Shown: positions 1-64,000 of the stretch, piece after piece
How the letters are laid out: each line of letters starts with the position of its first letter
How positions within the stretch are numbered: the stretch's first letter is position 1
NCBI RefSeq assembly: GCF_014640975.1
Contig: NZ_BMHO01000001.1
Span: 2,056,166-2,120,165 of the forward strand
DNA from: Microbacterium faecale
Lineage (GTDB): Bacteria; Actinomycetota; Actinomycetes; Actinomycetales; Microbacteriaceae
Direction: 5' to 3'
DNA length: 64,000 nucleotides
The notes under the pieces: model-generated
Told to the model about the DNA's origin: nothing
The model's database searches: none
The model's input: the letters and a program-made list of their open reading frames with translations, nothing else
Position numbers and translations under genes: made by a program

Positions 1-2
1 TC

Positions 3-146
3 AGCGTGCACTGGTTGAGCGACGTCATCGGCGGCGCCCTGACGGGCGTCGCGATCGGATTGCTCGTCGCCGCCGCGTTCGGCTCCTGGTCGCGCGCACG
101 ACCTCGCGCACGGGAACCGATCCCCGCTCCCGGAGAAACCGGATGA
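3..146 (+). CDS. PAP2-family phosphatase, C-terminal fragment
   Basis: This is the last 47 codons of a gene entering from the left edge. The visible start SVHWLSDVIGG matches the final conserved motif of the PAP2 (type 2 phosphatidic acid phosphatase) family, where His and Asp belong to the active site. A hydrophobic helix (LTGVAIGLLVAAAF) and a basic, proline-rich tail follow, so it is an integral membrane protein. Its TGA overlaps the ATG of the next gene (ATGA), implying co-transcription and translational coupling. Substrate, probably a lipid or polyprenyl phosphate, cannot be told from the fragment. Confidence 0.75.
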   Translation, partial: SVHWLSDVIGGALTGVAIGLLVAAAFGSWSRARPRAREPIPAPGETG

Positions 147-739
147 CACGCATTCGCCCATTCCAGCCCGGCGACGAACCCGCCCTCGCGGAGATCTGCG
201 TCCGCACCGCCGATGCGGGGGCGGACGCCACGGGGATCCTTGCCGACGACCGCCTCTGGGGTGATCTCTTCGTACTGCCGTATGTGGCACGGCACCCGGA
301 GCTGGCGTGGGTCGTCGAGGCCGACGACCGCCGCGTGATCGGATACATCGTCGCCACGGACGACACCGACGCGTTCGAACGCTGGTTCCGCGACGAATGG
401 TGGCCGACGCACGCGGGCCGGTACGAAAGGACCGGCGCGCGGCAGTCCGAGTTGGTGCCGTCCGGCGACAAGCGCGGGCCCGGACGCATCGCCCACGCCG
501 GTGAGTACCCCGCGCACCTGCACATCGACCTCCTGCCGGAAGCGCAAGGGGCCGGTCTCGGACGCCGCCTCATCGAAATGCTCCTCGGTGCACTGTCGCA
601 CCGTGGCGTGCCCGGGTTACATCTCGGCGTGGATCCGCTCAACACCGGCGCGGCCGCGTTCTACGAACGCCTCGGGTTCGCGCGCCTGCCAACGGACGCG
701 GGATCCGTCACGTACGCCATGCGGATCCCGGAGCACTGA
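143..739 (+). CDS. GNAT N-acetyltransferase
   Basis: A 198-residue GNAT acetyltransferase. The acetyl-CoA pyrophosphate loop is seen as QGAGLGRR (about residues 135-142) and the C-terminal FYERLGF motif at 173-179. The N-terminal half (TGDAGADAT-like segment at 22-30, then a large insert before motif A) resembles the subgroup related to the acetyltransferase-like domain of bacterial O-GlcNAcases. The start overlaps the preceding PAP2 stop by 4 bp, which fixes the ATG. The acceptor substrate is unknown. Confidence 0.85.
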   Translation: MTRIRPFQPGDEPALAEICVRTADAGADATGILADDRLWGDLFVLPYVARHPELAWVVEADDRRVIGYIVATDDTDAFERWFRDEWWPTHAGRYERTGARQSELVPSGDKRGPGRIAHAGEYPAHLHIDLLPEAQGAGLGRRLIEMLLGALSHRGVPGLHLGVDPLNTGAAAFYERLGFARLPTDAGSVTYAMRIPEH

Positions 740-794
740 GGCCGAGCTGACCTCAGCTGGAATCGTCCTGTCGCGCGTCCACTAGCGTGTCGAT

Positions 795-1292
795 ATGACG
801 TTCACCGTGCGCCGCATCGAAACCGCCGACTGACGAGAATTTCGCGAGATCCGGTTGCGCATGCTCGCCGATACGCCGATCGCGTTCGGTGAGACGCTCG
901 CGCACGCCCGCGTGCTGGAGGATGACGAGTGGAGGGCGCGTGCGGCGCGGAACACCGAGGGCACGAATATCGGGCTCGCCGCGGTCGATGAGGTGGGGAC
1001 CTGGCTCGGAGTCATGCGCGGATACGTCGACGCACGGGATGGAGCGATGCTCGTCGGTGTCTTCGTGGATCCGGCTTCGAGGGGCCACCACGAAGGCGTC
1101 GCCGACGCGCTGCTCGACGGGATCGTCGAATGGGCCGCCGCGCACGGAGACGCCTTAACGCTGCACGTGCACACCGCCAACCCCCGCGCGATCGCGTTCT
1201 ACGCGCGCCGCGGATTCGTCGACACGGGGCGCACGGTGGAGTACCAGCTCCCGCCATATGGCCTCGAGAACGAGATGCGCCTCGCGATCTGA
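795..1292 (+). pseudogene. GNAT acetyltransferase interrupted by an in-frame TGA
   Basis: The natural start looks like the ATG at 795 (MTFTVRRIETAD), a typical GNAT beginning. An in-frame TGA at 831-833 follows, and the frame then continues as REFREIRLRMLADTP to 1292. In this family the codon would normally be tryptophan (DWREFREIRL), so a single TGG to TGA change explains it. The downstream part has FYARRGF near the C-terminus but a weak pyrophosphate loop (SRGHHEGVADALL). A shorter product could start at TTG 855 or ATG 861, but it would lack the first beta strand. A sequencing error or real pseudogenisation are the two explanations. Confidence 0.7.
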
Positions 1293-1378
1293 GCGCCCGA
1301 GGTCAGCGTGGGCGCGCCGGTCGTGTGCACGATTGTGGGCACGGTGCACGGTCGCTGGCAACGCGGCATCATGGACCG

Positions 1379-1996
1379 ATGGCAGACTTCACACGGCTCC
1401 CGGAACCGTCCCGCGATGATGATGTCGCCCGCGTTCTTCGTGCGCGACGGTCGACGAAGACCTTCTCCGCGGATCCGCTCGACCTGACGAGCATCTCGGC
1501 CGTCCTGTTCGCGACCGGCGGGTCGGTCTCGGGGAGGCGACTGATCCCCTCGGCGCGCGCCACGGATCCGGTGCACCTCACGCTTGTCGCGGGAGACGTC
1601 GACGGCCTCGCGACGGGTGTGTATCTGTACGTCGCGGAGAGTCACGCCCTTCAGATGGTCAGCGACGCGGATGTGCGGCACTGGATCGCCGGCGCGACCC
1701 TGGACGCGCCGTGGGTTGCGACGTGCCCCGGCCTCATCCTGCTGTCGGCCGACCTCGTTGCCGCACGGCGGCGCTTCCCTGACCAGCCCGCGGAGCACGG
1801 GGAGCGTTTCGTCTGGATCGAGACCGGCCACGCTGCGCAGAACGCGTACCTGACCGCAGCGAATCAGGGCCTCGGCACGGTGCTGATCGCTGGCCTCGAC
1901 GATGATCGCGCGGAGGAGACGACCTCCGGCGTCATTCCGGAGGGACACCGTCTTCTCGGCGTGCTTCCGCTCGGGTTCGCGGGGGAGATGTCATAG
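1379..1996 (+). CDS. SagB-like nitroreductase-family protein
   Basis: A 205-residue protein of the nitroreductase superfamily (FMN-binding), closest in pattern to the SagB/ThcOx type. An N-terminal RARRSTKTF and SGRRLIPSARA resemble the flavin-phosphate-binding arginines, followed by a VYLYVAESHAL-type strand and a C-terminal LGVLPLGFAGE. SagB relatives oxidise azolines in peptide biosynthesis, but no precursor peptide or YcaO gene is nearby, so no such role is proposed. The start is the ATG at 1379; an upstream in-frame extension looks non-coding. Its last 13 codons and stop form the first unit of a 48-bp tandem repeat, and it faces secA2 convergently. Confidence 0.75.
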   Translation: MADFTRLPEPSRDDDVARVLRARRSTKTFSADPLDLTSISAVLFATGGSVSGRRLIPSARATDPVHLTLVAGDVDGLATGVYLYVAESHALQMVSDADVRHWIAGATLDAPWVATCPGLILLSADLVAARRRFPDQPAEHGERFVWIETGHAAQNAYLTAANQGLGTVLIAGLDDDRAEETTSGVIPEGHRLLGVLPLGFAGEMS

Positions 1997-2098
1997 TCAC
2001 AGCTCGGAGTGCGTCCGCTCGGGTTCGCGGGCGCGAAGCCATCGTCACCGCTCGGAGTGCGTCCGCTCGGGTTCGCAGGCGCGAAGCCATCGTCACCG
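1955..2098. repeat. Three tandem 48-bp units at a convergent gene junction
   Basis: Units lie at 1955-2002, 2003-2050 and 2051-2098. Units 2 and 3 differ at one base. Unit 1 is a diverged copy that contains the end of the nitroreductase gene, including its TAG. The third unit overlaps the last codon and the stop of the secA2 gene on the other strand by 6 bp. The pattern indicates duplication of a coding 3' end into the intergenic space. Confidence 0.9.
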
Positions 2099-4231
2099 CT
2101 CGTCCGCCTCGCGCCGGATCCAGCGACGCAGCGCCGCGGCGGCGCGTCCCATCCGGTCCCCAAATGGATCGTCCCGCAGCATGTAGGTCCAGGTCGCCGA
2201 CGGCCGCCGGAGGCCAAGGTCCTCGCCGCTATCCGCACGCTCGAGGCGATCCGCGACGTCTGCATCGACCGCGTCGAAGAAGCCGTCGAACTCGCGCAGC
2301 GCCGTCCGATGAAACTCGTCGACGGGGTTCTGCCCGGCGAGCCGGCGGAGGTGGATCCCGTCGCGAAGCTCGCTCATCGCCTCGAGGTGGCGCTGCCAGT
2401 GCTCGTCGAGCGTAAAGAGCGTGACGGTGCGACGCCGTGGGTCCTCCTCGCGCATCGCGCCATCGCGCACGCGCAGCACCTTGTCGCGTTGCCGGGTGAT
2501 CGCTCGTGTGTACTGCCACGCCGACTTGTGGCGGTCCAGCCGCACCGATTCGGCGATGCTCTGCGCCTCACGCACGATGCGCAGGCGCGTGCGTTCGTCG
2601 ACGGATCCGGCGGCGACGACGCGCGCCGAGGTGTCCGTGCGGTTGGCGCGGACGAGCTCGTCCTCGAGTGACGCGAACGTGAGCGTCTCGCCGGGGTCGC
2701 CCTGGCGGCCTGCGCGCCCGCGCAGCTGAAGATCGAGGCGCGCCGACGGATACAGGTCGGTCGCGATGACGGCGAGTCCGCCGGCCGCGACGACCCGCTC
2801 TCGGTCTCGCTCGTCCCGGCCGCCGAGGCGAATGTCGGTGCCTCGGCCGGACATCTGCGTCGAGATCGTCACGGCGCCGACCTCTCCCGCACGCGCGATG
2901 ATCGCGGCCTCATCGGCGTCATGGCGCGCATTGAGGACGCGCGGCGCAAGGGATCCTGGCAACGCCGAGGCAAGTTCTTCCGATGCGGCGACGCTCTGCG
3001 TGCCCACGAGGACGGGCTGCCCACGCCCCGCGCGCCGCTCGATCTCGGCCACGACGGCGGCGATCTTCTCGTCATGCGTTGCGAAGGCGCGGAGCGGATG
3101 GTCGTATCGCGCATTCTTCACGTGCCGTTCGACGCGACCTGATTCGAGCTCGTAGAACTCCTGAAGCTCATCGGCCACGGGAAGGATCGTCCCGCTCATC
3201 CCGGACAGCGTCTCGTAGCTCTTCAGCAGATCCTGCACCGTGATCTGGTCCAGCACCAGGCCAGGTGGCGTGATCGGCAGGCCCTCCTTCGCCTCGACTG
3301 CCGCGTGCAGCCCGTCGGGCCACCGCTGCCGGTGGGCGATCCGCCCGCGTGCGGTGTTGATGAGGCGGATCCCCTCGTCCGTGACGAGATAGTCAACGTC
3401 GCGAAGGACGAGCACGCGCGCGTGGAGAGCGAGGTTGATGCGCGTCAGGAACGAGGTGTTCGGCTCGTCGAAGAGGCCCTCGATCCGTGCCGCCTTCTCG
3501 ACCGCGTCGATGCCGACGCCCGTGAGCGTGACATTCGCGCTGTCTTCGTCCACCTCGTAATCGGATCCGCTCACGAGATTCGCCACGAGCGCGGTGGCCT
3601 GCGCGAAGTCGGTCGCCGCGGCCTCGTCGGATCCCGCGAGCACGAGTGGCGTCATCGCGTCGTCGATCATGACGGCGTCCGCCTCGTCGACGATCCCGAC
3701 ATCGAACTGCGGCGCGGTTCGACTGTCCTCGTCTTCGGCCTGCCGGTCGCGCAGGACGTCGTATCCGACCTCGGAGAACGGCGCGTAGACGACATCGGCG
3801 CGGTAGGCGGCGCGGCGTTCGTCTGGCGTCGAGCCTTGCCCGATCCAGGCGACACTCACACCGAGCGCATCGAACATCGTTCCCATCCACTCGGCATCGC
3901 GACGCGCGAGATAGTCGTTGACAGACAACACGTGCACGCGGCGCCCGTCGCGCGCCAAGGCGATCGCGGCCATGGCCCCGGCGAGCGTCTTGCCCTCGCC
4001 GGTATCCATCTCCACCGCCCGTCCGGCGAGAAGCGCGGTCGCCGCCATCAGTTGCTCAGGAAACGGGGCGTACCCGAGAGCGTTTTCAGTGGCGCGCGCA
4101 ATCGGCGCGAGTCGGCCGTCATCGATCTCGGTGAAGGCGTGCGATCCCGGGAGCCCGACGGCACGCGCGGCCCAGCGGGGGAGCAGCCGGCGCAGGTCGA
4201 ACGATGTCGAGTCCGTCCGTCGATACGCCAT
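2093..4231 (-). CDS. secA2: Accessory Sec system translocase ATPase SecA2
   Basis: A 712-residue SecA-type ATPase. Walker A is MDTGEGKT (75-82), the Walker B/DEAD box is VDEADAVMID (181-190), and the C-terminal helicase half has TQMSGRGTDIRLGG with LRGRAGRQGDPG. It is about 200 residues shorter than housekeeping SecA and has no C-terminal Cys/His zinc-binding tail, which together indicate the accessory SecA2 class. SecA2 energises export of a subset of proteins through SecYEG at the membrane. The ATG at 4231 gives a good start (MAYRRTDSTSFDL). No SecY2 or glycosylation genes are nearby, as is usual for actinobacterial SecA2. Confidence 0.9.
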   Translation of the reverse strand: MAYRRTDSTSFDLRRLLPRWAARAVGLPGSHAFTEIDDGRLAPIARATENALGYAPFPEQLMAATALLAGRAVEMDTGEGKTLAGAMAAIALARDGRRVHVLSVNDYLARRDAEWMGTMFDALGVSVAWIGQGSTPDERRAAYRADVVYAPFSEVGYDVLRDRQAEDEDSRTAPQFDVGIVDEADAVMIDDAMTPLVLAGSDEAAATDFAQATALVANLVSGSDYEVDEDSANVTLTGVGIDAVEKAARIEGLFDEPNTSFLTRINLALHARVLVLRDVDYLVTDEGIRLINTARGRIAHRQRWPDGLHAAVEAKEGLPITPPGLVLDQITVQDLLKSYETLSGMSGTILPVADELQEFYELESGRVERHVKNARYDHPLRAFATHDEKIAAVVAEIERRAGRGQPVLVGTQSVAASEELASALPGSLAPRVLNARHDADEAAIIARAGEVGAVTISTQMSGRGTDIRLGGRDERDRERVVAAGGLAVIATDLYPSARLDLQLRGRAGRQGDPGETLTFASLEDELVRANRTDTSARVVAAGSVDERTRLRIVREAQSIAESVRLDRHKSAWQYTRAITRQRDKVLRVRDGAMREEDPRRRTVTLFTLDEHWQRHLEAMSELRDGIHLRRLAGQNPVDEFHRTALREFDGFFDAVDADVADRLERADSGEDLGLRRPSATWTYMLRDDPFGDRMGRAAAALRRWIRREADER

Positions 4232-4362
4232 AGGTCAAGGTTAGGCGCGCGACGGGGGAGAGGAGGTGGTGCGGGACAGGGCTGCGACCTGTGCCGGACG
4301 CCTGACGCGTACATTCCTCCCTGTCCTGTCGCGCGGCCTCGATACCGGATACCGTCCATCCC

Positions 4363-4785
4363 ATGTACCCCGTGCCTGACCGTCGGCTCACGCCGGAAGA
4401 GAACGTTCGTGGGGCCGTCGAGATCTTCGGCCGCGAGCTCGTAGTCGAGTGGTGCGAGGCCCTGGTTCGCGGCGACGCGCCGGATGACGACTCGCGATAC
4501 CCCGATATCGCCTGGCTTAAGGGTCATATCGGGTGGCCCGACCACTGGTCGCGCGTCTGGGGTGCGCGCGGACTGATGCACATCGGGCCGCCCGCGCACC
4601 CCGAGATCGTGATCGACGCGTTGACCGACGATGCGTGGCGTGTGCGTGAGATGGCGTTGAAGGTCGTCACGCGCTACGACCTCGACGACCCGCATGGTCG
4701 CGTGGCCAAATTGCTCGAGGATCCGGTTGAGCGCGTTCGGTTGCAGGCGAAGCGCGCGCTGGGGGTGCCGCCGTCCGCACGGTGA
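4363..4785 (+). CDS. HEAT-repeat-like small protein
   Basis: A 140-residue soluble, helix-rich protein. The second half contains two helical hairpin-like segments (PEIVIDALTDDAWRVREMALKVV and GRVAKLLEDPVERVRLQAKRAL, each described here by position about 80-102 and 111-132) of the HEAT/armadillo kind. A tryptophan-rich stretch (WLKGHIGWPDHWSRVW) precedes them. No enzymatic motif is visible, so a protein-binding role is inferred. The 3' two thirds of this gene recurs, with a premature stop, at 27869-28158. Confidence 0.65.
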   Translation: MYPVPDRRLTPEENVRGAVEIFGRELVVEWCEALVRGDAPDDDSRYPDIAWLKGHIGWPDHWSRVWGARGLMHIGPPAHPEIVIDALTDDAWRVREMALKVVTRYDLDDPHGRVAKLLEDPVERVRLQAKRALGVPPSAR

Positions 4786-4793
4786 GCGGAAGC
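4504..4793 (+). repeat. Long direct repeat, left copy (3' part of HEAT-like gene)
   Basis: This 290-bp segment aligns without gaps to 27869-28158 in the same orientation. Mismatches are concentrated in the first 70 bases; the rest is nearly identical. The match runs from codon 48 of the HEAT-like gene to 8 bases past its stop. The two copies bracket the accessory region. Confidence 0.9.
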
Positions 4794-5050
4794 CATCGCT
4801 GGGGCCGCGGCCGCGCACAACGTTCCCGACAGGATGATCGAGCCAACGGCGGAACACGGCCGGTGCTTCGCGAGCCGCCGTGGGCGGCAGACGACGTGAC
4901 CCGGACGACGACCGCACGGATGCCCCGGAGTGCCTGCGGCGCCCCGCAGATCGGTTCTCGCCATCCACCGAACGGTGGATGTCAAAATCACCCGGGGATC
5001 GAGCCCAATGGGCGACGCGCTGGCCCCTCACCGCTCCGTAGCGTCGCAGC

Positions 5051-5983
5051 ATGACCGCACTAGAAGTACGCAACCTCCACAAACGCTACGGGCAGCGCAC
5101 CGCCATCGACGACGTCTCGTTCACCGTCGAGGAGGGCGAGATCTTCGGGATCATTGGCCCGAACGGGGCAGGGAAGACGAGCACCGTCGAAAGCATCGCG
5201 GGGCTGCGAACACCCGACTCCGGCACGATCCGCGTGCTGGGACTGGATCCCGCCACCCAGCGCTCCCAGGTACGGGAGCGGCTCGGGGTGCAGCTCCAGG
5301 AGAGCAGCTTCCCGGACGCCATCACCGTCGACGAGGCGCTCGAACTCTACAGCTCCTTCTACCGGCATCCCGCGGATCGGCGCGAGCTGGTGGATCGTCT
5401 GGGCTTGGGCGACAAACGCCACACCCGGTACAAGGCCCTTTCTGGAGGGCAGAAGCAGCGACTTTCGATAGCGTGCGCCCTCGTCGGGAACCCTCAGGTC
5501 GCGATCCTCGACGAACTGACAACCGGGCTGGATCCGCAGGCCCGGCGTGAGACGTGGAGCCTGATCGAGCGCGTACGAGAGAAGGGCGTGACGATCGTGC
5601 TGGTCACGCACTTCATGGACGAAGCGGAGCGCCTGAGCGACCGGATCGCCGTCATCGCCGGCGGGCGCGTCGCCGCTGTCGACACTCCGACAGGCCTGAT
5701 CGCGCGGACCCGCGCGGCACAACAGGTGCGATTCCGCGTGAGGCGACCATTCGACCGAAGCCTCCTCGCCGGCCTCCCAGAGGTATCCGACGTTGAGATC
5801 GCCGAGGGCAGCTGGGTGGTCACCGGGAGTGGACAACTCCTGAGCAGCGTGGCCGGAGCGCTCGCCCGTGCTGATGTCGTGGCGGAGGACCTCCGCGTCG
5901 ACCAGGCGAGCCTCGATGACGCGTTCGTCGCTTTCACCGGCCAGGCACCAGAATCCGCTGACCCCGATCGACAGGAGGGCTGA
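5051..5983 (+). CDS. ABC-2 type exporter, ATP-binding subunit
   Basis: A 310-residue ABC ATPase of the DrrA/CcmA-like exporter type. Walker A is GPNGAGKT (36-43), the signature LSGGQ (130-134), and Walker B ends in ILDELTTGLD, where the usual Pro of DEPTTGLD is Leu. A C-terminal regulatory domain follows (about 220-300). With the permease 3 bp downstream and a NarL-type sensor/regulator pair after it, this forms a four-gene module that typically exports a drug, lipid or peptide and is induced by the sensor. The substrate is unknown. Confidence 0.9.
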   Translation: MTALEVRNLHKRYGQRTAIDDVSFTVEEGEIFGIIGPNGAGKTSTVESIAGLRTPDSGTIRVLGLDPATQRSQVRERLGVQLQESSFPDAITVDEALELYSSFYRHPADRRELVDRLGLGDKRHTRYKALSGGQKQRLSIACALVGNPQVAILDELTTGLDPQARRETWSLIERVREKGVTIVLVTHFMDEAERLSDRIAVIAGGRVAAVDTPTGLIARTRAAQQVRFRVRRPFDRSLLAGLPEVSDVEIAEGSWVVTGSGQLLSSVAGALARADVVAEDLRVDQASLDDAFVAFTGQAPESADPDRQEG

Positions 5984-5986
5984 CCC

Positions 5987-6745
5987 ATGCGTGCTCTGAT
6001 GACAATGCTCAAGATCGAGACAAAGCTTCTGCTTCGCGACCCCGTGACGGTGTTCTTCGGCGTGCTGTTTCCTACCGGTCTGCTGCTCGCCCTCAGCACG
6101 ATCCCAGCACTCAGGGAGTCACCACCGGAACTCGGTGGCCTCCGCGCCATCGACGCGTGGGCTCCGACCGCGCTGGTGTTCGGGATCGTGATGATCGCGG
6201 TGCAGCACACTCCGAACGTGATCGCGACGTATCGCGAGCGCGGGATCCTTCGCCGACTGTCGACCACCCCGGTGCACCCGCGGAGGATCCTGCTCGCACA
6301 AATGATCGTGTCCTTCGCCTCCGTGCTCGTGGGCGCCGCGCTGATGATTACCGTCGCATGGGCGGTTCTCGACATCCCTCCGCCGCAGAGGCCGCTGTCC
6401 TTCGCGGTCGCCTTCATCGTCGGCTACGCCGCTGTGCTCGGCATCAGCATGATCGTCGCCGCGATCGTGCGCACAAGCAGCGCCGCCACCACGACAGGCA
6501 CGCTCCTGTTCATCGCGCTGATGTTCTTCGGGGGCGCGTTCTTGCCGCGGTACACGATGCCGGAGGCACTGCAGAAGGTGGGGGACTTCGTTCCTCCGGG
6601 GCTTCAGGCCTTCATCGAAGCCTGGTCTCCCGCAGCGGGGGAACTGACCAGCGTCGGGCAGCCCTTCTGGATCCAGACCGCGATAATGGCCGGCATCGCG
6701 GTGATCACGAGCGCGATCGCCGCGAAGCTCTTCCGATGGGCGTAG
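5987..6745 (+). CDS. ABC-2 type exporter, permease subunit
   Basis: A 252-residue membrane protein with about six hydrophobic segments and the ABC-2 permease layout: an early TM helix (VTVFFGVLFPTGLLLAL), the RERGILRRLSTTPV coupling segment (about residues 83-96), a run of closely spaced helices, and a C-terminal FWIQTAIMAGIAVITSAIA helix. It pairs with the ATPase 3 bp upstream to form a drug- or lipid-type exporter in the plasma membrane. The sensor kinase gene begins 31 bp downstream. Confidence 0.88.
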   Translation: MRALMTMLKIETKLLLRDPVTVFFGVLFPTGLLLALSTIPALRESPPELGGLRAIDAWAPTALVFGIVMIAVQHTPNVIATYRERGILRRLSTTPVHPRRILLAQMIVSFASVLVGAALMITVAWAVLDIPPPQRPLSFAVAFIVGYAAVLGISMIVAAIVRTSSAATTTGTLLFIALMFFGGAFLPRYTMPEALQKVGDFVPPGLQAFIEAWSPAAGELTSVGQPFWIQTAIMAGIAVITSAIAAKLFRWA

Positions 6746-6776
6746 CCTGACCTCCGACGACGGGAATCGATGCCGG

Positions 6777-8018
6777 ATGAGCACGCAGGAGACCGAACGA
6801 CTGAGTTCGTGGGATCTGCTGCAGCTATGCATGCCGTGGCTGCTCCTGGCGATCTCGGGCGTGGTCTACTTCGCGTGGGCGCTCCCGGCATCCGGAGCGG
6901 AGTTCTGGCCCGAGGGCGCTTCCATCCTCGGGCTCCTCGCCGCCGCCGCGGCGTGGATACTCGCGGGGAGCACGCTGCCGATCACCCGCCGCAACATGCG
7001 TCCGGCCCTTTCGGCGGTCTACTTTCTGGGATTGCTCGGGCTGAGTATCGCCCTCATGGCGTACTCCGAAGTATTCGTGATCCTCACGATCGCGGGATTC
7101 TTCCACGCCTATCTTCTGTCGCCGTGGCCGCTGGGGCTGGCCGCGGTCTTCGCGACCTCGGTTGCGCTCAACGGCATGACGATCTTCCTGCCGGATCCGA
7201 CACCCGAGACGCTCGTGATGTTCGTCGTGATCGTCATCGTGCAGACCGCCGCGATTGGCATCGGGATTCCGATATCGCGTCGACACGAGATCGCCGAGCG
7301 CAAGCGAGAGGAGCTCATCACTCGATTGGAACAGGCGCTGCACGAGAACGCCGTCCTGCATGCGCAGCTGGTCGCGCAGGCTCGCGAGTCCGGGGTGCAG
7401 GACGAGCGTGAGCGCCTCGCCCGGGAGATTCACGACACTCTGGCGCAGGGGTTCGCGGGGATCATCACTCAGCTCCAGGCGGCGCAGCGTCCGACAGGAT
7501 CCGCGCGGGTACCCGATCAACACATCACGCAGGCACTGCACCTCGCGCGCAATGGCCTGACCGAGGCCCGACGGTCGGTTCAGGCCCTCGCGCCCCAGGA
7601 ACTCGGCAGCGCACACCTGCCGGACGCGATCCGCACCCTCACCGAGCGGTGGTCGACCGACGAACAGATCGCCGCGCAGGTCGAGGTGACCGGCAGGCGC
7701 GAGCCGCTGAGTCCCGCGATCGAGGTCGCGCTGTTTCGCGTCGCTCAAGAGTCTCTGACCAACGTCGCAAAGCACGCTGACGCGTCCCGGGTCGGCGTAA
7801 CGCTGTCATACACCGGCTCGGAAGTCCTCCTCGACGTCCGGGATGATGGACGCGGATATGCAGTGGCTGCGGGCGCGGGTTTCGGACTCACGAGCATGCA
7901 ACAGCGGATCCGCGGCATCGGTGGCCACGTCGAGCTGCAGAGCAGCCCGGGGGAGGGGACGTCGGTGAGCGTGCGCGTGCCGGCGATCGTCGACCAGAAC
8001 GAGGAGGCAGGCCGATGA
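6777..8018 (+). CDS. NarL-family sensor histidine kinase
   Basis: A 413-residue kinase. The N-terminal 165 residues hold about five to six TM helices and no large extracellular loop, suggesting sensing within the membrane. The HisKA_3 box is RERLAREIHDTLAQGF with the phospho-acceptor His at about 219. The ATPase domain shows the N box (FRVAQESLTNVAKHA) and G boxes (DVRDDGRGY and GFGLTSMQQR). It overlaps the response regulator start by 4 bp (ATGA), so the pair is translationally coupled. It probably controls the adjacent ABC exporter in response to membrane stress or an antibiotic, by analogy with similar actinobacterial modules. Confidence 0.9.
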   Translation: MSTQETERLSSWDLLQLCMPWLLLAISGVVYFAWALPASGAEFWPEGASILGLLAAAAAWILAGSTLPITRRNMRPALSAVYFLGLLGLSIALMAYSEVFVILTIAGFFHAYLLSPWPLGLAAVFATSVALNGMTIFLPDPTPETLVMFVVIVIVQTAAIGIGIPISRRHEIAERKREELITRLEQALHENAVLHAQLVAQARESGVQDERERLAREIHDTLAQGFAGIITQLQAAQRPTGSARVPDQHITQALHLARNGLTEARRSVQALAPQELGSAHLPDAIRTLTERWSTDEQIAAQVEVTGRREPLSPAIEVALFRVAQESLTNVAKHADASRVGVTLSYTGSEVLLDVRDDGRGYAVAAGAGFGLTSMQQRIRGIGGHVELQSSPGEGTSVSVRVPAIVDQNEEAGR

Positions 8019-8635
8019 TCAGGCTCGTGATCGTCGACGATCATCCGATCGTCCGAGGTGGGCTTCGAGACACGTTCGCCGGCGTCGACGACATCGCGGT
8101 CGTCGGGGAAGCCGGAGACGGCGCCGAGGGCATCGAACGGGCGAAGGCGCTGTCCGCGGATGTCGTCCTGATGGACCTCCGAATGCCCGCAATGGATGGC
8201 GTCACCGCGACCGCCGCGCTCCGGGAGCAATTTCCGAGCGCCCGTGTGCTGATCCTCACCACCTTCGACAACGAATCCGATGTGCTTCCGGCGATCGAGG
8301 CCGGGGCTACCGGATACCTGCTCAAGGACGCCCTCCCGGAAGAACTCGCGCAGGCGGTTCGCGCCGCCGCACGGGGAGAGTCCGCACTTGCGCCCTCGGT
8401 GACGCAACACATTGTGCGCCAGGTGCAGCGAGCTGAAACCGCCGCCCTGACTGATCGCGAGAAGCAGGTCCTGCAACTGGTCGCGAACGGAGCGTCGAAC
8501 CGAGCAGCAGCCGCAGCGTTGTTCATCGGCGAAGCCAGCATCAAGACCCACCTGCAGCACATCTACGACAAGCTCGGGGTCCGCGACCGAGCCTCGGCCG
8601 TCGCCGAAGGGTACCGACGTCGACTCCTGAGCTGA
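8015..8635 (+). CDS. NarL/LuxR-family response regulator
   Basis: A 206-residue response regulator. The receiver has the acidic pair DD (8-9), phospho-acceptor Asp54 (VVLMDLRMPAMDG) and conserved Lys near 105 (GYLLKDALPEEL). A LuxR helix-turn-helix occupies about 140-200 (LTDREKQVLQLVANGASNRAAAAAL). It is the cognate partner of the overlapping kinase gene and likely activates the upstream ABC exporter operon. Confidence 0.92.
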   Translation: MIRLVIVDDHPIVRGGLRDTFAGVDDIAVVGEAGDGAEGIERAKALSADVVLMDLRMPAMDGVTATAALREQFPSARVLILTTFDNESDVLPAIEAGATGYLLKDALPEELAQAVRAAARGESALAPSVTQHIVRQVQRAETAALTDREKQVLQLVANGASNRAAAAALFIGEASIKTHLQHIYDKLGVRDRASAVAEGYRRRLLS

Positions 8636-8737
8636 CGCCCGGGTGCAGTCATGATGCGAGTCCGTCCGCGGGGGAGAGGGCGAGCCGGCACCGCCGGCGG
8701 GAGAGCAGTTCCCTGGCGATCCCAGGCCGTCAACAAC

Positions 8738-8827
8738 CTAGTCTTCTTGAATCAGCTCGATGAGTTCGTCGGGGTTATCTTCCGGTGTGAGCCCCACGGT
8801 GACGTGATCGCCCGTGAGCGGTTCTTC
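8738..8827 (-). pseudogene. C-terminal remnant of a SecD-head-like lipoprotein gene
   Basis: Reading the minus strand, the last 27 codons before a TAG give EPLTGDHVTVGLTPEDNP and then DELIELIQED. This matches the C-terminus of the lipoprotein at 29150-29647 (EPLSGDHVGLGLSPEDDP, DAIIELIRGS), at roughly three quarters DNA identity over 75 bases. Upstream, the homology stops abruptly where repeat R1 and the 3' end of a GNAT gene begin. It therefore looks like a gene truncated by arrival of the GNAT module. Confidence 0.65.
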
Positions 8828-8833
8828 TGGTTT

Positions 8834-8875
8834 CTGATGGGTAATCCCGTTGCCCATTTCTTCGCTCTTGCGCGC
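8834..8875 (-). repeat. Recurrent element R1, after the stop of the GNAT gene
   Basis: The segment CTGATGGGTAATCCCGTT and the 24 bases after it match 13008-13049 closely. It starts directly after the GNAT stop when read on the minus strand. It shares CATCAGAA (minus strand) with R2 and R3. Confidence 0.6.
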
Positions 8876-8878
8876 CGG

Positions 8879-9391
8879 CTAGCGCACCATCCTGACTTCT
8901 ACGATCCCGGCGAGGGCGGGGTCGACGAACTCGACGCCATCCGCCCGGAATCCATGGCGTTCGTAGAACGCACGAGCACGATCGTTGCCGCTGAGGACCC
9001 AGAGCTGCGCCGGTCGGTCTTCCACGACGGCATCCAGGAGGGCGCTCCCGATGCCCATCTCGTGTTCCTGCGCGAGAAGGTAGATCGAGTACAGGTGAAG
9101 GCTGCGGGCGGGGGCGAATCCCTTGATAGCGTCGGGGTGATCGGCTGGTCCGGCGAAAGCGAATCCGACCACCTGATTACCGCGCTCAGCGACCGCGATC
9201 GCGCCCGGAAGCGGATCGAGGCCGAGAATCGACTCCCACATGCGACGCCTCGCGATCAGTGCATCGTCATCCATGAAGGTATCCGGGATGACACCTGGAT
9301 AGGTCTCGCGCCATGACCCGATGTGAACGTCGGCGATCCCGTGGGCGTCGTGCAGTTCGGCGAGGCGCACCCGAAGTGCCGGGAGATCCAT
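8879..9391 (-). CDS. GNAT N-acetyltransferase
   Basis: A 170-residue GNAT enzyme. The segment GIADVHIGSWRETYPGVIPD (about 16-35) is the usual N-terminal helix pair of this subgroup, followed by a degenerate acetyl-CoA loop EMGIGSALLDA and RARAFYERHGFRADG near the C-terminus. The ATG at 9391 is chosen because upstream codons do not look like protein. It lies divergent to the deaminase gene, 117 bp away. A second, broken copy of the same gene lies at 12987-13559. The stop codon is followed at once by repeat R1. Confidence 0.8.
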   Translation of the reverse strand: MDLPALRVRLAELHDAHGIADVHIGSWRETYPGVIPDTFMDDDALIARRRMWESILGLDPLPGAIAVAERGNQVVGFAFAGPADHPDAIKGFAPARSLHLYSIYLLAQEHEMGIGSALLDAVVEDRPAQLWVLSGNDRARAFYERHGFRADGVEFVDPALAGIVEVRMVR

Positions 9392-9508
9392 GGTGAGACG
9401 ATACACGGACGACTCACGCGTGATTGCCGACGATGGATCCTGGTCCCGTCGATCCGCGCGGGTTCGCAGATGGGCTTGCGTCAAACGTGCCTGATATCGT
9501 TGCGCGCT

Positions 9509-10195
9509 GTGGAGCCTCTCGAAGACGATCAAAGGGTCATCGACGCAGCCGAAGCGCTTGCACGGAGGTTGGGCGACAACGACAATCACACCGTCGCTGC
9601 GGCTGTCATGGATATCGATGGGCGCGTCCATGAAGCGGTGAATGTCTATCACTTCACAGGTGGGCCGTGCGCGGAGCTCGTCGTACTTGGTGTCGCGGCG
9701 ACGTCAGGAGCGAAGCAACTCCTGACGATTGCCGCAGCCGGCGACCGAGGCCGCGGACTGATCTCGCCGTGCGGACGCTGCCGGCAGGTGCTCCTCGATC
9801 AGCACCCGGACATCCTGGTCGCGGTGCCAACCGAGAACGACCCGGTGATGCGGCCGATCCGCAAGCTGCTTCCGGACACGTACTTCTATCCGGACGCGCC
9901 TGATGGACAAATCGTGCGCTTCAATCGCAGGTACCACGACGAAGTGATGTCGGGGGAGAAGACGTCAACCATCAGGTGGGACGAAGAGTGGCTTGCTGTT
10001 GGTCAGGCGACGTTCGTCTTTGAGGGCCATCCGCAGTTCGCGCATGTCGACGGGGCGATCACGGCTGTGGAGGCGACGACGCTCACCGCCTTGGATCCCG
10101 GCCATGCCGCTGGCTTGCGTGGCCATTACCCCGCTATGCCTGACGACGCCAAACTGTTGCGAGTTGAGTTTCGGGTCGACCTTCACGGCACTTGA
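9509..10195 (+). CDS. Blasticidin-S-deaminase-like domain fused to an ASCH domain
   Basis: A 228-residue two-domain protein. Residues 1-130 are a cytidine-deaminase fold with zinc ligands Cys54, Cys88 and Cys91 and catalytic Glu56 (GGPCAELVVLG and SPCGRCRQVLLD). The segment VNVYHFTGGPCAELVVLG is strikingly like the published blasticidin S deaminase (BSD) of Aspergillus. Residues about 137-228 (FNRRYHDEVMSGEKTSTIRW onward) form an ASCH domain, a PUA-like fold associated with RNA or modified nucleosides. The start is the GTG at 9509; an upstream ATG at 9470 is possible. Deamination of a cytosine nucleoside antibiotic or modified nucleoside is inferred, not shown. Confidence 0.8.
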   Translation: MEPLEDDQRVIDAAEALARRLGDNDNHTVAAAVMDIDGRVHEAVNVYHFTGGPCAELVVLGVAATSGAKQLLTIAAAGDRGRGLISPCGRCRQVLLDQHPDILVAVPTENDPVMRPIRKLLPDTYFYPDAPDGQIVRFNRRYHDEVMSGEKTSTIRWDEEWLAVGQATFVFEGHPQFAHVDGAITAVEATTLTALDPGHAAGLRGHYPAMPDDAKLLRVEFRVDLHGT

Positions 10196-10206
10196 TTGCG
10201 GGGGTT

Positions 10207-10983
10207 CTAGGCCTGCGGTAGCCATAGTGTCATGCGCAGTTCTTCGTCGGGAATGTGGAGCACTTCGTAGCGTCGGGCAATCACCTCGCCCGTCGCGGTG
10301 CGAATGTGCTTGATCGACGCACGGCGCTGCTGGACGATGTGCTCGGCCCACCACTCCGTGAACAGCGGGCTCTGCGCGCTGAGATCCGCAACGAGCGTCT
10401 GCAGCTGAGGGTCGTGGAGATCGTCTGCGTTGGCCGCACGGAGGTGGGCGACGGCGCCGCGTGCGAGCTCTTCCCACTCGACGAAGATCTGAGAAGCACG
10501 CGGGTCTGTCATCAGGTAGCGGCATGTGTTGCGCTGCTCAGGCGCGAGGTCAGCGAAGCCGTCGTACAACGCGAGTCCTTCGTGATTCGCGGCAATCATG
10601 TTGCTGAATCGGTCCAGAACGTACGCGGGATTCGGCGCCACAGCCTGAACCAGCGCGCTCATCCGCTCGGCAAGAGCGCTGCTGCTCGCGCGCGCGTCGC
10701 GCGACGAGTTGGCAGGCGTCCCGCGCAACCGAAAGAGATGGGACTTCCCATCGTCGGTAAGGTCCAGGACGCCCGCCAGCGCGTTGATCACTGCATCGCT
10801 GGGGTGCCTCTCGCGCCCCTGCTCGAGACGGGTGTAGTAGTCGACGCTGATCCCTGCTGACGCCGCAACCTCTTCGCGCCGCAGGCCCGTTATCCGGCGC
10901 CTGCCGGCGGCGCCGTTCGTCGACGGCTGGGGCGGCACTGCCGCTCGACGAGCGCGGAGGAAGTCGCCAAGTTCGTTGGGCAC
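10207..10983 (-). CDS. XRE-family transcriptional regulator with MmyB-like ligand domain
   Basis: A 258-residue regulator. The N-terminal HTH_31-type domain has ITGLRREEVAASAGISVDYY (31-50) and TRLEQGRERHPS. The C-terminal part (about 110-258) is the PAS-like MmyB domain (NPAYVLDRFSNMIAANHEGL; RYLMTDPRASQIFVEWEELA). Members of this family usually control an adjacent oxidoreductase or methyltransferase gene. Here it is divergent from the SAM methyltransferase at 11107, with 123 bp between, so it probably regulates that gene and itself. Confidence 0.88.
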   Translation of the reverse strand: MPNELGDFLRARRAAVPPQPSTNGAAGRRRITGLRREEVAASAGISVDYYTRLEQGRERHPSDAVINALAGVLDLTDDGKSHLFRLRGTPANSSRDARASSSALAERMSALVQAVAPNPAYVLDRFSNMIAANHEGLALYDGFADLAPEQRNTCRYLMTDPRASQIFVEWEELARGAVAHLRAANADDLHDPQLQTLVADLSAQSPLFTEWWAEHIVQQRRASIKHIRTATGEVIARRYEVLHIPDEELRMTLWLPQA

Positions 10984-11106
10984 GTTGCGGTTCCTTCCTG
11001 CCCCGCTCGGGTGGGTCCGGGACTCCTATGAAGAGTACGGCCTTCCGCCCTGCTGGTCGGAGTCGGGAGGGTAGGCGGAAGCATCCCTCGCGAGGAAGGT
11101 CATCCC

Positions 11107-11913
11107 ATGACGTCATATACCCACGGTCATCACGAATCGGTTCTGCGCTCGCACCGCTCGCGCACCGCGCAGAACTCAGCCGCGTACCTTCTTCGGCTGC
11201 TGAAGCCTGCCGACCGGCTTCTCGACGTAGGTGCCGGACCTGGCACAATTACGGCCGACCTTGCCGAGCTCGTTCTCGAGGTCACTGCGACCGAGATCGG
11301 CGAGGAGGAGCTGACGCTCACCCGCGCGACTGCAGCCGAACGCGGAAGCACGAACATCGACTTCCGAACCGCCGACACTCATGCACTCCCGTTTGATGAC
11401 GACACATTCGATGTCACGCATGCACATCAGGTGCTGCAGCACGTCGCCGACCCGGTGCGGGCTATGCGGGAGATGGCGCGTGTCACGAAGCCGGGCGGCA
11501 TCGTCGCCGTGCGTGACAGCGACCACGCCGGTTTCTGCTGGTGGCCGCAACTTCCCGCCCTGGACAAGTGGCTGAGCTTGTACCGCACGGCAGCACGCGC
11601 CAACGGAGGCGAGCCGGATGCCGGGCGCCGGCTGCTCTCCTGGGCGCACGCAGCTGGCCTCAACGACGCCACCGCCACGTCGAGCACCTGGTGCTACGCC
11701 AACCCGACTGAGCGCGCCTGGTGGGGAAGCATGTGGGCCGACCGCATCCTGAACTCCGCGATCGCGCGGCAGCTCATCGACTCAGGCTTTGCCGCGCAAG
11801 CCGAACTTCAGGAGATTAGCGACGCGTGGAAGGAGTGGGCAGCCGACGAGGACGGCTGGATCTCTATCCTCCATGGCGAGATCGTCTGCCGAGTCCCGCC
11901 AACTGCGGGGTGA
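11107..11913 (+). CDS. Class I SAM-dependent methyltransferase (UbiE-like)
   Basis: A 268-residue methyltransferase. Motif I is LLDVGAGPGTIT (38-49), followed by an acidic post-I residue (VTATEIGEEELTL) and motif DDDTFDVTHAHQVLQHV, giving a complete Rossmann-like SAM fold. A family-typical ending (WKEWAADEDGWISILHGEIV) closes the protein. An AGGAAGG-like ribosome-binding site sits 9 bases before the ATG. It is divergent from the XRE regulator. The methyl acceptor is unknown; methylation of a small toxic compound would suit its accessory surroundings. Confidence 0.87.
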   Translation: MTSYTHGHHESVLRSHRSRTAQNSAAYLLRLLKPADRLLDVGAGPGTITADLAELVLEVTATEIGEEELTLTRATAAERGSTNIDFRTADTHALPFDDDTFDVTHAHQVLQHVADPVRAMREMARVTKPGGIVAVRDSDHAGFCWWPQLPALDKWLSLYRTAARANGGEPDAGRRLLSWAHAAGLNDATATSSTWCYANPTERAWWGSMWADRILNSAIARQLIDSGFAAQAELQEISDAWKEWAADEDGWISILHGEIVCRVPPTAG

Positions 11914-11965
11914 GTGTAGCAACACCTGCGGGTCGCACGCGGCGCTGAGGGGCCGGTGGTTCCTC

Positions 11966-12034
11966 GCGCAGATCAGGGCGGGAGAGTGCATTCAACGAGA
12001 ACATGTCGGCTTCTGATGGTTGACCGGGTTATCG
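11966..12034 (-). repeat. Recurrent element R2, after the stop of the PHP gene
   Basis: A 69-bp segment. Its first 27 bases (plus strand) match R4 at 14524 almost perfectly. Its second half (ACATGTCGGCTTCTGATGG) matches R3 at 12997-13013. Arms TTGACCG at 12020-12026 and CGGTCAA at 12053-12059 form an inverted repeat that includes the PHP stop codon. Confidence 0.7.
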
Positions 12035-12055
12035 GTTCCTTCACTATCTGCTCGG

Positions 12056-12910
12056 TCAACGAACCCAGTAGTCCCAGGTGTTTGCGCCAGCTCGGAATCC
12101 GTAGTGTTCGAGCATGGCGACGGCTTCCGGGAAATTACGGGCCACCGCATCCGGTGTGTGAGCGTCGCTTCCAAAGGTCACAGCGCGGCCACCTTCCTCG
12201 GCCCACCACTGGGGCACCCACGACCACAGACGGCCGGTGTTCATCTCGAGCGCGCGTCCCCTCTCTGCGATCGACCGCATCGCCCGACGAAATCCTTCCT
12301 CGAACGCTCGGGGATCGAACGGGCCGAGATCCCACGTCGGCCATGTGCGCGCCGCATAGTCGATGTGCGTGAACACGGCGAAGCTGTCGGAGCCCTCGAC
12401 CATGCGCGGCACTTCCTCTAGATACGCCCACATAACCTCCGCTGCCGGATGCTCGGCGTAGAGGGTCACGGGCTCGGCGCGCAGGCCGCCACCCATGTCC
12501 AGGGTGTGAAGCGAGCCCAGCACAAGATCGAGCGCCGACAGGTCGATGAGATCCCCGGCAGCCTCCTCAAAAAGGTGGGGCTGACCTAGCTCAACTCCCG
12601 ATCGAATCACAAGATCAGGGAACGCCCGCCGGAAGCGGTCGATGCTGTCGAGATAGCCTTCGGCATTGAGTAGTGGATGCTCAACCGCGCCATCAGCGGA
12701 GAGAAATCTGCGTTGGTGTGGCATGAGATCATCTGAGCTTGATCGCCATGTGCCAGGGAAGTCGAGGTGTTCGGTGAAAGTAACCGCAGGCAGCCCGATA
12801 CGGACCGCGTGTTCACAGGTCGCGCGCATTCGCCCTCGGGCAGCTGATTCGGGGCCACCCGTGTCCCACGACCACTCGCTATGAACGTGACTATCCGCAG
12901 GGAAGTTCAT
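12056..12910 (-). CDS. PHP-domain hydrolase (histidinol-phosphatase-like)
   Basis: A 284-residue PHP-family metal-dependent phosphoesterase. The first motif is DSHVHSEWS (6-14). Further metal-ligand candidates are FTEHLDF (about 45-51), the Glu in RSGVELGQPHL, the His in GSLHTLDMG, THIDYA and GSDAHTP near the C-terminus. This matches HisK-type histidinol phosphatases, but no his genes are near and the accessory setting argues for another phosphate ester. The 3' end is marked by repeat R2, and R3 lies 76 bp upstream of the start, so the gene forms a self-contained unit between two repeat copies. Confidence 0.85.
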   Translation of the reverse strand: MNFPADSHVHSEWSWDTGGPESAARGRMRATCEHAVRIGLPAVTFTEHLDFPGTWRSSSDDLMPHQRRFLSADGAVEHPLLNAEGYLDSIDRFRRAFPDLVIRSGVELGQPHLFEEAAGDLIDLSALDLVLGSLHTLDMGGGLRAEPVTLYAEHPAAEVMWAYLEEVPRMVEGSDSFAVFTHIDYAARTWPTWDLGPFDPRAFEEGFRRAMRSIAERGRALEMNTGRLWSWVPQWWAEEGGRAVTFGSDAHTPDAVARNFPEAVAMLEHYGFRAGANTWDYWVR

Positions 12911-12985
12911 CTCGAAAGTCTAGGACGGCGCACAATTCGCCGTTTCTACTGTTCAGAGGGCGTATTCTGCAGCGGCTTACTCGCA

Positions 12986-13052
12986 TCTAACGAGACCATG
13001 TCAGCTTCTGATGGGTAATCCCGTTACCCGCTTCTTCGCTCTTGAGCGCCGC
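12986..13052 (-). repeat. Recurrent element R3, read into by the GNAT pseudogene
   Basis: Plus-strand bases TAACGAGACCATGTCAGC (12988-13005), then TTCTGATGG, match R2; bases 13008-13052 match R1. On the minus strand GGGTAA and TTACCC form a 6-bp stem around CGGGA. Confidence 0.7.
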
Positions 13053-13559
13053 CGAGAGCACCATCCTGACTTCCACGATTCCATCGGACGCGGGGTCGAC
13101 GAACTCGACGCCATCCGCCCGGAATCCATGGCGTTCGTAGAACGCGCGAGCACGATCGTTGCCGCTGAGGATCCAGAGCTGCACTGGATGATCTTCCAGG
13201 GCGGCGTCCAGGAGGCTGCTCCGATGCCTCTGTCGTGCTCGTGCGCGAGGAGGTAGATCGATCACAGATTCAGGTCGCGTGCTGGTGTGAGACCCTTCGT
13301 GGCATCGGGGTCGGATGGGGCCGCGAAAGCGAGACCGTCGACCTGCCGGGCGACCGCGGCTCGATCACGTTCGAGGACGAGACTCCCGAGGGCGCCGGGG
13401 AGCGGATCTCGGCTGAGAATTGTTTCCCACATGCGTCGCCTTGCCTCCAGCGTATCGGCGCCCATGAAGCGGTCAGGGATCACTCCGGAGTACGTCTCGC
13501 GCCATCACTGGATATGGACATCGGCAATCCCGTAGGCGTCGGTGAGGCTGTGATCTGCC
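12987..13559 (-). pseudogene. Broken second copy of the GNAT acetyltransferase
   Basis: The minus strand encodes a relative of the gene at 8879-9391, recognisable from GIADVHI through RARAFYERHGFRADGVEF to VRMV. It is disabled by a stop after HIQ, a second stop after the ARDLNL segment, and a frameshift in the acetyl-CoA loop, so the two halves are in different frames. The stop codon of the intact relative is also lost, so the final frame reads on through R3 to a TAG at 12987, adding a tail that ends GNGITHQKLTWSR. At its 5' side it is joined directly to a recombinase remnant. Confidence 0.8.
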
Positions 13560-13573
13560 AGGCGTTGACTCGC

Positions 13574-13888
13574 CCCGGCTTCGTCGAGCGCGCGCATGCG
13601 TGCGAGGTGCACGCATTTCGCGAGTTGCTGGATCAACAGCGCGTCGGCGGGGGAGAGGGGAGTGACTTTGTCGGTGACCCAAACCTCGAATCGTTCGACG
13701 TCGAGGGTTACCTTGTCGAGCACGCCATGCTCCATGAACAACTAATGCAGGAATGCGACCTTCGCGCGCGATGAATGGGTGATGAACGCGTTGTGAGAGA
13801 TCGCCCGTGCACCGGTCGCGAAATCGCGGAGCAACTGTTTCGTGTCCCTAATGATCGTCAGCCAGATCGTCGCGTTGCTGTGTCGACC
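13574..13888 (-). pseudogene. Remnant of a zinc-ribbon tyrosine recombinase gene
   Basis: The minus strand gives ATIWLTIIRDTKQLLRDFAT, a stop, then EHGVLDKVTLDVERFEVWV and QQLAKCVHLARMRALDEAG. This aligns with about residues 57-150 of the recombinase at 26529-27833 (ATIWLTVNPAAKQLLRDLAT; EHGLLERVNFDIERFQAWV; RQFARWVHLQRMHALDAAG). A TAG interrupts it, and the catalytic half is missing, replaced by the GNAT pseudogene. It is plainly a fossil of a second member of the same recombinase family. Confidence 0.75.
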
Positions 13889-13920
13889 GCATCGTCCGGC
13901 GGGTTAAGTAGCCTTGCGAG

Positions 13921-14415
13921 ATGAGCTCAATGATCGCGACCGACCGCCGCGGCAATCACCTCGTCTCGCTTGAAACGGCGAGCCCCGAAGAACTCAATGC
14001 TGCCGCCGCGCACACTCGCTGCCCGCTTGCGCTCGTCGTGCTCGTTGACGGCGCGACAGGAGACGTGTTGTTCGGCCTGAACACCTGGCGACGCGAATAT
14101 GAGCTTCCCGGTGGCATTGTTGAGCGCGGGGAGTCGTTCGTCGAAGCGGCACGACGAGAGCTCGAAGAAGAAACTGGCATCCGAATCGACACTCTCGATC
14201 TCCTCGGCTACGCACGTTTCACTCTAACGGACCCGAACCGCAGCGAACTAGGTGCGGTCTACTTCGCGAAGGTTGTCAACGAGCACGCAACGGCCAGTGA
14301 CGAGATGCTGCAGTTCGTCTGGCGGCGGCCGCTGAGCGAGTCGAATTTTACGATCTCCATACTTGACGACGCGATCGCAGAGTGGGCGGCTCGCTCTGGT
14401 GAAGCCACCTCATAG
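13921..14415 (+). CDS. NUDIX hydrolase
   Basis: A 164-residue NUDIX enzyme. The box GX5EX7REUXEEXGU is complete from Gly65 to Ile87 (GIVERGESFVEAARRELEEE, then TGI). The preceding ELPGG and following LLGYARFTLTDPNRSELGAVYF fit a small house-cleaning pyrophosphatase acting on nucleoside diphosphate derivatives. It is a single-gene unit in the accessory patch, read on the plus strand, with the recombinase remnant 33 bp upstream and R4 109 bp downstream. The precise substrate is unknown. Confidence 0.88.
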   Translation: MSSMIATDRRGNHLVSLETASPEELNAAAAHTRCPLALVVLVDGATGDVLFGLNTWRREYELPGGIVERGESFVEAARRELEEETGIRIDTLDLLGYARFTLTDPNRSELGAVYFAKVVNEHATASDEMLQFVWRRPLSESNFTISILDDAIAEWAARSGEATS

Positions 14416-14523
14416 CAACGCCCTTAAGCCTCTGGCGATTCATCGTCCCGGCGCACGTTACCGATGTTCATATATGGGCGCTCAACGGTGATGACGCCGG
14501 AAGCGGCCGTTATCGGAGGGCAC

Positions 14524-14593
14524 GCGCAAATCAGGGCGGGAGAGCGCATCAAGTCATAGCATGCCAACCTCTACTGGTGACCCGGCGTAATCG
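14524..14593 (-). repeat. Recurrent element R4
   Basis: The first 27 bases (GCGCAAATCAGGGCGGGAGA and on) match R2 at 11966 with two or three differences. The second half is a more diverged version of the same element. Unlike R1-R3, it lies downstream of a plus-strand gene (NUDIX). The remainder of 14416-14933 shows no gene; it holds this element, the island's left end and the cmtR promoter. Confidence 0.6.
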
Positions 14594-14744
14594 TGACCGG
14601 CGTATTCGCTGTCGAGAACGCCCGTCCGACACTCCGCCGAATACGTACCACACGCGTTTCGGTGCGGTTAGGTTTCGGCGGAGGGTTTCGGCGGGTCACG
14701 CTTCGGCGTGTCGCGCGCTTGATGGCCCTCGTCGGCCTGGTCGC

Positions 14745-14837
14745 CAGAAACGATCGTTTGCGGCGCGGCGAGTGAAGGCACACCAGATCGAATGCCAGAA
14801 ATGTGCGCCGTAAACGGGTTTCGGTAGGCGTATTCGG
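14745..14837 (+). repeat. Left inverted repeat of the heavy-metal island
   Basis: An outer palindrome AAACGATCGTTT (14748-14759) is followed by 35 bases, then an arm at 14795-14837. Read in reverse complement, the arm begins CCGAATACGCCT, continues CCGAAA, and ends CGGCGCACATTTCTGG. The same three parts with the same 35-base spacing occur inverted at 26122-26211. Confidence 0.85.
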
Positions 14838-14915
14838 TGGGGGTGGGCCGGATGTACTTACACCCACGCCCCAGAGATGTGGCCTGGGGTGAAGCCGTTC
14901 CGATAGGTCATCAAT

Positions 14916-14932
14916 CACTGTATAGTTCAGTG
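14916..14932 (+). promoter_or_regulatory. cmtR promoter with overlapping operator
   Basis: CACTG and CAGTG (14916-14920, 14928-14932) are inverted arms around TATAGT (14921-14926), a good -10 hexamer. Transcription starting about 7 bases later would begin at or next to the GTG at 14934, so the mRNA is probably leaderless. A repressor bound here would block RNA polymerase directly. Confidence 0.6.
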
Positions 14933-14933
14933 T

Positions 14934-15293
14934 GTGCTGACTATTGCCTCACGCCTCGATGTCATGAACCGGCTCGGCCGGGCCATGGCCGATCCCACGC
15001 GTTCCCGAATCCTAATGTCTCTGCTCGGTGGACCGAGCTACCCGGCTGTGCTCTCTCGTGAGCTGGAGCTGACACGGTCGAACGTGTCGAATCATCTCAC
15101 CTGCCTGCGAGACTGCGGGATCGTCGTTGCCGAGCCGGAGGGTCGCCAGACTCGTTACGAGATCGCCGACCCGCATCTTGCGGCTGCGCTCGTCGCGCTC
15201 GTGGACGTGACTCTGGCGGTCGATGAGCATGCGCCGTGCGTGGACTCTGCGTGCACGGTGGCTGGCTGCTGTGGGGCGGGGGCTGACGCGTGA
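14934..15293 (+). CDS. cmtR: CmtR-type ArsR/SmtB-family metal-responsive repressor
   Basis: A 119-residue winged-helix repressor. The recognition helix region LTRSNVSNHLTCLRDCG is almost that of Mycobacterium tuberculosis CmtR, and the Cd/Pb-binding cysteines fall at the same positions, Cys57, Cys61 and Cys102. Extra cysteines follow (107, 112, 113). CmtR represses its efflux operon until Cd(II) or Pb(II) binds. It is the first gene of the Cd half of the island and overlaps the ATPase start by 4 bp. The GTG start is supported by the leaderless promoter. Confidence 0.92.
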   Translation: MLTIASRLDVMNRLGRAMADPTRSRILMSLLGGPSYPAVLSRELELTRSNVSNHLTCLRDCGIVVAEPEGRQTRYEIADPHLAAALVALVDVTLAVDEHAPCVDSACTVAGCCGAGADA

Positions 15294-17206
15294 GCGCGGC
15301 GTGCGGCTGCGAGCACGAGCCTGCCGCGACGGTGGGCGAAGAGATCGAAGAGGCCGAGCGGCCCTGGTGGAGAGACCGCGGGGTCATGGTGCCGGTGTTC
15401 TCCGGCGTTGCGTTCCTGGCCGGTCTGATCTTCGAGTGGTCCGGGCTCGAGATCCCGGCACTGGTGCTGTTCTGGGTCGGACTGCTTCTGGGCGCGTCGA
15501 CGTTCACGCCCGGCGCGCTCCGGAAACTGTTCAAGGGCAAGCTCGGCATCGGGCTGCTGATGACGATCAGCGCGATCGGTGCCGTCATCCTCGGGTACGT
15601 GGAGGAGGCTGCAGCTCTGGCGTTCTTGTACTCGATCGCGGAGGCGCTTGAGGACAAGGCGATGGACCGCGCCCGCGGCGGACTGAGGGCACTGCTGAAG
15701 CTCGTGCCGGAGACAGCGACAGTGCTGCAGGGCGGCGTCTCCGCGCAGGTGCCGGCGAGCGAGTTGACGGTCGGCCAGGTCATGGTGGTCCGCCCGGGTG
15801 AGCGGATCGCGACTGACGGGGTCGTGCGCTCTGGCCGCTCCAGCCTGGACACTTCCGCGATCACCGGGGAGTCGATCCCGGTCGAGGTCGAGCCCGGCGA
15901 CGCGGTGTCGGCCGGTGCGATCAACAGCGCCGGCGCCCTGGAGGTCGAGGCGACCGCTGCGGGCACCGACAACTCGCTCACGACGATCGTGGAGCTGGTC
16001 GAGAAAGCGCAGACCGAGAAGGGCGAGCGTGCTCGTCTGGCGGACAGGATCGCCCGCCCACTGGTGCCCGGCGTTCTGATCCTCGCTGCGCTCGTCGCGA
16101 TCATCGGGTCGCTGCTGGGCGACCCGGAGGTGTGGATCACTCGCGCGCTCGTCGTGCTGGTCGCCGCTTCTCCGTGTGCGCTGGCGATCTCGGTGCCGCT
16201 GACGGTCGTCGCGGCGATCGGTGCGGCGAGCAAGTTCGGTGTGATCATCAAGTCCGGCGCCGTTTTCGAGCGATTCGGCACGGTCCGATACGTTGCCGTC
16301 GACAAGACCGGCACCCTCACCCGCAACGAGCCCGCCGTGACCGCCGTGCTCACTGCGAACGGGGTGACCGAGGCTCAGGCTCTGGCCTGGGCGGCCGCGT
16401 TGGAGCAGCACAGCACGCATCCTCTCGCCTCAGCGATCACTGCCGCGGCGCCGGGGACTCCCGCAGCTGCAGATGTGACCGAGCAGGCCGGGCACGGCAT
16501 TGTCGGCACCGTCGACGGATCGAGAATCACCGTCGGTAGTCCCCGCTGGCTGGACGCCGGCGACCTCGCGGAGCGGGTCGCGGAGTTGGAAGAGCAGGGC
16601 ATGACCGTCGTCATCGTGCACCGCAACGGAACCCCCGTCGCCGCGATCGGCGTCCGTGACGAACTGCGCCCGGAAGTCCCCGAGGTCGTCCGGACACTCA
16701 CCGGCCAGGGCGTCGGGGTGACGATGCTCACCGGCGACAACGCCCGGACCGCTCGCGCGCTGGCGGCGCAGGCCGGGATCAGCGACGTGCGAGCAGAGCT
16801 GCGCCCTGAAGACAAAGCGACCGCGATCGGGGAACTGTCGAAGGCGGGACCGGTCGCGATGATCGGCGACGGCATCAACGACGCCCCGGCCCTCGCGTCC
16901 GCGGACATCGGCATCGCGATGGGAGCGACCGGATCCGACGCAGCGATCGAGTCCGCCGACGTGGCCTTCACCGGGCATGATCTCCGCCTGATCCCGCGAG
17001 CGTTCGATCACGCCCGGCGCGGTCGACAGATCATCAACCAGAACATCATCCTGTCGCTGCTGATCATCACCGCACTGCTCCCGCTCGCGCTCTTCGGGGT
17101 CCTGGGGCTAGCCGCTGTCGTCCTGGTCCATGAGGTCGCGGAGGTCATCGTGATCCTCAACGGCCTGCGTGCCGCACGCACCCGCACGCCACGACTGGAA
17201 AGCTGA
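15290..17206 (+). CDS. Heavy-metal P1B-type ATPase (Cd/Zn/Pb/Co efflux)
   Basis: A 638-residue P-type ATPase with no N-terminal HMA domain; residues 5-9 (CGCEH) could bind metal. TGES is at 192-195, the TM metal motif is SPC (294-296), the phosphorylation site DKTGT (338-342), with MLTGDN and GDGINDAPA later. SPC rather than CPC is the P1B-4 signature (CoaT/CtpD-like), and the last helices carry VLVHEVAEVIVI. Operon position under CmtR points to Cd or Pb, the motif to Co, Zn or broad range, so the metal is left open. The gene overlaps both neighbours by a few bases. Confidence 0.9.
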   Translation: MSAACGCEHEPAATVGEEIEEAERPWWRDRGVMVPVFSGVAFLAGLIFEWSGLEIPALVLFWVGLLLGASTFTPGALRKLFKGKLGIGLLMTISAIGAVILGYVEEAAALAFLYSIAEALEDKAMDRARGGLRALLKLVPETATVLQGGVSAQVPASELTVGQVMVVRPGERIATDGVVRSGRSSLDTSAITGESIPVEVEPGDAVSAGAINSAGALEVEATAAGTDNSLTTIVELVEKAQTEKGERARLADRIARPLVPGVLILAALVAIIGSLLGDPEVWITRALVVLVAASPCALAISVPLTVVAAIGAASKFGVIIKSGAVFERFGTVRYVAVDKTGTLTRNEPAVTAVLTANGVTEAQALAWAAALEQHSTHPLASAITAAAPGTPAAADVTEQAGHGIVGTVDGSRITVGSPRWLDAGDLAERVAELEEQGMTVVIVHRNGTPVAAIGVRDELRPEVPEVVRTLTGQGVGVTMLTGDNARTARALAAQAGISDVRAELRPEDKATAIGELSKAGPVAMIGDGINDAPALASADIGIAMGATGSDAAIESADVAFTGHDLRLIPRAFDHARRGRQIINQNIILSLLIITALLPLALFGVLGLAAVVLVHEVAEVIVILNGLRAARTRTPRLES

Positions 17207-17814
17207 TGCTCGCCACCATCGGTTCAGCGATCGGCCTGTTCTCGGCAACCAACATCGACGACATTGTCGTGCTCACCGTGCTGTTCCTCGCTTCCAGTCG
17301 AGGGAAGCCCCGGCCGTGGCAGATCGTCGCGGGCCAGTATCTCGGGTTCATCACCCTCGTCGTGATCAGCGTGATCGCCGCTCTCGGTCTCACCATCGTT
17401 CCGGACGAATGGGTCGGTTTCCTGGGTCTGATCCCGCTCGGCATCGGGATCTGGACGCTCATTCGCGGCCTGCGCCGTAACGGCGATGACGATGATGACG
17501 ACTCCAAGATCACTGCGGTCGGACTATGGGGCGTCGCAGGGATCACGATCGCCAACGGGGCCGACAACATCTCCCTCTACACGCCGATCTTCCGCACCAG
17601 TGCCCCCAGCGACGTCGCGATCATGATCGTCGTGTTCCTGATCCTCGTCGCAGTCTGGTGCGCGGCCGGCCGGCTGATCGGCACCAACAAGGCTGTTACC
17701 GAGGGGCTGGAGCGCGTCGAGCACTGGCTCGTACCGGCCGTGTTCATCGGCCTGGGCCTGTTCATCCTGATCGAATCTGGGGTCATCGTCCGTCTGATCG
17801 AGGTGCTCGCATGA
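17206..17814 (+). CDS. cadD: CadD-family cadmium resistance transporter
   Basis: A 202-residue membrane protein with about five to six helices and the CadD hallmark near the N-terminus, FSATNIDDIVVLTVLFL (about 12-28), plus IANGADNISLYTPIF in the middle. An acidic loop (GDDDDDDSK, about 92-100) lies between helices. CadD proteins confer cadmium resistance by export. It overlaps the ATPase by one base (TGATG) and lspA by four (ATGA), so all are one transcript. Confidence 0.9.
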   Translation: MLATIGSAIGLFSATNIDDIVVLTVLFLASSRGKPRPWQIVAGQYLGFITLVVISVIAALGLTIVPDEWVGFLGLIPLGIGIWTLIRGLRRNGDDDDDDSKITAVGLWGVAGITIANGADNISLYTPIFRTSAPSDVAIMIVVFLILVAVWCAAGRLIGTNKAVTEGLERVEHWLVPAVFIGLGLFILIESGVIVRLIEVLA

Positions 17815-18344
17815 CCTCCTCCCAGGCAGAGGCTCATCCGCCCGCTGCGCGCAAACTATCGTCGACCCGGCGGCGGCAGCTCACTGGTGGAGCGCTCTTG
17901 ATCGCCGTGGTCGTCGTGCTGATCGATCAGGGAACCAAGGTGTGGGCCGAAGCGACCCTCACCGAGCGCGAGCGCATCCCGCTGATCGGTGACATGCTGG
18001 GTTTGCAGCTCGCCTATAACCCCGGAGCGGCATTCTCCTTCGGGGAAGGCTTCACCTGGGTGTTCGCGCTGCTCGCTGTCGCCGCCACGGTCACAGCGAT
18101 CGTGTTCGCGTTCCGAGTGCAACGCGTGGGATGGGCGATCGTCATCGGCGCGCTCGGCGGCGCTGCCGCCTCACACGCAGGCGACCGCCTTTTCCGCGAC
18201 CCCGGATTCGCCCGGGGCCACGTCGTAGACTTCCTCGCCTACGGAAACTGGTTCATCGGCAACATCGCCGACATCGTAATCTTCGCCGCAGCGATCACCG
18301 GAGCAGTTTTCATGATCCGCACCGGGGATGAGAGCACCGAGTGA
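17811..18344 (+). CDS. lspA: Signal peptidase II (LspA) of the metal-resistance operon
   Basis: A 177-residue prolipoprotein signal peptidase. Four TM helices carry the family motifs: LIDQGTK (38-44), LAYNPGAAFS (67-76), GDR (124-126) and GHVVDF plus NIADI with the catalytic aspartates at 140 and 154. The usual GGAxGNxxDR is altered to GGAAASHAGDR. LspA removes lipoprotein signal peptides in the membrane. A second lspA within cadmium operons is known from other mobile elements; here it may process the two lipoproteins of the Cu half. The start overlaps cadD by 4 bp. Confidence 0.92.
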   Translation: MTSSQAEAHPPAARKLSSTRRRQLTGGALLIAVVVVLIDQGTKVWAEATLTERERIPLIGDMLGLQLAYNPGAAFSFGEGFTWVFALLAVAATVTAIVFAFRVQRVGWAIVIGALGGAAASHAGDRLFRDPGFARGHVVDFLAYGNWFIGNIADIVIFAAAITGAVFMIRTGDESTE

Positions 18345-18635
18345 GATCCGTTCTGCTGTGGTGGGGGTTGGCATCCCGGCCAGCCCAGCAGGGGTGCTGT
18401 AAATACGGCAGGCGAGGTCATTGCTTCGCCCCGACCCCGGAAAGAGATCGTTGCCATCCAGGGTGATCGTGGGGGAGCCCGCGAACGAGGCTGCGCCCGC
18501 GTCCTCCTCCGTCCGGATGAGTCGGTAGTGAACCTCCGATTCGTCGTGGCCTGTTTCTCGTAGCGCCTCAGAAGCACGACGGCCAGCCTCAACCCAGCTG
18601 GGGCAACCGGCGATATAAAGCAGCTCAATGTCCAC
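18171..18635 (-). CDS. Thioredoxin-fold protein of the alkylmercury-lyase-like type
   Basis: The minus-strand frame encodes 154 residues. The first 100 or so (MDIELLYIAGCPSW, then FAGSPTITLDGNDLF and LACRIYSTPAGLAGMPT) match small thioredoxin-like proteins found beside mercury and metal resistance genes, with a single Cys11 instead of CxxC. The family normally ends soon after the GLAG-P segment. Here the frame runs on for about 58 codons over the end of lspA on the opposite strand, with no family resemblance, which suggests that the natural 3' end was lost at a junction. Confidence 0.6.
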   Translation of the reverse strand: MDIELLYIAGCPSWVEAGRRASEALRETGHDESEVHYRLIRTEEDAGAASFAGSPTITLDGNDLFPGSGRSNDLACRIYSTPAGLAGMPTPTTAERISLGALIPGADHENCSGDRCGEDYDVGDVADEPVSVGEEVYDVAPGESGVAEKAVACV

Positions 18636-18683
18636 GACTCAATCATCCTCGACTTCGCTGTTGATGTCGTGCCCGGGCTACCA

Positions 18684-18703
18684 CCGAAAACGATCGTTTT
18701 CGG
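18684..18703. repeat. Perfect 20-bp palindrome at the Cd/Cu boundary
   Basis: The sequence is CCGAAAACGATCGTTTTCGG. It matches the palindromes at the two island ends (two or three differences on the left, one on the right) but has no flanking arm. It lies between the convergent-facing Cd half and the Cu half. Confidence 0.85.
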
Positions 18704-18752
18704 CAGGCTCTCGGAGCACAAGCCATGATCGACCGATTATCGCTAGCAATCG

Positions 18753-19349
18753 TCATCCGTCGTCCGAGCACTGGCGGTCGGCGACCCGTTCGAAGTCTGG
18801 AACGGGTCGGTCTTGCGCGTCCTCGGCCGTCAGCGCGAGTCCGTTGCTTTCGATGTCGGCGATGAGCCAGTCCATTTCGAGGATCTCCCGGCGCTGCGCT
18901 TCACTGATTTCAACCGCAAGTTCGCAGACGCGGACATCCTGCAGCTGTGCTCGCTCGGATCGGGTGATCGCGAGCGAGTGATGCGGAATCATTGCGCGCA
19001 TGTACGCGGTGTCGTCGACGGTGATCTGGCTGCGGTCGAGGGCGATGCCTCCTCCGAGGAGGAGAACGCTGACGATGATGACCGCAATGTTCGCTTTCCT
19101 GTGCTTGTACATGTTGAGCATCCAGGCCAGCATGACCAGCCCCATGGCGCCGCCCATAGTGAGCGCCATGAAGACGCGGCTTTCGCTGAAGCGTATGTGC
19201 CCCCATTCCCACACTCCAGCGAACATCGTCCAATACATCACGACCATGCCGGTGAGAATCATCGCCGCGAATCGCAAGTACATCGTCAGCGATCCGTGCT
19301 TTTTCGCCCCTGCTTGTCGTTCATTTGTTTCGTGCGCGTCCTTCGACAT
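18753..19349 (-). CDS. DUF305-containing membrane protein
   Basis: A 198-residue protein with three to four N-terminal TM helices (about residues 20-100) and a C-terminal DUF305-like segment, AYMRAMIPHHSLAITRSERA, whose His pair is the family's putative metal site. DUF305 proteins accompany copper-resistance genes. GAGG lies 5 bases before the ATG at 19349, which is preferred over a GTG nine bases upstream. It is the last minus-strand gene of the Cu half. Confidence 0.8.
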   Translation of the reverse strand: MSKDAHETNERQAGAKKHGSLTMYLRFAAMILTGMVVMYWTMFAGVWEWGHIRFSESRVFMALTMGGAMGLVMLAWMLNMYKHRKANIAVIIVSVLLLGGGIALDRSQITVDDTAYMRAMIPHHSLAITRSERAQLQDVRVCELAVEISEAQRREILEMDWLIADIESNGLALTAEDAQDRPVPDFERVADRQCSDDG

Positions 19350-19503
19350 ATTCCTCACCTGTCGTCTCGGTTCGTTGCGCGGTAGCGCGATTGATGACGA
19401 CGTGTGGGTAAGAGCGCTCGCTAGTCTGCTTCGGCCTGGTCAACGGTCATCACTGGATTGATGCGGGTAGCGAAGAACTGCACGACGCCGTCGAGGTGGC
19501 TAT

Positions 19504-19905
19504 TCAGAGGGTTGCGAGGAGCGCGGCGCAGGCACCTTCGCATCGCCGGCAGGCCGCAGCACACACCGTGCAGTGTTCGTGCATCGTGTGCTTCTCGCAC
19601 TCGTCGGCGCAGCTCGCGCATGCCGTGCGGCACGCTTCGAGGGTTGCGCGGGTGAGGTTGGCGTCGTACCCGGTGTGCCTGGACAGGATGCGTCCGGTGG
19701 TTTCGCAGAGGTCGGCGCAGTCCAGGTTCGTGCGGATGCACTTCGTCAGCTCGGCAACCATTTCCTCGCTCAGGCACGCGTCGGCGCATGCGGTGCATGA
19801 TTGCGCGCACTCAACGCACGCCTCGATACACTCCACCAGCGCCTTCCGGTCAGCCGGGCCAAGGTTCTTCGGGTAGGTGCGGAGCATTTCCGCCGCGACA
19901 GTCAT
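19504..19905 (-). CDS. Four-helix-bundle copper-binding (Csp-type) protein
   Basis: A 133-residue protein with 18 cysteines arranged along predicted helices (CIEACVECAQSCTACADAC; CRTACASCADEC; CTVCAAACRRCEGAC), the pattern of copper storage proteins that line a four-helix core with thiolates and hold many Cu(I) ions. There is no signal peptide, so it is cytosolic. A GAGGAG site precedes the ATG at 19905. A CsoR-like operator about 70 bp upstream suggests copper induction. Confidence 0.9.
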   Translation of the reverse strand: MTVAAEMLRTYPKNLGPADRKALVECIEACVECAQSCTACADACLSEEMVAELTKCIRTNLDCADLCETTGRILSRHTGYDANLTRATLEACRTACASCADECEKHTMHEHCTVCAAACRRCEGACAALLATL

Positions 19906-19972
19906 AGTGGCTCCTCTCGTCATTGTGGAGTCTTAAACTACGACCGCACCTCGCTCCCGAGGACCCCGTTGA

Positions 19973-19989
19973 ATACCCCGGGAGGGCAT
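19973..19989. promoter_or_regulatory. CsoR-like operator upstream of the copper-storage gene
   Basis: ATACCCCGGGAGGGCAT is an imperfect version of the operator at 22725 (ATACCCCC A GGGGGTAT). It lies 68 bp before the Csp start codon. Confidence 0.5.
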
Positions 19990-20038
19990 GGTAGTTCAGC
20001 GGCAGATCATCGTCGCAGCGATTACTGTGCGGTGACGA

Positions 20039-20353
20039 CTATTCCGTTTCTGCAGCGTGATTGGGTGGAGTTCGAAGGATCAGAGCCAGGGCGGCAATGA
20101 CCATGATTACGGCGATGTCAAAGCTGGCGATCGTGTACGTCCACCAAGCGACGTCGGTCGATTGGGCATCACTGATCAGATGCGCGAGCGCGAGGGCTGG
20201 ACCGCAGATCAAGAGCATATATCCAAGACGCACGAGCCTTCGATGCGTCCGCTCCGCGGGGCTGCGAGGCGAAGGCGCGCCGGGTGAGGACGAGTGCACG
20301 GCCGTCAGATGGTGCAGCGGGTCGAAGGGGGATCTGGAGCCGGTGGGGGTCAT
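20039..20353 (-). CDS. Small two-helix membrane protein of the copper module
   Basis: A 104-residue protein. A polar N-terminal half is followed by two TM helices (LGYMLLICGPALALAHLI and FDIAVIMVIAALALIL). I do not recognise the family. Its ATG overlaps the stop of the 37-codon gene upstream (TGATG), so the two are made together. It may form a small membrane complex with that peptide. Confidence 0.6.
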   Translation of the reverse strand: MTPTGSRSPFDPLHHLTAVHSSSPGAPSPRSPAERTHRRLVRLGYMLLICGPALALAHLISDAQSTDVAWWTYTIASFDIAVIMVIAALALILRTPPNHAAETE

Positions 20354-20466
20354 CAGAAGATCGCTCCAATGGCGAGAAAACTAGCAGCGGCGAGGAGGGC
20401 AACGGCGATCGTCGCCACGATGACGAATAACACGAGGTTCCGAAAGGGGTTCTTGGGCGCTTTCAT
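20353..20466 (-). CDS. 37-residue single-pass membrane peptide
   Basis: The minus strand reads MKAPKNPFRN, then a 22-residue hydrophobic helix (LVLFVIVATIAVALLAAASF), then LAIGAIF and a TGA. Three signs support it as real: a positively charged N-terminus followed by a clean TM helix, its place 34 bp after the BNR-like lipoprotein gene on the same strand, and a stop that overlaps the next start as TGATG. The family is unknown. Confidence 0.6.
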   Translation of the reverse strand: MKAPKNPFRNLVLFVIVATIAVALLAAASFLAIGAIF

Positions 20467-20499
20467 GAGAATCCTTGGGCACGGGTCTTTGCGCCCGCG

Positions 20500-21339
20500 T
20501 TATTGGGCGGGACTCAGCACAGTGGTGCTGTCCGGTGAGACTTCAACGATGCCCCGGTCATCGACGAGGATGACGCGGTCGTCGATGACAGTGAGGGCTT
20601 GAACGGCGCCTTGGAGCGATTCGAGCTGATGCCAGGTTCCATTTTCATCCTCTGTCCACAGGACGCCATCGGTGCCGGCGCCGAGAAGAGTGCCATCGGT
20701 GCGAGCCTCCAGCGCGTAGAGCACAGGTGTTCCGTCGACTGGAGTGAATGTGTTACCGCCGTCGCTGCTGAAAAGAACGCCTTCTTCGGCTGCAGCGTAC
20801 AAACCGGATTCGGTGACCGCGAGATCAGCGGCGCTGAGGGATGCACGCTCCGTCCAGTTGTTTCCCTCGTCTGTGCTGGTGAGCAGGTTCACTTGGCTAG
20901 AGGGGATGCCGTAGAGGGTGCCGTCCGGGGCCGCGGTGAGGATGTGGAAGTCGGTGGTTCCGTTGAGAGCAATAGGCGACCAAGTGTCCCCGTAGTCGTC
21001 GCTGCGGATGATGCCGAGGTTGGGCGATCCGAGTTCGGCCGGGGTCTTTTCGCCGGGATGCCCGGAGGCGAACAGCGCGTCTCCCGAGACCGTGAATCCC
21101 ATGGCGTCGAAGGCGTGACCGCCGATCGGGCCGGAGATATCCCCATCGGGTGTGAGAGTGAAGATTCCGTTGTGCGTGGCCACCAGCAGATCATCGCCCC
21201 GGGGATCTTCAGCGATGCCGTGGATGTGGTCGATGCGGGGAGCTGAGTCCGGGTTGCCGAGCGGTGTCGCGGTGCATCCGGTGGCGACAGCCGCCAGGAC
21301 GGTCACGGTGACGGTTGCGAGAAGGAGTGAGCGTTTCAT
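20500..21339 (-). CDS. F510_1955-type BNR/beta-propeller lipoprotein
   Basis: A 279-residue lipoprotein with signal peptide and lipobox VATGC. The rest is a series of beta-propeller blades of BNR/sialidase-like type (IDHIHGIAEDPRGDDLLVAT; IIRSDDYGDTWSPI; LLTSTDEGNNWTERA; LFSSDGGNTFTPV). This pattern is that of the F510_1955 family, often annotated glycosylhydrolase, which recurs beside DUF305 and copper genes. A sialidase activity is doubtful. ATG 21339 is used, with GGAAACC before it; an upstream frame extension is not signal-like. It begins a minus-strand operon with the two small membrane genes. Confidence 0.82.
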   Translation of the reverse strand: MKRSLLLATVTVTVLAAVATGCTATPLGNPDSAPRIDHIHGIAEDPRGDDLLVATHNGIFTLTPDGDISGPIGGHAFDAMGFTVSGDALFASGHPGEKTPAELGSPNLGIIRSDDYGDTWSPIALNGTTDFHILTAAPDGTLYGIPSSQVNLLTSTDEGNNWTERASLSAADLAVTESGLYAAAEEGVLFSSDGGNTFTPVDGTPVLYALEARTDGTLLGAGTDGVLWTEDENGTWHQLESLQGAVQALTVIDDRVILVDDRGIVEVSPDSTTVLSPAQ

Positions 21340-21483
21340 GATGGTTTCCGTTAGTGGCCTCAAGCGGGCCTGGCTTCACGACGCGCAGCAAGAGCACGTC
21401 GACGTCTGACTGCTGCCGCAATGGGGCAGCACGGATGACAGGTCCGGGCGGGACGATCGGATACCGGCTCGCCCGGAGGATTC

Positions 21484-22092
21484 CTACAGCTGGCCGAGGA
21501 GTTCCTGCATCGTGGCGATCTCCGCCGTCTGGTCGTCGATCACCTGTTGCGCGAGCTCGAGGACGTCCGGGTTCTGCGCATCATCAAGCGCCGTCTGCGC
21601 CATGTCGACGGCGCCTTCGTGGTGCACGATCATCTGCTCCAGGAACAGGCTGTTCGCCTCGACAGCATCCGCGCTCTCCAACATGGTCATGTCCTCTTCG
21701 GACATCATGCTGTCGTCACCGCCCATCGAACCGTGATCCATGCCTCCCATGGAGTCGGGGTCGTACTCCACACCCCAGTCTTCGAGCCATCCAAGCATCT
21801 TGTCGATCTCGGGGCCCTGCGCCGCCTTGATCTGCTCGGCAAGTTCCACCACGCGTGCGTCGGCACCGTCTTTAGCGAGCAGCATGTCGGCCATCTCGAT
21901 CGCCTGCTCGTGATGAGGGATCATCATCGTGACGAACATCTCGTCAGCCTCGTTCGCTGCCGAAGTCGACGACGACTGAGACGGGGAGGTGGATTCGCTG
22001 GACGGTGCCGTGCTGTTGTCAGCGCAGCCGGTGAGAACCAGCGCAAGGGTCAGTACACCCGTACTGACAGCAACGGGAATCTTCTTATTCAT
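21484..22092 (-). CDS. DUF305 lipoprotein
   Basis: A 202-residue lipoprotein (lipobox VLTGC, then a Ser/Thr-rich linker) with a DUF305 domain holding both conserved histidine pairs, MFVTMMIPHHEQAIEMADML and LFLEQMIVHHEGAVDMAQTA. A Met/Asp-rich loop (SMGGMDHGSMGGDDSMM) between them could bind Cu(I). DUF305 proteins are extracytoplasmic and copper-linked. The ATG at 22092 follows a GGAACAACC segment. Processing would need LspA, which the same island supplies. Confidence 0.9.
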   Translation of the reverse strand: MNKKIPVAVSTGVLTLALVLTGCADNSTAPSSESTSPSQSSSTSAANEADEMFVTMMIPHHEQAIEMADMLLAKDGADARVVELAEQIKAAQGPEIDKMLGWLEDWGVEYDPDSMGGMDHGSMGGDDSMMSEEDMTMLESADAVEANSLFLEQMIVHHEGAVDMAQTALDDAQNPDVLELAQQVIDDQTAEIATMQELLGQL

Positions 22093-22183
22093 GGTTGTTC
22101 CTTCGATACGTCGTGTGAGGGTTCGCAAATGATGGCGCCAGACGGCGCCAGGAATCCGACCCATCAGGGTCGGCGGCGACTAC

Positions 22184-22627
22184 TCAGGTGCGACTTATCG
22201 AAAGGAACGTCAGCGAGGGTGCCCGGGGAAGGATCCCGATCGCTTCCCACCTCACCAGGCTTACAGCACGGTGAAGGGGCAGCCCGTGACGCTGAATCAA
22301 TATCGGAGGGAGGAGGAGAAGCAGACCGGCAAGCAACGCCAGCACGCACGCAGTCAGCATCTCGTTGTGACCCTGACCATGTCCGGTGCTCACATGACAC
22401 GCACCCTCACATGCGGTGGACTCGCTCGCGACGGTTGACGCCGCTGCGGTGGCGTGCTCCTCCCCAGCTGCGGAGTGGGTGAGTCCGACGGATCCGTGTC
22501 CCGCAGGTTCGGAGGTGAAGGTGTGCATCGCCAGCAAGCCGACGATAACCATCAGCGTGGCCCCGCCGAGCATCAACAACGCGCGCAACGACAACTGCGG
22601 ACGTGCGCCACGAACTGCGACGTGCAT
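22184..22627 (-). CDS. DUF6153-like membrane protein
   Basis: A 147-residue membrane protein. It has an N-terminal helix (ALLMLGGATLMVIVGLLAMHTF), a His/Cys-containing external loop (CEGACHVSTGHGQGH), and a second helix (EMLTACVLALLAGLLLLLPP) with a basic C-terminal tail. The layout fits small actinobacterial proteins (DUF6153) seen with copper genes. The loop histidines and cysteines suggest metal contact. It is divergent from the YHS-copB-csoR operon, and the CsoR operator lies between. Confidence 0.65.
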   Translation of the reverse strand: MHVAVRGARPQLSLRALLMLGGATLMVIVGLLAMHTFTSEPAGHGSVGLTHSAAGEEHATAAASTVASESTACEGACHVSTGHGQGHNEMLTACVLALLAGLLLLLPPILIQRHGLPLHRAVSLVRWEAIGILPRAPSLTFLSISRT

Positions 22628-22724
22628 GCTCGGCCTCCTCCATTCCGTCCAGGATGCTAACACCACGATCTATGCGGCCGCCCGCCCTGATCCTTCAGCG
22701 CCGCCATGTACATCCTAGTGCGGA

Positions 22725-22741
22725 ATACCCCCAGGGGGTAT
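22725..22741. promoter_or_regulatory. csoR box: CsoR operator between divergent copper genes
   Basis: ATACCCCC and GGGGGTAT form a perfect inverted repeat around a central A, the known form of CsoR-family binding sites. It sits 98 bp before the DUF6153 start on one side and 56 bp before the YHS start on the other, so it can control both directions. Confidence 0.8.
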
Positions 22742-22796
22742 ATCGTTAGGCACACCGACGCCGCACTCCGGTGTTTGAGAGAAAGAGGAACAAAAC

Positions 22797-23057
22797 ATGT
22801 CAGACTCCACTGGATCCTGCTGCAGCCGCAACAGCCACGGTTCCGTCGACGCCGAAGGACGCAAGGATCTCCTCACCCCGCCCGCGGAGGATCTCGCCGA
22901 ATGTCCTGTGATGGTAGGCAGCACCGTCATCAAGGCGGATGCAGAAGCTGCCGGCTTGTACCGCGATTACGACGGCACCCGGTACTACTTCTGCTGCGCC
23001 GGATGCGGGCCCGCGTTCGACGCCGACCCGGCTAAGTACGCCACCGCTGCTGCCTGA
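22797..23057 (+). CDS. YHS-domain metal-binding protein
   Basis: An 86-residue protein. An N-terminal CCSR pair is followed by a YHS-type domain: AECPVMVGSTV and RYYFCCAGCGPAFDADPAKY. YHS domains in copper operons bind Cu(I) through such cysteines and hand it to the P-type ATPase, which here is encoded 71 bp downstream. GAAAGAGG precedes the ATG. Expression should be copper-inducible through the adjacent CsoR operator. Confidence 0.85.
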   Translation: MSDSTGSCCSRNSHGSVDAEGRKDLLTPPAEDLAECPVMVGSTVIKADAEAAGLYRDYDGTRYYFCCAGCGPAFDADPAKYATAAA

Positions 23058-23128
23058 CACTGTTTCACGGTGCGGGGCACGCCACACAAGTCAGCCCCAC
23101 GGTTCTCAATTCCGAGGAGGATAGGCCC

Positions 23129-25339
23129 ATGAGCCATTCGCGTAACGACGGCGCGGAGCACACCCACGCCCACCACGACCACGCGGCGTCGGCCCCCGCA
23201 GTGACGACCGAAACTGACCACGATGCGCACGCGGGACATCAAGCAATGGCGCATGCACCGCAGTCAGACGCGGCCGCGCACAGTCATAGAGACCACGGAA
23301 GCGACAACGCGCCCTCCGGTCACAACACCCACGCTGGACACGGCGGTCATGCAGGCCATGGCGACCACGTCGGGCAGTTCCGTCGCCTGTTCTGGATCAT
23401 GCTCGTCCTCGCCGTCCCCACGGTCGCACTGTCTGGCATGTTCGCCACGATCCTCGGCTACACGATCCCCGATTTCGGCGGACTGTCGTGGATATCGCCT
23501 GTACTGGGCACCGTCATGTACATCTGGGGCGGAAAGCCGTTCCTCGTCGGAGCGGTCGGCGAGCTCCGCTCGCGCCAGCCCGGCATGATGCTGCTCATCG
23601 GCCTGGCCATCACCGTCGCGTTCATTGCATCCTGGGGTGCAACCCTAGGCATCCTGCACCACGAACTGGACTTCTGGTGGGAGCTCGCCCTCCTCATCGT
23701 CATCATGCTTCTCGGGCACTGGATCGAGATGCGCTCCCTCGCCCAGACGACTTCCGCCCTGGACTCACTCGCCGCTCTTCTCCCGGATGAGGCAGAGCGC
23801 GTCGAGAATGACCAGGTTGTCACGGTCTCACCGACCGATCTCGTCGTCGGCGACGTCGTCATCGTACGGCCGGGTGGCAGCGTCCCCGCCGACGGGCGCA
23901 TCGTCGACGGACGGGCCTCGATGGACGAGTCCATGGTCACGGGCGAGTCCCGCACCGTGGAACGCGGCAGCGGCGACCACGTCACAGCCGGCACCGTTGC
24001 CACCGATTCCGGGCTTCGCGTCGAGATCACCGCGACCGGCGACGACACGACCCTCGCCGGCATCCAACGTCTCGTCACCCAAGCGCAAAGCTCCTCGTCC
24101 CGCGCACAGCGCCTCGCGGACACCGCCGCCGGATGGCTGTTCTGGTTCGCCCTGGGTGCTGCGGCGATAACCGCGATCGTCTGGACGCTCATCGGTCTCC
24201 CCGACGCTGCTGTCATCCGCACGATCACGGTGCTCGTCATCGCCTGCCCGCACGCGCTGGGCCTGGCCATCCCGCTGGTCGTCTCCATCGCCACCGAACG
24301 CGCCGCCCGGGGCGGCGTTCTCGTCAAGGACCGGCTCGCGCTCGAGAGCATGCGAACCGTCGATACAGTGCTGTTCGACAAGACCGGCACCCTCACCAAG
24401 GGCGAGCCCGTCGTCTCCGAGGTCTCCGTTGCCGATGGCGCCGACCCTGACCGGGTGCTCGCGCTGGCGGCCGCCGCAGAGGCCGACAGCGAGCACCCGC
24501 TCGCGAAGGCCATCGTCCGCGCGGCCGCCGACAGGAAGCTCACCGTCCCCCGAAGTGTCGACTTCACCTCGTCACCTGCCGTGGGCGTTACGGCGACCGT
24601 TGAGGGGAAGATCATCCGAGTCGGTGGACCGCACCTGCTCACCGAGGAGAACGCCGATGAGCTTCCGGTCGCCGATCAGTGGCGTGCGGATGGCGCGATC
24701 ATCCTCCATGTCATCCAGGACGGCCGCGTCGTCGGAGCCCTGAAGCTCGCCGACGAGGTGCGTTCGGAGTCCCGGGAAGCCGTCGACGCTCTCCACGCGC
24801 TCGGCGTGCAGGTCGTGATGATCACCGGCGATGCGGATGCCGTGGCTCGGGCTGTCGCCCAAGACCTCGGCATCGACCGCGTCTTCGCCGGAGTACGCCC
24901 GGAGGACAAGGCCGCCAAGGTCCAACAACTCCAGAACGAGGGCCGTAAGGTCGCAATGGTCGGCGACGGGGTCAACGACGCCCCTGCCCTCGCGCAGGCC
25001 GACGTTGGGCTGGCGATCGGTGCGGGCACAGATGTCGCGATCGCGTCGGCTGGTGTCATCCTCGCAAGCGACGACCCCCGCTCGGTACTCTCCGTGATCG
25101 AACTGTCACGGGCTTCGTACCGGAAGATGAAGCAGAATCTCTGGTGGGCTGCCGGATACAACATCATCTCCGTCCCCCTCGCCGCCGGCGTCCTCGCCCC
25201 CATCGGATTCGTGCTCCCGATGTCGGTCGGAGCGATCCTCATGTCACTATCCACCATCGTCGTCGCCCTCAACGCACAACTGCTGCGCCGACTCGACCTC
25301 CGCCCCGACACCACGACCCGCGTCATCCTGAACCGCTGA
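23129..25339 (+). CDS. copB: Copper-translocating P1B-3-type ATPase CopB
   Basis: A 736-residue P-type ATPase. Residues 1-82 are a His-rich metal-binding region (HTHAHHDH, HAGHGGHAGHGDH). TGES is at 271-274, the membrane motif CPH at 373-375, DKTGT at 417-421, then HPL, GDGVNDAPALAQAD and the final helices. CPH with a His-rich N-terminus marks the CopB class, which exports Cu(I)/Cu(II) across the membrane. An AGGAGGA site precedes the ATG. It is followed 21 bp later by csoR in the same operon. Confidence 0.94.
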   Translation: MSHSRNDGAEHTHAHHDHAASAPAVTTETDHDAHAGHQAMAHAPQSDAAAHSHRDHGSDNAPSGHNTHAGHGGHAGHGDHVGQFRRLFWIMLVLAVPTVALSGMFATILGYTIPDFGGLSWISPVLGTVMYIWGGKPFLVGAVGELRSRQPGMMLLIGLAITVAFIASWGATLGILHHELDFWWELALLIVIMLLGHWIEMRSLAQTTSALDSLAALLPDEAERVENDQVVTVSPTDLVVGDVVIVRPGGSVPADGRIVDGRASMDESMVTGESRTVERGSGDHVTAGTVATDSGLRVEITATGDDTTLAGIQRLVTQAQSSSSRAQRLADTAAGWLFWFALGAAAITAIVWTLIGLPDAAVIRTITVLVIACPHALGLAIPLVVSIATERAARGGVLVKDRLALESMRTVDTVLFDKTGTLTKGEPVVSEVSVADGADPDRVLALAAAAEADSEHPLAKAIVRAAADRKLTVPRSVDFTSSPAVGVTATVEGKIIRVGGPHLLTEENADELPVADQWRADGAIILHVIQDGRVVGALKLADEVRSESREAVDALHALGVQVVMITGDADAVARAVAQDLGIDRVFAGVRPEDKAAKVQQLQNEGRKVAMVGDGVNDAPALAQADVGLAIGAGTDVAIASAGVILASDDPRSVLSVIELSRASYRKMKQNLWWAAGYNIISVPLAAGVLAPIGFVLPMSVGAILMSLSTIVVALNAQLLRRLDLRPDTTTRVILNR

Positions 25340-25360
25340 CCACAACCGCCGGAGATCCAG

Positions 25361-25681
25361 ATGACTGATACCACCGTCCCTACAACATCCTGCAACCACG
25401 CAGAGCACGGGTACATCACGGACAAAGCCCGCTACCTTGCTCGCCTCAAGCGCATCGAAGGACAATCACGCGGCATCCACCGCATGGTCGAGGACGAGAA
25501 GTACTGCATTGGCATCCTCACTCAGATCTCCGCACTGACCAGCGCCTTGCGGAGCGTTGCCGTCGGGCTCCTCGAAGACCACCTGCGTCACTGTGTGGCA
25601 GATGCAGCTCGCGCCGGCAGCGACATCGCCGAAGAGAAGGTGCAGGAAGCGTCTCAGGCGATCGCCCGCCTCGTTCGCTGA
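25361..25681 (+). CDS. csoR: CsoR-family copper-sensing repressor
   Basis: A 106-residue all-helical repressor (DUF156). The ligands Cys49, His74 and Cys78 (KYCIGILTQ; EDHLRHCVADA) form the C-H-C Cu(I) site of CsoR. RLKRIEGQSRGIHRMVED is the DNA-contact helix. Cu(I) binding releases the operator. It closes the YHS-copB-csoR operon and should act on the boxes at 22725 and probably 19973. Confidence 0.94.
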   Translation: MTDTTVPTTSCNHAEHGYITDKARYLARLKRIEGQSRGIHRMVEDEKYCIGILTQISALTSALRSVAVGLLEDHLRHCVADAARAGSDIAEEKVQEASQAIARLVR

Positions 25682-25782
25682 GTTGCGGCAGATTCGAAAG
25701 TGCCCGGACCGGTGAAGCGCAAGCAGTTCGATTCCTCGTGCGCATGTACTCGCGCCGGCTGTGTCGGCCTGCATGCGACGCG

Positions 25783-26040
25783 TCACCGCCCCCGCTCGAC
25801 CTCTTCTTCCAGCTCGTGCCGGTTTAGTCGGGTCGGCGAGAACTTCCGGATGTCGACGAGCGCCGGCCGACGTACAGGGTTCGTGTCGTCACTGAGCCAC
25901 GTGACGATATCCGCCGTCGTCTCGTCGTCGTTGGCACCGCCAATCCATACGGGCTCGTCCGCGTCACTGGCGACCGGGATGATGACCACGGCATTCGATT
26001 GCTCGCATGCGTCCAGGCACCGCGAAACCACTACTCGAGC
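25783..26040 (-). pseudogene. C-terminal fragment of a (2Fe-2S) ferredoxin-like protein
   Basis: The frame gives VSRCLDACEQSNAVVIIP, then PVWIGGANDDETTADIVTWL and a polar tail, about 83 residues. This resembles the C-terminal half of actinobacterial thioredoxin-fold ferredoxin-like proteins in which RCLDACEQSN holds two of the cysteine ligands. The N-terminal half with the first cysteines is missing; an in-frame stop lies just upstream of 26040 and the upstream sequence is not homologous. It sits just inside the right inverted repeat. Confidence 0.5.
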
Positions 26041-26121
26041 TCACCCAGCTCAGCGACCTGACCGACGCCCTCGATGAGACGACAGGTCGCTAACGCCGAG
26101 GGTCGAATCCCCCGGCTCTCG

Positions 26122-26216
26122 CCGAATACGCCTGCCGAAAGCTCGTTGCGGCGCACGTTTCTGGAAACCGAATCCCGGCTTCGGGAGCTAGACAGCCGGA
26201 AACGATCGTTTTCGGC
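26122..26216 (-). repeat. Right inverted repeat of the heavy-metal island
   Basis: The arm 26122-26164 runs CCGAATACGCCT, CCGAAA, CGGCGCACGTTTCTGG. Then come 35 bases and the palindrome AAACGATCGTTT (26200-26211, within a 20-bp near-perfect palindrome to 26216). It is the inverted counterpart of 14748-14837. The stretch 25682-26257 holds only this end and the ferredoxin fragment. Confidence 0.85.
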
Positions 26217-26257
26217 TGGGCCGTCGCGTGCACTCCGCGCATGAGTTCGGCGTTGGT

Positions 26258-26488
26258 TCACGATGCAGCCCATCCCGGACGTAGGCCACTCCTTCGCTTC
26301 ACGATGAAACGCACCGTGTCCGGGCGGGTATCGAGCCAGACGCTGATGAGATCGCGAGCTTGACTCGGCACTTCTTGCAGCGTCAGCGCCTGCGAGACGG
26401 TGTTGAGTTCTGGAACTCTGATGTGCCACCACCGCCCGTCGGGATGGACGGTGACAACGTAGGGACGGGCCCGATTCGCGTTTGGCAT
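26258..26488 (-). CDS. HicB-like antitoxin-type small protein
   Basis: A 76-residue protein whose first 55 residues, YVVTVHPDGRWWHIRVPELN and SQALTLQEVPSQARDLISVWL, follow the HicB partial RNase-H fold. HicB normally neutralises a HicA toxin. No HicA gene is adjacent, so it may be an orphan or a regulator. It is on the same strand as the recombinase, 40 bp downstream of it, and just outside the metal island. Confidence 0.6.
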   Translation of the reverse strand: MPNANRARPYVVTVHPDGRWWHIRVPELNTVSQALTLQEVPSQARDLISVWLDTRPDTVRFIVKRRSGLRPGWAAS

Positions 26489-26528
26489 AAGAGGGATACT
26501 TTACGCCGAGTCGCGGCTAGAAGCGAGG

Positions 26529-27833
26529 CTACTTCCGAGACGTCGCCCGACGGCCGACATAGTCGGTGTGGATCGCACCGGCGGCCGCGCGGTGTCGGTC
26601 TGTGACGTTGTAGCTATAGCCGAGGCTGTCGGCGACGATCGGTGCTGGCATCTCGAGAACGAGTGTCCGTAGGGCGGCGTTACGCGCACCGCGCAGGTCG
26701 ATTCCGCGATCTCGGAGCTTGTTCATCATCGTCGACTGGTGCATAGGTCCACCCGGCCTGGCCCCAGGGAACAACCACTGACTGTTGCGATGCGCCGAGG
26801 TGTTCGTGTTCGGCAGATCTCTCAGATGGGCTCGTACGATCTCGTCGAATGGCGTGGGCACGACGAGTTCATCGGCGGTGATAGCAACCGTCAGACGGTC
26901 ACCAGCATCAGCAACTTGCGAGAGACGCATGCGCGCGATTCGAGTGAGCGGCTGCGCGTAGAGGAGAAAGAGCATGCCTGCAACTTGCTCGGCCGTTTCG
27001 GACTCGACGTGCGTGTTGAGGAGCGTTCGAAGATGCTGCACGCGCTGCTGCTGCGTGATGATCGGCTGCGTCTTCGCTACGCGGTACGGGAACTCGACCG
27101 ATGCGATGTGACCGTTCTTGACGCCCCAGCGCACGAATGTACGGGCGAGACTTCGCGTGGTGGGACCTCCAGTCAGCCAATCGTCTACATCTGCTTGCAC
27201 GCATTCCGACGGCGTGTGTCCGCGTTCACGCAGATGACGGAGGAATCCGATCGCGGTGGACGTGCTCTGTTTGGCCGATAGGAACGTCCCTTTGCGCATT
27301 TTTCCTGCGGCGTCGAGGGCGTGCATTCGTTGTAGATGCACCCAGCGGGCGAACTGTCGAATCAGTCGCGCCTCGCTTGCGGGCTCAGCCGCGGTCATTT
27401 GATCGACCCAGGCTTGGAATCGTTCGATGTCGAAGTTCACACGTTCGAGGAGTCCGTGTTCGATGCAGAGCTGGCGGAGGAACAAGACTTTTTCGGGGGA
27501 GGGGTGCGTCGTGAACGTGTCATGCGTGAGCGGCGCAGCTCCGGTCGCGAGGTCACGCAGGAGCTGCTTCGCAGCGGGATTGACGGTGAGCCATATCGTG
27601 GCGCTTCGAGCGAGAGTCTGCGTTGAGAGAGCGTCGAAGAGTGGTCGGACGATGGGGGAGATGTCGCCATCGTCCCCGGCGAGGAGCCCGCTGAGATCGT
27701 CGGTGAGGCAGCAGTGCGCGCAGAGCCCTCGTCGTACCGGTTCGTCCTCGCGGCCGCAGCGAGTGCAGCGGAAGTCTTTTGGGATGTCGGCGCAGTCCAC
27801 GCATGCTGGTTCGCCGTCGATGAGTCCGGGCAA
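26529..27833 (-). CDS. Divergent zinc-ribbon tyrosine recombinase, probably 5'-truncated
   Basis: The reading frame encodes 434 residues from a TTG. The N-terminus holds zinc-ribbon cysteines (CVDC, CTRCG, CAHC); open codons just upstream add another pair (CISCG) but then meet a TGA at the junction with the HEAT repeat and offer no start codon. The middle is an SAM-like/core-binding region. The C-terminal half is a tyrosine-recombinase-like domain: YAQPLTRIARM (first Arg), ARNAALRTLVLEM in place of LRHTFATHL, SLGYS, and a candidate nucleophile in IHTDYV. The HxxR histidine is not conserved. It resembles unassigned actinobacterial site-specific integrases. Activity is uncertain. Confidence 0.7.
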   Translation of the reverse strand: MPGLIDGEPACVDCADIPKDFRCTRCGREDEPVRRGLCAHCCLTDDLSGLLAGDDGDISPIVRPLFDALSTQTLARSATIWLTVNPAAKQLLRDLATGAAPLTHDTFTTHPSPEKVLFLRQLCIEHGLLERVNFDIERFQAWVDQMTAAEPASEARLIRQFARWVHLQRMHALDAAGKMRKGTFLSAKQSTSTAIGFLRHLRERGHTPSECVQADVDDWLTGGPTTRSLARTFVRWGVKNGHIASVEFPYRVAKTQPIITQQQRVQHLRTLLNTHVESETAEQVAGMLFLLYAQPLTRIARMRLSQVADAGDRLTVAITADELVVPTPFDEIVRAHLRDLPNTNTSAHRNSQWLFPGARPGGPMHQSTMMNKLRDRGIDLRGARNAALRTLVLEMPAPIVADSLGYSYNVTDRHRAAAGAIHTDYVGRRATSRK

Positions 27834-27868
27834 GAGGCGCGTGGTGCCGCAGGAGATGCACGCACCGT

Positions 27869-28158
27869 GATATCGCCTGGCTCAAGGGCCATATCGGCTG
27901 GCCCGACCACTGGTCGCGCGTCTGGGGTGCGCGCGGTCTGCTGCACATCGGGCCGCCCGCGCACCCCGAGATCGTGATCGACGCGTTGACCGACGATGCG
28001 TGGCGTGTGCGTGAGATGGCGTTGAAGGTCGTCACGCGCTAGGACCTCGACGACCCGCATGGTCGCGTGGCCAAATTGCTCGAGGATCCGGTTGAGCGCG
28101 TTCGGTTGCAGGCGAAGCGCGCGCTGGGGGTGCCGCCGTCCGCACGGTGAGCGGAAGC
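27869..28158 (+). pseudogene. Partial HEAT-like gene, right copy of the direct repeat
   Basis: Aligned without gaps to 4504-4793. It lacks the first 47 codons of the intact gene and has a TAG at the codon corresponding to Tyr in TRYDLDD (TAC to TAG near 28041). The first 70 bases carry several substitutions and the rest is almost identical. Its left edge is 36 bp from the recombinase TTG. Confidence 0.88.
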
Positions 28159-28210
28159 GTCCTGAACGGCGGCGCCCGCTGTCACACGCGGATCCGCGTG
28201 CTCGGTGCCC

Positions 28211-29002
28211 CTATGCCGCGGGCATCGTGCGAACGAGCACGAGTGACCCCTCGAAAGTCGGCTGCTCGCGAAGCGGGCCGTACTTCGCATCCCACTCGCC
28301 GGATCCGATCGCGGCCGCCAGCCGCGCCGTGTACGTCTCCGCCTGTTCCGGATCCACGAAACTCCACGCGGAACACGCGGCGCGCGCTCCTGCAACGAGC
28401 AACTCTTCGGGGCGCCCGTAGTACGCCTCGTTGAATCCATCGGTGCAGTCGAAGGGAATCGGCACCGGATCCACGGAGACCTCGCCGCCCAGTCCCGCAG
28501 CGAGGCGCGACATCGCCGGGTACCGACGTCCCTCCGTCGAGATGACGTCCGGTGCGTACTCCCTGAGCCAGAACCGATCGAGCAGCTCCGGATCACACGT
28601 GAGAATCACGATGGGTCCCCGCGTCACCCGCCTCATCTCCGCGAGACCCGCGTCGAGCTCGCCCCACTGGTGCACGGAAAACGTCGTCATCGCCGCGTCG
28701 AACGTCTTGTCCGGGAAGGGGAGTGATTCGGCGACGACGTCGATCGCGACGCTCAGTGACTCGGGGCGCTGCGCACGCATGCTGGCCGAAGGCTCGACGG
28801 CCGTCACGTCGCGTCCGGTCGGTTCGTAGCTCCCTGCGCCCGCTCCCACGTTCAGCACCGTTCGCGCGTCGCCGAGTGCGTCCCAGACGACCTGTGCGAT
28901 CCGCGGATCTGGTCGGCGATAGTCGCTGTAGGTCGTCCCGATCACCCCGTAGTCCGCATCGCCCGCGCTGCCGTCGATCTTTCGTGTCGGTTCTTCAGCC
29001 AC
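28211..29002 (-). CDS. Class I SAM-dependent methyltransferase
   Basis: A 263-residue methyltransferase from a GTG at 29002 (VAEEPTRKIDG); a start 33 bases upstream is also possible. Motif I is TVLNVGAGAGSYEP, followed by VTAVEPSASM and the FDAAMTTFSVHQW segment typical of UbiE/COQ5-like enzymes (methyltransf_11). The acceptor is unknown. It lies just outside the right copy of the HEAT repeat and reads toward it. Confidence 0.85.
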   Translation of the reverse strand: MAEEPTRKIDGSAGDADYGVIGTTYSDYRRPDPRIAQVVWDALGDARTVLNVGAGAGSYEPTGRDVTAVEPSASMRAQRPESLSVAIDVVAESLPFPDKTFDAAMTTFSVHQWGELDAGLAEMRRVTRGPIVILTCDPELLDRFWLREYAPDVISTEGRRYPAMSRLAAGLGGEVSVDPVPIPFDCTDGFNEAYYGRPEELLVAGARAACSAWSFVDPEQAETYTARLAAAIGSGEWDAKYGPLREQPTFEGSLVLVRTMPAA

Positions 29003-29149
29003 GTGTTCAACCTGGCACGGGAGTGAACTGCGCACAAGAGAACCTCACCCGTGATCTGGAGTTTTCGCGGAGGCGTGTCGCTTGCGCCGAGCACGGGGGA
29101 GAGGATTAGTGGGCGGCCACCCTCGCAACGGCGGCAGGTTGCACGCCAC

Positions 29150-29647
29150 CTAGCTTCCCCGGATCAGCTCGATGATGGCGTCGGGGTCGTCTTCGGGAGA
29201 GAGCCCCAAGCCGACGTGGTCGCCGCTGAGCGGTTCGTGTACCGCGACGGCCGCGAGGATCTCGTCGTCGACCTTGATGAGAAGTCGCGACTCGGCGTCG
29301 GCGTCGCTTGCCTGCGTCGTCAGGTTATGGAGGACGTCGGCGCCCTCATCCGTGAAGGTGACGTCGATGGAGCTCTGCTCGGTGGTGTCGCTCGCCACCG
29401 CATTCTCTACGGCGGCATCCTCGAAGACGGAGGGCTCCATGACGTGCTCATTTCCCACCGGAATGCACTGCGACTCGGATCCCTCGTCGCATGTCTCTGA
29501 GACCGCAAGCCCAATGGATCCGCCGGTCGGCTCCGGTGAGGGGCTGCTGTCGGTAGCGGCAGTGCACCCGCACAATCCCAGCGATACGAGCAGCGCGAGC
29601 GCGAATCCGCTCGTGCGCTGTGTCATTGCCATTGTCCGGTTGTTCAT
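29150..29647 (-). CDS. Lipoprotein with a SecD P1-head-like domain
   Basis: A 165-residue lipoprotein (lipobox LGLCGC) with a Ser/Pro linker. From residue 90 on, VTFTDEGADVLHNLT, ESRLLIKVDDEILAAVAV and EPLSGDHVGLGLSPEDDP follow the SecDF P1 head pattern (F-T-x-E-G-A, then L-D-G-x-V-I-S-A-P-V, then E-P-I-x-G). It is far shorter than SecD and has no TM helices, so it is not a translocon subunit; a periplasm-side binding role is inferred. A diverged remnant of a relative lies at 8738-8827. Confidence 0.65.
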   Translation of the reverse strand: MNNRTMAMTQRTSGFALALLVSLGLCGCTAATDSSPSPEPTGGSIGLAVSETCDEGSESQCIPVGNEHVMEPSVFEDAAVENAVASDTTEQSSIDVTFTDEGADVLHNLTTQASDADAESRLLIKVDDEILAAVAVHEPLSGDHVGLGLSPEDDPDAIIELIRGS

Positions 29648-29833
29648 GCGTAGACGTTATCGGGTGGGAACGACGCCTCGTCGTGGGGCAGCGGCTGTAT
29701 CTGAGCCCGTGTCGTCGCGGCTCACCGGACGGCATGTGGCGCTGACGATCGGAGAGAGGGCGCTTCCCGTTGGCGATGAAGGCGCCGAGATGAGGGGCTT
29801 GCGCCACCGCCCGCCCGGCGCGACGATGGCGGC

Positions 29834-30013
29834 ATGGACCCACTCGTACGCCCACGCAATGGCCGCGTCATCGCTGGCGTGTGCCGTGCGGTTGCGAACC
29901 GCTTCGGCTGGAGCACGACGCTGGTGCGAGTCTTGGCCGTGCTCGCCGTCCTGTTCGCGGGATTGTCGCTGTGGGCCTACGTTCTGCTCTGGATCGTCAT
30001 CCCCAACGAGTAA
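29834..30013 (+). CDS. PspC-domain small membrane protein
   Basis: A 59-residue protein beginning MDPLVRPRNGRVIAGVCRAV, the classic PspC opening (R-x-G-R-x-I-A-G-V-C), followed by ANRFGWSTTLVRVLAVL, one TM helix and the ending LWIVIPNE. PspC proteins sit in the plasma membrane and take part in envelope-stress responses. The start is fixed by the motif. It is divergent from the SecD-like lipoprotein, with 186 bp between that shows nothing else recognisable. Confidence 0.88.
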   Translation: MDPLVRPRNGRVIAGVCRAVANRFGWSTTLVRVLAVLAVLFAGLSLWAYVLLWIVIPNE

Positions 30014-30086
30014 TAGATCGAGGATTCGCGGTGCCTGCGGGACGGGCCCTGTTCCAGGGGAGACGAGAGTCGTGGTACGAGCTGAC

Positions 30087-30100
30087 ATAATGTGCATTAT
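30087..30100. promoter_or_regulatory. AT-rich palindrome between two convergent genes
   Basis: ATAATG TG CATTAT is a 14-bp inverted repeat in otherwise GC-rich DNA. It resembles an operator, but both neighbours point toward it, so a role is unclear. Confidence 0.3.
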
Positions 30101-30121
30101 CGGCAATAGCACATTCTCGGC

Positions 30122-30976
30122 TCAGAACAGCGAGAGAGCGTCCGCGAGCTGCCGGTGTCCCTGCGCTTCGAACGCGTCATCCTGCACGTGGTACGCCCAA
30201 GCGGCCGTGCCGATCGCTTCGCAGAGCAGGTCGACGCGCCACAGTGTGGGATCGCGTGGGTCGTCACCGTAGCCGTCCAGGAACGCATTCTCCAGCGCGG
30301 GCGCCGCACGCCATTCCTTGACGGCGAGCCGACACAGGTCCGTCGCTGCGGGGCGCAGGGCGAATCGCCCGAAGTCGATCGCCTTCACGAAGCCCTCGTC
30401 GATCAGCCAATTCCGCGTATGCCAGTCGCCGTGCGTTGGCACCGAGGCAACGGGCTTCGGCGCGGCGGTCCGAAGAACCCGACGAGTCTCGTGCTCGACG
30501 GCCGGCTCGATGCGGTGCTCGCCATCCAGCCATGCGACGGCCTTCGAAATCGCGCGCGCCATGTAGTCGTCATCGACGATGGCCCTTGTGGAGTCGTGAA
30601 GGATTCGCAGAGTCTCACCCGCCTGGCGGTGCACGTCTGGCGCAAGGTCATTCCCGCTCCCCTGAACCAATATACCAGATTGGTACTCGAGTGCGATGAG
30701 GTTGAGATCGGCGTCCGCGTGCAGCATTCGCGACGTGCGCGCCTGGGCGACGAGCGGAGCCGTGTAGCCGCGGTGCGCGCGGATCTCCCGGCCGATGTGC
30801 GTGTTACCTGCGCCCGCGGCCTTGACGATCACGTCTGCGCGAGAGGCTCGCACGTGCAAAACTGCGGTGTCGACGAGCCCCCACGACAGGTCCTCGATCA
30901 GTACGGGATCCCCGAGCCACTCCTCGAGGCGCGCTGCCTTGCGTGCGTCGAGGATGCCGTCGTGCCAGGTCGTCAC
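30122..30976 (-). CDS. Aminoglycoside-phosphotransferase-family kinase
   Basis: A 284-residue APH-type kinase from a GTG at 30976. The catalytic loop is THGDWHTRNWLID (about 185-197) and the metal-binding AIDFGRF (about 204-210). The N-terminal lobe has the ATP-site lysine candidate in DVIVKAAG. The family phosphorylates antibiotics, sugars or other small molecules, and this one cannot be assigned to a known drug enzyme. Further upstream, an in-frame extension overlaps the M20 gene on the other strand and is not used. Confidence 0.85.
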   Translation of the reverse strand: MTTWHDGILDARKAARLEEWLGDPVLIEDLSWGLVDTAVLHVRASRADVIVKAAGAGNTHIGREIRAHRGYTAPLVAQARTSRMLHADADLNLIALEYQSGILVQGSGNDLAPDVHRQAGETLRILHDSTRAIVDDDYMARAISKAVAWLDGEHRIEPAVEHETRRVLRTAAPKPVASVPTHGDWHTRNWLIDEGFVKAIDFGRFALRPAATDLCRLAVKEWRAAPALENAFLDGYGDDPRDPTLWRVDLLCEAIGTAAWAYHVQDDAFEAQGHRQLADALSLF

Positions 30977-31138
30977 TCGTCTACCGTACTGAGGTCGCCC
31001 GCGCCGATCGTTCGCGACCGTCGCGGCGCCCTTCTGGGCCCGAATGGGAGCCGGAACGCACTCGAGAGCGCGCCGACATGGCGCGGCCACGCTCATCGAG
31101 TCGATGCAGGCTGGCCGCGGGCAGCTACTGTCGGGTTC

Positions 31139-32464
31139 ATGAGCGATATCCCCGACATCGCCGCACGCCTCGCGCGGATGATTCGCCTCCCGACCGTCAG
31201 CGCCGAGCTCGACGCGCGCGGAATGGCGCCCTTCGACGAGTTCGTTGCGCTCCTCGAGGAGCTGTATCCACGGGTGCACGCGCACCTCGAGCGCGAGCGG
31301 ATCACGGACTTCGGCCTCCTATTCCGCTGGCGTGGGCGCACCGATTCCGAGCCGGTCGTCCTTATGGCCCACTACGACGTGGTCCCGGTCGACGCCGACG
31401 ACTGGTCGACGGATCCGTTCGGCGGCGAGATCGTCGATGGCTACGTTCACGGACGCGGCGCCCTCGACGACAAAGGCCCCCTCATCGTGATCCTCGAAGC
31501 GGTCGAGGCCCTGCTCGAAAACGAGTTCGTTCCCGCCCGCGATGTGTACCTCTCGTTCGGCGGCAACGAAGAGACGTTCGGTGACGCCGCGCAGCAGATC
31601 GCCACGACGCTCGCGAACCGGGGCATCCGGCCGTGGCTCGTGATCGACGAGGGCGGTGCCGTCGTCGAGGCGCCCCTCCCCTTCGTGTCCGGGCGCGCCG
31701 CCATGATCGGCGTCGGTGAGAAAGGGATCCTGTCGCTGCGGCTCGACGCGACGAGTGACGCCGGGCACGCCTCCGCACCGCGCGGCAAGAACGCGATCGA
31801 CCTGCTCGCACGCGCGACCACGCGACTGGCCCCCTCGACCTTTCGGCCGCGCACTCCCCCGGCGATCACCCGGATGCTGGGCGTCTTCGTCGACCGCAGC
31901 AGCAGCGGCGCCGCGCGGATCCTTCTGCGCGTCCTCTCGCGCAGTCGCGCGCTCACCGGTGTCGTCTTCGCGCTCATCGGGGGCGAGCCCGCCGCTCTCG
32001 TGCGCACCACGATCGCCGCGACCATGCAGGCGGGCGGGTCCGCCGCCAACGTGATTCCCTCGTCAGCAAGCCTAACCTTGAACCTGAGGTTGATAGCTGG
32101 TGACACGGTGGCGTCGGCGGCGCGGCGCGTGCGTCGCCGTATCCGCGACCGGCGGGTATCGGTGACCGTCGTCGAAGGTGCGGATCCCACTCCGCTCTCG
32201 CCCGCTGACGGCGACGCATTCGACGCCATCCGTGACGCCGTCGCATATGCGTATCCCGACGCCCTCCCGGCGCCCTACATCATGATGCAGGCGAGCGATG
32301 CCCGGCATTTCCACCGCGTCAGCGATCACGTCTACCGCTTCGCACCGCTCGAGATGAGCGCCGCACAGCGCGCCTCGATCCACGGCGTCGACGAACGCGT
32401 CTCGATCTCCTCACTCGAGAGCGGGCGCGAGTTCCATGTCGCGTTGATCCGGGGCCTGCGGTGA
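31139..32464 (+). CDS. M20-family metallopeptidase
   Basis: A 441-residue zinc peptidase of the CPG2/DapE type. Metal-binding motifs are VLMAHYDVVPVD (His-x-Asp, about 80-91), GRGALDDKGPL (about 112-122), and GGNEETFGD with the catalytic Glu pair; the dimerisation domain includes ATSDAGHASAPRGKNAIDLL. The late His motif appears as QASDARHFHRVSDHVYRF. It likely cleaves a dipeptide or N-acyl amino acid in the cytosol. It overlaps the MFS gene by 4 bp (GTGA), so peptidase and transporter are coupled. Confidence 0.9.
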   Translation: MSDIPDIAARLARMIRLPTVSAELDARGMAPFDEFVALLEELYPRVHAHLERERITDFGLLFRWRGRTDSEPVVLMAHYDVVPVDADDWSTDPFGGEIVDGYVHGRGALDDKGPLIVILEAVEALLENEFVPARDVYLSFGGNEETFGDAAQQIATTLANRGIRPWLVIDEGGAVVEAPLPFVSGRAAMIGVGEKGILSLRLDATSDAGHASAPRGKNAIDLLARATTRLAPSTFRPRTPPAITRMLGVFVDRSSSGAARILLRVLSRSRALTGVVFALIGGEPAALVRTTIAATMQAGGSAANVIPSSASLTLNLRLIAGDTVASAARRVRRRIRDRRVSVTVVEGADPTPLSPADGDAFDAIRDAVAYAYPDALPAPYIMMQASDARHFHRVSDHVYRFAPLEMSAAQRASIHGVDERVSISSLESGREFHVALIRGLR

Positions 32465-33903
32465 GCACCGGATCCGCCGGCGGTCCGCGGGTATCGCTGT
32501 GGACCGTGATCGGCTTCCTCGCGGCAATCGAGTTCACGAGCGGCATCCTCCAGGGGTACTACACCCCGATGCTCACCGACATCGCGCGACACCTCGCGAT
32601 TCACGACGCCGACGTCAACTGGTTCGAGGGCACGCAGCTCATGTTGTCGGCTCTTGTCGTTCCCGCGTTCGCGAAGCTCGGCGACATGGTCGGACACCGT
32701 CGGATGCTGCTCATCTCCACGGCGATCGTCGCCGCATCATCCCTCGCGCTCCCCTTCGCGGACACGTTCTGGCTGTTCCTCGTGTGTTGGTCCGTGCAGG
32801 GCGCCTACGTCGTCTGGCTGCCACTCGAGGTCGCCCTGATCGCTTCCCGCGGCCGGGCGCAGGGCGCCCCGCCAGGGCTGACCGTGAAGGCCGCCGGCGT
32901 CCTGGTCGCGGCGCTCGAGGCCGGCGCGATCACCGGCGCCCTTGCCGGCGGCGCACTCATCGACTCCGTCGACCTGTGGCTGGTGCTCCTCATCCCCGGC
33001 ATCGCTGTCGGTGCGTGCTTCTTCGTGATTCTGTTCGGCGTCTCCGAGACGCCGGAAATCTCCGGCGGGCGGCTCGACACGACGGGACTCGTCCTCGTCT
33101 CCCTTGCCCTCGTCGCGTTCACCGGCGGCCTGAGCCTCCTGCGGGTCGGCGGCCCATCCGACGGCGTCGCCTGGGCCGTGACCATCGTCGGAGTCCTTCT
33201 GCTGATCCCGTTCGTGCTGTGGGAGCTGCGCCATCCGGATCCGCTCATCGACGTACGCATGTTCCGCGACCGCTCGCTGGGCCCCGTCTTCCTGACCGCC
33301 GGACTGTTCGGCGTCAGCGTGCTCGGCGCGCAGGCACCGCTGTCGACTTTCGCACGGACCGATCCCGCGGTCGCTGGCTACGGACTCGGCACGACGGGCT
33401 TCGCGACCTCGCTCATCATCGGCCTGTATCTCATCGCGATGATCATCGGCGCGCTCAGCTACTCCTGGGTCGCGCGCTGGACGACGCCGCGGCTCGCGCT
33501 GATCATCGCGACGTCGCTCGTCGGCGCTGGCTACCTCCTCTTCCTCCCGCTGCACGATACTTACGCGCAGCTCCTCACGAACATGCTCATCGCGGGGCTC
33601 GGATCCGGTGCGCTCGTCGGCGCGCTGCCCGCCGTCGCCGCGGCCGCCGCTCCCCCGTCGCAGACCGGCGTCGCGACCGGGCTCACCAACTCGGTCAAGA
33701 CCGTCGGCGGCGCGATCGCCTCGTGCACGTTCGGCATCGCCCTCGCCGCGGGCGTCACGACGGGGACGGCGGGCTCGTTCTCGGGGTACATGACGGTCTG
33801 GGCGGTCTGCGGTGGGACGGCAGTCGTCGCCGCCCTCGCGCTCGTCTTGGTGCCTCGTGACGCGTTCGGCGGACGTGACGGGCTGAAGAAGCGCGCGAAG
33901 TAG
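32461..33903 (+). CDS. MFS exporter (DHA2-like, 14 TM)
   Basis: A 480-residue major facilitator with about 14 hydrophobic segments. The loop 2-3 motif appears as KLGDMVGHRRMLL (about 78-90), and NSVKTVGGAIAS near the C-terminus matches the late DHA2 motif. DHA2 proteins export drugs with proton antiport. It starts at a GTG overlapping the M20 stop. The coupled peptidase hints that it exports or imports a peptide-like compound, which is inference. Confidence 0.88.
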   Translation: MSTGSAGGPRVSLWTVIGFLAAIEFTSGILQGYYTPMLTDIARHLAIHDADVNWFEGTQLMLSALVVPAFAKLGDMVGHRRMLLISTAIVAASSLALPFADTFWLFLVCWSVQGAYVVWLPLEVALIASRGRAQGAPPGLTVKAAGVLVAALEAGAITGALAGGALIDSVDLWLVLLIPGIAVGACFFVILFGVSETPEISGGRLDTTGLVLVSLALVAFTGGLSLLRVGGPSDGVAWAVTIVGVLLLIPFVLWELRHPDPLIDVRMFRDRSLGPVFLTAGLFGVSVLGAQAPLSTFARTDPAVAGYGLGTTGFATSLIIGLYLIAMIIGALSYSWVARWTTPRLALIIATSLVGAGYLLFLPLHDTYAQLLTNMLIAGLGSGALVGALPAVAAAAAPPSQTGVATGLTNSVKTVGGAIASCTFGIALAAGVTTGTAGSFSGYMTVWAVCGGTAVVAALALVLVPRDAFGGRDGLKKRAK

Positions 33904-33936
33904 CGACAGTCGGGCGCTCCGCTCGCGTCGAGCTCC

Positions 33937-36300
33937 TCAGGCCACATATTCCGCGAGGTGCTCGCCGGTGACAGTGGAACGCGACGCGACGAGGTCAGCG
34001 GGCGTGCCCTCGAACACGACCCTCCCGCCGTCGTTTCCCGCGCCCGGACCCATGTCGACGATCCAGTCGGCGTGCGCCATGACCGCCTGGTGGTGCTCGA
34101 TCACGATGACCGACGAGCCCTGATCGACGAGACGATCCAGCATCGCGAGCAGGTGTTCGACGTCGGCAAGGTGCAGGCCCGTTGTCGGCTCGTCCAGCAC
34201 GTACACCTCCGCGCCGTCGGCCATCTGCACGGCGAGCTTCAGCCGTTGGCGTTCGCCACCCGAGAGCGTGTTCAGCGACTGTCCGAGCGTGATGTACCCC
34301 AGCCCCACGTCGACGAGACGGCGGAGGATCTTCGCGGCCGCCGGCACCTTGGCCTCGCCGTCGGCGAAGAACTCCATCGCCCCCACCGCCGACAGGTCGA
34401 ACACGTCGGCGATCGACTTGCCGCCGAGCGTGTATTCGAGCACCTCGGCCATGAAGCGCCGCCCACCGCAGTCCTCGCACATCGTCGTGACGCCCTGCAT
34501 GAAGCCGAACTCCGTCGTGATCGTGCCGTTTCCCTTGCACGTCGGGCAGGCGCCCTCGCTGTTCGCGCTGAACAGGGCCGGTTTCACGTCGTTCGCCTTC
34601 GCGAACGCCTTTCGGACCGGCTCCAGCAACCCCGTATACGTCGCGGGGTTGCTGCGCGAGGATCCCTTGATGGCGGTCTGGTCGACGAAGACGACGCCGT
34701 CCCGTTCTGCCACCTGATCGGCGATGAGCGAGCTCTTCCCGGATCCCGCGACCCCGGTCAGCGCGACAAGCACGCCCGCCGGGAGGTCGACGTCCACGTC
34801 GCGGAGGTTGTTCGCGCTCGCGCCGCGCACCTCGATGGTGCCGCTCGGCGTCCGCACCTCCGGCTTCAGGCGCGCTCGATCGTCCAAGTGCCGCCCGGTG
34901 ACCGTGTCGGACGAGCGCAATTCGTCCACAGTGCCCTCGAAGCAGACCGTGCCGCCGTCCGCGCCCGCGCCCGGTCCGATGTCGACAACGTGGTCCGCGA
35001 TCCGGATCGTCTCGGGTTTGTGCTCTACGACGAGCACGGTGTTGCCCTTGTCACGCAGCTGTCGTAACAACGCATTCATGCGCTCGATGTCGTGCGGATG
35101 CAGGCCAGCCGTCGGCTCGTCGAAGATGTACGTCACGTCCGTCAGCGGTGAACCGAGGTGCTTGATCATCTTCAGCCGTTGCGCCTCACCGCCCGACAGG
35201 GTGCTCGCCGCGCGATCGAGCGACAGGTATCCCAGACCGATGTCGACGAACGAGGCGAGCAGCTCGTCGAGGGCCTCGAGGAGCGTTGCCGCCCCTGGCT
35301 CGTCGAGGGACCGGACCCAGGTGAGCAGGTCGCTGATCTGCATCGCGCAGCAGTCGGCAATGTTCGTGCCGTCGATGCGAGATGAGCGGGCCGGCTCCGC
35401 GAGCCGGGTGCCGCCGCACGCGGGGCACGGTTGGAACGCGACGGCGCGGTCGACGAAGGCGCGGATGTGCGGCTGCAGCTGCTCGCGATCCTTCGTCAGC
35501 ATCGACTGCTGCACCTGCGGCACGAGTCCGCGGTAGGTCATGTTCGTTCCGCCGATCTTCACCTTCGTCGCGTCGCGATGCAGGAAGTCGTCGAGTTCCT
35601 GTCGTGTGAATTCGCCCACGGGCTTGTCCGCGTCGAAGAAGCCCGATTCGGCGTAGAAGCGCACACTCCATCCGCCGACCTTGTAGCCGGGCACGAGGAT
35701 GGCGCCGTCGTTGATCGACAGCGTGGCGTCGTAGAGCTGGGTGAGATCGAGGTCACTCACCCTGCCCGTTCCGTCGCACCCCGGGCACATCCCGCCGAGG
35801 ACGTTGAACTCGGCGCGTTGACGCTTCGTGTTTCCGGCCCGTTCAACGAGGATCGCGCCCGATGCCTTCACGCTCGGGGTGTTGAACGAGAACGCGTTCG
35901 GCGGACCGATCTGCGGGTCGCCCGTACGGCTGAAGAGCATGCGCAGCAGAGCGTTCGCATCGCTCGCCGTGCCCACCGTCGAGCGGATATTCGCTCCCAG
36001 TCGCTCCTGATCCACGAGGATCGCGGTCGTCAGGCCCTCCAGGCCATCCACCTCGGGGCGCGCCAGCTGCGGGAGGAAACCCTGCGCGAACGCACTGTAC
36101 GTCTCGTTGATCATCCGCTGCGACTCGCTCGCGATCGTGCCGAACGCGAGCGAGCTCTTCCCGGATCCCGACACCCCCGTGAACACCGTCAGCCGCCGCT
36201 TCGGCAGATCGAGGTCCACTCCCTTGAGGTTGTTCTCTCGCGCACCCCGCACGCGGATCATGTCGTGTGCGTCGGCGGGGTGCAGCTGCGTGTCGGTCAT
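33937..36300 (-). CDS. UvrA-like ATPase (short UvrA2 class)
   Basis: A 787-residue protein with two ABC ATPase modules: Walker A GVSGSGKSS (42-50) and GVAGSGKSS, signatures LSGGEAQR and LSGGERQR, and zinc-finger cysteines CPGCDGTG, CPACGG and CPTCKGNG with CEDCGG. It is about 160 residues shorter than housekeeping UvrA, lacking most of the UvrB-binding region, which places it in the UvrA2/drug-resistance class. Such proteins bind modified DNA or protect against intercalating compounds. It ends 34 bp from the MFS gene, convergently. Confidence 0.9.
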   Translation of the reverse strand: MTDTQLHPADAHDMIRVRGARENNLKGVDLDLPKRRLTVFTGVSGSGKSSLAFGTIASESQRMINETYSAFAQGFLPQLARPEVDGLEGLTTAILVDQERLGANIRSTVGTASDANALLRMLFSRTGDPQIGPPNAFSFNTPSVKASGAILVERAGNTKRQRAEFNVLGGMCPGCDGTGRVSDLDLTQLYDATLSINDGAILVPGYKVGGWSVRFYAESGFFDADKPVGEFTRQELDDFLHRDATKVKIGGTNMTYRGLVPQVQQSMLTKDREQLQPHIRAFVDRAVAFQPCPACGGTRLAEPARSSRIDGTNIADCCAMQISDLLTWVRSLDEPGAATLLEALDELLASFVDIGLGYLSLDRAASTLSGGEAQRLKMIKHLGSPLTDVTYIFDEPTAGLHPHDIERMNALLRQLRDKGNTVLVVEHKPETIRIADHVVDIGPGAGADGGTVCFEGTVDELRSSDTVTGRHLDDRARLKPEVRTPSGTIEVRGASANNLRDVDVDLPAGVLVALTGVAGSGKSSLIADQVAERDGVVFVDQTAIKGSSRSNPATYTGLLEPVRKAFAKANDVKPALFSANSEGACPTCKGNGTITTEFGFMQGVTTMCEDCGGRRFMAEVLEYTLGGKSIADVFDLSAVGAMEFFADGEAKVPAAAKILRRLVDVGLGYITLGQSLNTLSGGERQRLKLAVQMADGAEVYVLDEPTTGLHLADVEHLLAMLDRLVDQGSSVIVIEHHQAVMAHADWIVDMGPGAGNDGGRVVFEGTPADLVASRSTVTGEHLAEYVA

Positions 36301-36368
36301 GGAAACGATCGTGGCACGCGCGGACGATAGATTGAACCCATGTCGACCACGGATTGCGCGAGCGCCCC

Positions 36369-37292
36369 GTGATCGACGTCCTCACCGGCTTCGCCGTCGT
36401 CGCCGTCGCGATCATCACGGGCTACGTCATCGGGCGGATCGACCTGCTGGGCGAGAACGGCAGCGCGATCCTCGGTCGGTTGTCGTTCTTCGTCCTCAAT
36501 CCATTCCTCATGTTCGTCGTGCTGAGCGACGCCGACGTGGAGATGCTCTTCTCGTCACTCCTGCCCGCATCGGCCGCGGCGGCATTCGCGGTGATGGTGG
36601 TCTACGGGCTCATCGCGAAGTTCGTCTGGCGCCGGAGTTGGGGCGACACGACCGTGGGCATGCTCTCGGCCGGTCAGGTCAATGGCAACAACGTCGGCAT
36701 CCCTATCTCCACCTACCTGCTCGGCAATGCGGCGTACTCCGCCCCGATCATCCTGATGCAGCAGATCGTCTTCATGCCCCTCACGCTCGCGGTCCTCGAT
36801 ACGCTCTCCAACGGATCCTCGCGCGGATGGAAGGCGATCGCACGCGTCTTCCGCAACCCGATGATCATCGGATCCCTGCTGGGGCTCGCCGTGGCGCTGT
36901 CGGGTCTCACGGTCCCGCCGTTGATCTACGAGCCTCTCGCGCTCGTGGCGAACGCCGCTGTGCCGATCATCCTCATCAGCTTCGGCATGTCGCTGCATGG
37001 CCAGCGGGTGCTCACAGTTCGCGGACACCGGCGGGACGCGCTCTTCGCGACGGCCCTCAAGCTCGCGGGCATGCCGTTAGCGGCATACTTCCTCGGTCGG
37101 TTCCTGTTCGACCTGGATCCGCATGCGCTGCTGGTCGTCGTCGTGCTCGCCGCACTCCCCACGGCCCAGAACGTCTTCAACGTCGCCCAGCGTTACGGAA
37201 TTGGCTACTTACTCAGTCGCGACGCTGTCTTCCTCACGACTGTCGGCTGTGTCCCGGTACTGTTCGTCGCTGCCCTCGCGCTCGGGACCTGA
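36369..37292 (+). CDS. AEC-family (auxin efflux carrier-like) transporter
   Basis: A 307-residue membrane protein with about ten TM helices in two five-helix halves. The AEC fold is recognised from VAIITGYVIGRIDLLG near the N-terminus, the broken-helix NGNNVGIPISTYLLG (about 103-117) and the later LPTAQNVFNVAQRYG. Members export organic acids or amino acid derivatives. The GTG at 36369 is preferred to a TTG 15 bases upstream. The 3' end overlaps the convergent DedA gene by 84 bp. Confidence 0.88.
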   Translation: MIDVLTGFAVVAVAIITGYVIGRIDLLGENGSAILGRLSFFVLNPFLMFVVLSDADVEMLFSSLLPASAAAAFAVMVVYGLIAKFVWRRSWGDTTVGMLSAGQVNGNNVGIPISTYLLGNAAYSAPIILMQQIVFMPLTLAVLDTLSNGSSRGWKAIARVFRNPMIIGSLLGLAVALSGLTVPPLIYEPLALVANAAVPIILISFGMSLHGQRVLTVRGHRRDALFATALKLAGMPLAAYFLGRFLFDLDPHALLVVVVLAALPTAQNVFNVAQRYGIGYLLSRDAVFLTTVGCVPVLFVAALALGT

Positions 37293-37898
37293 GGTCGCGC
37301 GCTGGCGCCGACGACGCAGCACGCTGAGGACGCGATCGACCGCGATACCAATGGCGATTGCGAGGACGACACCCACGATCATCCCAAGAATCGGGTTGTC
37401 CCCGAACAGGCGGCCGGCGAAGGCTCCCACCACGACCGAGTAGAGCGACCACGCGATGCCCGCCGCGAGCGACAGCATGATGAATCGACGTCGGGGGTAG
37501 CCCACCGCACCCGCCGTGAGGTTCACCGCGACACGGCCGACGGGAATGTATCGCGCGACGAAGATCGCGGAGGCACCACCGCGTTCGAAGCCTCGTGCCG
37601 CCGATGCGAGAGCGGCCTGCGCACGGCGCCCGCGCATCCATCGGAACTGGCGGCGACCTGCGGCGCGCCCGACGAGGTAGGTGAGGTTGTCGCCGGTGAA
37701 GGCACCGGCCGCCGCGGCGAAGGCGATCAGGATCCAGTCGGGGCTGCCGGTCGAGGCGCTGAGTGCGGCGGCGCCCACGATGACGGTTTCGCTGGGAACC
37801 GGGGGAAACACGCCGTCGAGCGTCGCGAACGCGAACACGATCGCATAGATCCATGGGGACGCTGCAAGCGCCAGGGCTGCGTCCAAGATGACATCCAC
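37209..37898 (-). CDS. DedA-family membrane protein
   Basis: A 229-residue VTT/DedA protein from a GTG at 37898. Markers are FPPVPSETVIVGAAAL (about 32-47), GDNLTYLVGRAAG and the conserved FVARYIPVGRVAVNLTAGAVG. DedA proteins are lipid scramblases or flippases (undecaprenyl phosphate, phosphatidylethanolamine) in the plasma membrane. The polar C-terminal tail overlaps the AEC gene on the opposite strand, so one of the two tails may be dispensable. It lies 17 bp after the acyltransferase, on the same strand. Confidence 0.88.
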   Translation of the reverse strand: MDVILDAALALAASPWIYAIVFAFATLDGVFPPVPSETVIVGAAALSASTGSPDWILIAFAAAAGAFTGDNLTYLVGRAAGRRQFRWMRGRRAQAALASAARGFERGGASAIFVARYIPVGRVAVNLTAGAVGYPRRRFIMLSLAAGIAWSLYSVVVGAFAGRLFGDNPILGMIVGVVLAIAIGIAVDRVLSVLRRRRQRATSGPEREGSDEQYRDTADSREEDSVATE

Positions 37899-37915
37899 AA
37901 GAACAATCCTTCCGA

Positions 37916-39202
37916 TTACGCGGCGAGGGCGGGATCCGGGTGGCCAACGGGCTGCGCGGGGGTTTTCCCCCGCTCGCGGGCGGGCGCGCGGATGATGCGG
38001 AGCGCTCCGAGGCCGAGCGCAACCGAGATGACAGCGGATCCGACGTCGAGACCCAGAACGAACAGCACCGCGATGCTCGCTACCGCAAGGGCGGATCCGA
38101 TGGCCGCGCGAACAGCGGTGACGGATCCGGAGGCGCCGACCCCGAGGCGAGGCGCGAGAGCGCAGAGGACGAGCGCGAGCGCGCCGACGGCGACGAACCA
38201 GGCTGGCCTCGTGGCCCACCACGCGGGGTCATACAGCGGAATCAGATCAACGTCCGCGACGAGGGCGAACGCGACGAGACCGCCCGCAAGAAGCACGATC
38301 GCGGGCATGTGCCAGAGGTAGATGCCCATGGCCCGACGCCCCACCGCCTCGGTCACGGCGGCCGGTGCGCCGTGCGAGGCGATCCGCCGCAGCGCCGGCT
38401 GCGCGAGGGAGAACAGGCTCACCTGCGCGACACCGAGCAGAACGAGCGCGATCGTCGGCGGGTTGAGGTTGACGTACATGTCGGGAGAGAACACGCCGAC
38501 GGCCGCCAGGATTCCGGTTGTCATGAGTGCGGCGCCCGCCACGGTGACGCGTGCGCGAGCCGTTGCCCGTGCGAACCGGCCGTCGGCGAGGAAGAATCCG
38601 AGCTGCTGGATCACGAGCCACACGAGCGCGAGGTTCGCGTATCCGACCGCCTCGATGCCGGTGCTGAGACGGGTGATGTCGACTGCGAGCACCCCGGCCG
38701 AGAGTGCGATGATCGTCAGCCCCGGGCGCCGCTCGTGCGCGGCGAGAAGGGCAGGCACAAGAGTCTGCACCAGCAGGAAAACACCGAGGAACCACAGGGG
38801 CTGCGAGATACGGAACCCCGCCTCGACCAGGAGCTCCGACGGCACACCGAGCGCGCGCAGGGAAGCGAGACCGAGCGCGGTAACCGCGACGGCGACGATG
38901 CCGGGCGGCAGGAGACGGCGGACGCGACTCGCCGCGAATCCGGCCGCGGTCCCACCGGTGCTACGCCAGCGACGGAACGCGACGGCACCGGTCACTCCCC
39001 CGGCGATGAAGAACAGCGGCATGATCTGGACGAGCCACGAGGCCGGCCAGAACCAGGGCTGCTCGAGCGCGTTGACCAGGGCGACCTCGCCGCCGGAGAC
39101 GACGACGCCCGCCATCGTCGCATGGAGGGCGACGACGACGATCGTGCAGACGGCGCGCAGCAGGTCGATGCTGGTGTCGCGAGCGGGTGCGGGGGCGGTC
39201 AT
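37916..39202 (-). CDS. Acyltransferase-3 family membrane protein
   Basis: A 428-residue protein with about ten to eleven TM helices. The opening RDTSIDLLRAVCTIVVVALH, with the conserved Arg and His, and PLFFIAGGVTG at about 61-71 identify the acyltransferase-3/OafB family, which O-acetylates sugars of the cell envelope or secreted glycans. The ATG at 39202 has a GGAAGGACC site. It sits between a NarL-type two-component system upstream and DedA downstream, all on the minus strand. Confidence 0.87.
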   Translation of the reverse strand: MTAPAPARDTSIDLLRAVCTIVVVALHATMAGVVVSGGEVALVNALEQPWFWPASWLVQIMPLFFIAGGVTGAVAFRRWRSTGGTAAGFAASRVRRLLPPGIVAVAVTALGLASLRALGVPSELLVEAGFRISQPLWFLGVFLLVQTLVPALLAAHERRPGLTIIALSAGVLAVDITRLSTGIEAVGYANLALVWLVIQQLGFFLADGRFARATARARVTVAGAALMTTGILAAVGVFSPDMYVNLNPPTIALVLLGVAQVSLFSLAQPALRRIASHGAPAAVTEAVGRRAMGIYLWHMPAIVLLAGGLVAFALVADVDLIPLYDPAWWATRPAWFVAVGALALVLCALAPRLGVGASGSVTAVRAAIGSALAVASIAVLFVLGLDVGSAVISVALGLGALRIIRAPARERGKTPAQPVGHPDPALAA

Positions 39203-39262
39203 GGTGGTCCTTCCGGTGAGCGAACACCGAAAAGATATGTCGACGGTTCATCCCTTGGCGTC

Positions 39263-39296
39263 CCCCGCCGGGGTGATTCGACCCCCTACGGCGGGG
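39263..39296 (-). terminator. Strong hairpin after the response regulator gene
   Basis: CCCCGCCG (39263-39270) and CGGCGGGG (39289-39296) form an 8-bp stem with a further inner GGGT/ACCC pairing. It lies 18 bp after the regulator stop on the minus strand. No T-run follows, so it may instead act as an attenuator before the acyltransferase gene. Confidence 0.5.
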
Positions 39297-39313
39297 TGAT
39301 ACTGCGATGCGCG

Positions 39314-39994
39314 TCAGGCCGGAGCAACGAGGCCCGCGTCGTACGCCGTGATCACGAGTTGTACGCGGTCGCGCGCCGGCAGTTTCTGCAGCAGCCTGCT
39401 GACGTGCGTCTTCACCGTCTGCTCGCCGATGAACAGCTCGGCGGCGATCTCGGAGTTGGACAGACCGCGCCCCACCTCCGTCAGCACCTCGCGTTCGCGC
39501 TCCGTGAGCGCGTTCAGGTGCAGCGCCGCGCGCGAGGGTGAGTCGTCTCGAGACGTCGCGAAGCGCTCGATGAGACGACGCGTGACGCTCGGGGCGAGGA
39601 GCGCCTCCCCCGCGGCGATGACACGGACAGCGTGCGCCAGCTCGTCGGGCAGCGCGTCCTTGAGGAGGAACCCGCTCGCGCCAGCCTGGAGCGCCTCGTG
39701 GACGTATTCGTCGATGTCGAAGGTCGTGAGCATGAGCACGCGCGGGACGTGCGGAAGGGGCCGCTCTGGCTGCAGGATCTGCTGCGTAGCGCCGATGCCG
39801 TCGAGCTCCGGCATTCGCACGTCCATGAGGACGACGTCGGGGCGCAATTCGCGGGCGAGGCGGACCGCCTCGCTGCCGTTCTCGGCCTGACCGATCACGC
39901 GGATGTCGCCCTGGGCGTCCAGCAGCGCCGCGAATCCCGCGCGGACCATGGCCTGGTCGTCGGCGATCATGACGGTGATGCTGTCCGCGGTCAT
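39314..39994 (-). CDS. NarL/LuxR-family response regulator
   Basis: A 226-residue regulator. The receiver has DD at 11-12, phospho-acceptor Asp58 (DVVLMDVRMPELDG) and Lys at about 115 (GFLLKDALPDEL). The LuxR helix-turn-helix is LTEREREVLTEVGRGLSNSEIAAEL. Its ATG overlaps the kinase stop by 4 bp. It probably controls the downstream acyltransferase gene or its own operon. Confidence 0.92.
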   Translation of the reverse strand: MTADSITVMIADDQAMVRAGFAALLDAQGDIRVIGQAENGSEAVRLARELRPDVVLMDVRMPELDGIGATQQILQPERPLPHVPRVLMLTTFDIDEYVHEALQAGASGFLLKDALPDELAHAVRVIAAGEALLAPSVTRRLIERFATSRDDSPSRAALHLNALTEREREVLTEVGRGLSNSEIAAELFIGEQTVKTHVSRLLQKLPARDRVQLVITAYDAGLVAPA

Positions 39995-41250
39995 CGGCGG
40001 GGCTCCTGTTCGGGGGTCGTTGCGGAAAGCGGGAGGCTCGCCGAGACGCGGAAGCCGCCAGCCGGAGTCGGACCGGCCTGAAAGGATCCTCCCAGAAGGC
40101 TGGCACGTTCGCGCATCCCGACGAGGCCGTGCCCGGTCTCTCCCGCGCGTGACGACGGATCCCTGGTCGCCGCATCGTTCTGGATTTCGACCAGCAGCGC
40201 GCCGTCGATCGCACCGACAGAGACCTGGATCGCGGCGCCCGGTGCGTGCCGCACGGCGTTGCTGATCGCCTCCTGCACGATGCGGAACGCGGCGATCGCG
40301 ACCGTCGTCGGCGCGGGTGGTGGCTCGGGCATGTCGAGCCGGATCCGCGCTCCGGCCCGTTCGGTCTCGGCGACGATTCGCGTGATGTCCGCGAGAGTGG
40401 GCTGGGGGGCGCGTTCCGCCGATTCGTCATCACCGCGAAGGGCGCTGAGCAGACTACGCATCTCCTGCAGCGATGTGCGCGCGGCCCGCGCGATATCGGC
40501 GAACTCCTCCGTCGCGCGGTCGCCGAGGTCCGGCACGCGGTAGGGCGCGGAGGTCGCCTGGACCTGGATGAGGGATAGGCCATGCGCCACGACGTCGTGG
40601 AGCTCTCGAGCGATACGTTGACGCTCCTCGGCGACGAGCCTCCGCTCCGTCTCAGCCTCGGTGACCGCGCGTTCCCGCGTCAGCTGCCCGGCGATCCGAA
40701 TGCGGTCGGACAGCAACGCACCGACACCAGCCGCGATCGCGCCGAGCGACACCGCGACGATCCAGGTCGCGAGCGACCGCGAGGATATTTCGGAAACCGC
40801 TGGCACGGAGATCGCAATCGCCGGCACCAGGTAGGCCGCGAGCCCCTGCTTCCAGCCGTGGATCGCCCACGCTCCGACGACGAGCACGACGAACGCGATC
40901 ATGCCGGTCACGTGCCATGGCCACGGCAGCCACAGTGCCGGAATGAGCAGCGCCGTCACGGCTCCCGCAGCGGCGAACACGATGATCGACGGCCAGGGAA
41001 ACCGCGCCAGGGCGACGAGTGCCGCCGACTGCAGGGCGGGGAGGAGGAGCGCGCCGATCAGAGGAAGGCCATAAGCGACCGCCTGCACCGGTGCCGCGAC
41101 TGCGTACAGCACGACGGCTACGATCGAGCTGCCCACGTACCAGGCCGTCGTCGGGTGCTCCGTGAGCCACGAACGTACCCGCGAGCGTCGGCTCCGATTG
41201 GCACCCGCGGGTGCGGAACCGGTGCGCGAGGGAACGGCGGAACGAGGCAT
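39991..41250 (-). CDS. NarL-family sensor histidine kinase
   Basis: A 419-residue kinase. Its N-terminal third carries about five to six TM helices without a large external domain. The HisKA_3 motif RQRIARELHDVVAHGLSLIQ holds the phospho-acceptor His, and the ATPase part shows FRIVQEAISNAVRHA and GHGLVGMRERASLLGG. It belongs to the DUF7134-type actinobacterial membrane sensors linked to envelope stress. The signal is unknown. Confidence 0.9.
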   Translation of the reverse strand: MPRSAVPSRTGSAPAGANRSRRSRVRSWLTEHPTTAWYVGSSIVAVVLYAVAAPVQAVAYGLPLIGALLLPALQSAALVALARFPWPSIIVFAAAGAVTALLIPALWLPWPWHVTGMIAFVVLVVGAWAIHGWKQGLAAYLVPAIAISVPAVSEISSRSLATWIVAVSLGAIAAGVGALLSDRIRIAGQLTRERAVTEAETERRLVAEERQRIARELHDVVAHGLSLIQVQATSAPYRVPDLGDRATEEFADIARAARTSLQEMRSLLSALRGDDESAERAPQPTLADITRIVAETERAGARIRLDMPEPPPAPTTVAIAAFRIVQEAISNAVRHAPGAAIQVSVGAIDGALLVEIQNDAATRDPSSRAGETGHGLVGMRERASLLGGSFQAGPTPAGGFRVSASLPLSATTPEQEPRR

Positions 41251-41399
41251 GTCGTGATCGTGCCACTCTCCGGTGTCGTGCGCATCACCCTGTGGAGGGA
41301 TTGTCCGGGCGCGGTGCTCCCGAGGGGTCCTGAACGGCGTCAGTCGGTCGCAGTGGACCCTGACACGTCGCCGCAGATGAGCGCCGTGTCAGCCGAAGC

Positions 41400-42170
41400 T
41401 CACTCGATCGGTGCGAAGCTCGACACGTCGCCGCAGATGCGCTCGTTGTGCGGCGGGACCTCCTCCACCGCGGCCTTGACGATCTCGGCAGCGAACTCGG
41501 CGACGTTCAGCAGCGAGCCGGCCTCCTCGCGGCGCTGGTCGATCGCTCCCGGGTTCAGACGGTTCAGCAGTGTCGCGGTGATCGTGCCCTCGATCATGTC
41601 GGCCGAGACGACGACGAACTCGATGTCCTGATCGGCGAGCGACGGGATCCGCTCGCGCAGTGCGTCTTCGCCCGCGCGCTTCGACAACGCAACCGGCTCG
41701 TACTCGGGCATCGTCGGCGTCGTGCGGATGAAGTGAGCCTGGTGGCTCGTGACGAACACGACGCGCGAGCCGGCGGGCATCAGCGGAATCGCCTTCTCGA
41801 GCGTCGAGACCTGTGCGTCGCGATTGAGACGCATCGCGTAGTCCTCGCCCATGTTCTGCTCCATGCCGCCCGAGGCGTTGAGAAAAAGCAAGTCGATTCC
41901 GCCGAACACGTCCTTGACGGCGCCCATCATCGAGTCCACCGAGTCGCCGTCCGTGAGGTCGGCACCCACCACGAGCGTGCTTGTGCCGAACTCCTCGTGA
42001 AGCTGGGCCGCGAGCTTCTCCGCGCGCGGCGCCTTGCTGCGGTAGTTGATCACGACGTTCGCGCCGGCCGCAGCGAGGAAGCGCGCAGTGTCGGCGCCGA
42101 CACCGCGGGAGGAACCGGTCACGAGCGCGGTCTTGCCTTCGAGGGATCCGGCGGGAATCGGGGTCGACAC
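41400..42170 (-). CDS. SDR-family oxidoreductase with altered active-site tyrosine
   Basis: A 256-residue short-chain dehydrogenase/reductase. The cofactor motif TGSSRGVG is at 18-25, and LFLNASGG replaces the usual NNAG. The catalytic YxxxK position reads VALSK, with Val where Tyr is expected; a Tyr lies three residues earlier (EYEPVALSK). Such enzymes can be weakly active or act as binding proteins. The final ICGDVSSF is encoded by bases that recur as an 18-bp direct repeat just after the gene (41362-41379). Neighbours give no pathway. Confidence 0.85.
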   Translation of the reverse strand: MSTPIPAGSLEGKTALVTGSSRGVGADTARFLAAAGANVVINYRSKAPRAEKLAAQLHEEFGTSTLVVGADLTDGDSVDSMMGAVKDVFGGIDLLFLNASGGMEQNMGEDYAMRLNRDAQVSTLEKAIPLMPAGSRVVFVTSHQAHFIRTTPTMPEYEPVALSKRAGEDALRERIPSLADQDIEFVVVSADMIEGTITATLLNRLNPGAIDQRREEAGSLLNVAEFAAEIVKAAVEEVPPHNERICGDVSSFAPIE

Positions 42171-42276
42171 GTGGTACTCCTGTGGTCGTGCGGAAGGGGC
42201 CGTTCGAGCCTATAACGCGCCGGTCCCGCGGCGAAGCCGAGCGTTCATGCGGGGAGCCGGTGATACGTTCCGGACC

Positions 42277-43062
42277 ATGGCGAACGCACCCCACCCGTAC
42301 TTCGCACGCACCGCCCACCCCCGGATCCTCGCCCACCGCGGGCTCGTCACCGACGAGATGCATCGTGACGGTATCGCCGAGAACACGATCGCCGCTTTCG
42401 CGGCCGCCGACGCCGCCGGCGCGGCCTACATCGAGTCCGACTGCCGCATCACCGCCGACGACGTCGTCGTCCTCTGTCACGACGACGACCTCTCGCGAGT
42501 CGCCGGGGATCCGCGCGCCGTCGCCGAGATGTCGCTCGCGCAGCTGGAGACGGTGATGGCGTCGCGCGGCGGCCTCGCGACCCTCGAGCAGGCGCTCGAT
42601 GCCTTCCCCGACGCGCGCTTCAACATCGACGTGAAGGTGGACGAGGCCGCCGAACGGGCCGGGCGGATCGTGGGCCCCGAAGCGCACCGCGTTCTCCTCA
42701 CGAGCTTCTCCGACCCGCGACGTCGCGCCGCTCTGCGGTCTGCGCGCAACGCGGGTGGAGCTCCCGCGACCTCCCCCGGCCGCGCGACGATCAGCATGCT
42801 CGTCGCCCTCACGCGCGGACCGGCGCCGGCCGCCGTGATCCGGCGCGCGCTGCGCGGCATCGACGCCGTCCAGGTCCCCGAGAATCACGGGCGGATCCGC
42901 GTGCTCACCCCCCGCTTCATCGACGCCGTACATGCCGCGGGCGCGGAGGTCCACGTGTGGACCGTCAACGACCCGGATGACATGCGCCGCCTCATTGATC
43001 TCGGCGTCGACGGTATCGTCACCGATCGGGCCGACCTCGCGCTCGACGTGCGCGGCGACTGA
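42277..43062 (+). CDS. Glycerophosphodiester phosphodiesterase
   Basis: A 261-residue GDPD-family TIM barrel. ILAHRGLVTDEM (17-28) has the catalytic His-Arg, ENTIAAFAAADAAGAAYIESD carries the metal-binding Glu and Asp pair, and VLCHDDDLSR the second His. The C-terminal VHVWTVNDPDDMRRLIDLGVDGIVTDRADL is typical. It hydrolyses glycerophosphodiesters to glycerol-3-phosphate and an alcohol in the cytosol. It is divergent from the SDR gene. Confidence 0.93.
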   Translation: MANAPHPYFARTAHPRILAHRGLVTDEMHRDGIAENTIAAFAAADAAGAAYIESDCRITADDVVVLCHDDDLSRVAGDPRAVAEMSLAQLETVMASRGGLATLEQALDAFPDARFNIDVKVDEAAERAGRIVGPEAHRVLLTSFSDPRRRAALRSARNAGGAPATSPGRATISMLVALTRGPAPAAVIRRALRGIDAVQVPENHGRIRVLTPRFIDAVHAAGAEVHVWTVNDPDDMRRLIDLGVDGIVTDRADLALDVRGD

Positions 43063-43240
43063 CCGGCCGCACCTCCCCCGTTGACCCCACTCGACGGGCA
43101 CGCTACGTTTCGCGGAAGGAGGTGTCGTTCGATCGCTCGATGGACTGAGCATCTGCTGGGAAGGCGAGGCGCTTCGCGCCGTTTCGGATGATCCGCCCAG
43201 CGCCGTTCGTTAGACCTAGAGACGAAGAGAGGACACGAAC

Positions 43241-43633
43241 ATGGCAGATCGCAGCCTGCGCGGAATCAGACTCGGAGCCCAGAGCCTGCAGAGCGAAGAG
43301 GGCGTCGTGTTCATGGAGCGCGAAGACCACACCTACCTCTGCAGCTTGTGCGGCCGAGAGACCGTGTTGACATTCGCCGCCGACGCTGAGGCCCCCGCTT
43401 CCTGGGAGTGCCGTACCTGCGGCGGAGAGGCCATCCTGCAGACGCCGAAGGGCGCCGCGGAGGTCGACCGCTCCGGTGAGAAGGCGGCACGTACGCACTG
43501 GGACATGCTTCTGGAGCGACGCTCCGAGGAGGAGCTCGAGCAGCTTCTGTCCGAGCGTCTCGAGTACATCCGCGAGCGACGTGGTGAGGGCGACGACCCG
43601 ACCAAGGACGCGCGTGACAAGAGGAGTGCGTAA
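43241..43633 (+). CDS. rbpA: RNA polymerase-binding protein RbpA
   Basis: A 130-residue RbpA. It opens with MADRSLRGIRLGAQSLQSEEG, and the zinc-binding core has CSLCGRET and CRTCGGEA. The C-terminal part (KAARTHWDMLLERRSEEELE) is the sigma-interacting domain. RbpA stabilises open complexes of the principal sigma factor and is restricted to Actinobacteria, so it also helps place the organism. A strong AGAGAGGA site precedes the ATG. The 178 bp upstream should hold its promoter; no clear -35/-10 pair stands out to me. Confidence 0.95.
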   Translation: MADRSLRGIRLGAQSLQSEEGVVFMEREDHTYLCSLCGRETVLTFAADAEAPASWECRTCGGEAILQTPKGAAEVDRSGEKAARTHWDMLLERRSEEELEQLLSERLEYIRERRGEGDDPTKDARDKRSA

Positions 43634-43653
43634 CTCCCCGTAAACTGGTGCGC

Positions 43654-44409
43654 ATGACGAATGCACCTGCGCGCGCCATTGGGATTGATATCGGCGGCAC
43701 CGGCATGAAGGCCGGGGTCGTCGATCTTGCTGAGGGGGCGTTGGTCGGCGACCGCGTCCGGATCCCGACACCCGAGGGCGCCCTGCCGCGCGACGTCCTC
43801 GAGACGGCACGGCAACTCGTCGAACTGCTCGGCGACGACGCGCGCGACCTGCCGATCGGGGTGTGCTTCCCGGCGATCGTGAAGGACGGCATCACGCTGT
43901 CGGCCGCGAACGTGTCGGTCGAGTGGATCGGGCTCGACGCCGACGACCTCTTCGGCAAGGCGCTCGGACGCGACATTCACTTCGTGAACGACGCCGATGC
44001 CGCGGGCCTCGCGGAGGCGAAGTTCGGCGCCGCCAGAGACCAGGCGGGCCTGACGATCATGACGACGCTCGGAACCGGCATCGGCTCGGCGTTCCTCTAC
44101 AACGGCGTGCTCGTGCCCAACACCGAGCTCGGCCACCTGCAGTGGGACGGCGAGAGCATCGAGCGATACGCCTCGGCCTCCGCTCGCGAACGCGGCGACA
44201 TCCCGTGGGATGAGTGGAGCGCGCGCCTGCAGAAGTTCTTCGCACACGTCGAGTTCCTCTTCTCTCCGGACCTGATCGTCGTCGGCGGCGGCGTATCGAA
44301 GAACCCCGAGAAGTTCTTGCCGGGCATCGAGACGCGCGCGCCGATCGTAACGGCCGTGCACCGCAACAACTCGGGCATCATCGGCGCCGCCAGCCTCGTC
44401 CTGACCTGA
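43654..44409 (+). CDS. ppgK: Polyphosphate glucokinase
   Basis: A 251-residue ROK-family kinase. The phosphate motif AIGIDIGGTGMKAGVVDL (about 8-25) and the catalytic Asp in FVNDADAAGLAEAKFG are clear, followed by TTLGTGIGSAF. The lack of the ROK zinc motif and the short length identify the actinobacterial polyphosphate/ATP glucokinase, which makes glucose-6-phosphate in the cytosol. It starts 20 bp after rbpA. Confidence 0.92.
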   Translation: MTNAPARAIGIDIGGTGMKAGVVDLAEGALVGDRVRIPTPEGALPRDVLETARQLVELLGDDARDLPIGVCFPAIVKDGITLSAANVSVEWIGLDADDLFGKALGRDIHFVNDADAAGLAEAKFGAARDQAGLTIMTTLGTGIGSAFLYNGVLVPNTELGHLQWDGESIERYASASARERGDIPWDEWSARLQKFFAHVEFLFSPDLIVVGGGVSKNPEKFLPGIETRAPIVTAVHRNNSGIIGAASLVLT

Positions 44410-44430
44410 CCGGCGGCGCTGGGCTGCGCC

Positions 44431-44545
44431 GGGCGCGCGCTGACCGGCGACAACGCAGCGAAGCCATTCTCGTGCAGGGCGTGCCTCGCCAGGCGGCAGG
44501 AGGGAAGCGCACCGGGCGTGCGCTGACCGACGACAACGCAGCGAG
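44431..44545 (+). repeat. Pair of 32-bp direct repeats beside rnpB
   Basis: Copies at 44431-44462 and 44514-44545 share GGGCG-GCGCTGACC-GCGACAACGCAGCGA-G with about four differences, separated by 51 bp. They lie between ppgK and the end of the RNase P RNA gene. Confidence 0.75.
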
Positions 44546-44559
44546 GCGCGTCCTGCGGC

Positions 44560-44924
44560 GCGAATGGGCCGGCCTGTACGCCGGGTTCTGTCTGGGGTGT
44601 CGCCACCCCTGGACGGCCATCTATCTCGGCGACACGTTGCCGTGCCGCTCCAGCAACCTACCCGGGGACTCGGCGGGCCGCCTTGTCATCCCCTGTTGGT
44701 CTTGCTCCGGGCGAGGTTTACCCAGCGAGCCGCGTCGCCGCGGCCCCTGGTGGTCTCTTACACCACCGTTTCACCCTTACCGGCCTTGCGGCCGGCGGTC
44801 TGCTTTCTGTTGCACTTTCTCGCGGATTTCTCCGGGTGGGTGTTACCCACCGCCCTGCCCTGTGGAGCCCGGACGTTCCTCGGCGCGCTCACGCGCGACG
44901 CGACCGCCCGGCCGACCCATTCGC
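44560..44924 (-). ncRNA. rnpB: RNase P RNA, bacterial type A
   Basis: The minus strand has the RNase P signatures: GAGGAACGTCCGGGCTCC near the 5' part and ACAGAACCCGGCGTACAG near the 3' end. The ends are set by helix P1, in which GCGAATGGGTCGGCC (5') pairs with GGCCGGCCCATTCGC (3'). The RNA cleaves 5' leaders from tRNA precursors together with RnpA. It follows the zinc-ribbon gene on the same strand. Confidence 0.93.
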
Positions 44925-44947
44925 TGTGGTCCAGTGTACGGGGCGCG

Positions 44948-45679
44948 TCAGAGTCCGGATTCCGCGGTGCGGACGAGGATGCAGGAGCACTCGGGGCAGT
45001 GCACGATCTCGTCGTCGGCTGTGCGCGCGATCTGCGCGAGGTCGTTCGGGGAGAGCGTCATCGTGCAGCCGCCGCAGGTGCCGCGGTGAAGGAGGCCCGC
45101 TCCCGCTGTGCGCTTCGCGATCCGCTGGTAGTCCGTCAGCAGAGCCTCGGGGATCTTCGCCGTGATCTCGGCGCGATCGCTCGACAGGCTCGCGACCTCC
45201 GTCGCCGCCGATTCGACCGCGGTCTTGCCCTCCGCGCTGAGACGACGCCCCTCGTCGGTCGTCTCCTCGAGCTGACGCTGCTGGTCAGCGAGATCCGCCT
45301 CGGCGACCTGGAGGTCCTCCATGAGCTCGAGCTCCCGCGTCTCGAGCTTGTCGATCCGTGCGGCGAGCGACGCGATCTCGGTCTCGAGTGCGCGCGCGTC
45401 GCGAGCGATCGCCGTTGTGCCGAGACGATCGCGGTCGCGCTGCTGTCGCGCCCTCGCCACCTCGATATCGCTCTCGACGCGCTTCAGTTCGACACGCACG
45501 TCGTCGCGCAGGTTGGTCTTCTCGACGAGCGCTCGACCCTGCTCGTTGCGCAGCGCGACGAGCTCCTTCACGCGTGCGGCCTGCGGAGGATGGGAACGTG
45601 CCGCTTCCGCGCGCTCGAGCGCGCGATCCAGAGCGACGAGGTCGAGCACGAGCAGTTGGTCAGACGGGGTCGCTTTCAC
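44948..45679 (-). CDS. Zinc-ribbon coiled-coil protein (CT398-like)
   Basis: A 243-residue protein. About residues 10-180 are a long coiled coil rich in Glu, Arg and Ala. The C-terminus is a four-cysteine zinc ribbon, GTCGGCTMTLSPND and VHCPECSCILVR. The family is widespread in Actinobacteria and Chlamydiae; binding of nucleic acid or secretion parts has been suggested, without a settled function. The GTG start lies only one base after the tRNA-Val sequence, so its message must come from tRNA processing or a promoter inside the tRNA gene. Confidence 0.88.
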   Translation of the reverse strand: MKATPSDQLLVLDLVALDRALERAEAARSHPPQAARVKELVALRNEQGRALVEKTNLRDDVRVELKRVESDIEVARARQQRDRDRLGTTAIARDARALETEIASLAARIDKLETRELELMEDLQVAEADLADQQRQLEETTDEGRRLSAEGKTAVESAATEVASLSSDRAEITAKIPEALLTDYQRIAKRTAGAGLLHRGTCGGCTMTLSPNDLAQIARTADDEIVHCPECSCILVRTAESGL

Positions 45680-45680
45680 G

Positions 45681-45753
45681 TGGGTCCTGCCGGGATCGAA
45701 CCGACGACAACCTGGGTGTAAACCAGGTGCTCTACCAGCTGAGCTAAAGACCC
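45681..45753 (-). tRNA. tRNA-Val (anticodon TAC)
   Basis: A 73-nt cloverleaf without encoded CCA. The acceptor GGGTCTT pairs with AGGACCC, the D arm is AGCTCAGCTGGTAGAGC, the anticodon stem is CCTGG/CCAGG around TTTACAC, and the T loop is GGTTCGATCC. Confidence 0.95.
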
Positions 45754-45919
45754 GTGCGGCAAGTCTACGCGGATCCGTCGTCGGACGATGGCGCGGGGCA
45801 CCTGTCACTATCGATAGGCTGGGGGCATACGTGTGCCGGAGCGCGACCACCGCTCGCCGCCCCCGCACCCAGATCCGCATTACCGGGCACGATCTGCCCG
45901 CACGACGAAAGGTCACCTC

Positions 45920-48649
45920 GTGGCAGTTCACGATCAGGATCCGTACTCGCAGGGTGCCGTCGACAGCGACCCCGATGAGACCGCCGAATGGCAGGAGTCT
46001 CTCGACCAGCTCGTCGATGCGAAGGGATCGCAGCGCGGTCGCGAGATCATGCTGAGCCTCCTCTCGCGATCGAAGGAGCACCACCTGAACGTGCCGATGG
46101 TTCCGACCACGGACTACGTCAACACCATCTCCGCCGAGGACGAGCCCGACTTCCCGGGCGACGAGGACCTCGAGCGCCGCTACCGCCGGTGGATCCGGTG
46201 GAACGCCGCGATCACCGTGCACCGCGCGCAGCGTCCCGGCATCGGCGTCGGCGGCCACATCTCGTCCTACGCGTCGGCCGCCGCGCTCTACGAGGTGGGC
46301 CACAACCACTTCTTCCGCGGCCTCGACGACAAGGTCGGCGGCGACCAGATCTTCTACCAGGGACACGCCTCCCCCGGTATGTACGCGCGTTCGTTCCTTG
46401 AGGGTCGCCTGACCGAGACGCAGCTCGACGGCTTCCGTCAGGAGAAGTCGGCGGCTCCGCACGGCCTGCCCTCGTATCCGCACCCGCGCATGATGCAGGA
46501 CTTCTGGCAGTTCCCCACCGTGTCGATGGGGCTCGGCCCGATCAACGCCATCTATCAGGCGATGACGAACAAGTACCTCGAGGCGCGCGGCATCAAGCCC
46601 GTCGCCGACTCGCACGTGTGGGCCTACCTCGGCGACGGCGAGATGGACGAGGTCGAGTCGCGCGGTCAGCTCCAGGTCGCCGCGAACGAGGGCCTCGACA
46701 ACCTGACGTTCGTGATCAACTGCAACCTGCAGCGACTCGACGGTCCGGTACGTGGCAACGGCAAGATCATGCAGGAGCTCGAGAGTTTCTTCCGCGGCGC
46801 CGGCTGGAACGTCATCAAGGTCGTCTGGGGCCGCGGGTGGGACGAGCTCCTCGCTCGCGACACCGAGGGCGCCCTGCTGAACATCATGAACACGACGCCC
46901 GACGGCGACTATCAGACCTTCAAGGCGGAGGACGGCGCCTTCGTGCGCGAGCACTTCTTCGGCCGCGACCCGCGCGCCCTCAAGCTCGTCGAGGACTACA
47001 CCGACGACCAGGTCTGGGCGCTGCAGCGCGGTGGTCACGACTACCGCAAGGTCTACGCGGCATACAAGTCGGCCATGGAGCACAAGGGACAGCCGACCGT
47101 CATCCTCGCCAAGACCATCAAGGGATACGGTCTCGGCCCGCACTTCGAGGGGCGCAACGCGACGCACCAGATGAAGAAGATGACGCTCGACGACCTCAAG
47201 CTCTTCCGCGACACGATGCAGATCCCCGTCACGGACAAGCAGCTCGAGGACGACCCGTACCGTCCGCCGTACTACCACCCGGGCGAGAACGACGAGACGA
47301 TCCAGTACATGCGCGATCGGCGCCATGAGCTCGGTGGATTCCTCCCCGAGCGCCGCGTCACCAACGTCCCGCTCGAACTGCCGAAGGACAAGGACTACGC
47401 GCTCCCGAAGAAGGGGTCGGGCAACCAAGAGGTCGCCACGACGATGGCGTTCGTGCGGATGCTCAAGGACCTGATGCGTGTGAAGGGCTTCGGCAACCGC
47501 ATCGTGCCGATCATCCCGGATGAGGCGCGCACCTTCGGGATGGACTCGTACTTCCCGTCCGCGAAGATCTACAACCCCGCCGGACAGAACTACCTCTCGG
47601 TCGACCGCGACCTGCTGCTCGCCTACAAGGAGAGCACCGAGGGTCAGATCATGCACGTCGGCATCAACGAGGCGGGGGCCACGGCAGCGCTCACGGCGAC
47701 GGGAACGTCGTACTCGACGCACGGTGAGACGCTGATCCCGGTCTACATCTTCTACTCGATGTTCGGCTTCCAGCGCACCGGCGACGCCTTCTGGGCCGCG
47801 GGCGACCAGATGGCACGCGGTTTCGTCATCGGCGCCACGGCTGGTCGCACCACGTTGACGGGCGAGGGAACGCAGCACATGGACGGCCACTCGCCGCTCC
47901 TCGCGTCGACCAACCCCGCTGTCGTCTCGTACGACCCGGCGTACGGGTATGAGGTCGCGCACATCGTCCAGGCCGGCATCGAGCGCATGTACGGCGGATC
48001 GCACCCCGATCCCGACGTCATGTACTACATGACGGTCTACAACGAGCCGTTCAAGCAGCCGGCAGAGCCCGAGGATGTTGACGTCGAGGGCATCGTCCGC
48101 GGAATCCACCGCGTCAGCGCAGGCTCGGGCGATGGCCACCGCGTGCAGCTGCTCGCGTCGGGTGTCGGGGTCCCCTGGGCCCTCGAGGCACAGACGCTGC
48201 TCAAGGACGACTGGGGCGTCGTCTCGGATGTGTGGTCGGTGACGAGCTGGAACGAGCTGCGCCGCGACGGCCTCGCGTCCGACGAGCACAACTTCCTGCG
48301 TCCGAACGAGGAGCCCCGGCGCTCCTACCTCGCGGAGAAGCTCCAGCACGCGGAAGGCCAGCCGTTCATCGCGACGAGCGATTACATGCACGCGGTCCAG
48401 GACCAGATCCGCCCGTGGATCCCGGGACCCTACGCGACGCTCGGCGCCGACGGCTTCGGCTTCAGCGACACCCGCCAAGCCGCCCGCCGGTTCTTCAAGA
48501 TCGATGGTCCCTCGATGGCGGTCCGCGCGCTGCAGCAGCTCGCCGAGCAGGGCAAAATCGATCGCTCCGTCGTCGGCGAGGCTGTCGAGAAGTACCGCCT
48601 GCACGACGTCGCGGCGGGCACCTCCGGCAATGGAGGAGGCGACGCCTGA
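45920..48649 (+). CDS. aceE: Pyruvate dehydrogenase E1 component, homodimeric type
   Basis: A 909-residue thiamine-diphosphate enzyme that decarboxylates pyruvate and acetylates the E2 lipoyl groups of the pyruvate dehydrogenase complex. The TPP motif is [12 protein letters not shown] with the later [17 protein letters not shown], and [10 protein letters not shown] lies near the end. Size and single-chain layout are those of AceE, the usual form in Actinobacteria. The GTG at 45920 follows GAAAGG; 29 codons of open frame upstream are not protein-like. No E2/E3 genes follow. Confidence 0.95.
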
Positions 48650-48666
48650 TCGATCGACGATCACCG

Positions 48667-48688
48667 GGGTGGGGCCGCGGCCCCACCC
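48667..48688 (+). terminator. 22-bp perfect palindrome after aceE
   Basis: GGGTGGGGCCG and CGGCCCCACCC form an 11-bp inverted repeat 17 bp after the aceE stop, ahead of fasR. It is very GC-rich with no T-run, so termination may be partial. Confidence 0.55.
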
Positions 48689-48710
48689 GATCGTCTCGTC
48701 AGGACCTGAT

Positions 48711-49937
48711 ATGACCGACAGCACACGCGCCACGATGGACAAGCAGGAGACTCTCGCCTGGTTGCGACGGATCGCGGGAGATATCTCGACCGCGACGTTG
48801 CGCCGCCTTGAGGATTCGCTTCCCTGGTATGCGGAGATGCCTCCCGGTCGTCGGTCCGCCGTCGGGCTCGTCGCGCAGGCCGGCATCACCTCGTTCATCG
48901 AGTGGTACGAGGATCCGTCCGAGGCTCCCACGATCGCCGCCGACATCTTCGCCGCCGCGCCCCGGGAACTGCTGCGCAGCGTGAGCCTGCAGCAGACCCT
49001 GCAGCTCGTGCGCGTCACCGTCGATGTCACCGAGGAGAAGATCGCCGGCCGAGGTGACCATCTGCGCGAGGCGATCCTCCTCTACTCGCGTGAAGTCGCC
49101 TTCACGGCGGCCGACGTGTATGCCCGCGCGGCCGAGTCTCGCGGCCTGTGGGATGCCCGCCTCGAGGCCCTCGTGGTCGACACGATCCTCACCGGTGAGA
49201 CCGACGAGGAACTGCCGAGCCGCATCGCCGCCCTCGGCTGGCACGGGCACGGACAGGTGAGCGTGCTCGTGGGCACCACCCCGCCGTCGTTCGACGTGGA
49301 CCAGGTGCGGCGCCGCGCACGAAAGCTCGGCGTCGACGTGCTTATCGGAGTGCAGGGATCCCGACTCGTGCTCGTGCTCGGCCGCGCCGAGGACCCGGGA
49401 CAGGACAAGCCCTCGGATGACGAGCAGATGTCGTTCCTCGACATCGCGGGGGCGCTCGAGCCGTTCTTCGGAACGGGGCACCTGGTGCTCGGGCCGACGA
49501 TGGACGCGCTGGTCGACGCGAGCCGCAGCGCCCGCGCGGCCCTCGCGGGCTTCGCCGTCGCTGCCTCGTGGCGCAGCGCGCCGCGCCCGGTGGAAGCCGA
49601 CGACCTCCTCCCCGAGCGGGCGTTGGCGGGTGACACGGTCGCCAAGCACACCCTCATCGAGCGCATCTATCGTCCGCTCGAGGGGCACTCGACCGACCTC
49701 GTGACGACGCTGTGGAGCTACCTCGACAACGGTCGTTCCCTCGAGGCGACGGCTCGGGAGCTGTTCGTGCACCCCAACACCGTGCGCTATCGCCTCAAGC
49801 GAGTGAGCGACGTGATCGGGTGGGACGCGACGGGTCCGCGAGAAGCGCTCATCTTGCAGACCGCTCTCATACTCGGGTCCATCGGATCCTCCGACTTCGT
49901 CAAGAAGCGGCAGGCCGCGCGCCGCGCCCGTTCGTGA
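48711..49937 (+). CDS. fasR: PucR-type regulator FasR of fatty acid synthesis genes
   Basis: A 408-residue PucR-family regulator. A central GGDEF-like region precedes the C-terminal PucR helix-turn-helix, where TLWSYLDNGRSLEATARELF and VHPNTVRYRLKRVSDVIG are typical. Its position directly before fabD-fabH-acpP-fabF is the same as that of Streptomyces coelicolor FasR, which activates this operon. By that synteny it should control fatty acid synthesis here. The start is the ATG at 48711. Confidence 0.88.
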   Translation: MTDSTRATMDKQETLAWLRRIAGDISTATLRRLEDSLPWYAEMPPGRRSAVGLVAQAGITSFIEWYEDPSEAPTIAADIFAAAPRELLRSVSLQQTLQLVRVTVDVTEEKIAGRGDHLREAILLYSREVAFTAADVYARAAESRGLWDARLEALVVDTILTGETDEELPSRIAALGWHGHGQVSVLVGTTPPSFDVDQVRRRARKLGVDVLIGVQGSRLVLVLGRAEDPGQDKPSDDEQMSFLDIAGALEPFFGTGHLVLGPTMDALVDASRSARAALAGFAVAASWRSAPRPVEADDLLPERALAGDTVAKHTLIERIYRPLEGHSTDLVTTLWSYLDNGRSLEATARELFVHPNTVRYRLKRVSDVIGWDATGPREALILQTALILGSIGSSDFVKKRQAARRARS

Positions 49938-50006
49938 CCTTCACACAATGTCCGGAGTGATTCTTGTAAGGGTGTCGCCAGCCGACGCGTGGCCCGGGCG
50001 GGAAGA

Positions 50007-50939
50007 ATGGATCGGGTGATTGTCGCCGCATTCCCCGGACAGGGCTCTCAGACCCCCGGCTTCCTCGCTCCCTGGCTTGAACTCGACGGCGCCGCCGCGC
50101 GCCTCGAACGATACGCCGAGGCAGCCGAGCTTGATCTCGTCGCCGCAGGCACCGAGTGGGACGCCGACCGCATCCGCGACACGGCCGTCGCGCAGCCGCT
50201 GATCGTCGCCGCCAGCCTCGTGGCATGGCATGCGCTCTCCCCCACCGAACGCGCATCGTTCGCCGGTGTCGCCGGCCACTCGGTGGGCGAGATCGCCGCG
50301 CTCGTCGCCGCCGGCGTGATCAGCGACATCGACGGGATGCGGCTGGTCGGAGCTCGCGGGCGCGCCATGGCCGACGCCGCGGCGCTCGAGCAGACGGGAA
50401 TGTCTGCCGTCATCGGTGGGCGCGAACCAGACGTGCTCGACGCGATCGAGGCTGCGGGCCTCTCCCCCGCAAACCACAACGGCGGCGGCCAGATCGTCGC
50501 CGCCGGTGCCTCCGCCGGGCTCGCAGCACTCGCCGAAAACGCGCCGCGCGGCGCCCGCGTGATCGCCCTGCAGGTCGCCGGTGCATTCCACACGCCGTAC
50601 ATGGCCCCCGCCGCAGCCTCTCTGCAGACCGCCGTCGACGCGATCTCGTCCGTGTCGGATCCGCAGCTTCCTCTCTGGACGAACAGCGACGGATCCGTCG
50701 TCTCGAGCGGCCAGCGCGCCCTCGAACTCATCGTCCACCAGGTGCAGAACCCTGTGCGCTGGGACCTCTGCATGACGGACTTCGCCGAGCGTGGCATCGC
50801 GGCGCTTGTCGAGTTCACGCCCGCGGGCGCGCTCACCGGCCTCGCGAAGCGCGGCCTGCGCGGCGTCCCCGCCGTCGCCCTCAAGACGCCCGACGACCTC
50901 GCGACCGCACGCGACCAGCTCGCGGCGACACGCGACTGA
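50007..50939 (+). CDS. fabD: Malonyl-CoA:ACP transacylase
   Basis: A 310-residue acyltransferase. FPGQGSQTPGF (9-19) and the nucleophile Ser92 in GHSVGE (90-95) are present, with GAFHTPYM carrying the catalytic His. It moves malonyl from CoA to AcpP, the first dedicated step of type II fatty acid synthesis. A GGAAGA site precedes the ATG at 50007; an in-frame GTG 9 bases downstream is an alternative. The upstream 69 bp probably holds the FasR-controlled promoter. Confidence 0.94.
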   Translation: MDRVIVAAFPGQGSQTPGFLAPWLELDGAAARLERYAEAAELDLVAAGTEWDADRIRDTAVAQPLIVAASLVAWHALSPTERASFAGVAGHSVGEIAALVAAGVISDIDGMRLVGARGRAMADAAALEQTGMSAVIGGREPDVLDAIEAAGLSPANHNGGGQIVAAGASAGLAALAENAPRGARVIALQVAGAFHTPYMAPAAASLQTAVDAISSVSDPQLPLWTNSDGSVVSSGQRALELIVHQVQNPVRWDLCMTDFAERGIAALVEFTPAGALTGLAKRGLRGVPAVALKTPDDLATARDQLAATRD

Positions 50940-50962
50940 CCGACGGCTCGGAAAGAGAAGAC

Positions 50963-51964
50963 ATGACTGCCGCCCTCAAACAAGCTCCCGTTCACGCGTA
51001 CACGCGAATCCTCGCGATGGGCGCGTCCCGCGGCGAGAACGCTGTGCCGAATGACGACCTCGTCGGACCGATTGACTCGAGTGACGAATGGATCCGCCAG
51101 CGCACGGGCATCGTCACGCGGACACGCGCGAACCACGGCACGACCGCGATCGAGATGGCGACAGACGCCGCGCGCGAAGCCGTTGCGAAGGCGGGCATCG
51201 ACCCGGCCGAGATCGGTCTCGTGATCGTCGCGACGATCAGCAACCCGCGCCAGTCGCCATCGGTCGCCGCCATCGTCGCGGATGCCATCGGGGCGACGCC
51301 CGCGGCAGCCTACGACCAGAATGCTGCGTGCGCCGGGTACTGCTACGGCATCGCGCAGGCCGACGCGCTGATCCGCGCCGGTGCGGCGAAGTACGCGGTC
51401 GTGATCGGCGCCGAGAAGCTCAGCGACATCGTGGATCCCACCGATCGCTCGATCTCGTTCCTGCTCGGCGACGGCGCTGGGGCCGCTGTCCTCGGCCCCA
51501 GCGATACGCCCGGCGTCTCGGTGTCACAGTGGGGCTCCGATGGGTCGAAGGCGAGCCTCGTCGGCATGAACCACACCCTCACGGAGTTCCGCGACGGCGC
51601 GTCGGAGTGGCCGACCCTGCGCCAGGAGGGTCCCAGCGTGTTTCGCTGGGCCGTCTGGGACATGGTGAAGGTCGCGAAGAAGGCGCTCGACGAGGCGGGC
51701 GTTGACGTCGCCGACCTCGCCGCCTTCGTTCCGCACCAGGCCAACGGGCGCATCATCGACGAGTTCGCCAAGCAGCTCGGACTGCCGGAATCGGTCGCGA
51801 TCGCGCGGGACATCGAAACGACCGGCAACACCTCTGCCGCGTCCATCCCGCTGGCGACGCACCGACTGCTCGAAGAGCGCCCAGAACTGTCCGGCGGCCT
51901 GTCGCTGCAGATCGGCTTCGGCGCCGGTCTCGTTTATGCCGCACAGGTCGTCGTCCTCCCGTGA
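50963..51964 (+). CDS. fabH: 3-oxoacyl-ACP synthase III
   Basis: A 333-residue KAS III. The catalytic triad is seen as Cys123 (NAACAGYCYG), His in FVPHQANGRIID and Asn in TGNTSAASIPLA. It condenses a short starter acyl-CoA with malonyl-AcpP and, in Actinobacteria, sets the branched-chain fatty acid starter. AAAGAGAAG precedes the ATG. It is the second gene of the operon. Confidence 0.95.
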   Translation: MTAALKQAPVHAYTRILAMGASRGENAVPNDDLVGPIDSSDEWIRQRTGIVTRTRANHGTTAIEMATDAAREAVAKAGIDPAEIGLVIVATISNPRQSPSVAAIVADAIGATPAAAYDQNAACAGYCYGIAQADALIRAGAAKYAVVIGAEKLSDIVDPTDRSISFLLGDGAGAAVLGPSDTPGVSVSQWGSDGSKASLVGMNHTLTEFRDGASEWPTLRQEGPSVFRWAVWDMVKVAKKALDEAGVDVADLAAFVPHQANGRIIDEFAKQLGLPESVAIARDIETTGNTSAASIPLATHRLLEERPELSGGLSLQIGFGAGLVYAAQVVVLP

Positions 51965-52043
51965 GAAACACGCCGTCACCCATAGACTGAGTGACGGTTT
52001 CCCGATCCACCCCTTCTACGAACCACGATCAAGGAGAGAATCC

Positions 52044-52289
52044 ATGGCACTGAACAACGACGAGGTCCTCGCTGGCCTGGCGGAACTCATCACGGACGAG
52101 ACCGGAATCGACGCCGGCGAGGTCGCCCTCGAGAAGTCCTTCACGGACGACCTCGACATCGACTCGATCTCGATGATGACGATCGTCGTCAACGCCGAAG
52201 AGAAGTTCGGCGTCACGATCCCTGACGACGAGGTCAAGAACCTCAAGACCGTCAAGGATGCCGTCGACTTCATCACGTCGAACTCCTGA
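52044..52289 (+). CDS. acpP: Acyl carrier protein
   Basis: An 81-residue acidic four-helix protein. The phosphopantetheine site is Ser41 in DDLDIDSISMM, with Ile in place of the common Leu after Ser. A strong AAGGAGAG site lies 9 bases before the ATG, in line with its high expression. A long hairpin follows the stop codon. Confidence 0.96.
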   Translation: MALNNDEVLAGLAELITDETGIDAGEVALEKSFTDDLDIDSISMMTIVVNAEEKFGVTIPDDEVKNLKTVKDAVDFITSNS

Positions 52290-52295
52290 GCGTGT

Positions 52296-52330
52296 CCGGG
52301 GCGTCGCAGGCCTCTCCTGCGACGCCCCGG
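52296..52330 (+). promoter_or_regulatory. 15-bp-stem hairpin between acpP and fabF
   Basis: CCGGGGCGTCGCAGG (52296-52310) and CCTGCGACGCCCCGG (52316-52330) pair perfectly around CCTCT. It sits 7 bp after the acpP stop, inside an apparent operon. It may protect the acpP 3' end or attenuate transcription into fabF. Confidence 0.75.
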
Positions 52331-52362
52331 TCGTTCCCACCCCCGGAGCAAGGAAACCCCGC

Positions 52363-53604
52363 ATGACCAAGCGAATCGTCGTCACCGGTCTCGGCGCCAC
52401 GTCCGCCCTCGGCGGCACGGTCGCCGAGAACTGGAAGAACCTCAACGCCGGTGTCTCTGGCACCCGCCGGCTCGAGCATGACTGGGTCGAGGAGTACAAC
52501 CTCCCCGTGTCGATCGCGGCCGAGGCGACCGTCCGGCCGGACACCGTGCTCGACCGCCCGACCACGAAGCGCCTCGACATCTCCACGCAGTTCGGCCTCG
52601 TCGCCGCCATGGAAGCCTGGCTCGACGCCGGCGAGCCCGAGGTCGACCCGGAGCGTCTCGGCGTCGACTTCGCGACCGGCATCGGTGGTGTGTGGACGCT
52701 GCTCAACGCCTGGGACACCCTGCGCGAGAAGGGCCCGCGCCGCGTGATGCCGATGACGGTGCCGATGCTGATGCCCAACTCGGCCGCCGGCTTCCTCTCA
52801 CTTCACTTCGGTGCGCGCGCGTTCGCCCGCACCGTCGCCTCGGCGTGTGCATCGAGCGTCGAATCGCTCGACAGCGCCTACGAGCACCTCATGTCGGGCG
52901 ACGCCGACGTCGTCATCGCGGGCGGCGCCGAGTCGGCGATCCATCCCATCACGGTCGCGTCCTTCGCCTCGATGCAGGCTCTCTCGCGTCGCAACGACGA
53001 GCCCGAGACGGCTTCGCGCCCCTGGGACGCGGATCGTGACGGGTTCGTCATGGGCGAGGGTGCCGCAGTGCTCGTGCTCGAGACCGAGGAGCACGCGCTC
53101 GCGCGTGGAGCCCGGATCTACGCGGAGCTCGCCGGCACGGGCGTCACGGCTGACTCCCACCACATCACGGCGAATGATCCGACCGGGCAGGGCGCCGCGC
53201 GCGCCGTTCGCGCCGCGCTCGACGCCGCGGGGCGCTCCCCCGACGAGGTGACGCACATCAACGCCCACGCGACGTCGACGCCCGTCGGCGATCCTGCCGA
53301 GTTCGCCGCCCTCGAGACGGTCTTCGGAGATCGCGTCCGCGAGATCCCCGCAAGTGCGACGAAGTCGTCGACCGGTCACCTGCTGGGTGGTACCGGCGCG
53401 ATTGAGTCCGTCTTCGCCGTCAAGGCGATCCAGGACCGCATTGCCCCTCCGACCATCAACCTCTTCGAGCAGGACCCGGAGATCGGCTTCCGTGCTTCAC
53501 GTGAGACGCAGCCGCTCGGCGACGGTCCTCACCTCGCGATCAGCAACTCATTCGGGTTCGGCGGACACAACGCCGTCGCGGCATTCGCCACGTACGACAG
53601 CTGA
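52363..53604 (+). CDS. fabF: 3-oxoacyl-ACP synthase II
   Basis: A 413-residue KAS II. The Cys-His-His triad is present: Cys162 in SACASSVESL, His in INAHATSTPVGD and His in KSSTGHLLGGTG. SFGFGGHNA closes the fold. It carries out chain elongation with malonyl-AcpP. It ends the FAS-II operon, with a clear terminator 11 bp after the stop. Confidence 0.95.
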   Translation: MTKRIVVTGLGATSALGGTVAENWKNLNAGVSGTRRLEHDWVEEYNLPVSIAAEATVRPDTVLDRPTTKRLDISTQFGLVAAMEAWLDAGEPEVDPERLGVDFATGIGGVWTLLNAWDTLREKGPRRVMPMTVPMLMPNSAAGFLSLHFGARAFARTVASACASSVESLDSAYEHLMSGDADVVIAGGAESAIHPITVASFASMQALSRRNDEPETASRPWDADRDGFVMGEGAAVLVLETEEHALARGARIYAELAGTGVTADSHHITANDPTGQGAARAVRAALDAAGRSPDEVTHINAHATSTPVGDPAEFAALETVFGDRVREIPASATKSSTGHLLGGTGAIESVFAVKAIQDRIAPPTINLFEQDPEIGFRASRETQPLGDGPHLAISNSFGFGGHNAVAAFATYDS

Positions 53605-53614
53605 TGGACACATG

Positions 53615-53655
53615 AACGTGGGCCCCGGAGTACTCTCCTGGGCCCACGTTGGTTT
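53615..53655. terminator. Terminator of the fab operon
   Basis: AACGTGGGCCC (53615-53625) and GGGCCCACGTT (53640-53650) form an 11-bp stem, followed by GGTTTT on the plus strand. It lies between fabF and the convergent DUF3145 gene and could serve both. Confidence 0.85.
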
Positions 53656-53720
53656 TGCGTGACCGTCGCATGATTCGCGCGGTCGAGGCACGCTGCCGCA
53701 CACTGCGGGCGGCGCGGAGG

Positions 53721-54218
53721 TCAACCGACCTTGTGCAACCAGACGACCGGTGCGTCGTCGCCCGCGGTACGGAAGACCTCAAGCTCGTCATCCCATGCCG
53801 TGCCGAGCGCGATGTCCAGCTCGCGACGCATCTCGAGCGGGTCGAGGTTCTCCATCGCCGCCCGGATCCGCTCCTCCGGAACAGCGATGCTGCCGGCGGC
53901 GTCCATCTGCGAGTAGTGCACGCCCAGATCCGGCGTGTGCATCCAGCGTCCGCCGAGCGAACGCGCGGTCGGTTCCTCCGTCACCTCGAAGCGCAGATGC
54001 TCCCAGCCGCGGATGGCGGTCGCGATGGCCGCGCCCGTGCCCGCCGGGGCATCCCAGACGAATTCGGCACGGCGCGCGCCCGTGAGTGCGGGCTGATCGT
54101 GCCAGCGGAAGTTGACGGCGCGCCCGATCGAGCGGCCGACCGCCCACTCGAGGTGCGGGCATAACGCCTTTGGCGCCGAGTGGATGAAGACCACTCCGCG
54201 CGCACGTGGTGTCGCCAT
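53721..54218 (-). CDS. DUF3145 family protein
   Basis: A 165-residue soluble protein matching DUF3145, an actinobacterial family commonly placed beside the fab operon. Recognisable parts are RARGVVFIHSAPKALCPHLEW at the N-terminus (quoted from residues 5-25 without the final residue), NFRWHDQPALTGARRAEFVW and the C-terminal TAWDDELEVFRTAGDDAPVV. Function is unknown; a link to fatty acid synthesis is inferred only from neighbourhood. Confidence 0.85.
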   Translation of the reverse strand: MATPRARGVVFIHSAPKALCPHLEWAVGRSIGRAVNFRWHDQPALTGARRAEFVWDAPAGTGAAIATAIRGWEHLRFEVTEEPTARSLGGRWMHTPDLGVHYSQMDAAGSIAVPEERIRAAMENLDPLEMRRELDIALGTAWDDELEVFRTAGDDAPVVWLHKVG

Positions 54219-54353
54219 GATCTCTCCGTTTCGTCAGGTGCGGCTTCCCCTCCGTACCTGAACGGCGATCGTCATCGGCGATCTCTGTATTCGTCTGTGC
54301 TCACATTCTCACCCATGCGGCCGCGAAAAACAACATCCGTGTGATTCGTGTGG

Positions 54354-54428
54354 TGGGGCCGGTGGGACTTGAACCCACGGATCGTCGAGTTATGAGCTCG
54401 CTGCCTTGACCATCTTGGCTACGGCCCC
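54354..54428 (-). tRNA. tRNA-Met (anticodon CAT)
   Basis: A 75-nt cloverleaf without CCA. The acceptor GGGGCCG pairs with CGGCCCC, the anticodon loop is CTCATAA between CGAG and CTCG, and the T arm is GTGGG TTCAAGT CCCAC. A CAT anticodon could also be tRNA-Ile after lysidine modification; elongator Met is preferred. Confidence 0.85.
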
Positions 54429-54441
54429 GCGAATATCGAGC

Positions 54442-55449
54442 CTACCGTTCGTCGTCGGCGTCCTCGGGTTTCGTGCTGCCGCGGCGGATCGGAAGCTCCT
54501 GGCTCTCGCTCACGACCTGCGGATGGCGTCGTGCCAGCACGACGACCCCGATGGCTGCCGCCGATCCCGCGAGCGTCCAGATGATCATCGTCCAGATCGG
54601 CGTCAGCGCCGCCTCTCCGAGCAGCCACGCGCCGATCACAACGGCGACGATCGGGTCGATGACCGTCAGCCCCGCGATCACGAGGTCGGGCGGGCCGGAC
54701 GAGTAGGCCGTCTGAACGAAGTACGCGCCTGCGACACCAGCCGCAATGAGCGCGATCAGGCACGCGATGGTCACGAGATCGACGTCGCCCGCCTGGAAGC
54801 GCTTGATCACGACCTTCGCGAGGGTCGCGACGAAACCGTAGAGCACGCCCGCCGCCGTGATGTAGAACAGGGCGCCCGCGCGCTTGCGGAAGACGAGCCA
54901 TGCCGCGCCGACGAAGATCAGCACGACCAGGAGGATCGCGAGGAGGACGAGGAGTCGCGTCGGCTCCAGCGGGCGTTCGACCGCGTAGAGAGCTGCGAAC
55001 ACGACGAAGAGGAAGATCCCACCCACACAGAGACCGATGGCCGACAGCGAGGCCTTCGTCGGCGTGTGGCCGGTGATCTGTGCGTTCAGGAGTGTCGTGA
55101 TCACGAGCGAGATCGCGCCGAGCGGTTGCACGACGATGAGCGGCGCGATCGCGAGGGCAGAGAGTTGACAGAAGATCGCGGCCGCAAGGAGCAGTGTTCC
55201 CGCGACCCACGACGGCCGCCGCAGCAGGCTCGCGAGGTGGGTGCCCTTGAGGCCGCCCCGCCCGGTCGAGCCGGCCAGTCGTTCGACTTTGCGAACGCCG
55301 CGGCTCTGATACTGCGCGCCCAGCGACATGAAGACCGCGCCCGCAATCGCGAGCGGTATGCCGAGCAAGAGCCCCGGGTTATCGAACAGCCCGACGAAGT
55401 CGTCCGGCGTGATCTCTGCGCCGACGACTAAGCCCTCTCCCCACGTCAC
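54442..55449 (-). CDS. DMT-superfamily transporter (EamA/NIPA-like)
   Basis: A 335-residue membrane protein with nine to ten TM helices from a GTG at 55449. It starts with LGIPLAIAGAVFMSLGAQYQ and contains LIVVQPLGAISLVITTLLNA and GLTVIDPIVAVVIGAWLLGE, the repeated DMT pattern with the NIPA-like arrangement. Substrate, perhaps magnesium or a metabolite, is unknown. The stop lies 13 bp from the tRNA-Met gene. Confidence 0.83.
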   Translation of the reverse strand: MTWGEGLVVGAEITPDDFVGLFDNPGLLLGIPLAIAGAVFMSLGAQYQSRGVRKVERLAGSTGRGGLKGTHLASLLRRPSWVAGTLLLAAAIFCQLSALAIAPLIVVQPLGAISLVITTLLNAQITGHTPTKASLSAIGLCVGGIFLFVVFAALYAVERPLEPTRLLVLLAILLVVLIFVGAAWLVFRKRAGALFYITAAGVLYGFVATLAKVVIKRFQAGDVDLVTIACLIALIAAGVAGAYFVQTAYSSGPPDLVIAGLTVIDPIVAVVIGAWLLGEAALTPIWTMIIWTLAGSAAAIGVVVLARRHPQVVSESQELPIRRGSTKPEDADDER

Positions 55450-55520
55450 ACACTCGAGACTAGTGGGCGAGCGCCCCGGCGTCGCCGCCGACACCCAGAC
55501 ATCCTCAGTAGCCTTTGAGG

Positions 55521-56087
55521 ATGGCCGTATTGCCGATCCGTATCTGGGGAGACCCCGCCCTGCACGCACCCGCCGCGCCCGTCGGCAGCGTCACCGATGA
55601 GATCCGATCTCTCGTCGCCGACATGTACGACACGATGGACGCCGCGCCGGGCGTCGGTCTCGCGGCGCCGCAGGTCGGCGTCGCGTTGCGCGTCTTCACC
55701 TATGCCTACGAGGACGACGACGGTCGGCCGTGGCGCGGAGAGATCCTCAACCCCGAGCTCTGGATGGTCCCGCTCGTCCCCGGCGCCCCGGACGAGGACG
55801 ACGAGTCCGAGGGCTGCCTGTCGTTTCCCGGCGAACGCTTCCCCCTGCGACGGTCCGAGCGCGCGGTCGTCACGGGCACGACTCTCGATGGGGCGGCCGT
55901 GCGCATCGACGTGGATGGCTGGCGAGCGCGGATCCTGCAGCACGAGTTCGACCACCTCGACGGCGTGATCTATGTCGATCGTCTCGCACCCGAGCACGCG
56001 AAGATCGCCCACAAGATCGCCAAGAAGCGTCGGTGGGGAGTGCCCGGCCACAGCTGGCTACCCGGGGTCGACGACGTCGACGCCTGA
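55521..56087 (+). CDS. def: Peptide deformylase
   Basis: A 188-residue metal hydrolase. All three motifs are intact: GVGLAAPQVG (about 43-52), EGCLSFPG (about 97-104) with the metal Cys, and QHEFDHLDG (about 139-147) with the two His and the catalytic Glu. It removes the formyl group from nascent proteins. A TTGAGG stretch lies directly before the ATG. It is divergent from the DMT transporter. Confidence 0.95.
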   Translation: MAVLPIRIWGDPALHAPAAPVGSVTDEIRSLVADMYDTMDAAPGVGLAAPQVGVALRVFTYAYEDDDGRPWRGEILNPELWMVPLVPGAPDEDDESEGCLSFPGERFPLRRSERAVVTGTTLDGAAVRIDVDGWRARILQHEFDHLDGVIYVDRLAPEHAKIAHKIAKKRRWGVPGHSWLPGVDDVDA

Positions 56088-56154
56088 CCGCTCCATTCGC
56101 CGTCACCGCGTAGCCTGGGGTGCACACGCACCCACTCAGCACAGGATGGCCGTC

Positions 56155-56694
56155 ATGTCTCGCACCTCGTTCCGCACGCGTCTCGCGCTCGCTTCCGGAT
56201 CCGCGCTTCTCCTGGCCGCGCTCGCAACCGGGTGCGGGGCGATCTCCTCGATGCTCGACGGATCGGGTAACGGTGGCCGCGGCGGCAGCGGCACGGACGG
56301 CGATACCGCGAGCGTCTTCGACCTCGCGGTGGGCGACTGCCTGAACGAGCCGGAGGCTTCGGACGGCGAGATCTATGACGTCGAGATCGTGCCCTGTGCA
56401 GACCTCCACGACTATGAGGTCTACCACGACTATGCGCTCGACCTCGGCGCCAGCTGGCCGGGCAAGGCCGACATCGAAGCCGACGCGCAGGCGACGTGCG
56501 CAGAGGAGTTCGAGACCTTCGTCGGCGTTCCCTTCAACGAGTCCGCGGCGCTCTGGTACAGCTACTACTCCCCCACCGAAACCTCGTGGGAGCAGGGCGA
56601 CGACAAGATCCAGTGCCTCGTGTACGAGGCGTCCGACGACGAGGGCGCCTCGCTCGTCGAGGTCGAAGGGACGCTCGAGGGCTCGAAGCGCTGA
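56155..56694 (+). CDS. Septum-formation-domain lipoprotein
   Basis: A 179-residue lipoprotein: signal peptide with lipobox LATGC, a Gly/Ser-rich linker, then a domain beginning VFDLAVGDCLNEPE and containing VPCADLHDYEVY, CAEEFETFVG and DDKIQCLVYEA. The four spaced cysteines and the VGDC start match the Septum_form family of actinobacterial surface proteins. The ATG at 56155 is preferred over one 9 bases upstream because AGGA sits 8 bases before it. The exact role is unknown. Confidence 0.8.
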   Translation: MSRTSFRTRLALASGSALLLAALATGCGAISSMLDGSGNGGRGGSGTDGDTASVFDLAVGDCLNEPEASDGEIYDVEIVPCADLHDYEVYHDYALDLGASWPGKADIEADAQATCAEEFETFVGVPFNESAALWYSYYSPTETSWEQGDDKIQCLVYEASDDEGASLVEVEGTLEGSKR

Positions 56695-56718
56695 GCCTCG
56701 AGAGGGCCGTCGTTGGCG

Positions 56719-57606
56719 TCAGCTGACAGCGTCGCGCACGACGGATCGGAACCAGCGCTGTGCGGGTGACAAGTTCGCCTCACGCCGCGTGTAGAGAGAG
56801 ACCGGTGTGCTCTGTGCCGGCCACGGCACGTCGGAGATGCGCAGCCCCGTAAACCAGCCCGCGAACACCTCCGCCACGTGACGCGGCACGAGGACGACGA
56901 GATCCGTCGCCTGGAGCACCGCCGGCACGGTCGAGTACTCCTCGACTGTCAGCGATACCTGCGACATCAGCCCGTGCTCGGTCAGTGCCTGGAGCGGGAA
57001 GACGTGCCCGCCGCGTGCCGACACGCGCACGAACCGCCGTCCGTCGAACATGTCCGGAGCGACCGCGGGCAACGGGTGCCGATCCGAGGTGAGCGCGACG
57101 TACTCGACGGCGCGCACATGGGTGCGCCACAGTCGGGGGCTGCCGATCATCGCCACCGCCATCGCGAGGTCAATCGATCCGCGCACGAGCGCGTCCTCGA
57201 CTTCGTCCGCATCGAGTCGCTGGACGTGCAGGTGAGGGTGTGCCGCCTCGCGCGCGAGCTGCGCCACGATCGGCGGCAGAAACGTCTGCTCCCCCACCGA
57301 GGTCAGTCCGAGCGTGAGTTCGCCACTGAAGTCCGCGGGCTCGAACGCCTCGGGCGCACTCACGGTGGCGTCGATCTGCGCGAGCGCCTCGTGGAGCGGA
57401 CCGAACAGCGCCGTCGCCTTCGCAGTGGGCACCATGTCGTGCCCCTCACGCCGAAAGAGCTCATCGCCGAATCGTTCGCGCAGGCGCCGCAGGGTGTAGC
57501 TGACGGTCGGCTGAGTGACGTGCAGTCGGTCGGCCGCCGCGGTGACGCTGCGCAGTTCGTACAGCACGACGAACGTCCGAAGCTGGTTGAGATCCGGGAG
57601 CGCCAT
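56719..57606 (-). CDS. LysR-family transcriptional regulator
   Basis: A 295-residue LTTR. The N-terminal helix-turn-helix is LNQLRTFVVLYELRSVTAAA and DRLHVTQPTVSYTLRRLRERFG; the rest is a two-lobe effector domain. It is divergent from ligJ, with 127 bp between, the classic layout of a LysR activator of an aromatic-catabolism operon. The likely inducer is a pathway intermediate such as 2-pyrone-4,6-dicarboxylate or an aromatic acid. Confidence 0.92.
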   Translation of the reverse strand: MALPDLNQLRTFVVLYELRSVTAAADRLHVTQPTVSYTLRRLRERFGDELFRREGHDMVPTAKATALFGPLHEALAQIDATVSAPEAFEPADFSGELTLGLTSVGEQTFLPPIVAQLAREAAHPHLHVQRLDADEVEDALVRGSIDLAMAVAMIGSPRLWRTHVRAVEYVALTSDRHPLPAVAPDMFDGRRFVRVSARGGHVFPLQALTEHGLMSQVSLTVEEYSTVPAVLQATDLVVLVPRHVAEVFAGWFTGLRISDVPWPAQSTPVSLYTRREANLSPAQRWFRSVVRDAVS

Positions 57607-57733
57607 CTATCGATTCCTTCTATGATCAACGCCTTGCACATCTATTGGACCACACTGGCGAGGCGTCCTAGGCTCGGATCACCGAAGACCGACGACGCCC
57701 GCAGGGCGAACCCAGTGACAAGGACGACACGCG

Positions 57734-58765
57734 TTGATCATCGACATTCACGGCCACTACACCACCGCACCGCCCCCGCTCGGCGCCTGGCGCGACCAGC
57801 AGATCGCCTTCACGCGCGGGGAGGCCGCCGCGCCGGACCCCGCCGCGTTGGCGATCAGCGACGACGAGATCCGCGAGTCCATCGAAGCGAACCAGCTGCG
57901 ATTGATGAACGAGCGCGGCAGCGACGTCACCGTCTTCAGCCCGCGCGCCTCGTTCATGGCGCACCACATCGGCGACCTCGAGGTCAGCCGCACGTGGGCG
58001 CGGATCTGCAATGACCTCGTCGCGCGCGTGAGCGGCCTGTTCCCCGACCGTTTCCTCATGGGGGCGATGCTGCCGCAGTCGCCGGGCGAGGATCCGCGCA
58101 CCACAGTCGACGAGCTCACCCGCGCCGTCGAGGAACTCGGCGCCGTGAGCGTGAACCTCAACCCGGATCCCTCCGGCGGCCGGTGGAGCGCCCCGCCGAT
58201 CACGGACCGCTCGTGGTACCCGATCTACGAAAAGCTCGTCGAGTATGAGATCCCCGCGATGGTGCACGTGAGCACCACCTGTCTCCCAGACGTCATGCAC
58301 ACCACGGGCGATCACTACCTGGGCGCCGACACGACGGCGTTCATGCAGCTCATCAAGGGCGACCTCTTCCGCGACTTCCCCGAGCTGAAGATCATCATCC
58401 CGCACGGCGGCGGCGCCGTGCCGTACCACTGGGGGCGCTTCCGCGGCCTCGCGATGGCGCTCGGCCGTCCCGACCTCGAAGAGCACCTGCTCGACAACGT
58501 GTTCTTCGACACGTGCGTCTACCACCAGCCGGGGATCGACCTGCTGACCGACGTGGTCCCCGTCAGCAACGTCCTCTTCGCCAGCGAGATGATCGGCGCC
58601 GTCCGCGACATCGACCCGCGCACCGGTCACTCCTTCGATGACACGAAGCGCTACATCGATGCCACCCCGAACCTCACCGCCGAGGAGCGCCGGCAGGTCT
58701 TCGAAACGAACGCCCGCCGCATCGCGCCCCGCCTCGACCGTGCTCTCGCCGCTCGCGGCCTCTGA
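57734..58765 (+). CDS. ligJ: 4-oxalomesaconate hydratase
   Basis: A 343-residue amidohydrolase-superfamily enzyme matching LigJ throughout: MIIDIHGHYTTAP at the start, SDVTVFSPRASFMAHHIGD, NLNPDPSGG, IIIPHGGGAVPYHWGRFRGL and LFASEMIGAVRDIDP. It hydrates 4-oxalomesaconate to 4-carboxy-4-hydroxy-2-oxoadipate in the protocatechuate 4,5-cleavage pathway. It opens the plus-strand operon ligJ-ligK-ligI, divergent from the LysR gene. Confidence 0.93.
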   Translation: MIIDIHGHYTTAPPPLGAWRDQQIAFTRGEAAAPDPAALAISDDEIRESIEANQLRLMNERGSDVTVFSPRASFMAHHIGDLEVSRTWARICNDLVARVSGLFPDRFLMGAMLPQSPGEDPRTTVDELTRAVEELGAVSVNLNPDPSGGRWSAPPITDRSWYPIYEKLVEYEIPAMVHVSTTCLPDVMHTTGDHYLGADTTAFMQLIKGDLFRDFPELKIIIPHGGGAVPYHWGRFRGLAMALGRPDLEEHLLDNVFFDTCVYHQPGIDLLTDVVPVSNVLFASEMIGAVRDIDPRTGHSFDDTKRYIDATPNLTAEERRQVFETNARRIAPRLDRALAARGL

Positions 58766-58777
58766 AAGGAACGATCC

Positions 58778-59470
58778 ATGCGCCTCAACGACCTCGGCAT
58801 CGTCCGCACGAACATCTCACGACCCCATCCCGACGACGTCGAACGGCTGTCGCAATTCGGTGTCGCGACCATCCACGAGGCGATGGGCCGGGTGGGCCTC
58901 ATGCGCCCCTACATCCGTCCGGCGTACTCGGGGGCGGCGCTCTGCGGTCCGGCCGTGACGGTCCTCCTCCAGCCGGGCGACAACTGGATGATGCACGTCG
59001 CCGCCGAACAGGTGCAGTCGGGCGATGTGCTCGTCGCGGCCTGCACCACCGAGAGCGAGGACGGGTTCTTCGGTGATCTGCTCGCGACCTCGCTCCAGGC
59101 GCGCGGCTGCGCCGGCCTCGTGATCGACGGCGGCGTACGCGACGTCGCCGACCTGGAGCAGATGGACTTCCCCACGTTCTCTCGCGCGATCAACTCGAAG
59201 GGCACCGTCAAGGCGACGCTCGGATCCGTGAACATCCCCGTCGTCGCGGCGAACGCGCTCGTGACGCCGGGCGACGTCGTCGTCGCGGACGTCGATGGCG
59301 TGGTCGTCGTGCCGCGCGCGATCGTCGGCGCCGTCGCGGATGCGGCCCGTGACCGTGAGGCGAACGAAGCATCGAAGCGTCAGCAGTTCCGCGACGGCGT
59401 GCTCGGGCTCGATCTGTACGGGATGCGCGAGCCACTCGAGAAGGCCGGCCTCGAGTACGTGGAGGAATGA
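58778..59470 (+). CDS. ligK: 4-carboxy-4-hydroxy-2-oxoadipate (HMG/CHA) aldolase
   Basis: A 230-residue member of the RraA-like aldolase family. [29 protein letters not shown] and [14 protein letters not shown] carry the metal- and substrate-binding residues. It splits 4-carboxy-4-hydroxy-2-oxoadipate into pyruvate and oxaloacetate and can act on 4-hydroxy-4-methyl-2-oxoglutarate. A GAAAGGA site precedes the ATG, and the stop overlaps ligI by 4 bp. Confidence 0.93.
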
Positions 59471-60414
59471 CAGTGGCGCACGGCGACACGTCCGGCGGGT
59501 ACGAAAAGACGCCGGGGTGGCTCGACTGGCTCGCGTCGCCGTCCAGCCCCTCGTACCGCCCGCCCGCGGGTGCGGTCGATGCGCACAGTCACGTGTTCGG
59601 GCCCGGCGAGGCGTTCCCCTTCGCGCCGGAACGCACGTACACCCCGTGCGACGCATCAGCGGACGAACTCTTCGCGCTCCGTGACCACCTCGGTTTCGAA
59701 CGGAACGTCATCGTGCAGGCAACATGCCACGGCGCCGACAATCGTGCGCTCGTGGACGCCCTCGGCCGCAGCGGTGGACGGGCGCGCGGCGTCGCGACCG
59801 TGCGGTCCGATGTCACGGACGCCGAACTCGCGGCACTGCACGCGGCGGGCGTGCGCGGCGTGCGCTTCACCTTCCTCTCGCGGCTCGGATCCCCGGCACG
59901 CACCGAGGACGTCGACCGCATCATCCGGAGGATCCGACCGCTCGGCTGGCATATCGTCGTCTACCTCGAAGCTCGAGACCTGCCGGCGCTGACCGGTTAC
60001 CTCGCAGGCCTCGACGTGCCGGTCATCATCGATCACATGGGCCGGCCCGACGTGTCGAAAGATCCGGACGGCGAGGAGTTCTCGGCGTTCTTGCGCTTTC
60101 TGAGCGACAATCCGCACGTCTGGACGAAGGTGTCCTGCCCCGAACGCCTCACCATCACCGGCCCGCCCGCACGCGATGGCGAGAGCGCGCCGTACGCCGA
60201 CGTGATCCCGTTCGCGCGGCGCGTGGTCGAGGCGTTCAGTGACCGCGTGCTGTGGGGAACGGACTGGCCGCACCCGAACCTGATCTCCCACATGCCGGAC
60301 GACGGCGCGCTGGTCGATCTCATCCCGCAGATCGCCCCCACCGCGACGTTGCGGCAACGGCTCCTCGTCGACAATCCGCGCCGGCTGTACTGGCCGGAGG
60401 AGGCGTCGTCATGA
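59467..60414 (+). CDS. ligI: 2-pyrone-4,6-dicarboxylate lactonase
   Basis: A 315-residue amidohydrolase-fold hydrolase. [17 protein letters not shown] has the metal-side His pair, [19 protein letters not shown] and [12 protein letters not shown] follow, and [10 protein letters not shown] carries the late catalytic Asp. It hydrolyses PDC to oxalomesaconate and feeds LigJ. It overlaps ligK upstream and a 24-codon open frame downstream, each by 4 bp. Confidence 0.93.
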
Positions 60415-60485
60415 CGAAACCGGAATTCGCACGCGCGGAAGGGGCCTGGCCGGTCGCCGCGCCGATCCACGGAGGCGCACGATGA
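60411..60485 (+). CDS. 24-codon linking ORF between ligI and the next gene
   Basis: The frame encodes [10 protein letters not shown], then GAWPVAAPIHGGAR. Its ATG overlaps the ligI TGA, and its TGA overlaps the next gene's ATG, both as ATGA. The double overlap would let ribosomes pass from ligI to the following gene. It may be a remnant of a deleted gene or exist only for coupling. I do not recognise the peptide. Confidence 0.5.
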   Translation: MTKPEFARAEGAWPVAAPIHGGAR

Positions 60486-61162
60486 AAGCTCTGACCTCGA
60501 TGGCGACGCGCCATCTGCTCGAGGAGCTGCTCGCGGATCACGCGGTCGAGCTGACCGCGACCGGCGGCGTCGACGCCGAGCAGCGCGTCTCCGGCGGTGA
60601 GGCCGTCGACCTGGTCTTTCTCTCGTCGGCGGCTCTGACGCGTCTCTCGGCCAGCGGCGCGATCGATGCCGAGACGATCACGCCGCTGGTGCGCTCTGAG
60701 GTGGCGGTCGCAGTGCCGTCCGGATCCGACGAGCCGGCCGTGCGACCCGCTGGCGCGGCATTCTCCGATGCGCAGGGCGTGCGCGATGCGCTGCGGTCGG
60801 CGGCGTCCGTCGGCTACTCCACGGGCCCCAGCGGGAGTGCACTCGTGCGCATGGTCGAGCAGTGGGGTCTCGCAGACGAACTGGGAGATCGCCTGCGACA
60901 GGCTCCCCCGGGGATTCCGGTCGCGCGCCTCGTTGCCGCGGGCGAGGCGGATCTCGGGTTCCAGCAGCTCAGCGAGCTCGTCGGCGAACCGGGGGTGCAG
61001 ATCCTCGGGGTTCTCCCGGGCGACTGCGCGATCGAGACGACCTTCTCCGGTGCCGTGACGACGACGGCGAAGGATCCGGCCGCAGCGCGCCGGATCCTCG
61101 CCGCGTTGGCCGCCGTCGACGCCGAACCGGCGAAGCGACGTCACGCCTTCCGTCCTGCGTAA
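60482..61162 (+). CDS. ModA-like substrate-binding-domain protein without signal peptide
   Basis: A 226-residue protein with the periplasmic-binding type 2 fold of the ModA class (VDLVFLSSAALTRLSASGAI; VGYSTGPSGSALVRMVEQWG; VAAGEADLGFQQLSEL). There is no signal peptide or lipobox, so it is cytosolic. It is the last gene of the lig operon. ModA-like proteins of this kind occur in aromatic-catabolism clusters, but their role is not established; a ligand-binding or isomerase role is only a guess. Confidence 0.7.
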   Translation: MKALTSMATRHLLEELLADHAVELTATGGVDAEQRVSGGEAVDLVFLSSAALTRLSASGAIDAETITPLVRSEVAVAVPSGSDEPAVRPAGAAFSDAQGVRDALRSAASVGYSTGPSGSALVRMVEQWGLADELGDRLRQAPPGIPVARLVAAGEADLGFQQLSELVGEPGVQILGVLPGDCAIETTFSGAVTTTAKDPAAARRILAALAAVDAEPAKRRHAFRPA

Positions 61163-61177
61163 GACGGATCGGGGTCG

Positions 61178-62173
61178 TCAGTGACGCCCCTCCATCGCGG
61201 CGCGGTCGATCTCTTCCTGGTTCTCGACGTACGGCGTGCCGTGGGTATGGAACGTCGGTACGGTCTTCATGCCCCAGGCCTGGCCCTTTGCACGCTCGGC
61301 CTCGGACCATTCCACGACCGGCCAGTCGGGGTCGAGCAACAGTCGTGCCTGCGCGTTCGCGAATTCGATCCGGTTGCCGCCCGGCTCCCACACGTAGAGG
61401 AAGAACGTCTGGTTGATCGCGTGCTTGTACGGTCCGTACTCGATGAAGATGTCGTTCTCGAGGCAGATGTCGGCGGCGCGCAGGATGTCTTCGCGAGAGT
61501 CCGGCGAGAACGCGAAGTGGTGGAAGCGGCCGCGCTCCCCCGTCCAGTCGCCGGAGTAGACCACGTCGTATGACTTCTGGTGGAATCGGAACCACCGCGC
61601 CGCGTAACCGCCCTCGTCGAGTCGCACGCGCTCCGACTCGCGCGACATCATCACGTCGCTCCAGAACTCACCCGCCGCCGTCACGTCAGAAGCGAGATAG
61701 TTGATGTGGTCGATTCGGCGCGCATTGATGCCGCTGCCCGGGAACGCCGATGCCTGGTTCTTCAGCGCCGGGCGGTCCGTGTCGTCCGGCACGTAGTGCT
61801 CGGTGTCGTAGTAGAGGGCCATCAGGTGGCCGTCGGGATCCTCGAACTCGTAGGAGCGCCCGACACCGACCTCGGGATCGCGCCACCCGTGGCCGAGCCC
61901 CGTCCGCTCGATGGCCGCGACACGTCGCGACAGCGCGTCTTCGGAGGTCGTGCGCAGGAGGGTGCGTCCGACCCCGTTCGTGTCAGAGGCCGTGAGCTTC
62001 AGCGAGTATCGCTGGTACTCGTCCCAGCAGCGGAGATAAGCCGAGTCGCCGATCCGCTCGACTTCTCTCATCGCGCAGATGTCACGGAAGAAATGGAGAC
62101 TCTCTTCGAATCGCGGAGTGTAGAGCTCGATCGCCCCGAGGTGGGCGAGGTCGAAGTTCTCTTCAACGGCCAT
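61178..62173 (-). CDS. Type I (VOC) extradiol ring-cleavage dioxygenase
   Basis: A 331-residue protein with two VOC modules, like catechol 2,3-dioxygenases. Iron-ligand candidates are His in LAHLGAIEL (N-terminus of module 1 by paralogy), His in GRFHHFAFSPDSREDILRAA and Glu in GGNRIEFANAQ. It should open a catecholic ring with O2 and Fe(II). The ATG at 62173 has GGAAGG-like sequence just past it on the plus strand; a longer frame upstream is non-coding. It faces the lig operon convergently and is divergent from the GntR gene. The substrate could be protocatechuate, gallate or a related catechol. Confidence 0.82.
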   Translation of the reverse strand: MAVEENFDLAHLGAIELYTPRFEESLHFFRDICAMREVERIGDSAYLRCWDEYQRYSLKLTASDTNGVGRTLLRTTSEDALSRRVAAIERTGLGHGWRDPEVGVGRSYEFEDPDGHLMALYYDTEHYVPDDTDRPALKNQASAFPGSGINARRIDHINYLASDVTAAGEFWSDVMMSRESERVRLDEGGYAARWFRFHQKSYDVVYSGDWTGERGRFHHFAFSPDSREDILRAADICLENDIFIEYGPYKHAINQTFFLYVWEPGGNRIEFANAQARLLLDPDWPVVEWSEAERAKGQAWGMKTVPTFHTHGTPYVENQEEIDRAAMEGRH

Positions 62174-62256
62174 GGAAGGTCCTCTCTGACCTGGTGACGG
62201 GGTGAATGACGGCGAATCTCGGCCGCGCACTGGCCAATCTACGGTCCCGCCCGCTA

Positions 62257-62281
62257 GATTGTCAACAATCTTGGTGACCAA
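62257..62281. promoter_or_regulatory. Two adjacent palindromes, putative GntR operator
   Basis: GATTGTCAACAATC (62257-62270) and TTGGTGACCAA (62271-62281) lie head to tail between the divergent dioxygenase and GntR genes. TTGT-N2-ACAA is the usual core of FadR/FCD-class sites. Confidence 0.65.
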
Positions 62282-62329
62282 TGACATGTGCGCACCGGGC
62301 GTCATGCGCCCGCGCGTGGGAGGGCTCCC

Positions 62330-62971
62330 GTGGCAGAGAACAACGACATCCGCCGCCGGCTGCGCGACGACATTCTGCGTGGCGACTATGCGCCGCGCCA
62401 GCGCCTGATCGAGGCCGACCTGGCGAAGCAGTATGGGGCGAGTCGCTTCGCCTTGCGCAACGCGCTGATCCAGCTCGAGGCCGAAGGCCTGGTCGAGCTG
62501 CAGCCGAACCGTGGGGCGCGCGTACGAGAGATCACGGTCCAGGAGGCCATCGAGATCACCGAGATCCGCCAGTCGATCGAGGCGCTGGTCGCGGCGCGGG
62601 CTGCCCAGCGGGCGACGCCCGAGCAGGTCGAGACCCTCCGCGGCATCGGTCGGGACATGCGCGCGGCCGTCGAGGGTAACGAGCTCATGGGGTACTCCGA
62701 CCTGAACGTTACGCTCCACAGCTTGCTACGTGAGATCGCGCAACACGGTGCGGCCGAGCGGATGTTGTCGCAGCTCCACGGCCAGATGGTGCGGCATCAG
62801 TTCCGCCTGTTTCTCGTGCCGGGGCGTCCGAGCACGTCCCTGCCGGAGCACCTCGCGATCATCGACGCGGTCTGCGCGGGCGACGTCGAAGCGTCACGGT
62901 CGGCCATGGCGGCGCACGTCGGAAGCGTCATCGAGACGCTCGAGCAGTTCGCGCGGGTCGACGCTCGCTGA
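62330..62971 (+). CDS. GntR-family regulator (FCD type)
   Basis: A 213-residue regulator from a GTG at 62330. The winged helix reads DIRRRLRDDILRGDYAPRQR, LIEADLAKQYGASRFALRNA and LVELQPNRGARVREI. The C-terminal FCD domain shows HSLLREIAQHGAAE and LPEHLAIIDAVCAGDVEASR, with metal-binding His candidates. It probably represses itself and the divergent dioxygenase through the palindromes upstream. The inducer is likely an aromatic acid or ring-cleavage product. Confidence 0.9.
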   Translation: MAENNDIRRRLRDDILRGDYAPRQRLIEADLAKQYGASRFALRNALIQLEAEGLVELQPNRGARVREITVQEAIEITEIRQSIEALVAARAAQRATPEQVETLRGIGRDMRAAVEGNELMGYSDLNVTLHSLLREIAQHGAAERMLSQLHGQMVRHQFRLFLVPGRPSTSLPEHLAIIDAVCAGDVEASRSAMAAHVGSVIETLEQFARVDAR

Positions 62972-62995
62972 CGGCGATCCGCCCTGTCAGCGCGG

Positions 62996-63454
62996 TCAGG
63001 TACGCTGCAGCATCCGCCACAGTCCCCGAAAGAGCATCTGCGCCTCGTCCTCCCCCAGCCCGGCCGTCAACTCACGCTGCACCTGGGCGACATGCGGCGC
63101 GAGCCGCTGGCGCTCCGTCGCGCCGGCCGGTGTCAGCGTGACGACGTTCCGCCGCGCGTCGCCGTCCGCGCGGTGGCGGACGATGAGGCCATCCCGCTCC
63201 AGGCGGCGCACCAGGCCCGCAACCGTGGAGCGATCGAGATCGACCTCGTCGCACAGCTCACGCTGACTCGCCTCCCCGCGCCGGTCGAGCACGACGAGCA
63301 CGCTGTACTGCGCACTCGTGATCTCGCTCGACACGATGCGCGCCCAGGTCATCACGTGCAGCTGCTGCGCACGCCGGATGAGATTGCCGATGTGTCGCTG
63401 CGGCTCAGGCAGGCTGCTGGCGTCCATGTCGATCCCCGTCCCGCTGCCGATCAC
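62996..63454 (-). CDS. MarR-family transcriptional regulator
   Basis: A 152-residue MarR. The winged helix-turn-helix is VLDRRGEASQRELCDEVDLD and RSTVAGLVRRLERDGLIVRH, followed by the wing ADGDARRNVVTLTPAG. Its GTG overlaps the monooxygenase stop by 4 bp (GTGA), so it is made with that enzyme and probably senses its aromatic substrate. A later ATG (MDASSLPEPQ) is an alternative start. Confidence 0.9.
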   Translation of the reverse strand: MIGSGTGIDMDASSLPEPQRHIGNLIRRAQQLHVMTWARIVSSEITSAQYSVLVVLDRRGEASQRELCDEVDLDRSTVAGLVRRLERDGLIVRHRADGDARRNVVTLTPAGATERQRLAPHVAQVQRELTAGLGEDEAQMLFRGLWRMLQRT

Positions 63455-64000
63455 GCTTCTCGGAACACGCCCGAGAAGAAGTCAGTGAGCTCCTCCCGGG
63501 CGTCCAGGGGCAGCACGTGGGCGACATACTGATCCGGACGCACGACGACGAGCGCACCGGCGGAGGCGATGCCACGCCGCGCGAAGATGTCGTCGACCGG
63601 GTCGGTCGCCCACGCCTTCTCCCAGTCCTGCAGACCGAGCGGCCCCGACGTGGGCAGGAGGATCGACGGCAGCGCGGTCACGTCGATGTCGTGATGGGAT
63701 CCACGGACGATGCCATGGACGTCGAACACGCTGTCGAGGTCGTCGCCAGCAGGGGTGAAGGCCCCCACAGGAGCGTCTGCCGCCTCGGTCAGCCAGGTCG
63801 CGAACTCGTTCAATCGCCCTCCCCCGGCGTCGCCGAACGCGTAGAGACGCCAACGGCCGTCGGCTCGGTGCGTATGCCCGATCTCCATCCGCCGGCCGTC
63901 CGCGATCCGCCGCACGGGTGCGGAGTGGAAGCGCGTTCCGATCTCAAAGCCCGTCGCCAGGTGCTGGTGCGTGGATCTGCCCGTGAGCCGTGACGGCTCG
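63451..64000 (-). CDS. FAD-dependent aromatic hydroxylase, C-terminal part
   Basis: About 182 C-terminal residues of a gene entering from the right edge. HQHLATGFEIGTRFHSAPV, the DGRWRLYAFGDAGG strand and VVRPDQYVAHVLPLDAREEL match the thioredoxin-like C-terminal domain of the phenol hydroxylase/3-hydroxybenzoate 4-monooxygenase class. The catalytic FAD and substrate domains lie outside the window. A 3-hydroxybenzoate 4-hydroxylase would produce protocatechuate and suit the neighbouring lig genes. It is co-transcribed with marR. Confidence 0.8.
   Translation of the reverse strand, partial: EPSRLTGRSTHQHLATGFEIGTRFHSAPVRRIADGRRMEIGHTHRADGRWRLYAFGDAGGGRLNEFATWLTEAADAPVGAFTPAGDDLDSVFDVHGIVRGSHHDIDVTALPSILLPTSGPLGLQDWEKAWATDPVDDIFARRGIASAGALVVVRPDQYVAHVLPLDAREELTDFFSGVFREA

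Follow-up and report, generated by a model that had tools for sequence, protein, structure and literature searches.

What assembled the row of small accessory genes at positions 8,738-14,593 of the 64,000 nt of Microbacterium faecale DNA analysed here (GCF_014640975.1, NZ_BMHO01000001.1, forward 2,056,166-2,120,165; hereafter the window, whose numbering all coordinates follow)? A first-pass annotation described one-gene modules ending in four copies of a repeat (R1-R4), with a broken recombinase gene at their head, and proposed an integron-like gene-capture system. Although the row has the look of a gene-capture array, it seems to be decayed and does not look like an integron. It is, in our judgement, probably a decayed zone, to one side of dif on the chromosome, in which trio-type elements accreted serially, R1-R4 being their worn ends.

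R2 (11965-12035), R3 (12981-13029) and R4 (14501-14595), all on the minus strand, are related, each consisting of a core, worn in R2 and R4 and GGGTAA/TTACCC in R3, and a dif-type flank. R2 and R3 agree at 27/31 nt and both match CATCAGAAGCNGACATG without mismatch (shuffled controls gave a mean of 0.51 matches at ≤3 mismatches), while GATGCNCTCTCCCGCCCTGAT is matched by R2 with 1 mismatch and by R4 with none (0.02 expected at ≤3 mismatches). BLAST of R2 against its own whole genome returned R3 (E 4.5e-5) and R4 (E 1.6e-4); a single further match, of 16 nt, had E 0.30. The fourth copy, R1 (8832-8855, minus), is a core that has lost its flank and is fused to a lipoprotein-gene tail: CATCAGAA stands in R1 of the window, followed by the tail of the truncated gene (8734-8827), and homology to an Agrococcus contig ends at R1, where Agrococcus has 533 nt more. 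R1 resembles R3 because the adjoining GNAT genes are copies of one another, alike over 217 nt (88%), 155 nt (75%) and 91 nt (75%), and the two are therefore not independent gene-end repeats. R4 is not situated at the end of a minus-strand gene. The inverted arms at the stop of the PHP gene (8 bp) and the 6-bp stem in R3 both exist.

The units between the repeats are not all one-gene modules, as had been suggested. The R2-R1 interval spans about 3.2 kb and holds four genes on both strands: a GNAT gene at R1 (8879-9652, minus; PF13508, E 4.4e-11; longest frame, start not settled), a cytidine deaminase-type gene (9323-10195, plus; PF00383, longest frame), an MmyB-type HTH regulator (10207-10983, minus; PF17765, E 2.6e-37) and a methyltransferase (11107-11913, plus; PF08241, E 2.5e-24). 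Plasmid relatives of the deaminase-type gene carry an ASCH domain. The HTH and methyltransferase genes are also neighbours in another genome of the genus, with 70% identity over both. A PHP-domain gene (12056-12910, minus; PF02811, E 2.9e-8) occupies the R3-R2 interval, and the R4-R3 interval contains a GNAT pseudogene (12987-13541, minus), the duplicate of the gene at 8879, and a NUDIX gene (13921-14415, plus; PF00293, E 6.5e-16). The comparison of strains for gain or loss of single gene-plus-repeat units could draw on one near-identical row, that of Agrococcus, which shares the genes with the window as a block; we saw no whole-unit difference and no clean gain or loss of a single gene.

The broken recombinase gene at the head of the row is a real fossil (13876-13574, minus), with 44% identity to a full-length relative over residues 129-229 of the latter, and 54% identity, with one stop, to the longer relative previously noted at 26529. 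The latter is indeed an open frame (26529-27833, minus) but is truncated at its 5' end, spanning residues 37-484 of that full-length relative and missing about the first 36. Both belong to a zinc-ribbon family, here REC, whose "recombinase XerD" label derives from plasmid records. REC had no recombinase match in Pfam, NCBIfam or PDB and a weak profile match (E 0.0039, probability 8.6%); its C-terminal tyrosine is invariant. Relatives occur in 19/150 genomes of the family, this one included, and in 243 plasmid records. In actinobacteria, REC comes third in a gene trio, after an integrase (INT; PF00589 at 7.5e-21 in related elements) and a small HTH protein; such trios are carried by both chromosomes and plasmids. 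The window has REC pieces only, both recombinase copies incomplete, with no three-gene trio, and this genome has no INT relative at 1e-60. The element copies in the window look inactive.

The R sites are tied to dif, the replication-end site of the chromosome, a link absent from the first-pass annotation. Chromosome dimer resolution needs dif, which in Proteobacteria is a known landing site of phages and islands. The window contains dif at 30083-30103 (minus; CCGATAATGCACATTATGTCA); no other site in the genome matches perfectly, the remaining matches having 3 mismatches and lying elsewhere. It agrees at every position with 21 nt of the dif of Frankia alni (PMC3025954), a dif match with ≤2 mismatches is found in 144/149 genomes of the genus, and GC skew switches sign at the site, from +0.005 to +0.015 before it to -0.018 to -0.034 after it. 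R4-R1 lie 15.5-21.3 kb from dif and all four share its orientation; this dif itself is without an R-type flank.

The link to dif came from other genomes. When 398 related genomes were searched with R2, the best match beyond the genome of R2 itself was in Labedella, a position settled before dif was considered; it begins 4 nt past the Labedella dif, and this dif flank alone finds R2 at E 6.4e-5. A genome of the same genus, G434, found via another segment, has GAAGCTGACATG..TGCGCTCTCCC behind its dif, GAAGCTGACATG being common to R3 and the sequence 4 nt past that dif. R4 was detected at E 5.3e-10 with a three-sequence nhmmer model from other genomes, one seed of which is a relative of R4 itself and another, from Labedella, was found through R2; with single flank models its E values were 0.016 (G434) and 8.7e-4 (Labedella). 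R3 reached E 6.4e-5 with a model that itself contains R2 and R4. Searching the window with the Labedella and G434 models returned R4, R2 and the real dif, every other hit having E 0.1 or more. Two genomes supply most of the flank evidence, and once Labedella sequence was left out the R flanks were not outstanding among 8524 segments compared by rank. The segment adjoining R4 (14573-14764, no strand assigned) is also present in G434, about 0.3-0.5 kb downstream of dif, and elsewhere away from dif.

The R flanks match the dif flanks of these two genomes; the R cores do not match dif. Aligned alone, the cores were mostly no more dif-like than 2000 random window segments: the share of segments scoring as high against dif was 0.36 for R1, 0.26 for R2, 0.73 for R3 and 0.028 for R4, so that the R4 core is marginally dif-like and the others are not significantly so. 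A scan of genome contigs for the R pattern gave 24 contigs. Those of Agrococcus, with two sites, and of Labedella are related, although Labedella had to be recovered, since its copy was included in the pattern; the other 22 we regard, from the printed sequence alone, as chance. The Agrococcus dif is on a different, short contig and is without an R-type flank. R2 had no match on plasmids, where a 22-nt match to the R3 region in a Burkholderia relative was taken to be chance; viral contigs held no exact R-type motif, and Rfam gave no match at E ≤ 1 over 8600-15000.

Trios are found directly beside dif in other genomes. In 40 same-genus dif regions, chosen from a listing of dif sites before any trio search in them, four have a complete trio starting about 240-300 bp downstream of dif, and in a fifth a REC fossil is accompanied by one gene and another copy of the dif flank. 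The order in genome G028 is dif, INT, HTH, REC, a small gene and a second flank copy, whose core is no exception in that 0.20 of the 2000 segments score as high against dif. In G507 (= L207) dif is followed by the REC fossil, a single gene and the second flank copy, an arrangement similar to that in the window. When each of 46 regions was tested with its own flank, a second copy on the same strand (E ≤ 0.01) lay downstream of dif in 3, from three genomes; the remaining 43 lacked one, and reversed or complementary controls gave none. With both strands counted, a dif-like site (≥19/28) lies ≤600 bp upstream of INT in 22/60 trio loci, compared with 2/1069 downstream segments, and in 17/55 after removing five loci obtained via dif; it is missing in 38/60. 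The INT-to-site distance is 198-297 bp in 21 of the 22. The site is reversed in 6/9 order-level loci that have one, which equally fits insertion beside dif in either direction.

Serial accretion at dif would account for the row as follows. Trio-type elements would insert at or directly beside dif, and each would open, a few nt past dif, with an R-type flank as an accessory sequence of its own. A new insertion would keep an intact dif at its left and shove the end of the earlier element further out, and the core of the displaced end, freed from the need to function, could decay. R4, R3, R2 and R1 would then be displaced, worn ends still in the orientation of dif, and the intervening genes leftover cargo. 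The former dif identity of the R cores, the order of events and INT as the enzyme of the chemistry are what we infer from this arrangement.

Two other accounts of the repeats were weighed. The R flank might belong natively beside dif, with R1-R4 being no element ends but copies spread by ordinary duplication and rearrangement of the terminus; this we think unlikely. By eye, a CTCYCCC motif lies about 30-60 nt past dif in several genomes of the genus, with a trio or none, the region is rich in duplicated pieces, and there is neither a listed REC match for Labedella nor a trio near the G434 dif. Yet flanks are strongly unlike between genomes of one genus, very similar ones recur across genera when followed by a trio (G028, G507), and in those two genomes the flank copies border trio or REC-fossil units. 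Also unlikely, in our view, is that R is the end of an element inserting beside dif in the manner of IS1202-type elements, with no exchange between units. IS elements that target dif exist (PMC10132070), dif-like sites occur upstream of INT in both orientations, and the segment adjoining R4 also occurs away from dif; against this, the dif-INT distance is narrow and the flank continues straight from the dif arm. The first-pass annotation would have counted its proposal as refuted if the repeat were simply part of one common transposon, and this is partly what emerges, as the repeat is best read as the end of a trio element.

An integron-type cassette array with attC sites is very improbable. 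By eye, GTTRRRY-type heptamers, which we take to be an integron-site motif, can be seen in R2, R3 and the Labedella copy with short complementary arms upstream, and in integron cassettes, too, accessory genes have a common site close to the 3' end. We reject this reading because single-strand folds are ordinary (z -1.30 to +0.74 for R2, R3, R4 and the Labedella copy, eight strands in all) and no integron-type integrase was found: among the six PF00589 loci of the genome the best TIGR02249 score is 127.9 against a cut-off of 265, one locus having no family match and possibly being read in the wrong frame. The genes also lie on both strands rather than in one orientation, and the sites are tied to dif. 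Of the proposed gene-capture system there remain a repeat that marks unit boundaries and its link to a named recombinase family; the attC fold and the integron integrase do not. A broader proposal is that the actinobacterial terminus is a dif-anchored, integron-like collection point for single genes, evolved apart from integrons and Acinetobacter dif modules, at which trio recombinases would recognise dif and an accessory flank and also move units of a flank and one cargo gene; we regard this as rather doubtful.

Serial accretion at dif has several parallels. Acinetobacter dif (pdif) modules are also small gene units bordered by Xer-type sites. Their module sites are intact and inversely oriented, whereas here one intact dif is accompanied by worn chromosomal copies in the same orientation. 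IMEX insert at dif and are then bordered by an intact dif at one end and by a modified dif at the other (LME-1, PMC9765430; PMC5357621). This is reminiscent of a row lying beside the chromosomal dif, but IMEX depend on host Xer while trio elements carry their own INT, and the second site here is worn beyond recognition. Actinobacterial Tn554-like transposons also combine adjacent tyrosine recombinase genes with a third protein, on plasmids and chromosomes, their products being a recombinase of 611-828 aa, a second of about 350 aa and TnpC (Van Houdt et al. 2012, PMC3414803); the G028 trio measures 374, 112 and 485 aa, and REC is unlike known recombinase families. IS1202-family elements, which target both dif and pdif (PMC10132070), have one DDE transposase in place of a tyrosine-integrase trio. 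Elements using dif are therefore already known, and the trio type at the actinobacterial dif is a variant of these, of which we found no report in the open-access literature searched. If confirmed, accretion of trio elements would mean that actinobacteria can gather accessory genes at the chromosome terminus, and flank copies would be a marker of insertion history. Trio loci often lie a few hundred bases from a dif or dif-like site, and in some of them a cargo gene is present along with a second site that is worn.

The four gene-end copies of a repeat beside a fossil recombinase that the first-pass annotation described on the minus strand (R1, 8832-8855; R2, 11965-12035; R3, 12981-13029; R4, 14501-14595) hold up as a real repeat, with R1 removed. 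R2 and R3 have CATCAGAAGCYGACATGKTCTCGTTRRATGC in common (minus strand, 27/31 nt identical), the stretch after it is common to R2 and R4 (27 nt at 93%), and R2 searched against the genome found R3 and R4 and, beyond these, just a weak match of 16 nt. What R1 has in common with R3 is the end of a duplicated GNAT gene; in the window R1 runs on into the final codons of a lipoprotein gene that is truncated.

The repeat resembles the sequence that follows dif, the chromosomal replication-end site, in two other genomes. In Labedella phragmitis an R-like sequence begins 4 nt past CTGATAATGCACATTATGTCA, a dif site by comparison with that of Frankia alni as given in PMC3025954. In the window genome the perfect core is found a single time (30083-30103, minus strand), and a match with at most two mismatches is found in 144/149 same-genus genomes. 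This single perfect site, at which the sign of GC skew switches, places the chromosome terminus within the window. In a same-genus genome, G434, reached via a match to the segment adjoining R4, dif is followed by GTTTGAAGCTGACATGTCTGCGCCGGTGCGCTCTCCC, within which GAAGCTGACATG is common to R3; a worn R4-like copy lies ~0.5 kb beyond this flank. Run on the window, a model of the Labedella sequence, its G434 counterpart and the worn G434 copy, not fully independent as the worn copy is a relative of R4, scored R4 at 5.3e-10, R2 at 6.8e-6 and the real dif at 1.1e-3; the hit ranked after these stood at 0.11. With the Labedella flank alone R2 (6.4e-5) and R4 (8.7e-4) ranked first; with the G434 flank alone R4 (0.016) was followed by an unrelated place (0.052). 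The flank evidence comes mainly from these two genomes. The R flank is absent from the window's own dif and from that of Agrococcus (on a separate short contig), and the likeness of R cores alone to dif is not beyond chance, with R4 marginal. Between R4 and dif (14934-25339) lie heavy-metal type genes, encoding an ArsR regulator, two P-type ATPases, signal peptidase II and DUF305 proteins.

The window's 5'-truncated zinc-ribbon recombinase relative (REC, 26529-27833) has relatives in 19/150 family genomes, its own included, and in 243 plasmid records. In all five plasmid records first examined, REC, annotated as 'recombinase XerD' or hypothetical, stands third in a trio, after a site-specific integrase (INT) and a small HTH protein; two trios lie in tandem on one Rhodococcus plasmid, and four further records hold HTH and REC, with the integrase whole in one and broken or missing in three. 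INT is a clear Phage_integrase member by family search. REC gave no match to recombinases in Pfam, NCBIfam or PDB, and is regarded here as either a putative recombinase or a putative accessory factor. At 1e-60, INT relatives occur in 38/396 genomes of the order, with no match in the window genome, where family models score XerD above its cut-off and an XerC-like protein just below.

Many trios have dif or a dif-like site nearby. A dif-like site (at least 19/28 matches, at most 600 bp upstream of INT, both strands) was found at 22/60 trio loci and in 2/1069 downstream segments; excluding five loci fetched through dif left 17/55. The order-level part of this set comprised the best 30 of 45 matches, of which 28 qualified; in loci from other families of the order (L240-L269) the site near INT often lies in opposite orientation, ~200 bp off. 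Forty same-genus dif regions were hand-picked from the dif-match listing before the trio search; they cover 2.5 kb on the upstream side of dif and about 17.4 kb on the downstream side, with less sequence in two of them. In four of these regions a complete trio follows dif immediately, and in a fifth a REC fossil does. One genome (G445) with a trio at its chromosomal dif has a second, on contig C6, beside a dif-like site with a different spacer.

Three dif regions have a second flank copy. In G028, dif (5072) is followed by INT (5304-6428), HTH (6435-6773), REC (6770-8227), an opposite-strand small gene (8245-8661) and a second flank copy (~8725-8811) without recognisable dif. In G507 a REC fossil and a single gene (189 aa, no Pfam match) lie between dif and a second flank copy, which is 1.4 kb away from dif. 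G478 has a strong copy 9.5 kb downstream of dif (E 1.4e-11), with no trio in the region. At E 0.01 the other 43/46 dif regions lack a second copy, and reversed and complementary controls gave none.

An integron cassette array is not supported, with fold, integrase and strand all against it. We instead read the row, the accessory genes between R1 and R4, as the product of serial accretion at dif. Each element would carry its own flank into place beside dif, a newcomer would push the older element's end away, and the displaced core would decay, since one working dif suffices. The Legionella element LME-1, described in PMC9765430 as lying between an intact and a modified dif, is a precedent for this arrangement. 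The reading is weakened by R cores that are not dif-like beyond chance, by the reliance of the flank evidence on two genomes and by the missing R flank at the dif sites of the window and of Agrococcus. Because the dif-like site is often reversed at trio loci of other families, insertion beside dif instead of at dif is also possible.

A pattern combining R2 and R3 with the matching Labedella sequence returned 24 genome contigs, one of which, binned as 'Candidatus Agrococcus pullicola' (Microbacteriaceae), contains the same row. It matches the window at 98.0% over 8832-13097 and, on a different contig, at 97.6% over 13198-14764, where homology stops; the window gene at 4361-4792 is 93.3% identical to its counterpart on the first contig, a difference suggesting that the block may have been exchanged recently. 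The gain or loss of single gene-plus-repeat units expected of cassettes is not seen in this one comparison (contig gap 13097-13198). The rows do differ at R1 (533 nt in Agrococcus, 4 in the window) and around 13329-13395, within the GNAT pseudogene. The patch of ~67 nt there, missing from the Agrococcus copy, shares 97% identity with a site on contig C2 of the window genome, has similar places in many same-genus genomes, and looks like gene conversion. A lipoprotein-like gene lies at 29150-29647, with the tail of a relative at 8734-8827, and the Agrococcus contig has a third version; a fragment (27869-28161) of the 140-aa gene at 4361-4792 is joined to the truncated recombinase start. The palindrome CCGAAAACGATCGTTTTCGG, allowing up to three mismatches, occurs at three places in the whole window genome, all within the island (14744-14763, 18684-18703, 26196-26215). 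Agrococcus row homology ends at the first, and the Agrococcus contig itself ends at another copy; the palindrome may mark a second joint of recombination or serve as a regulator site.
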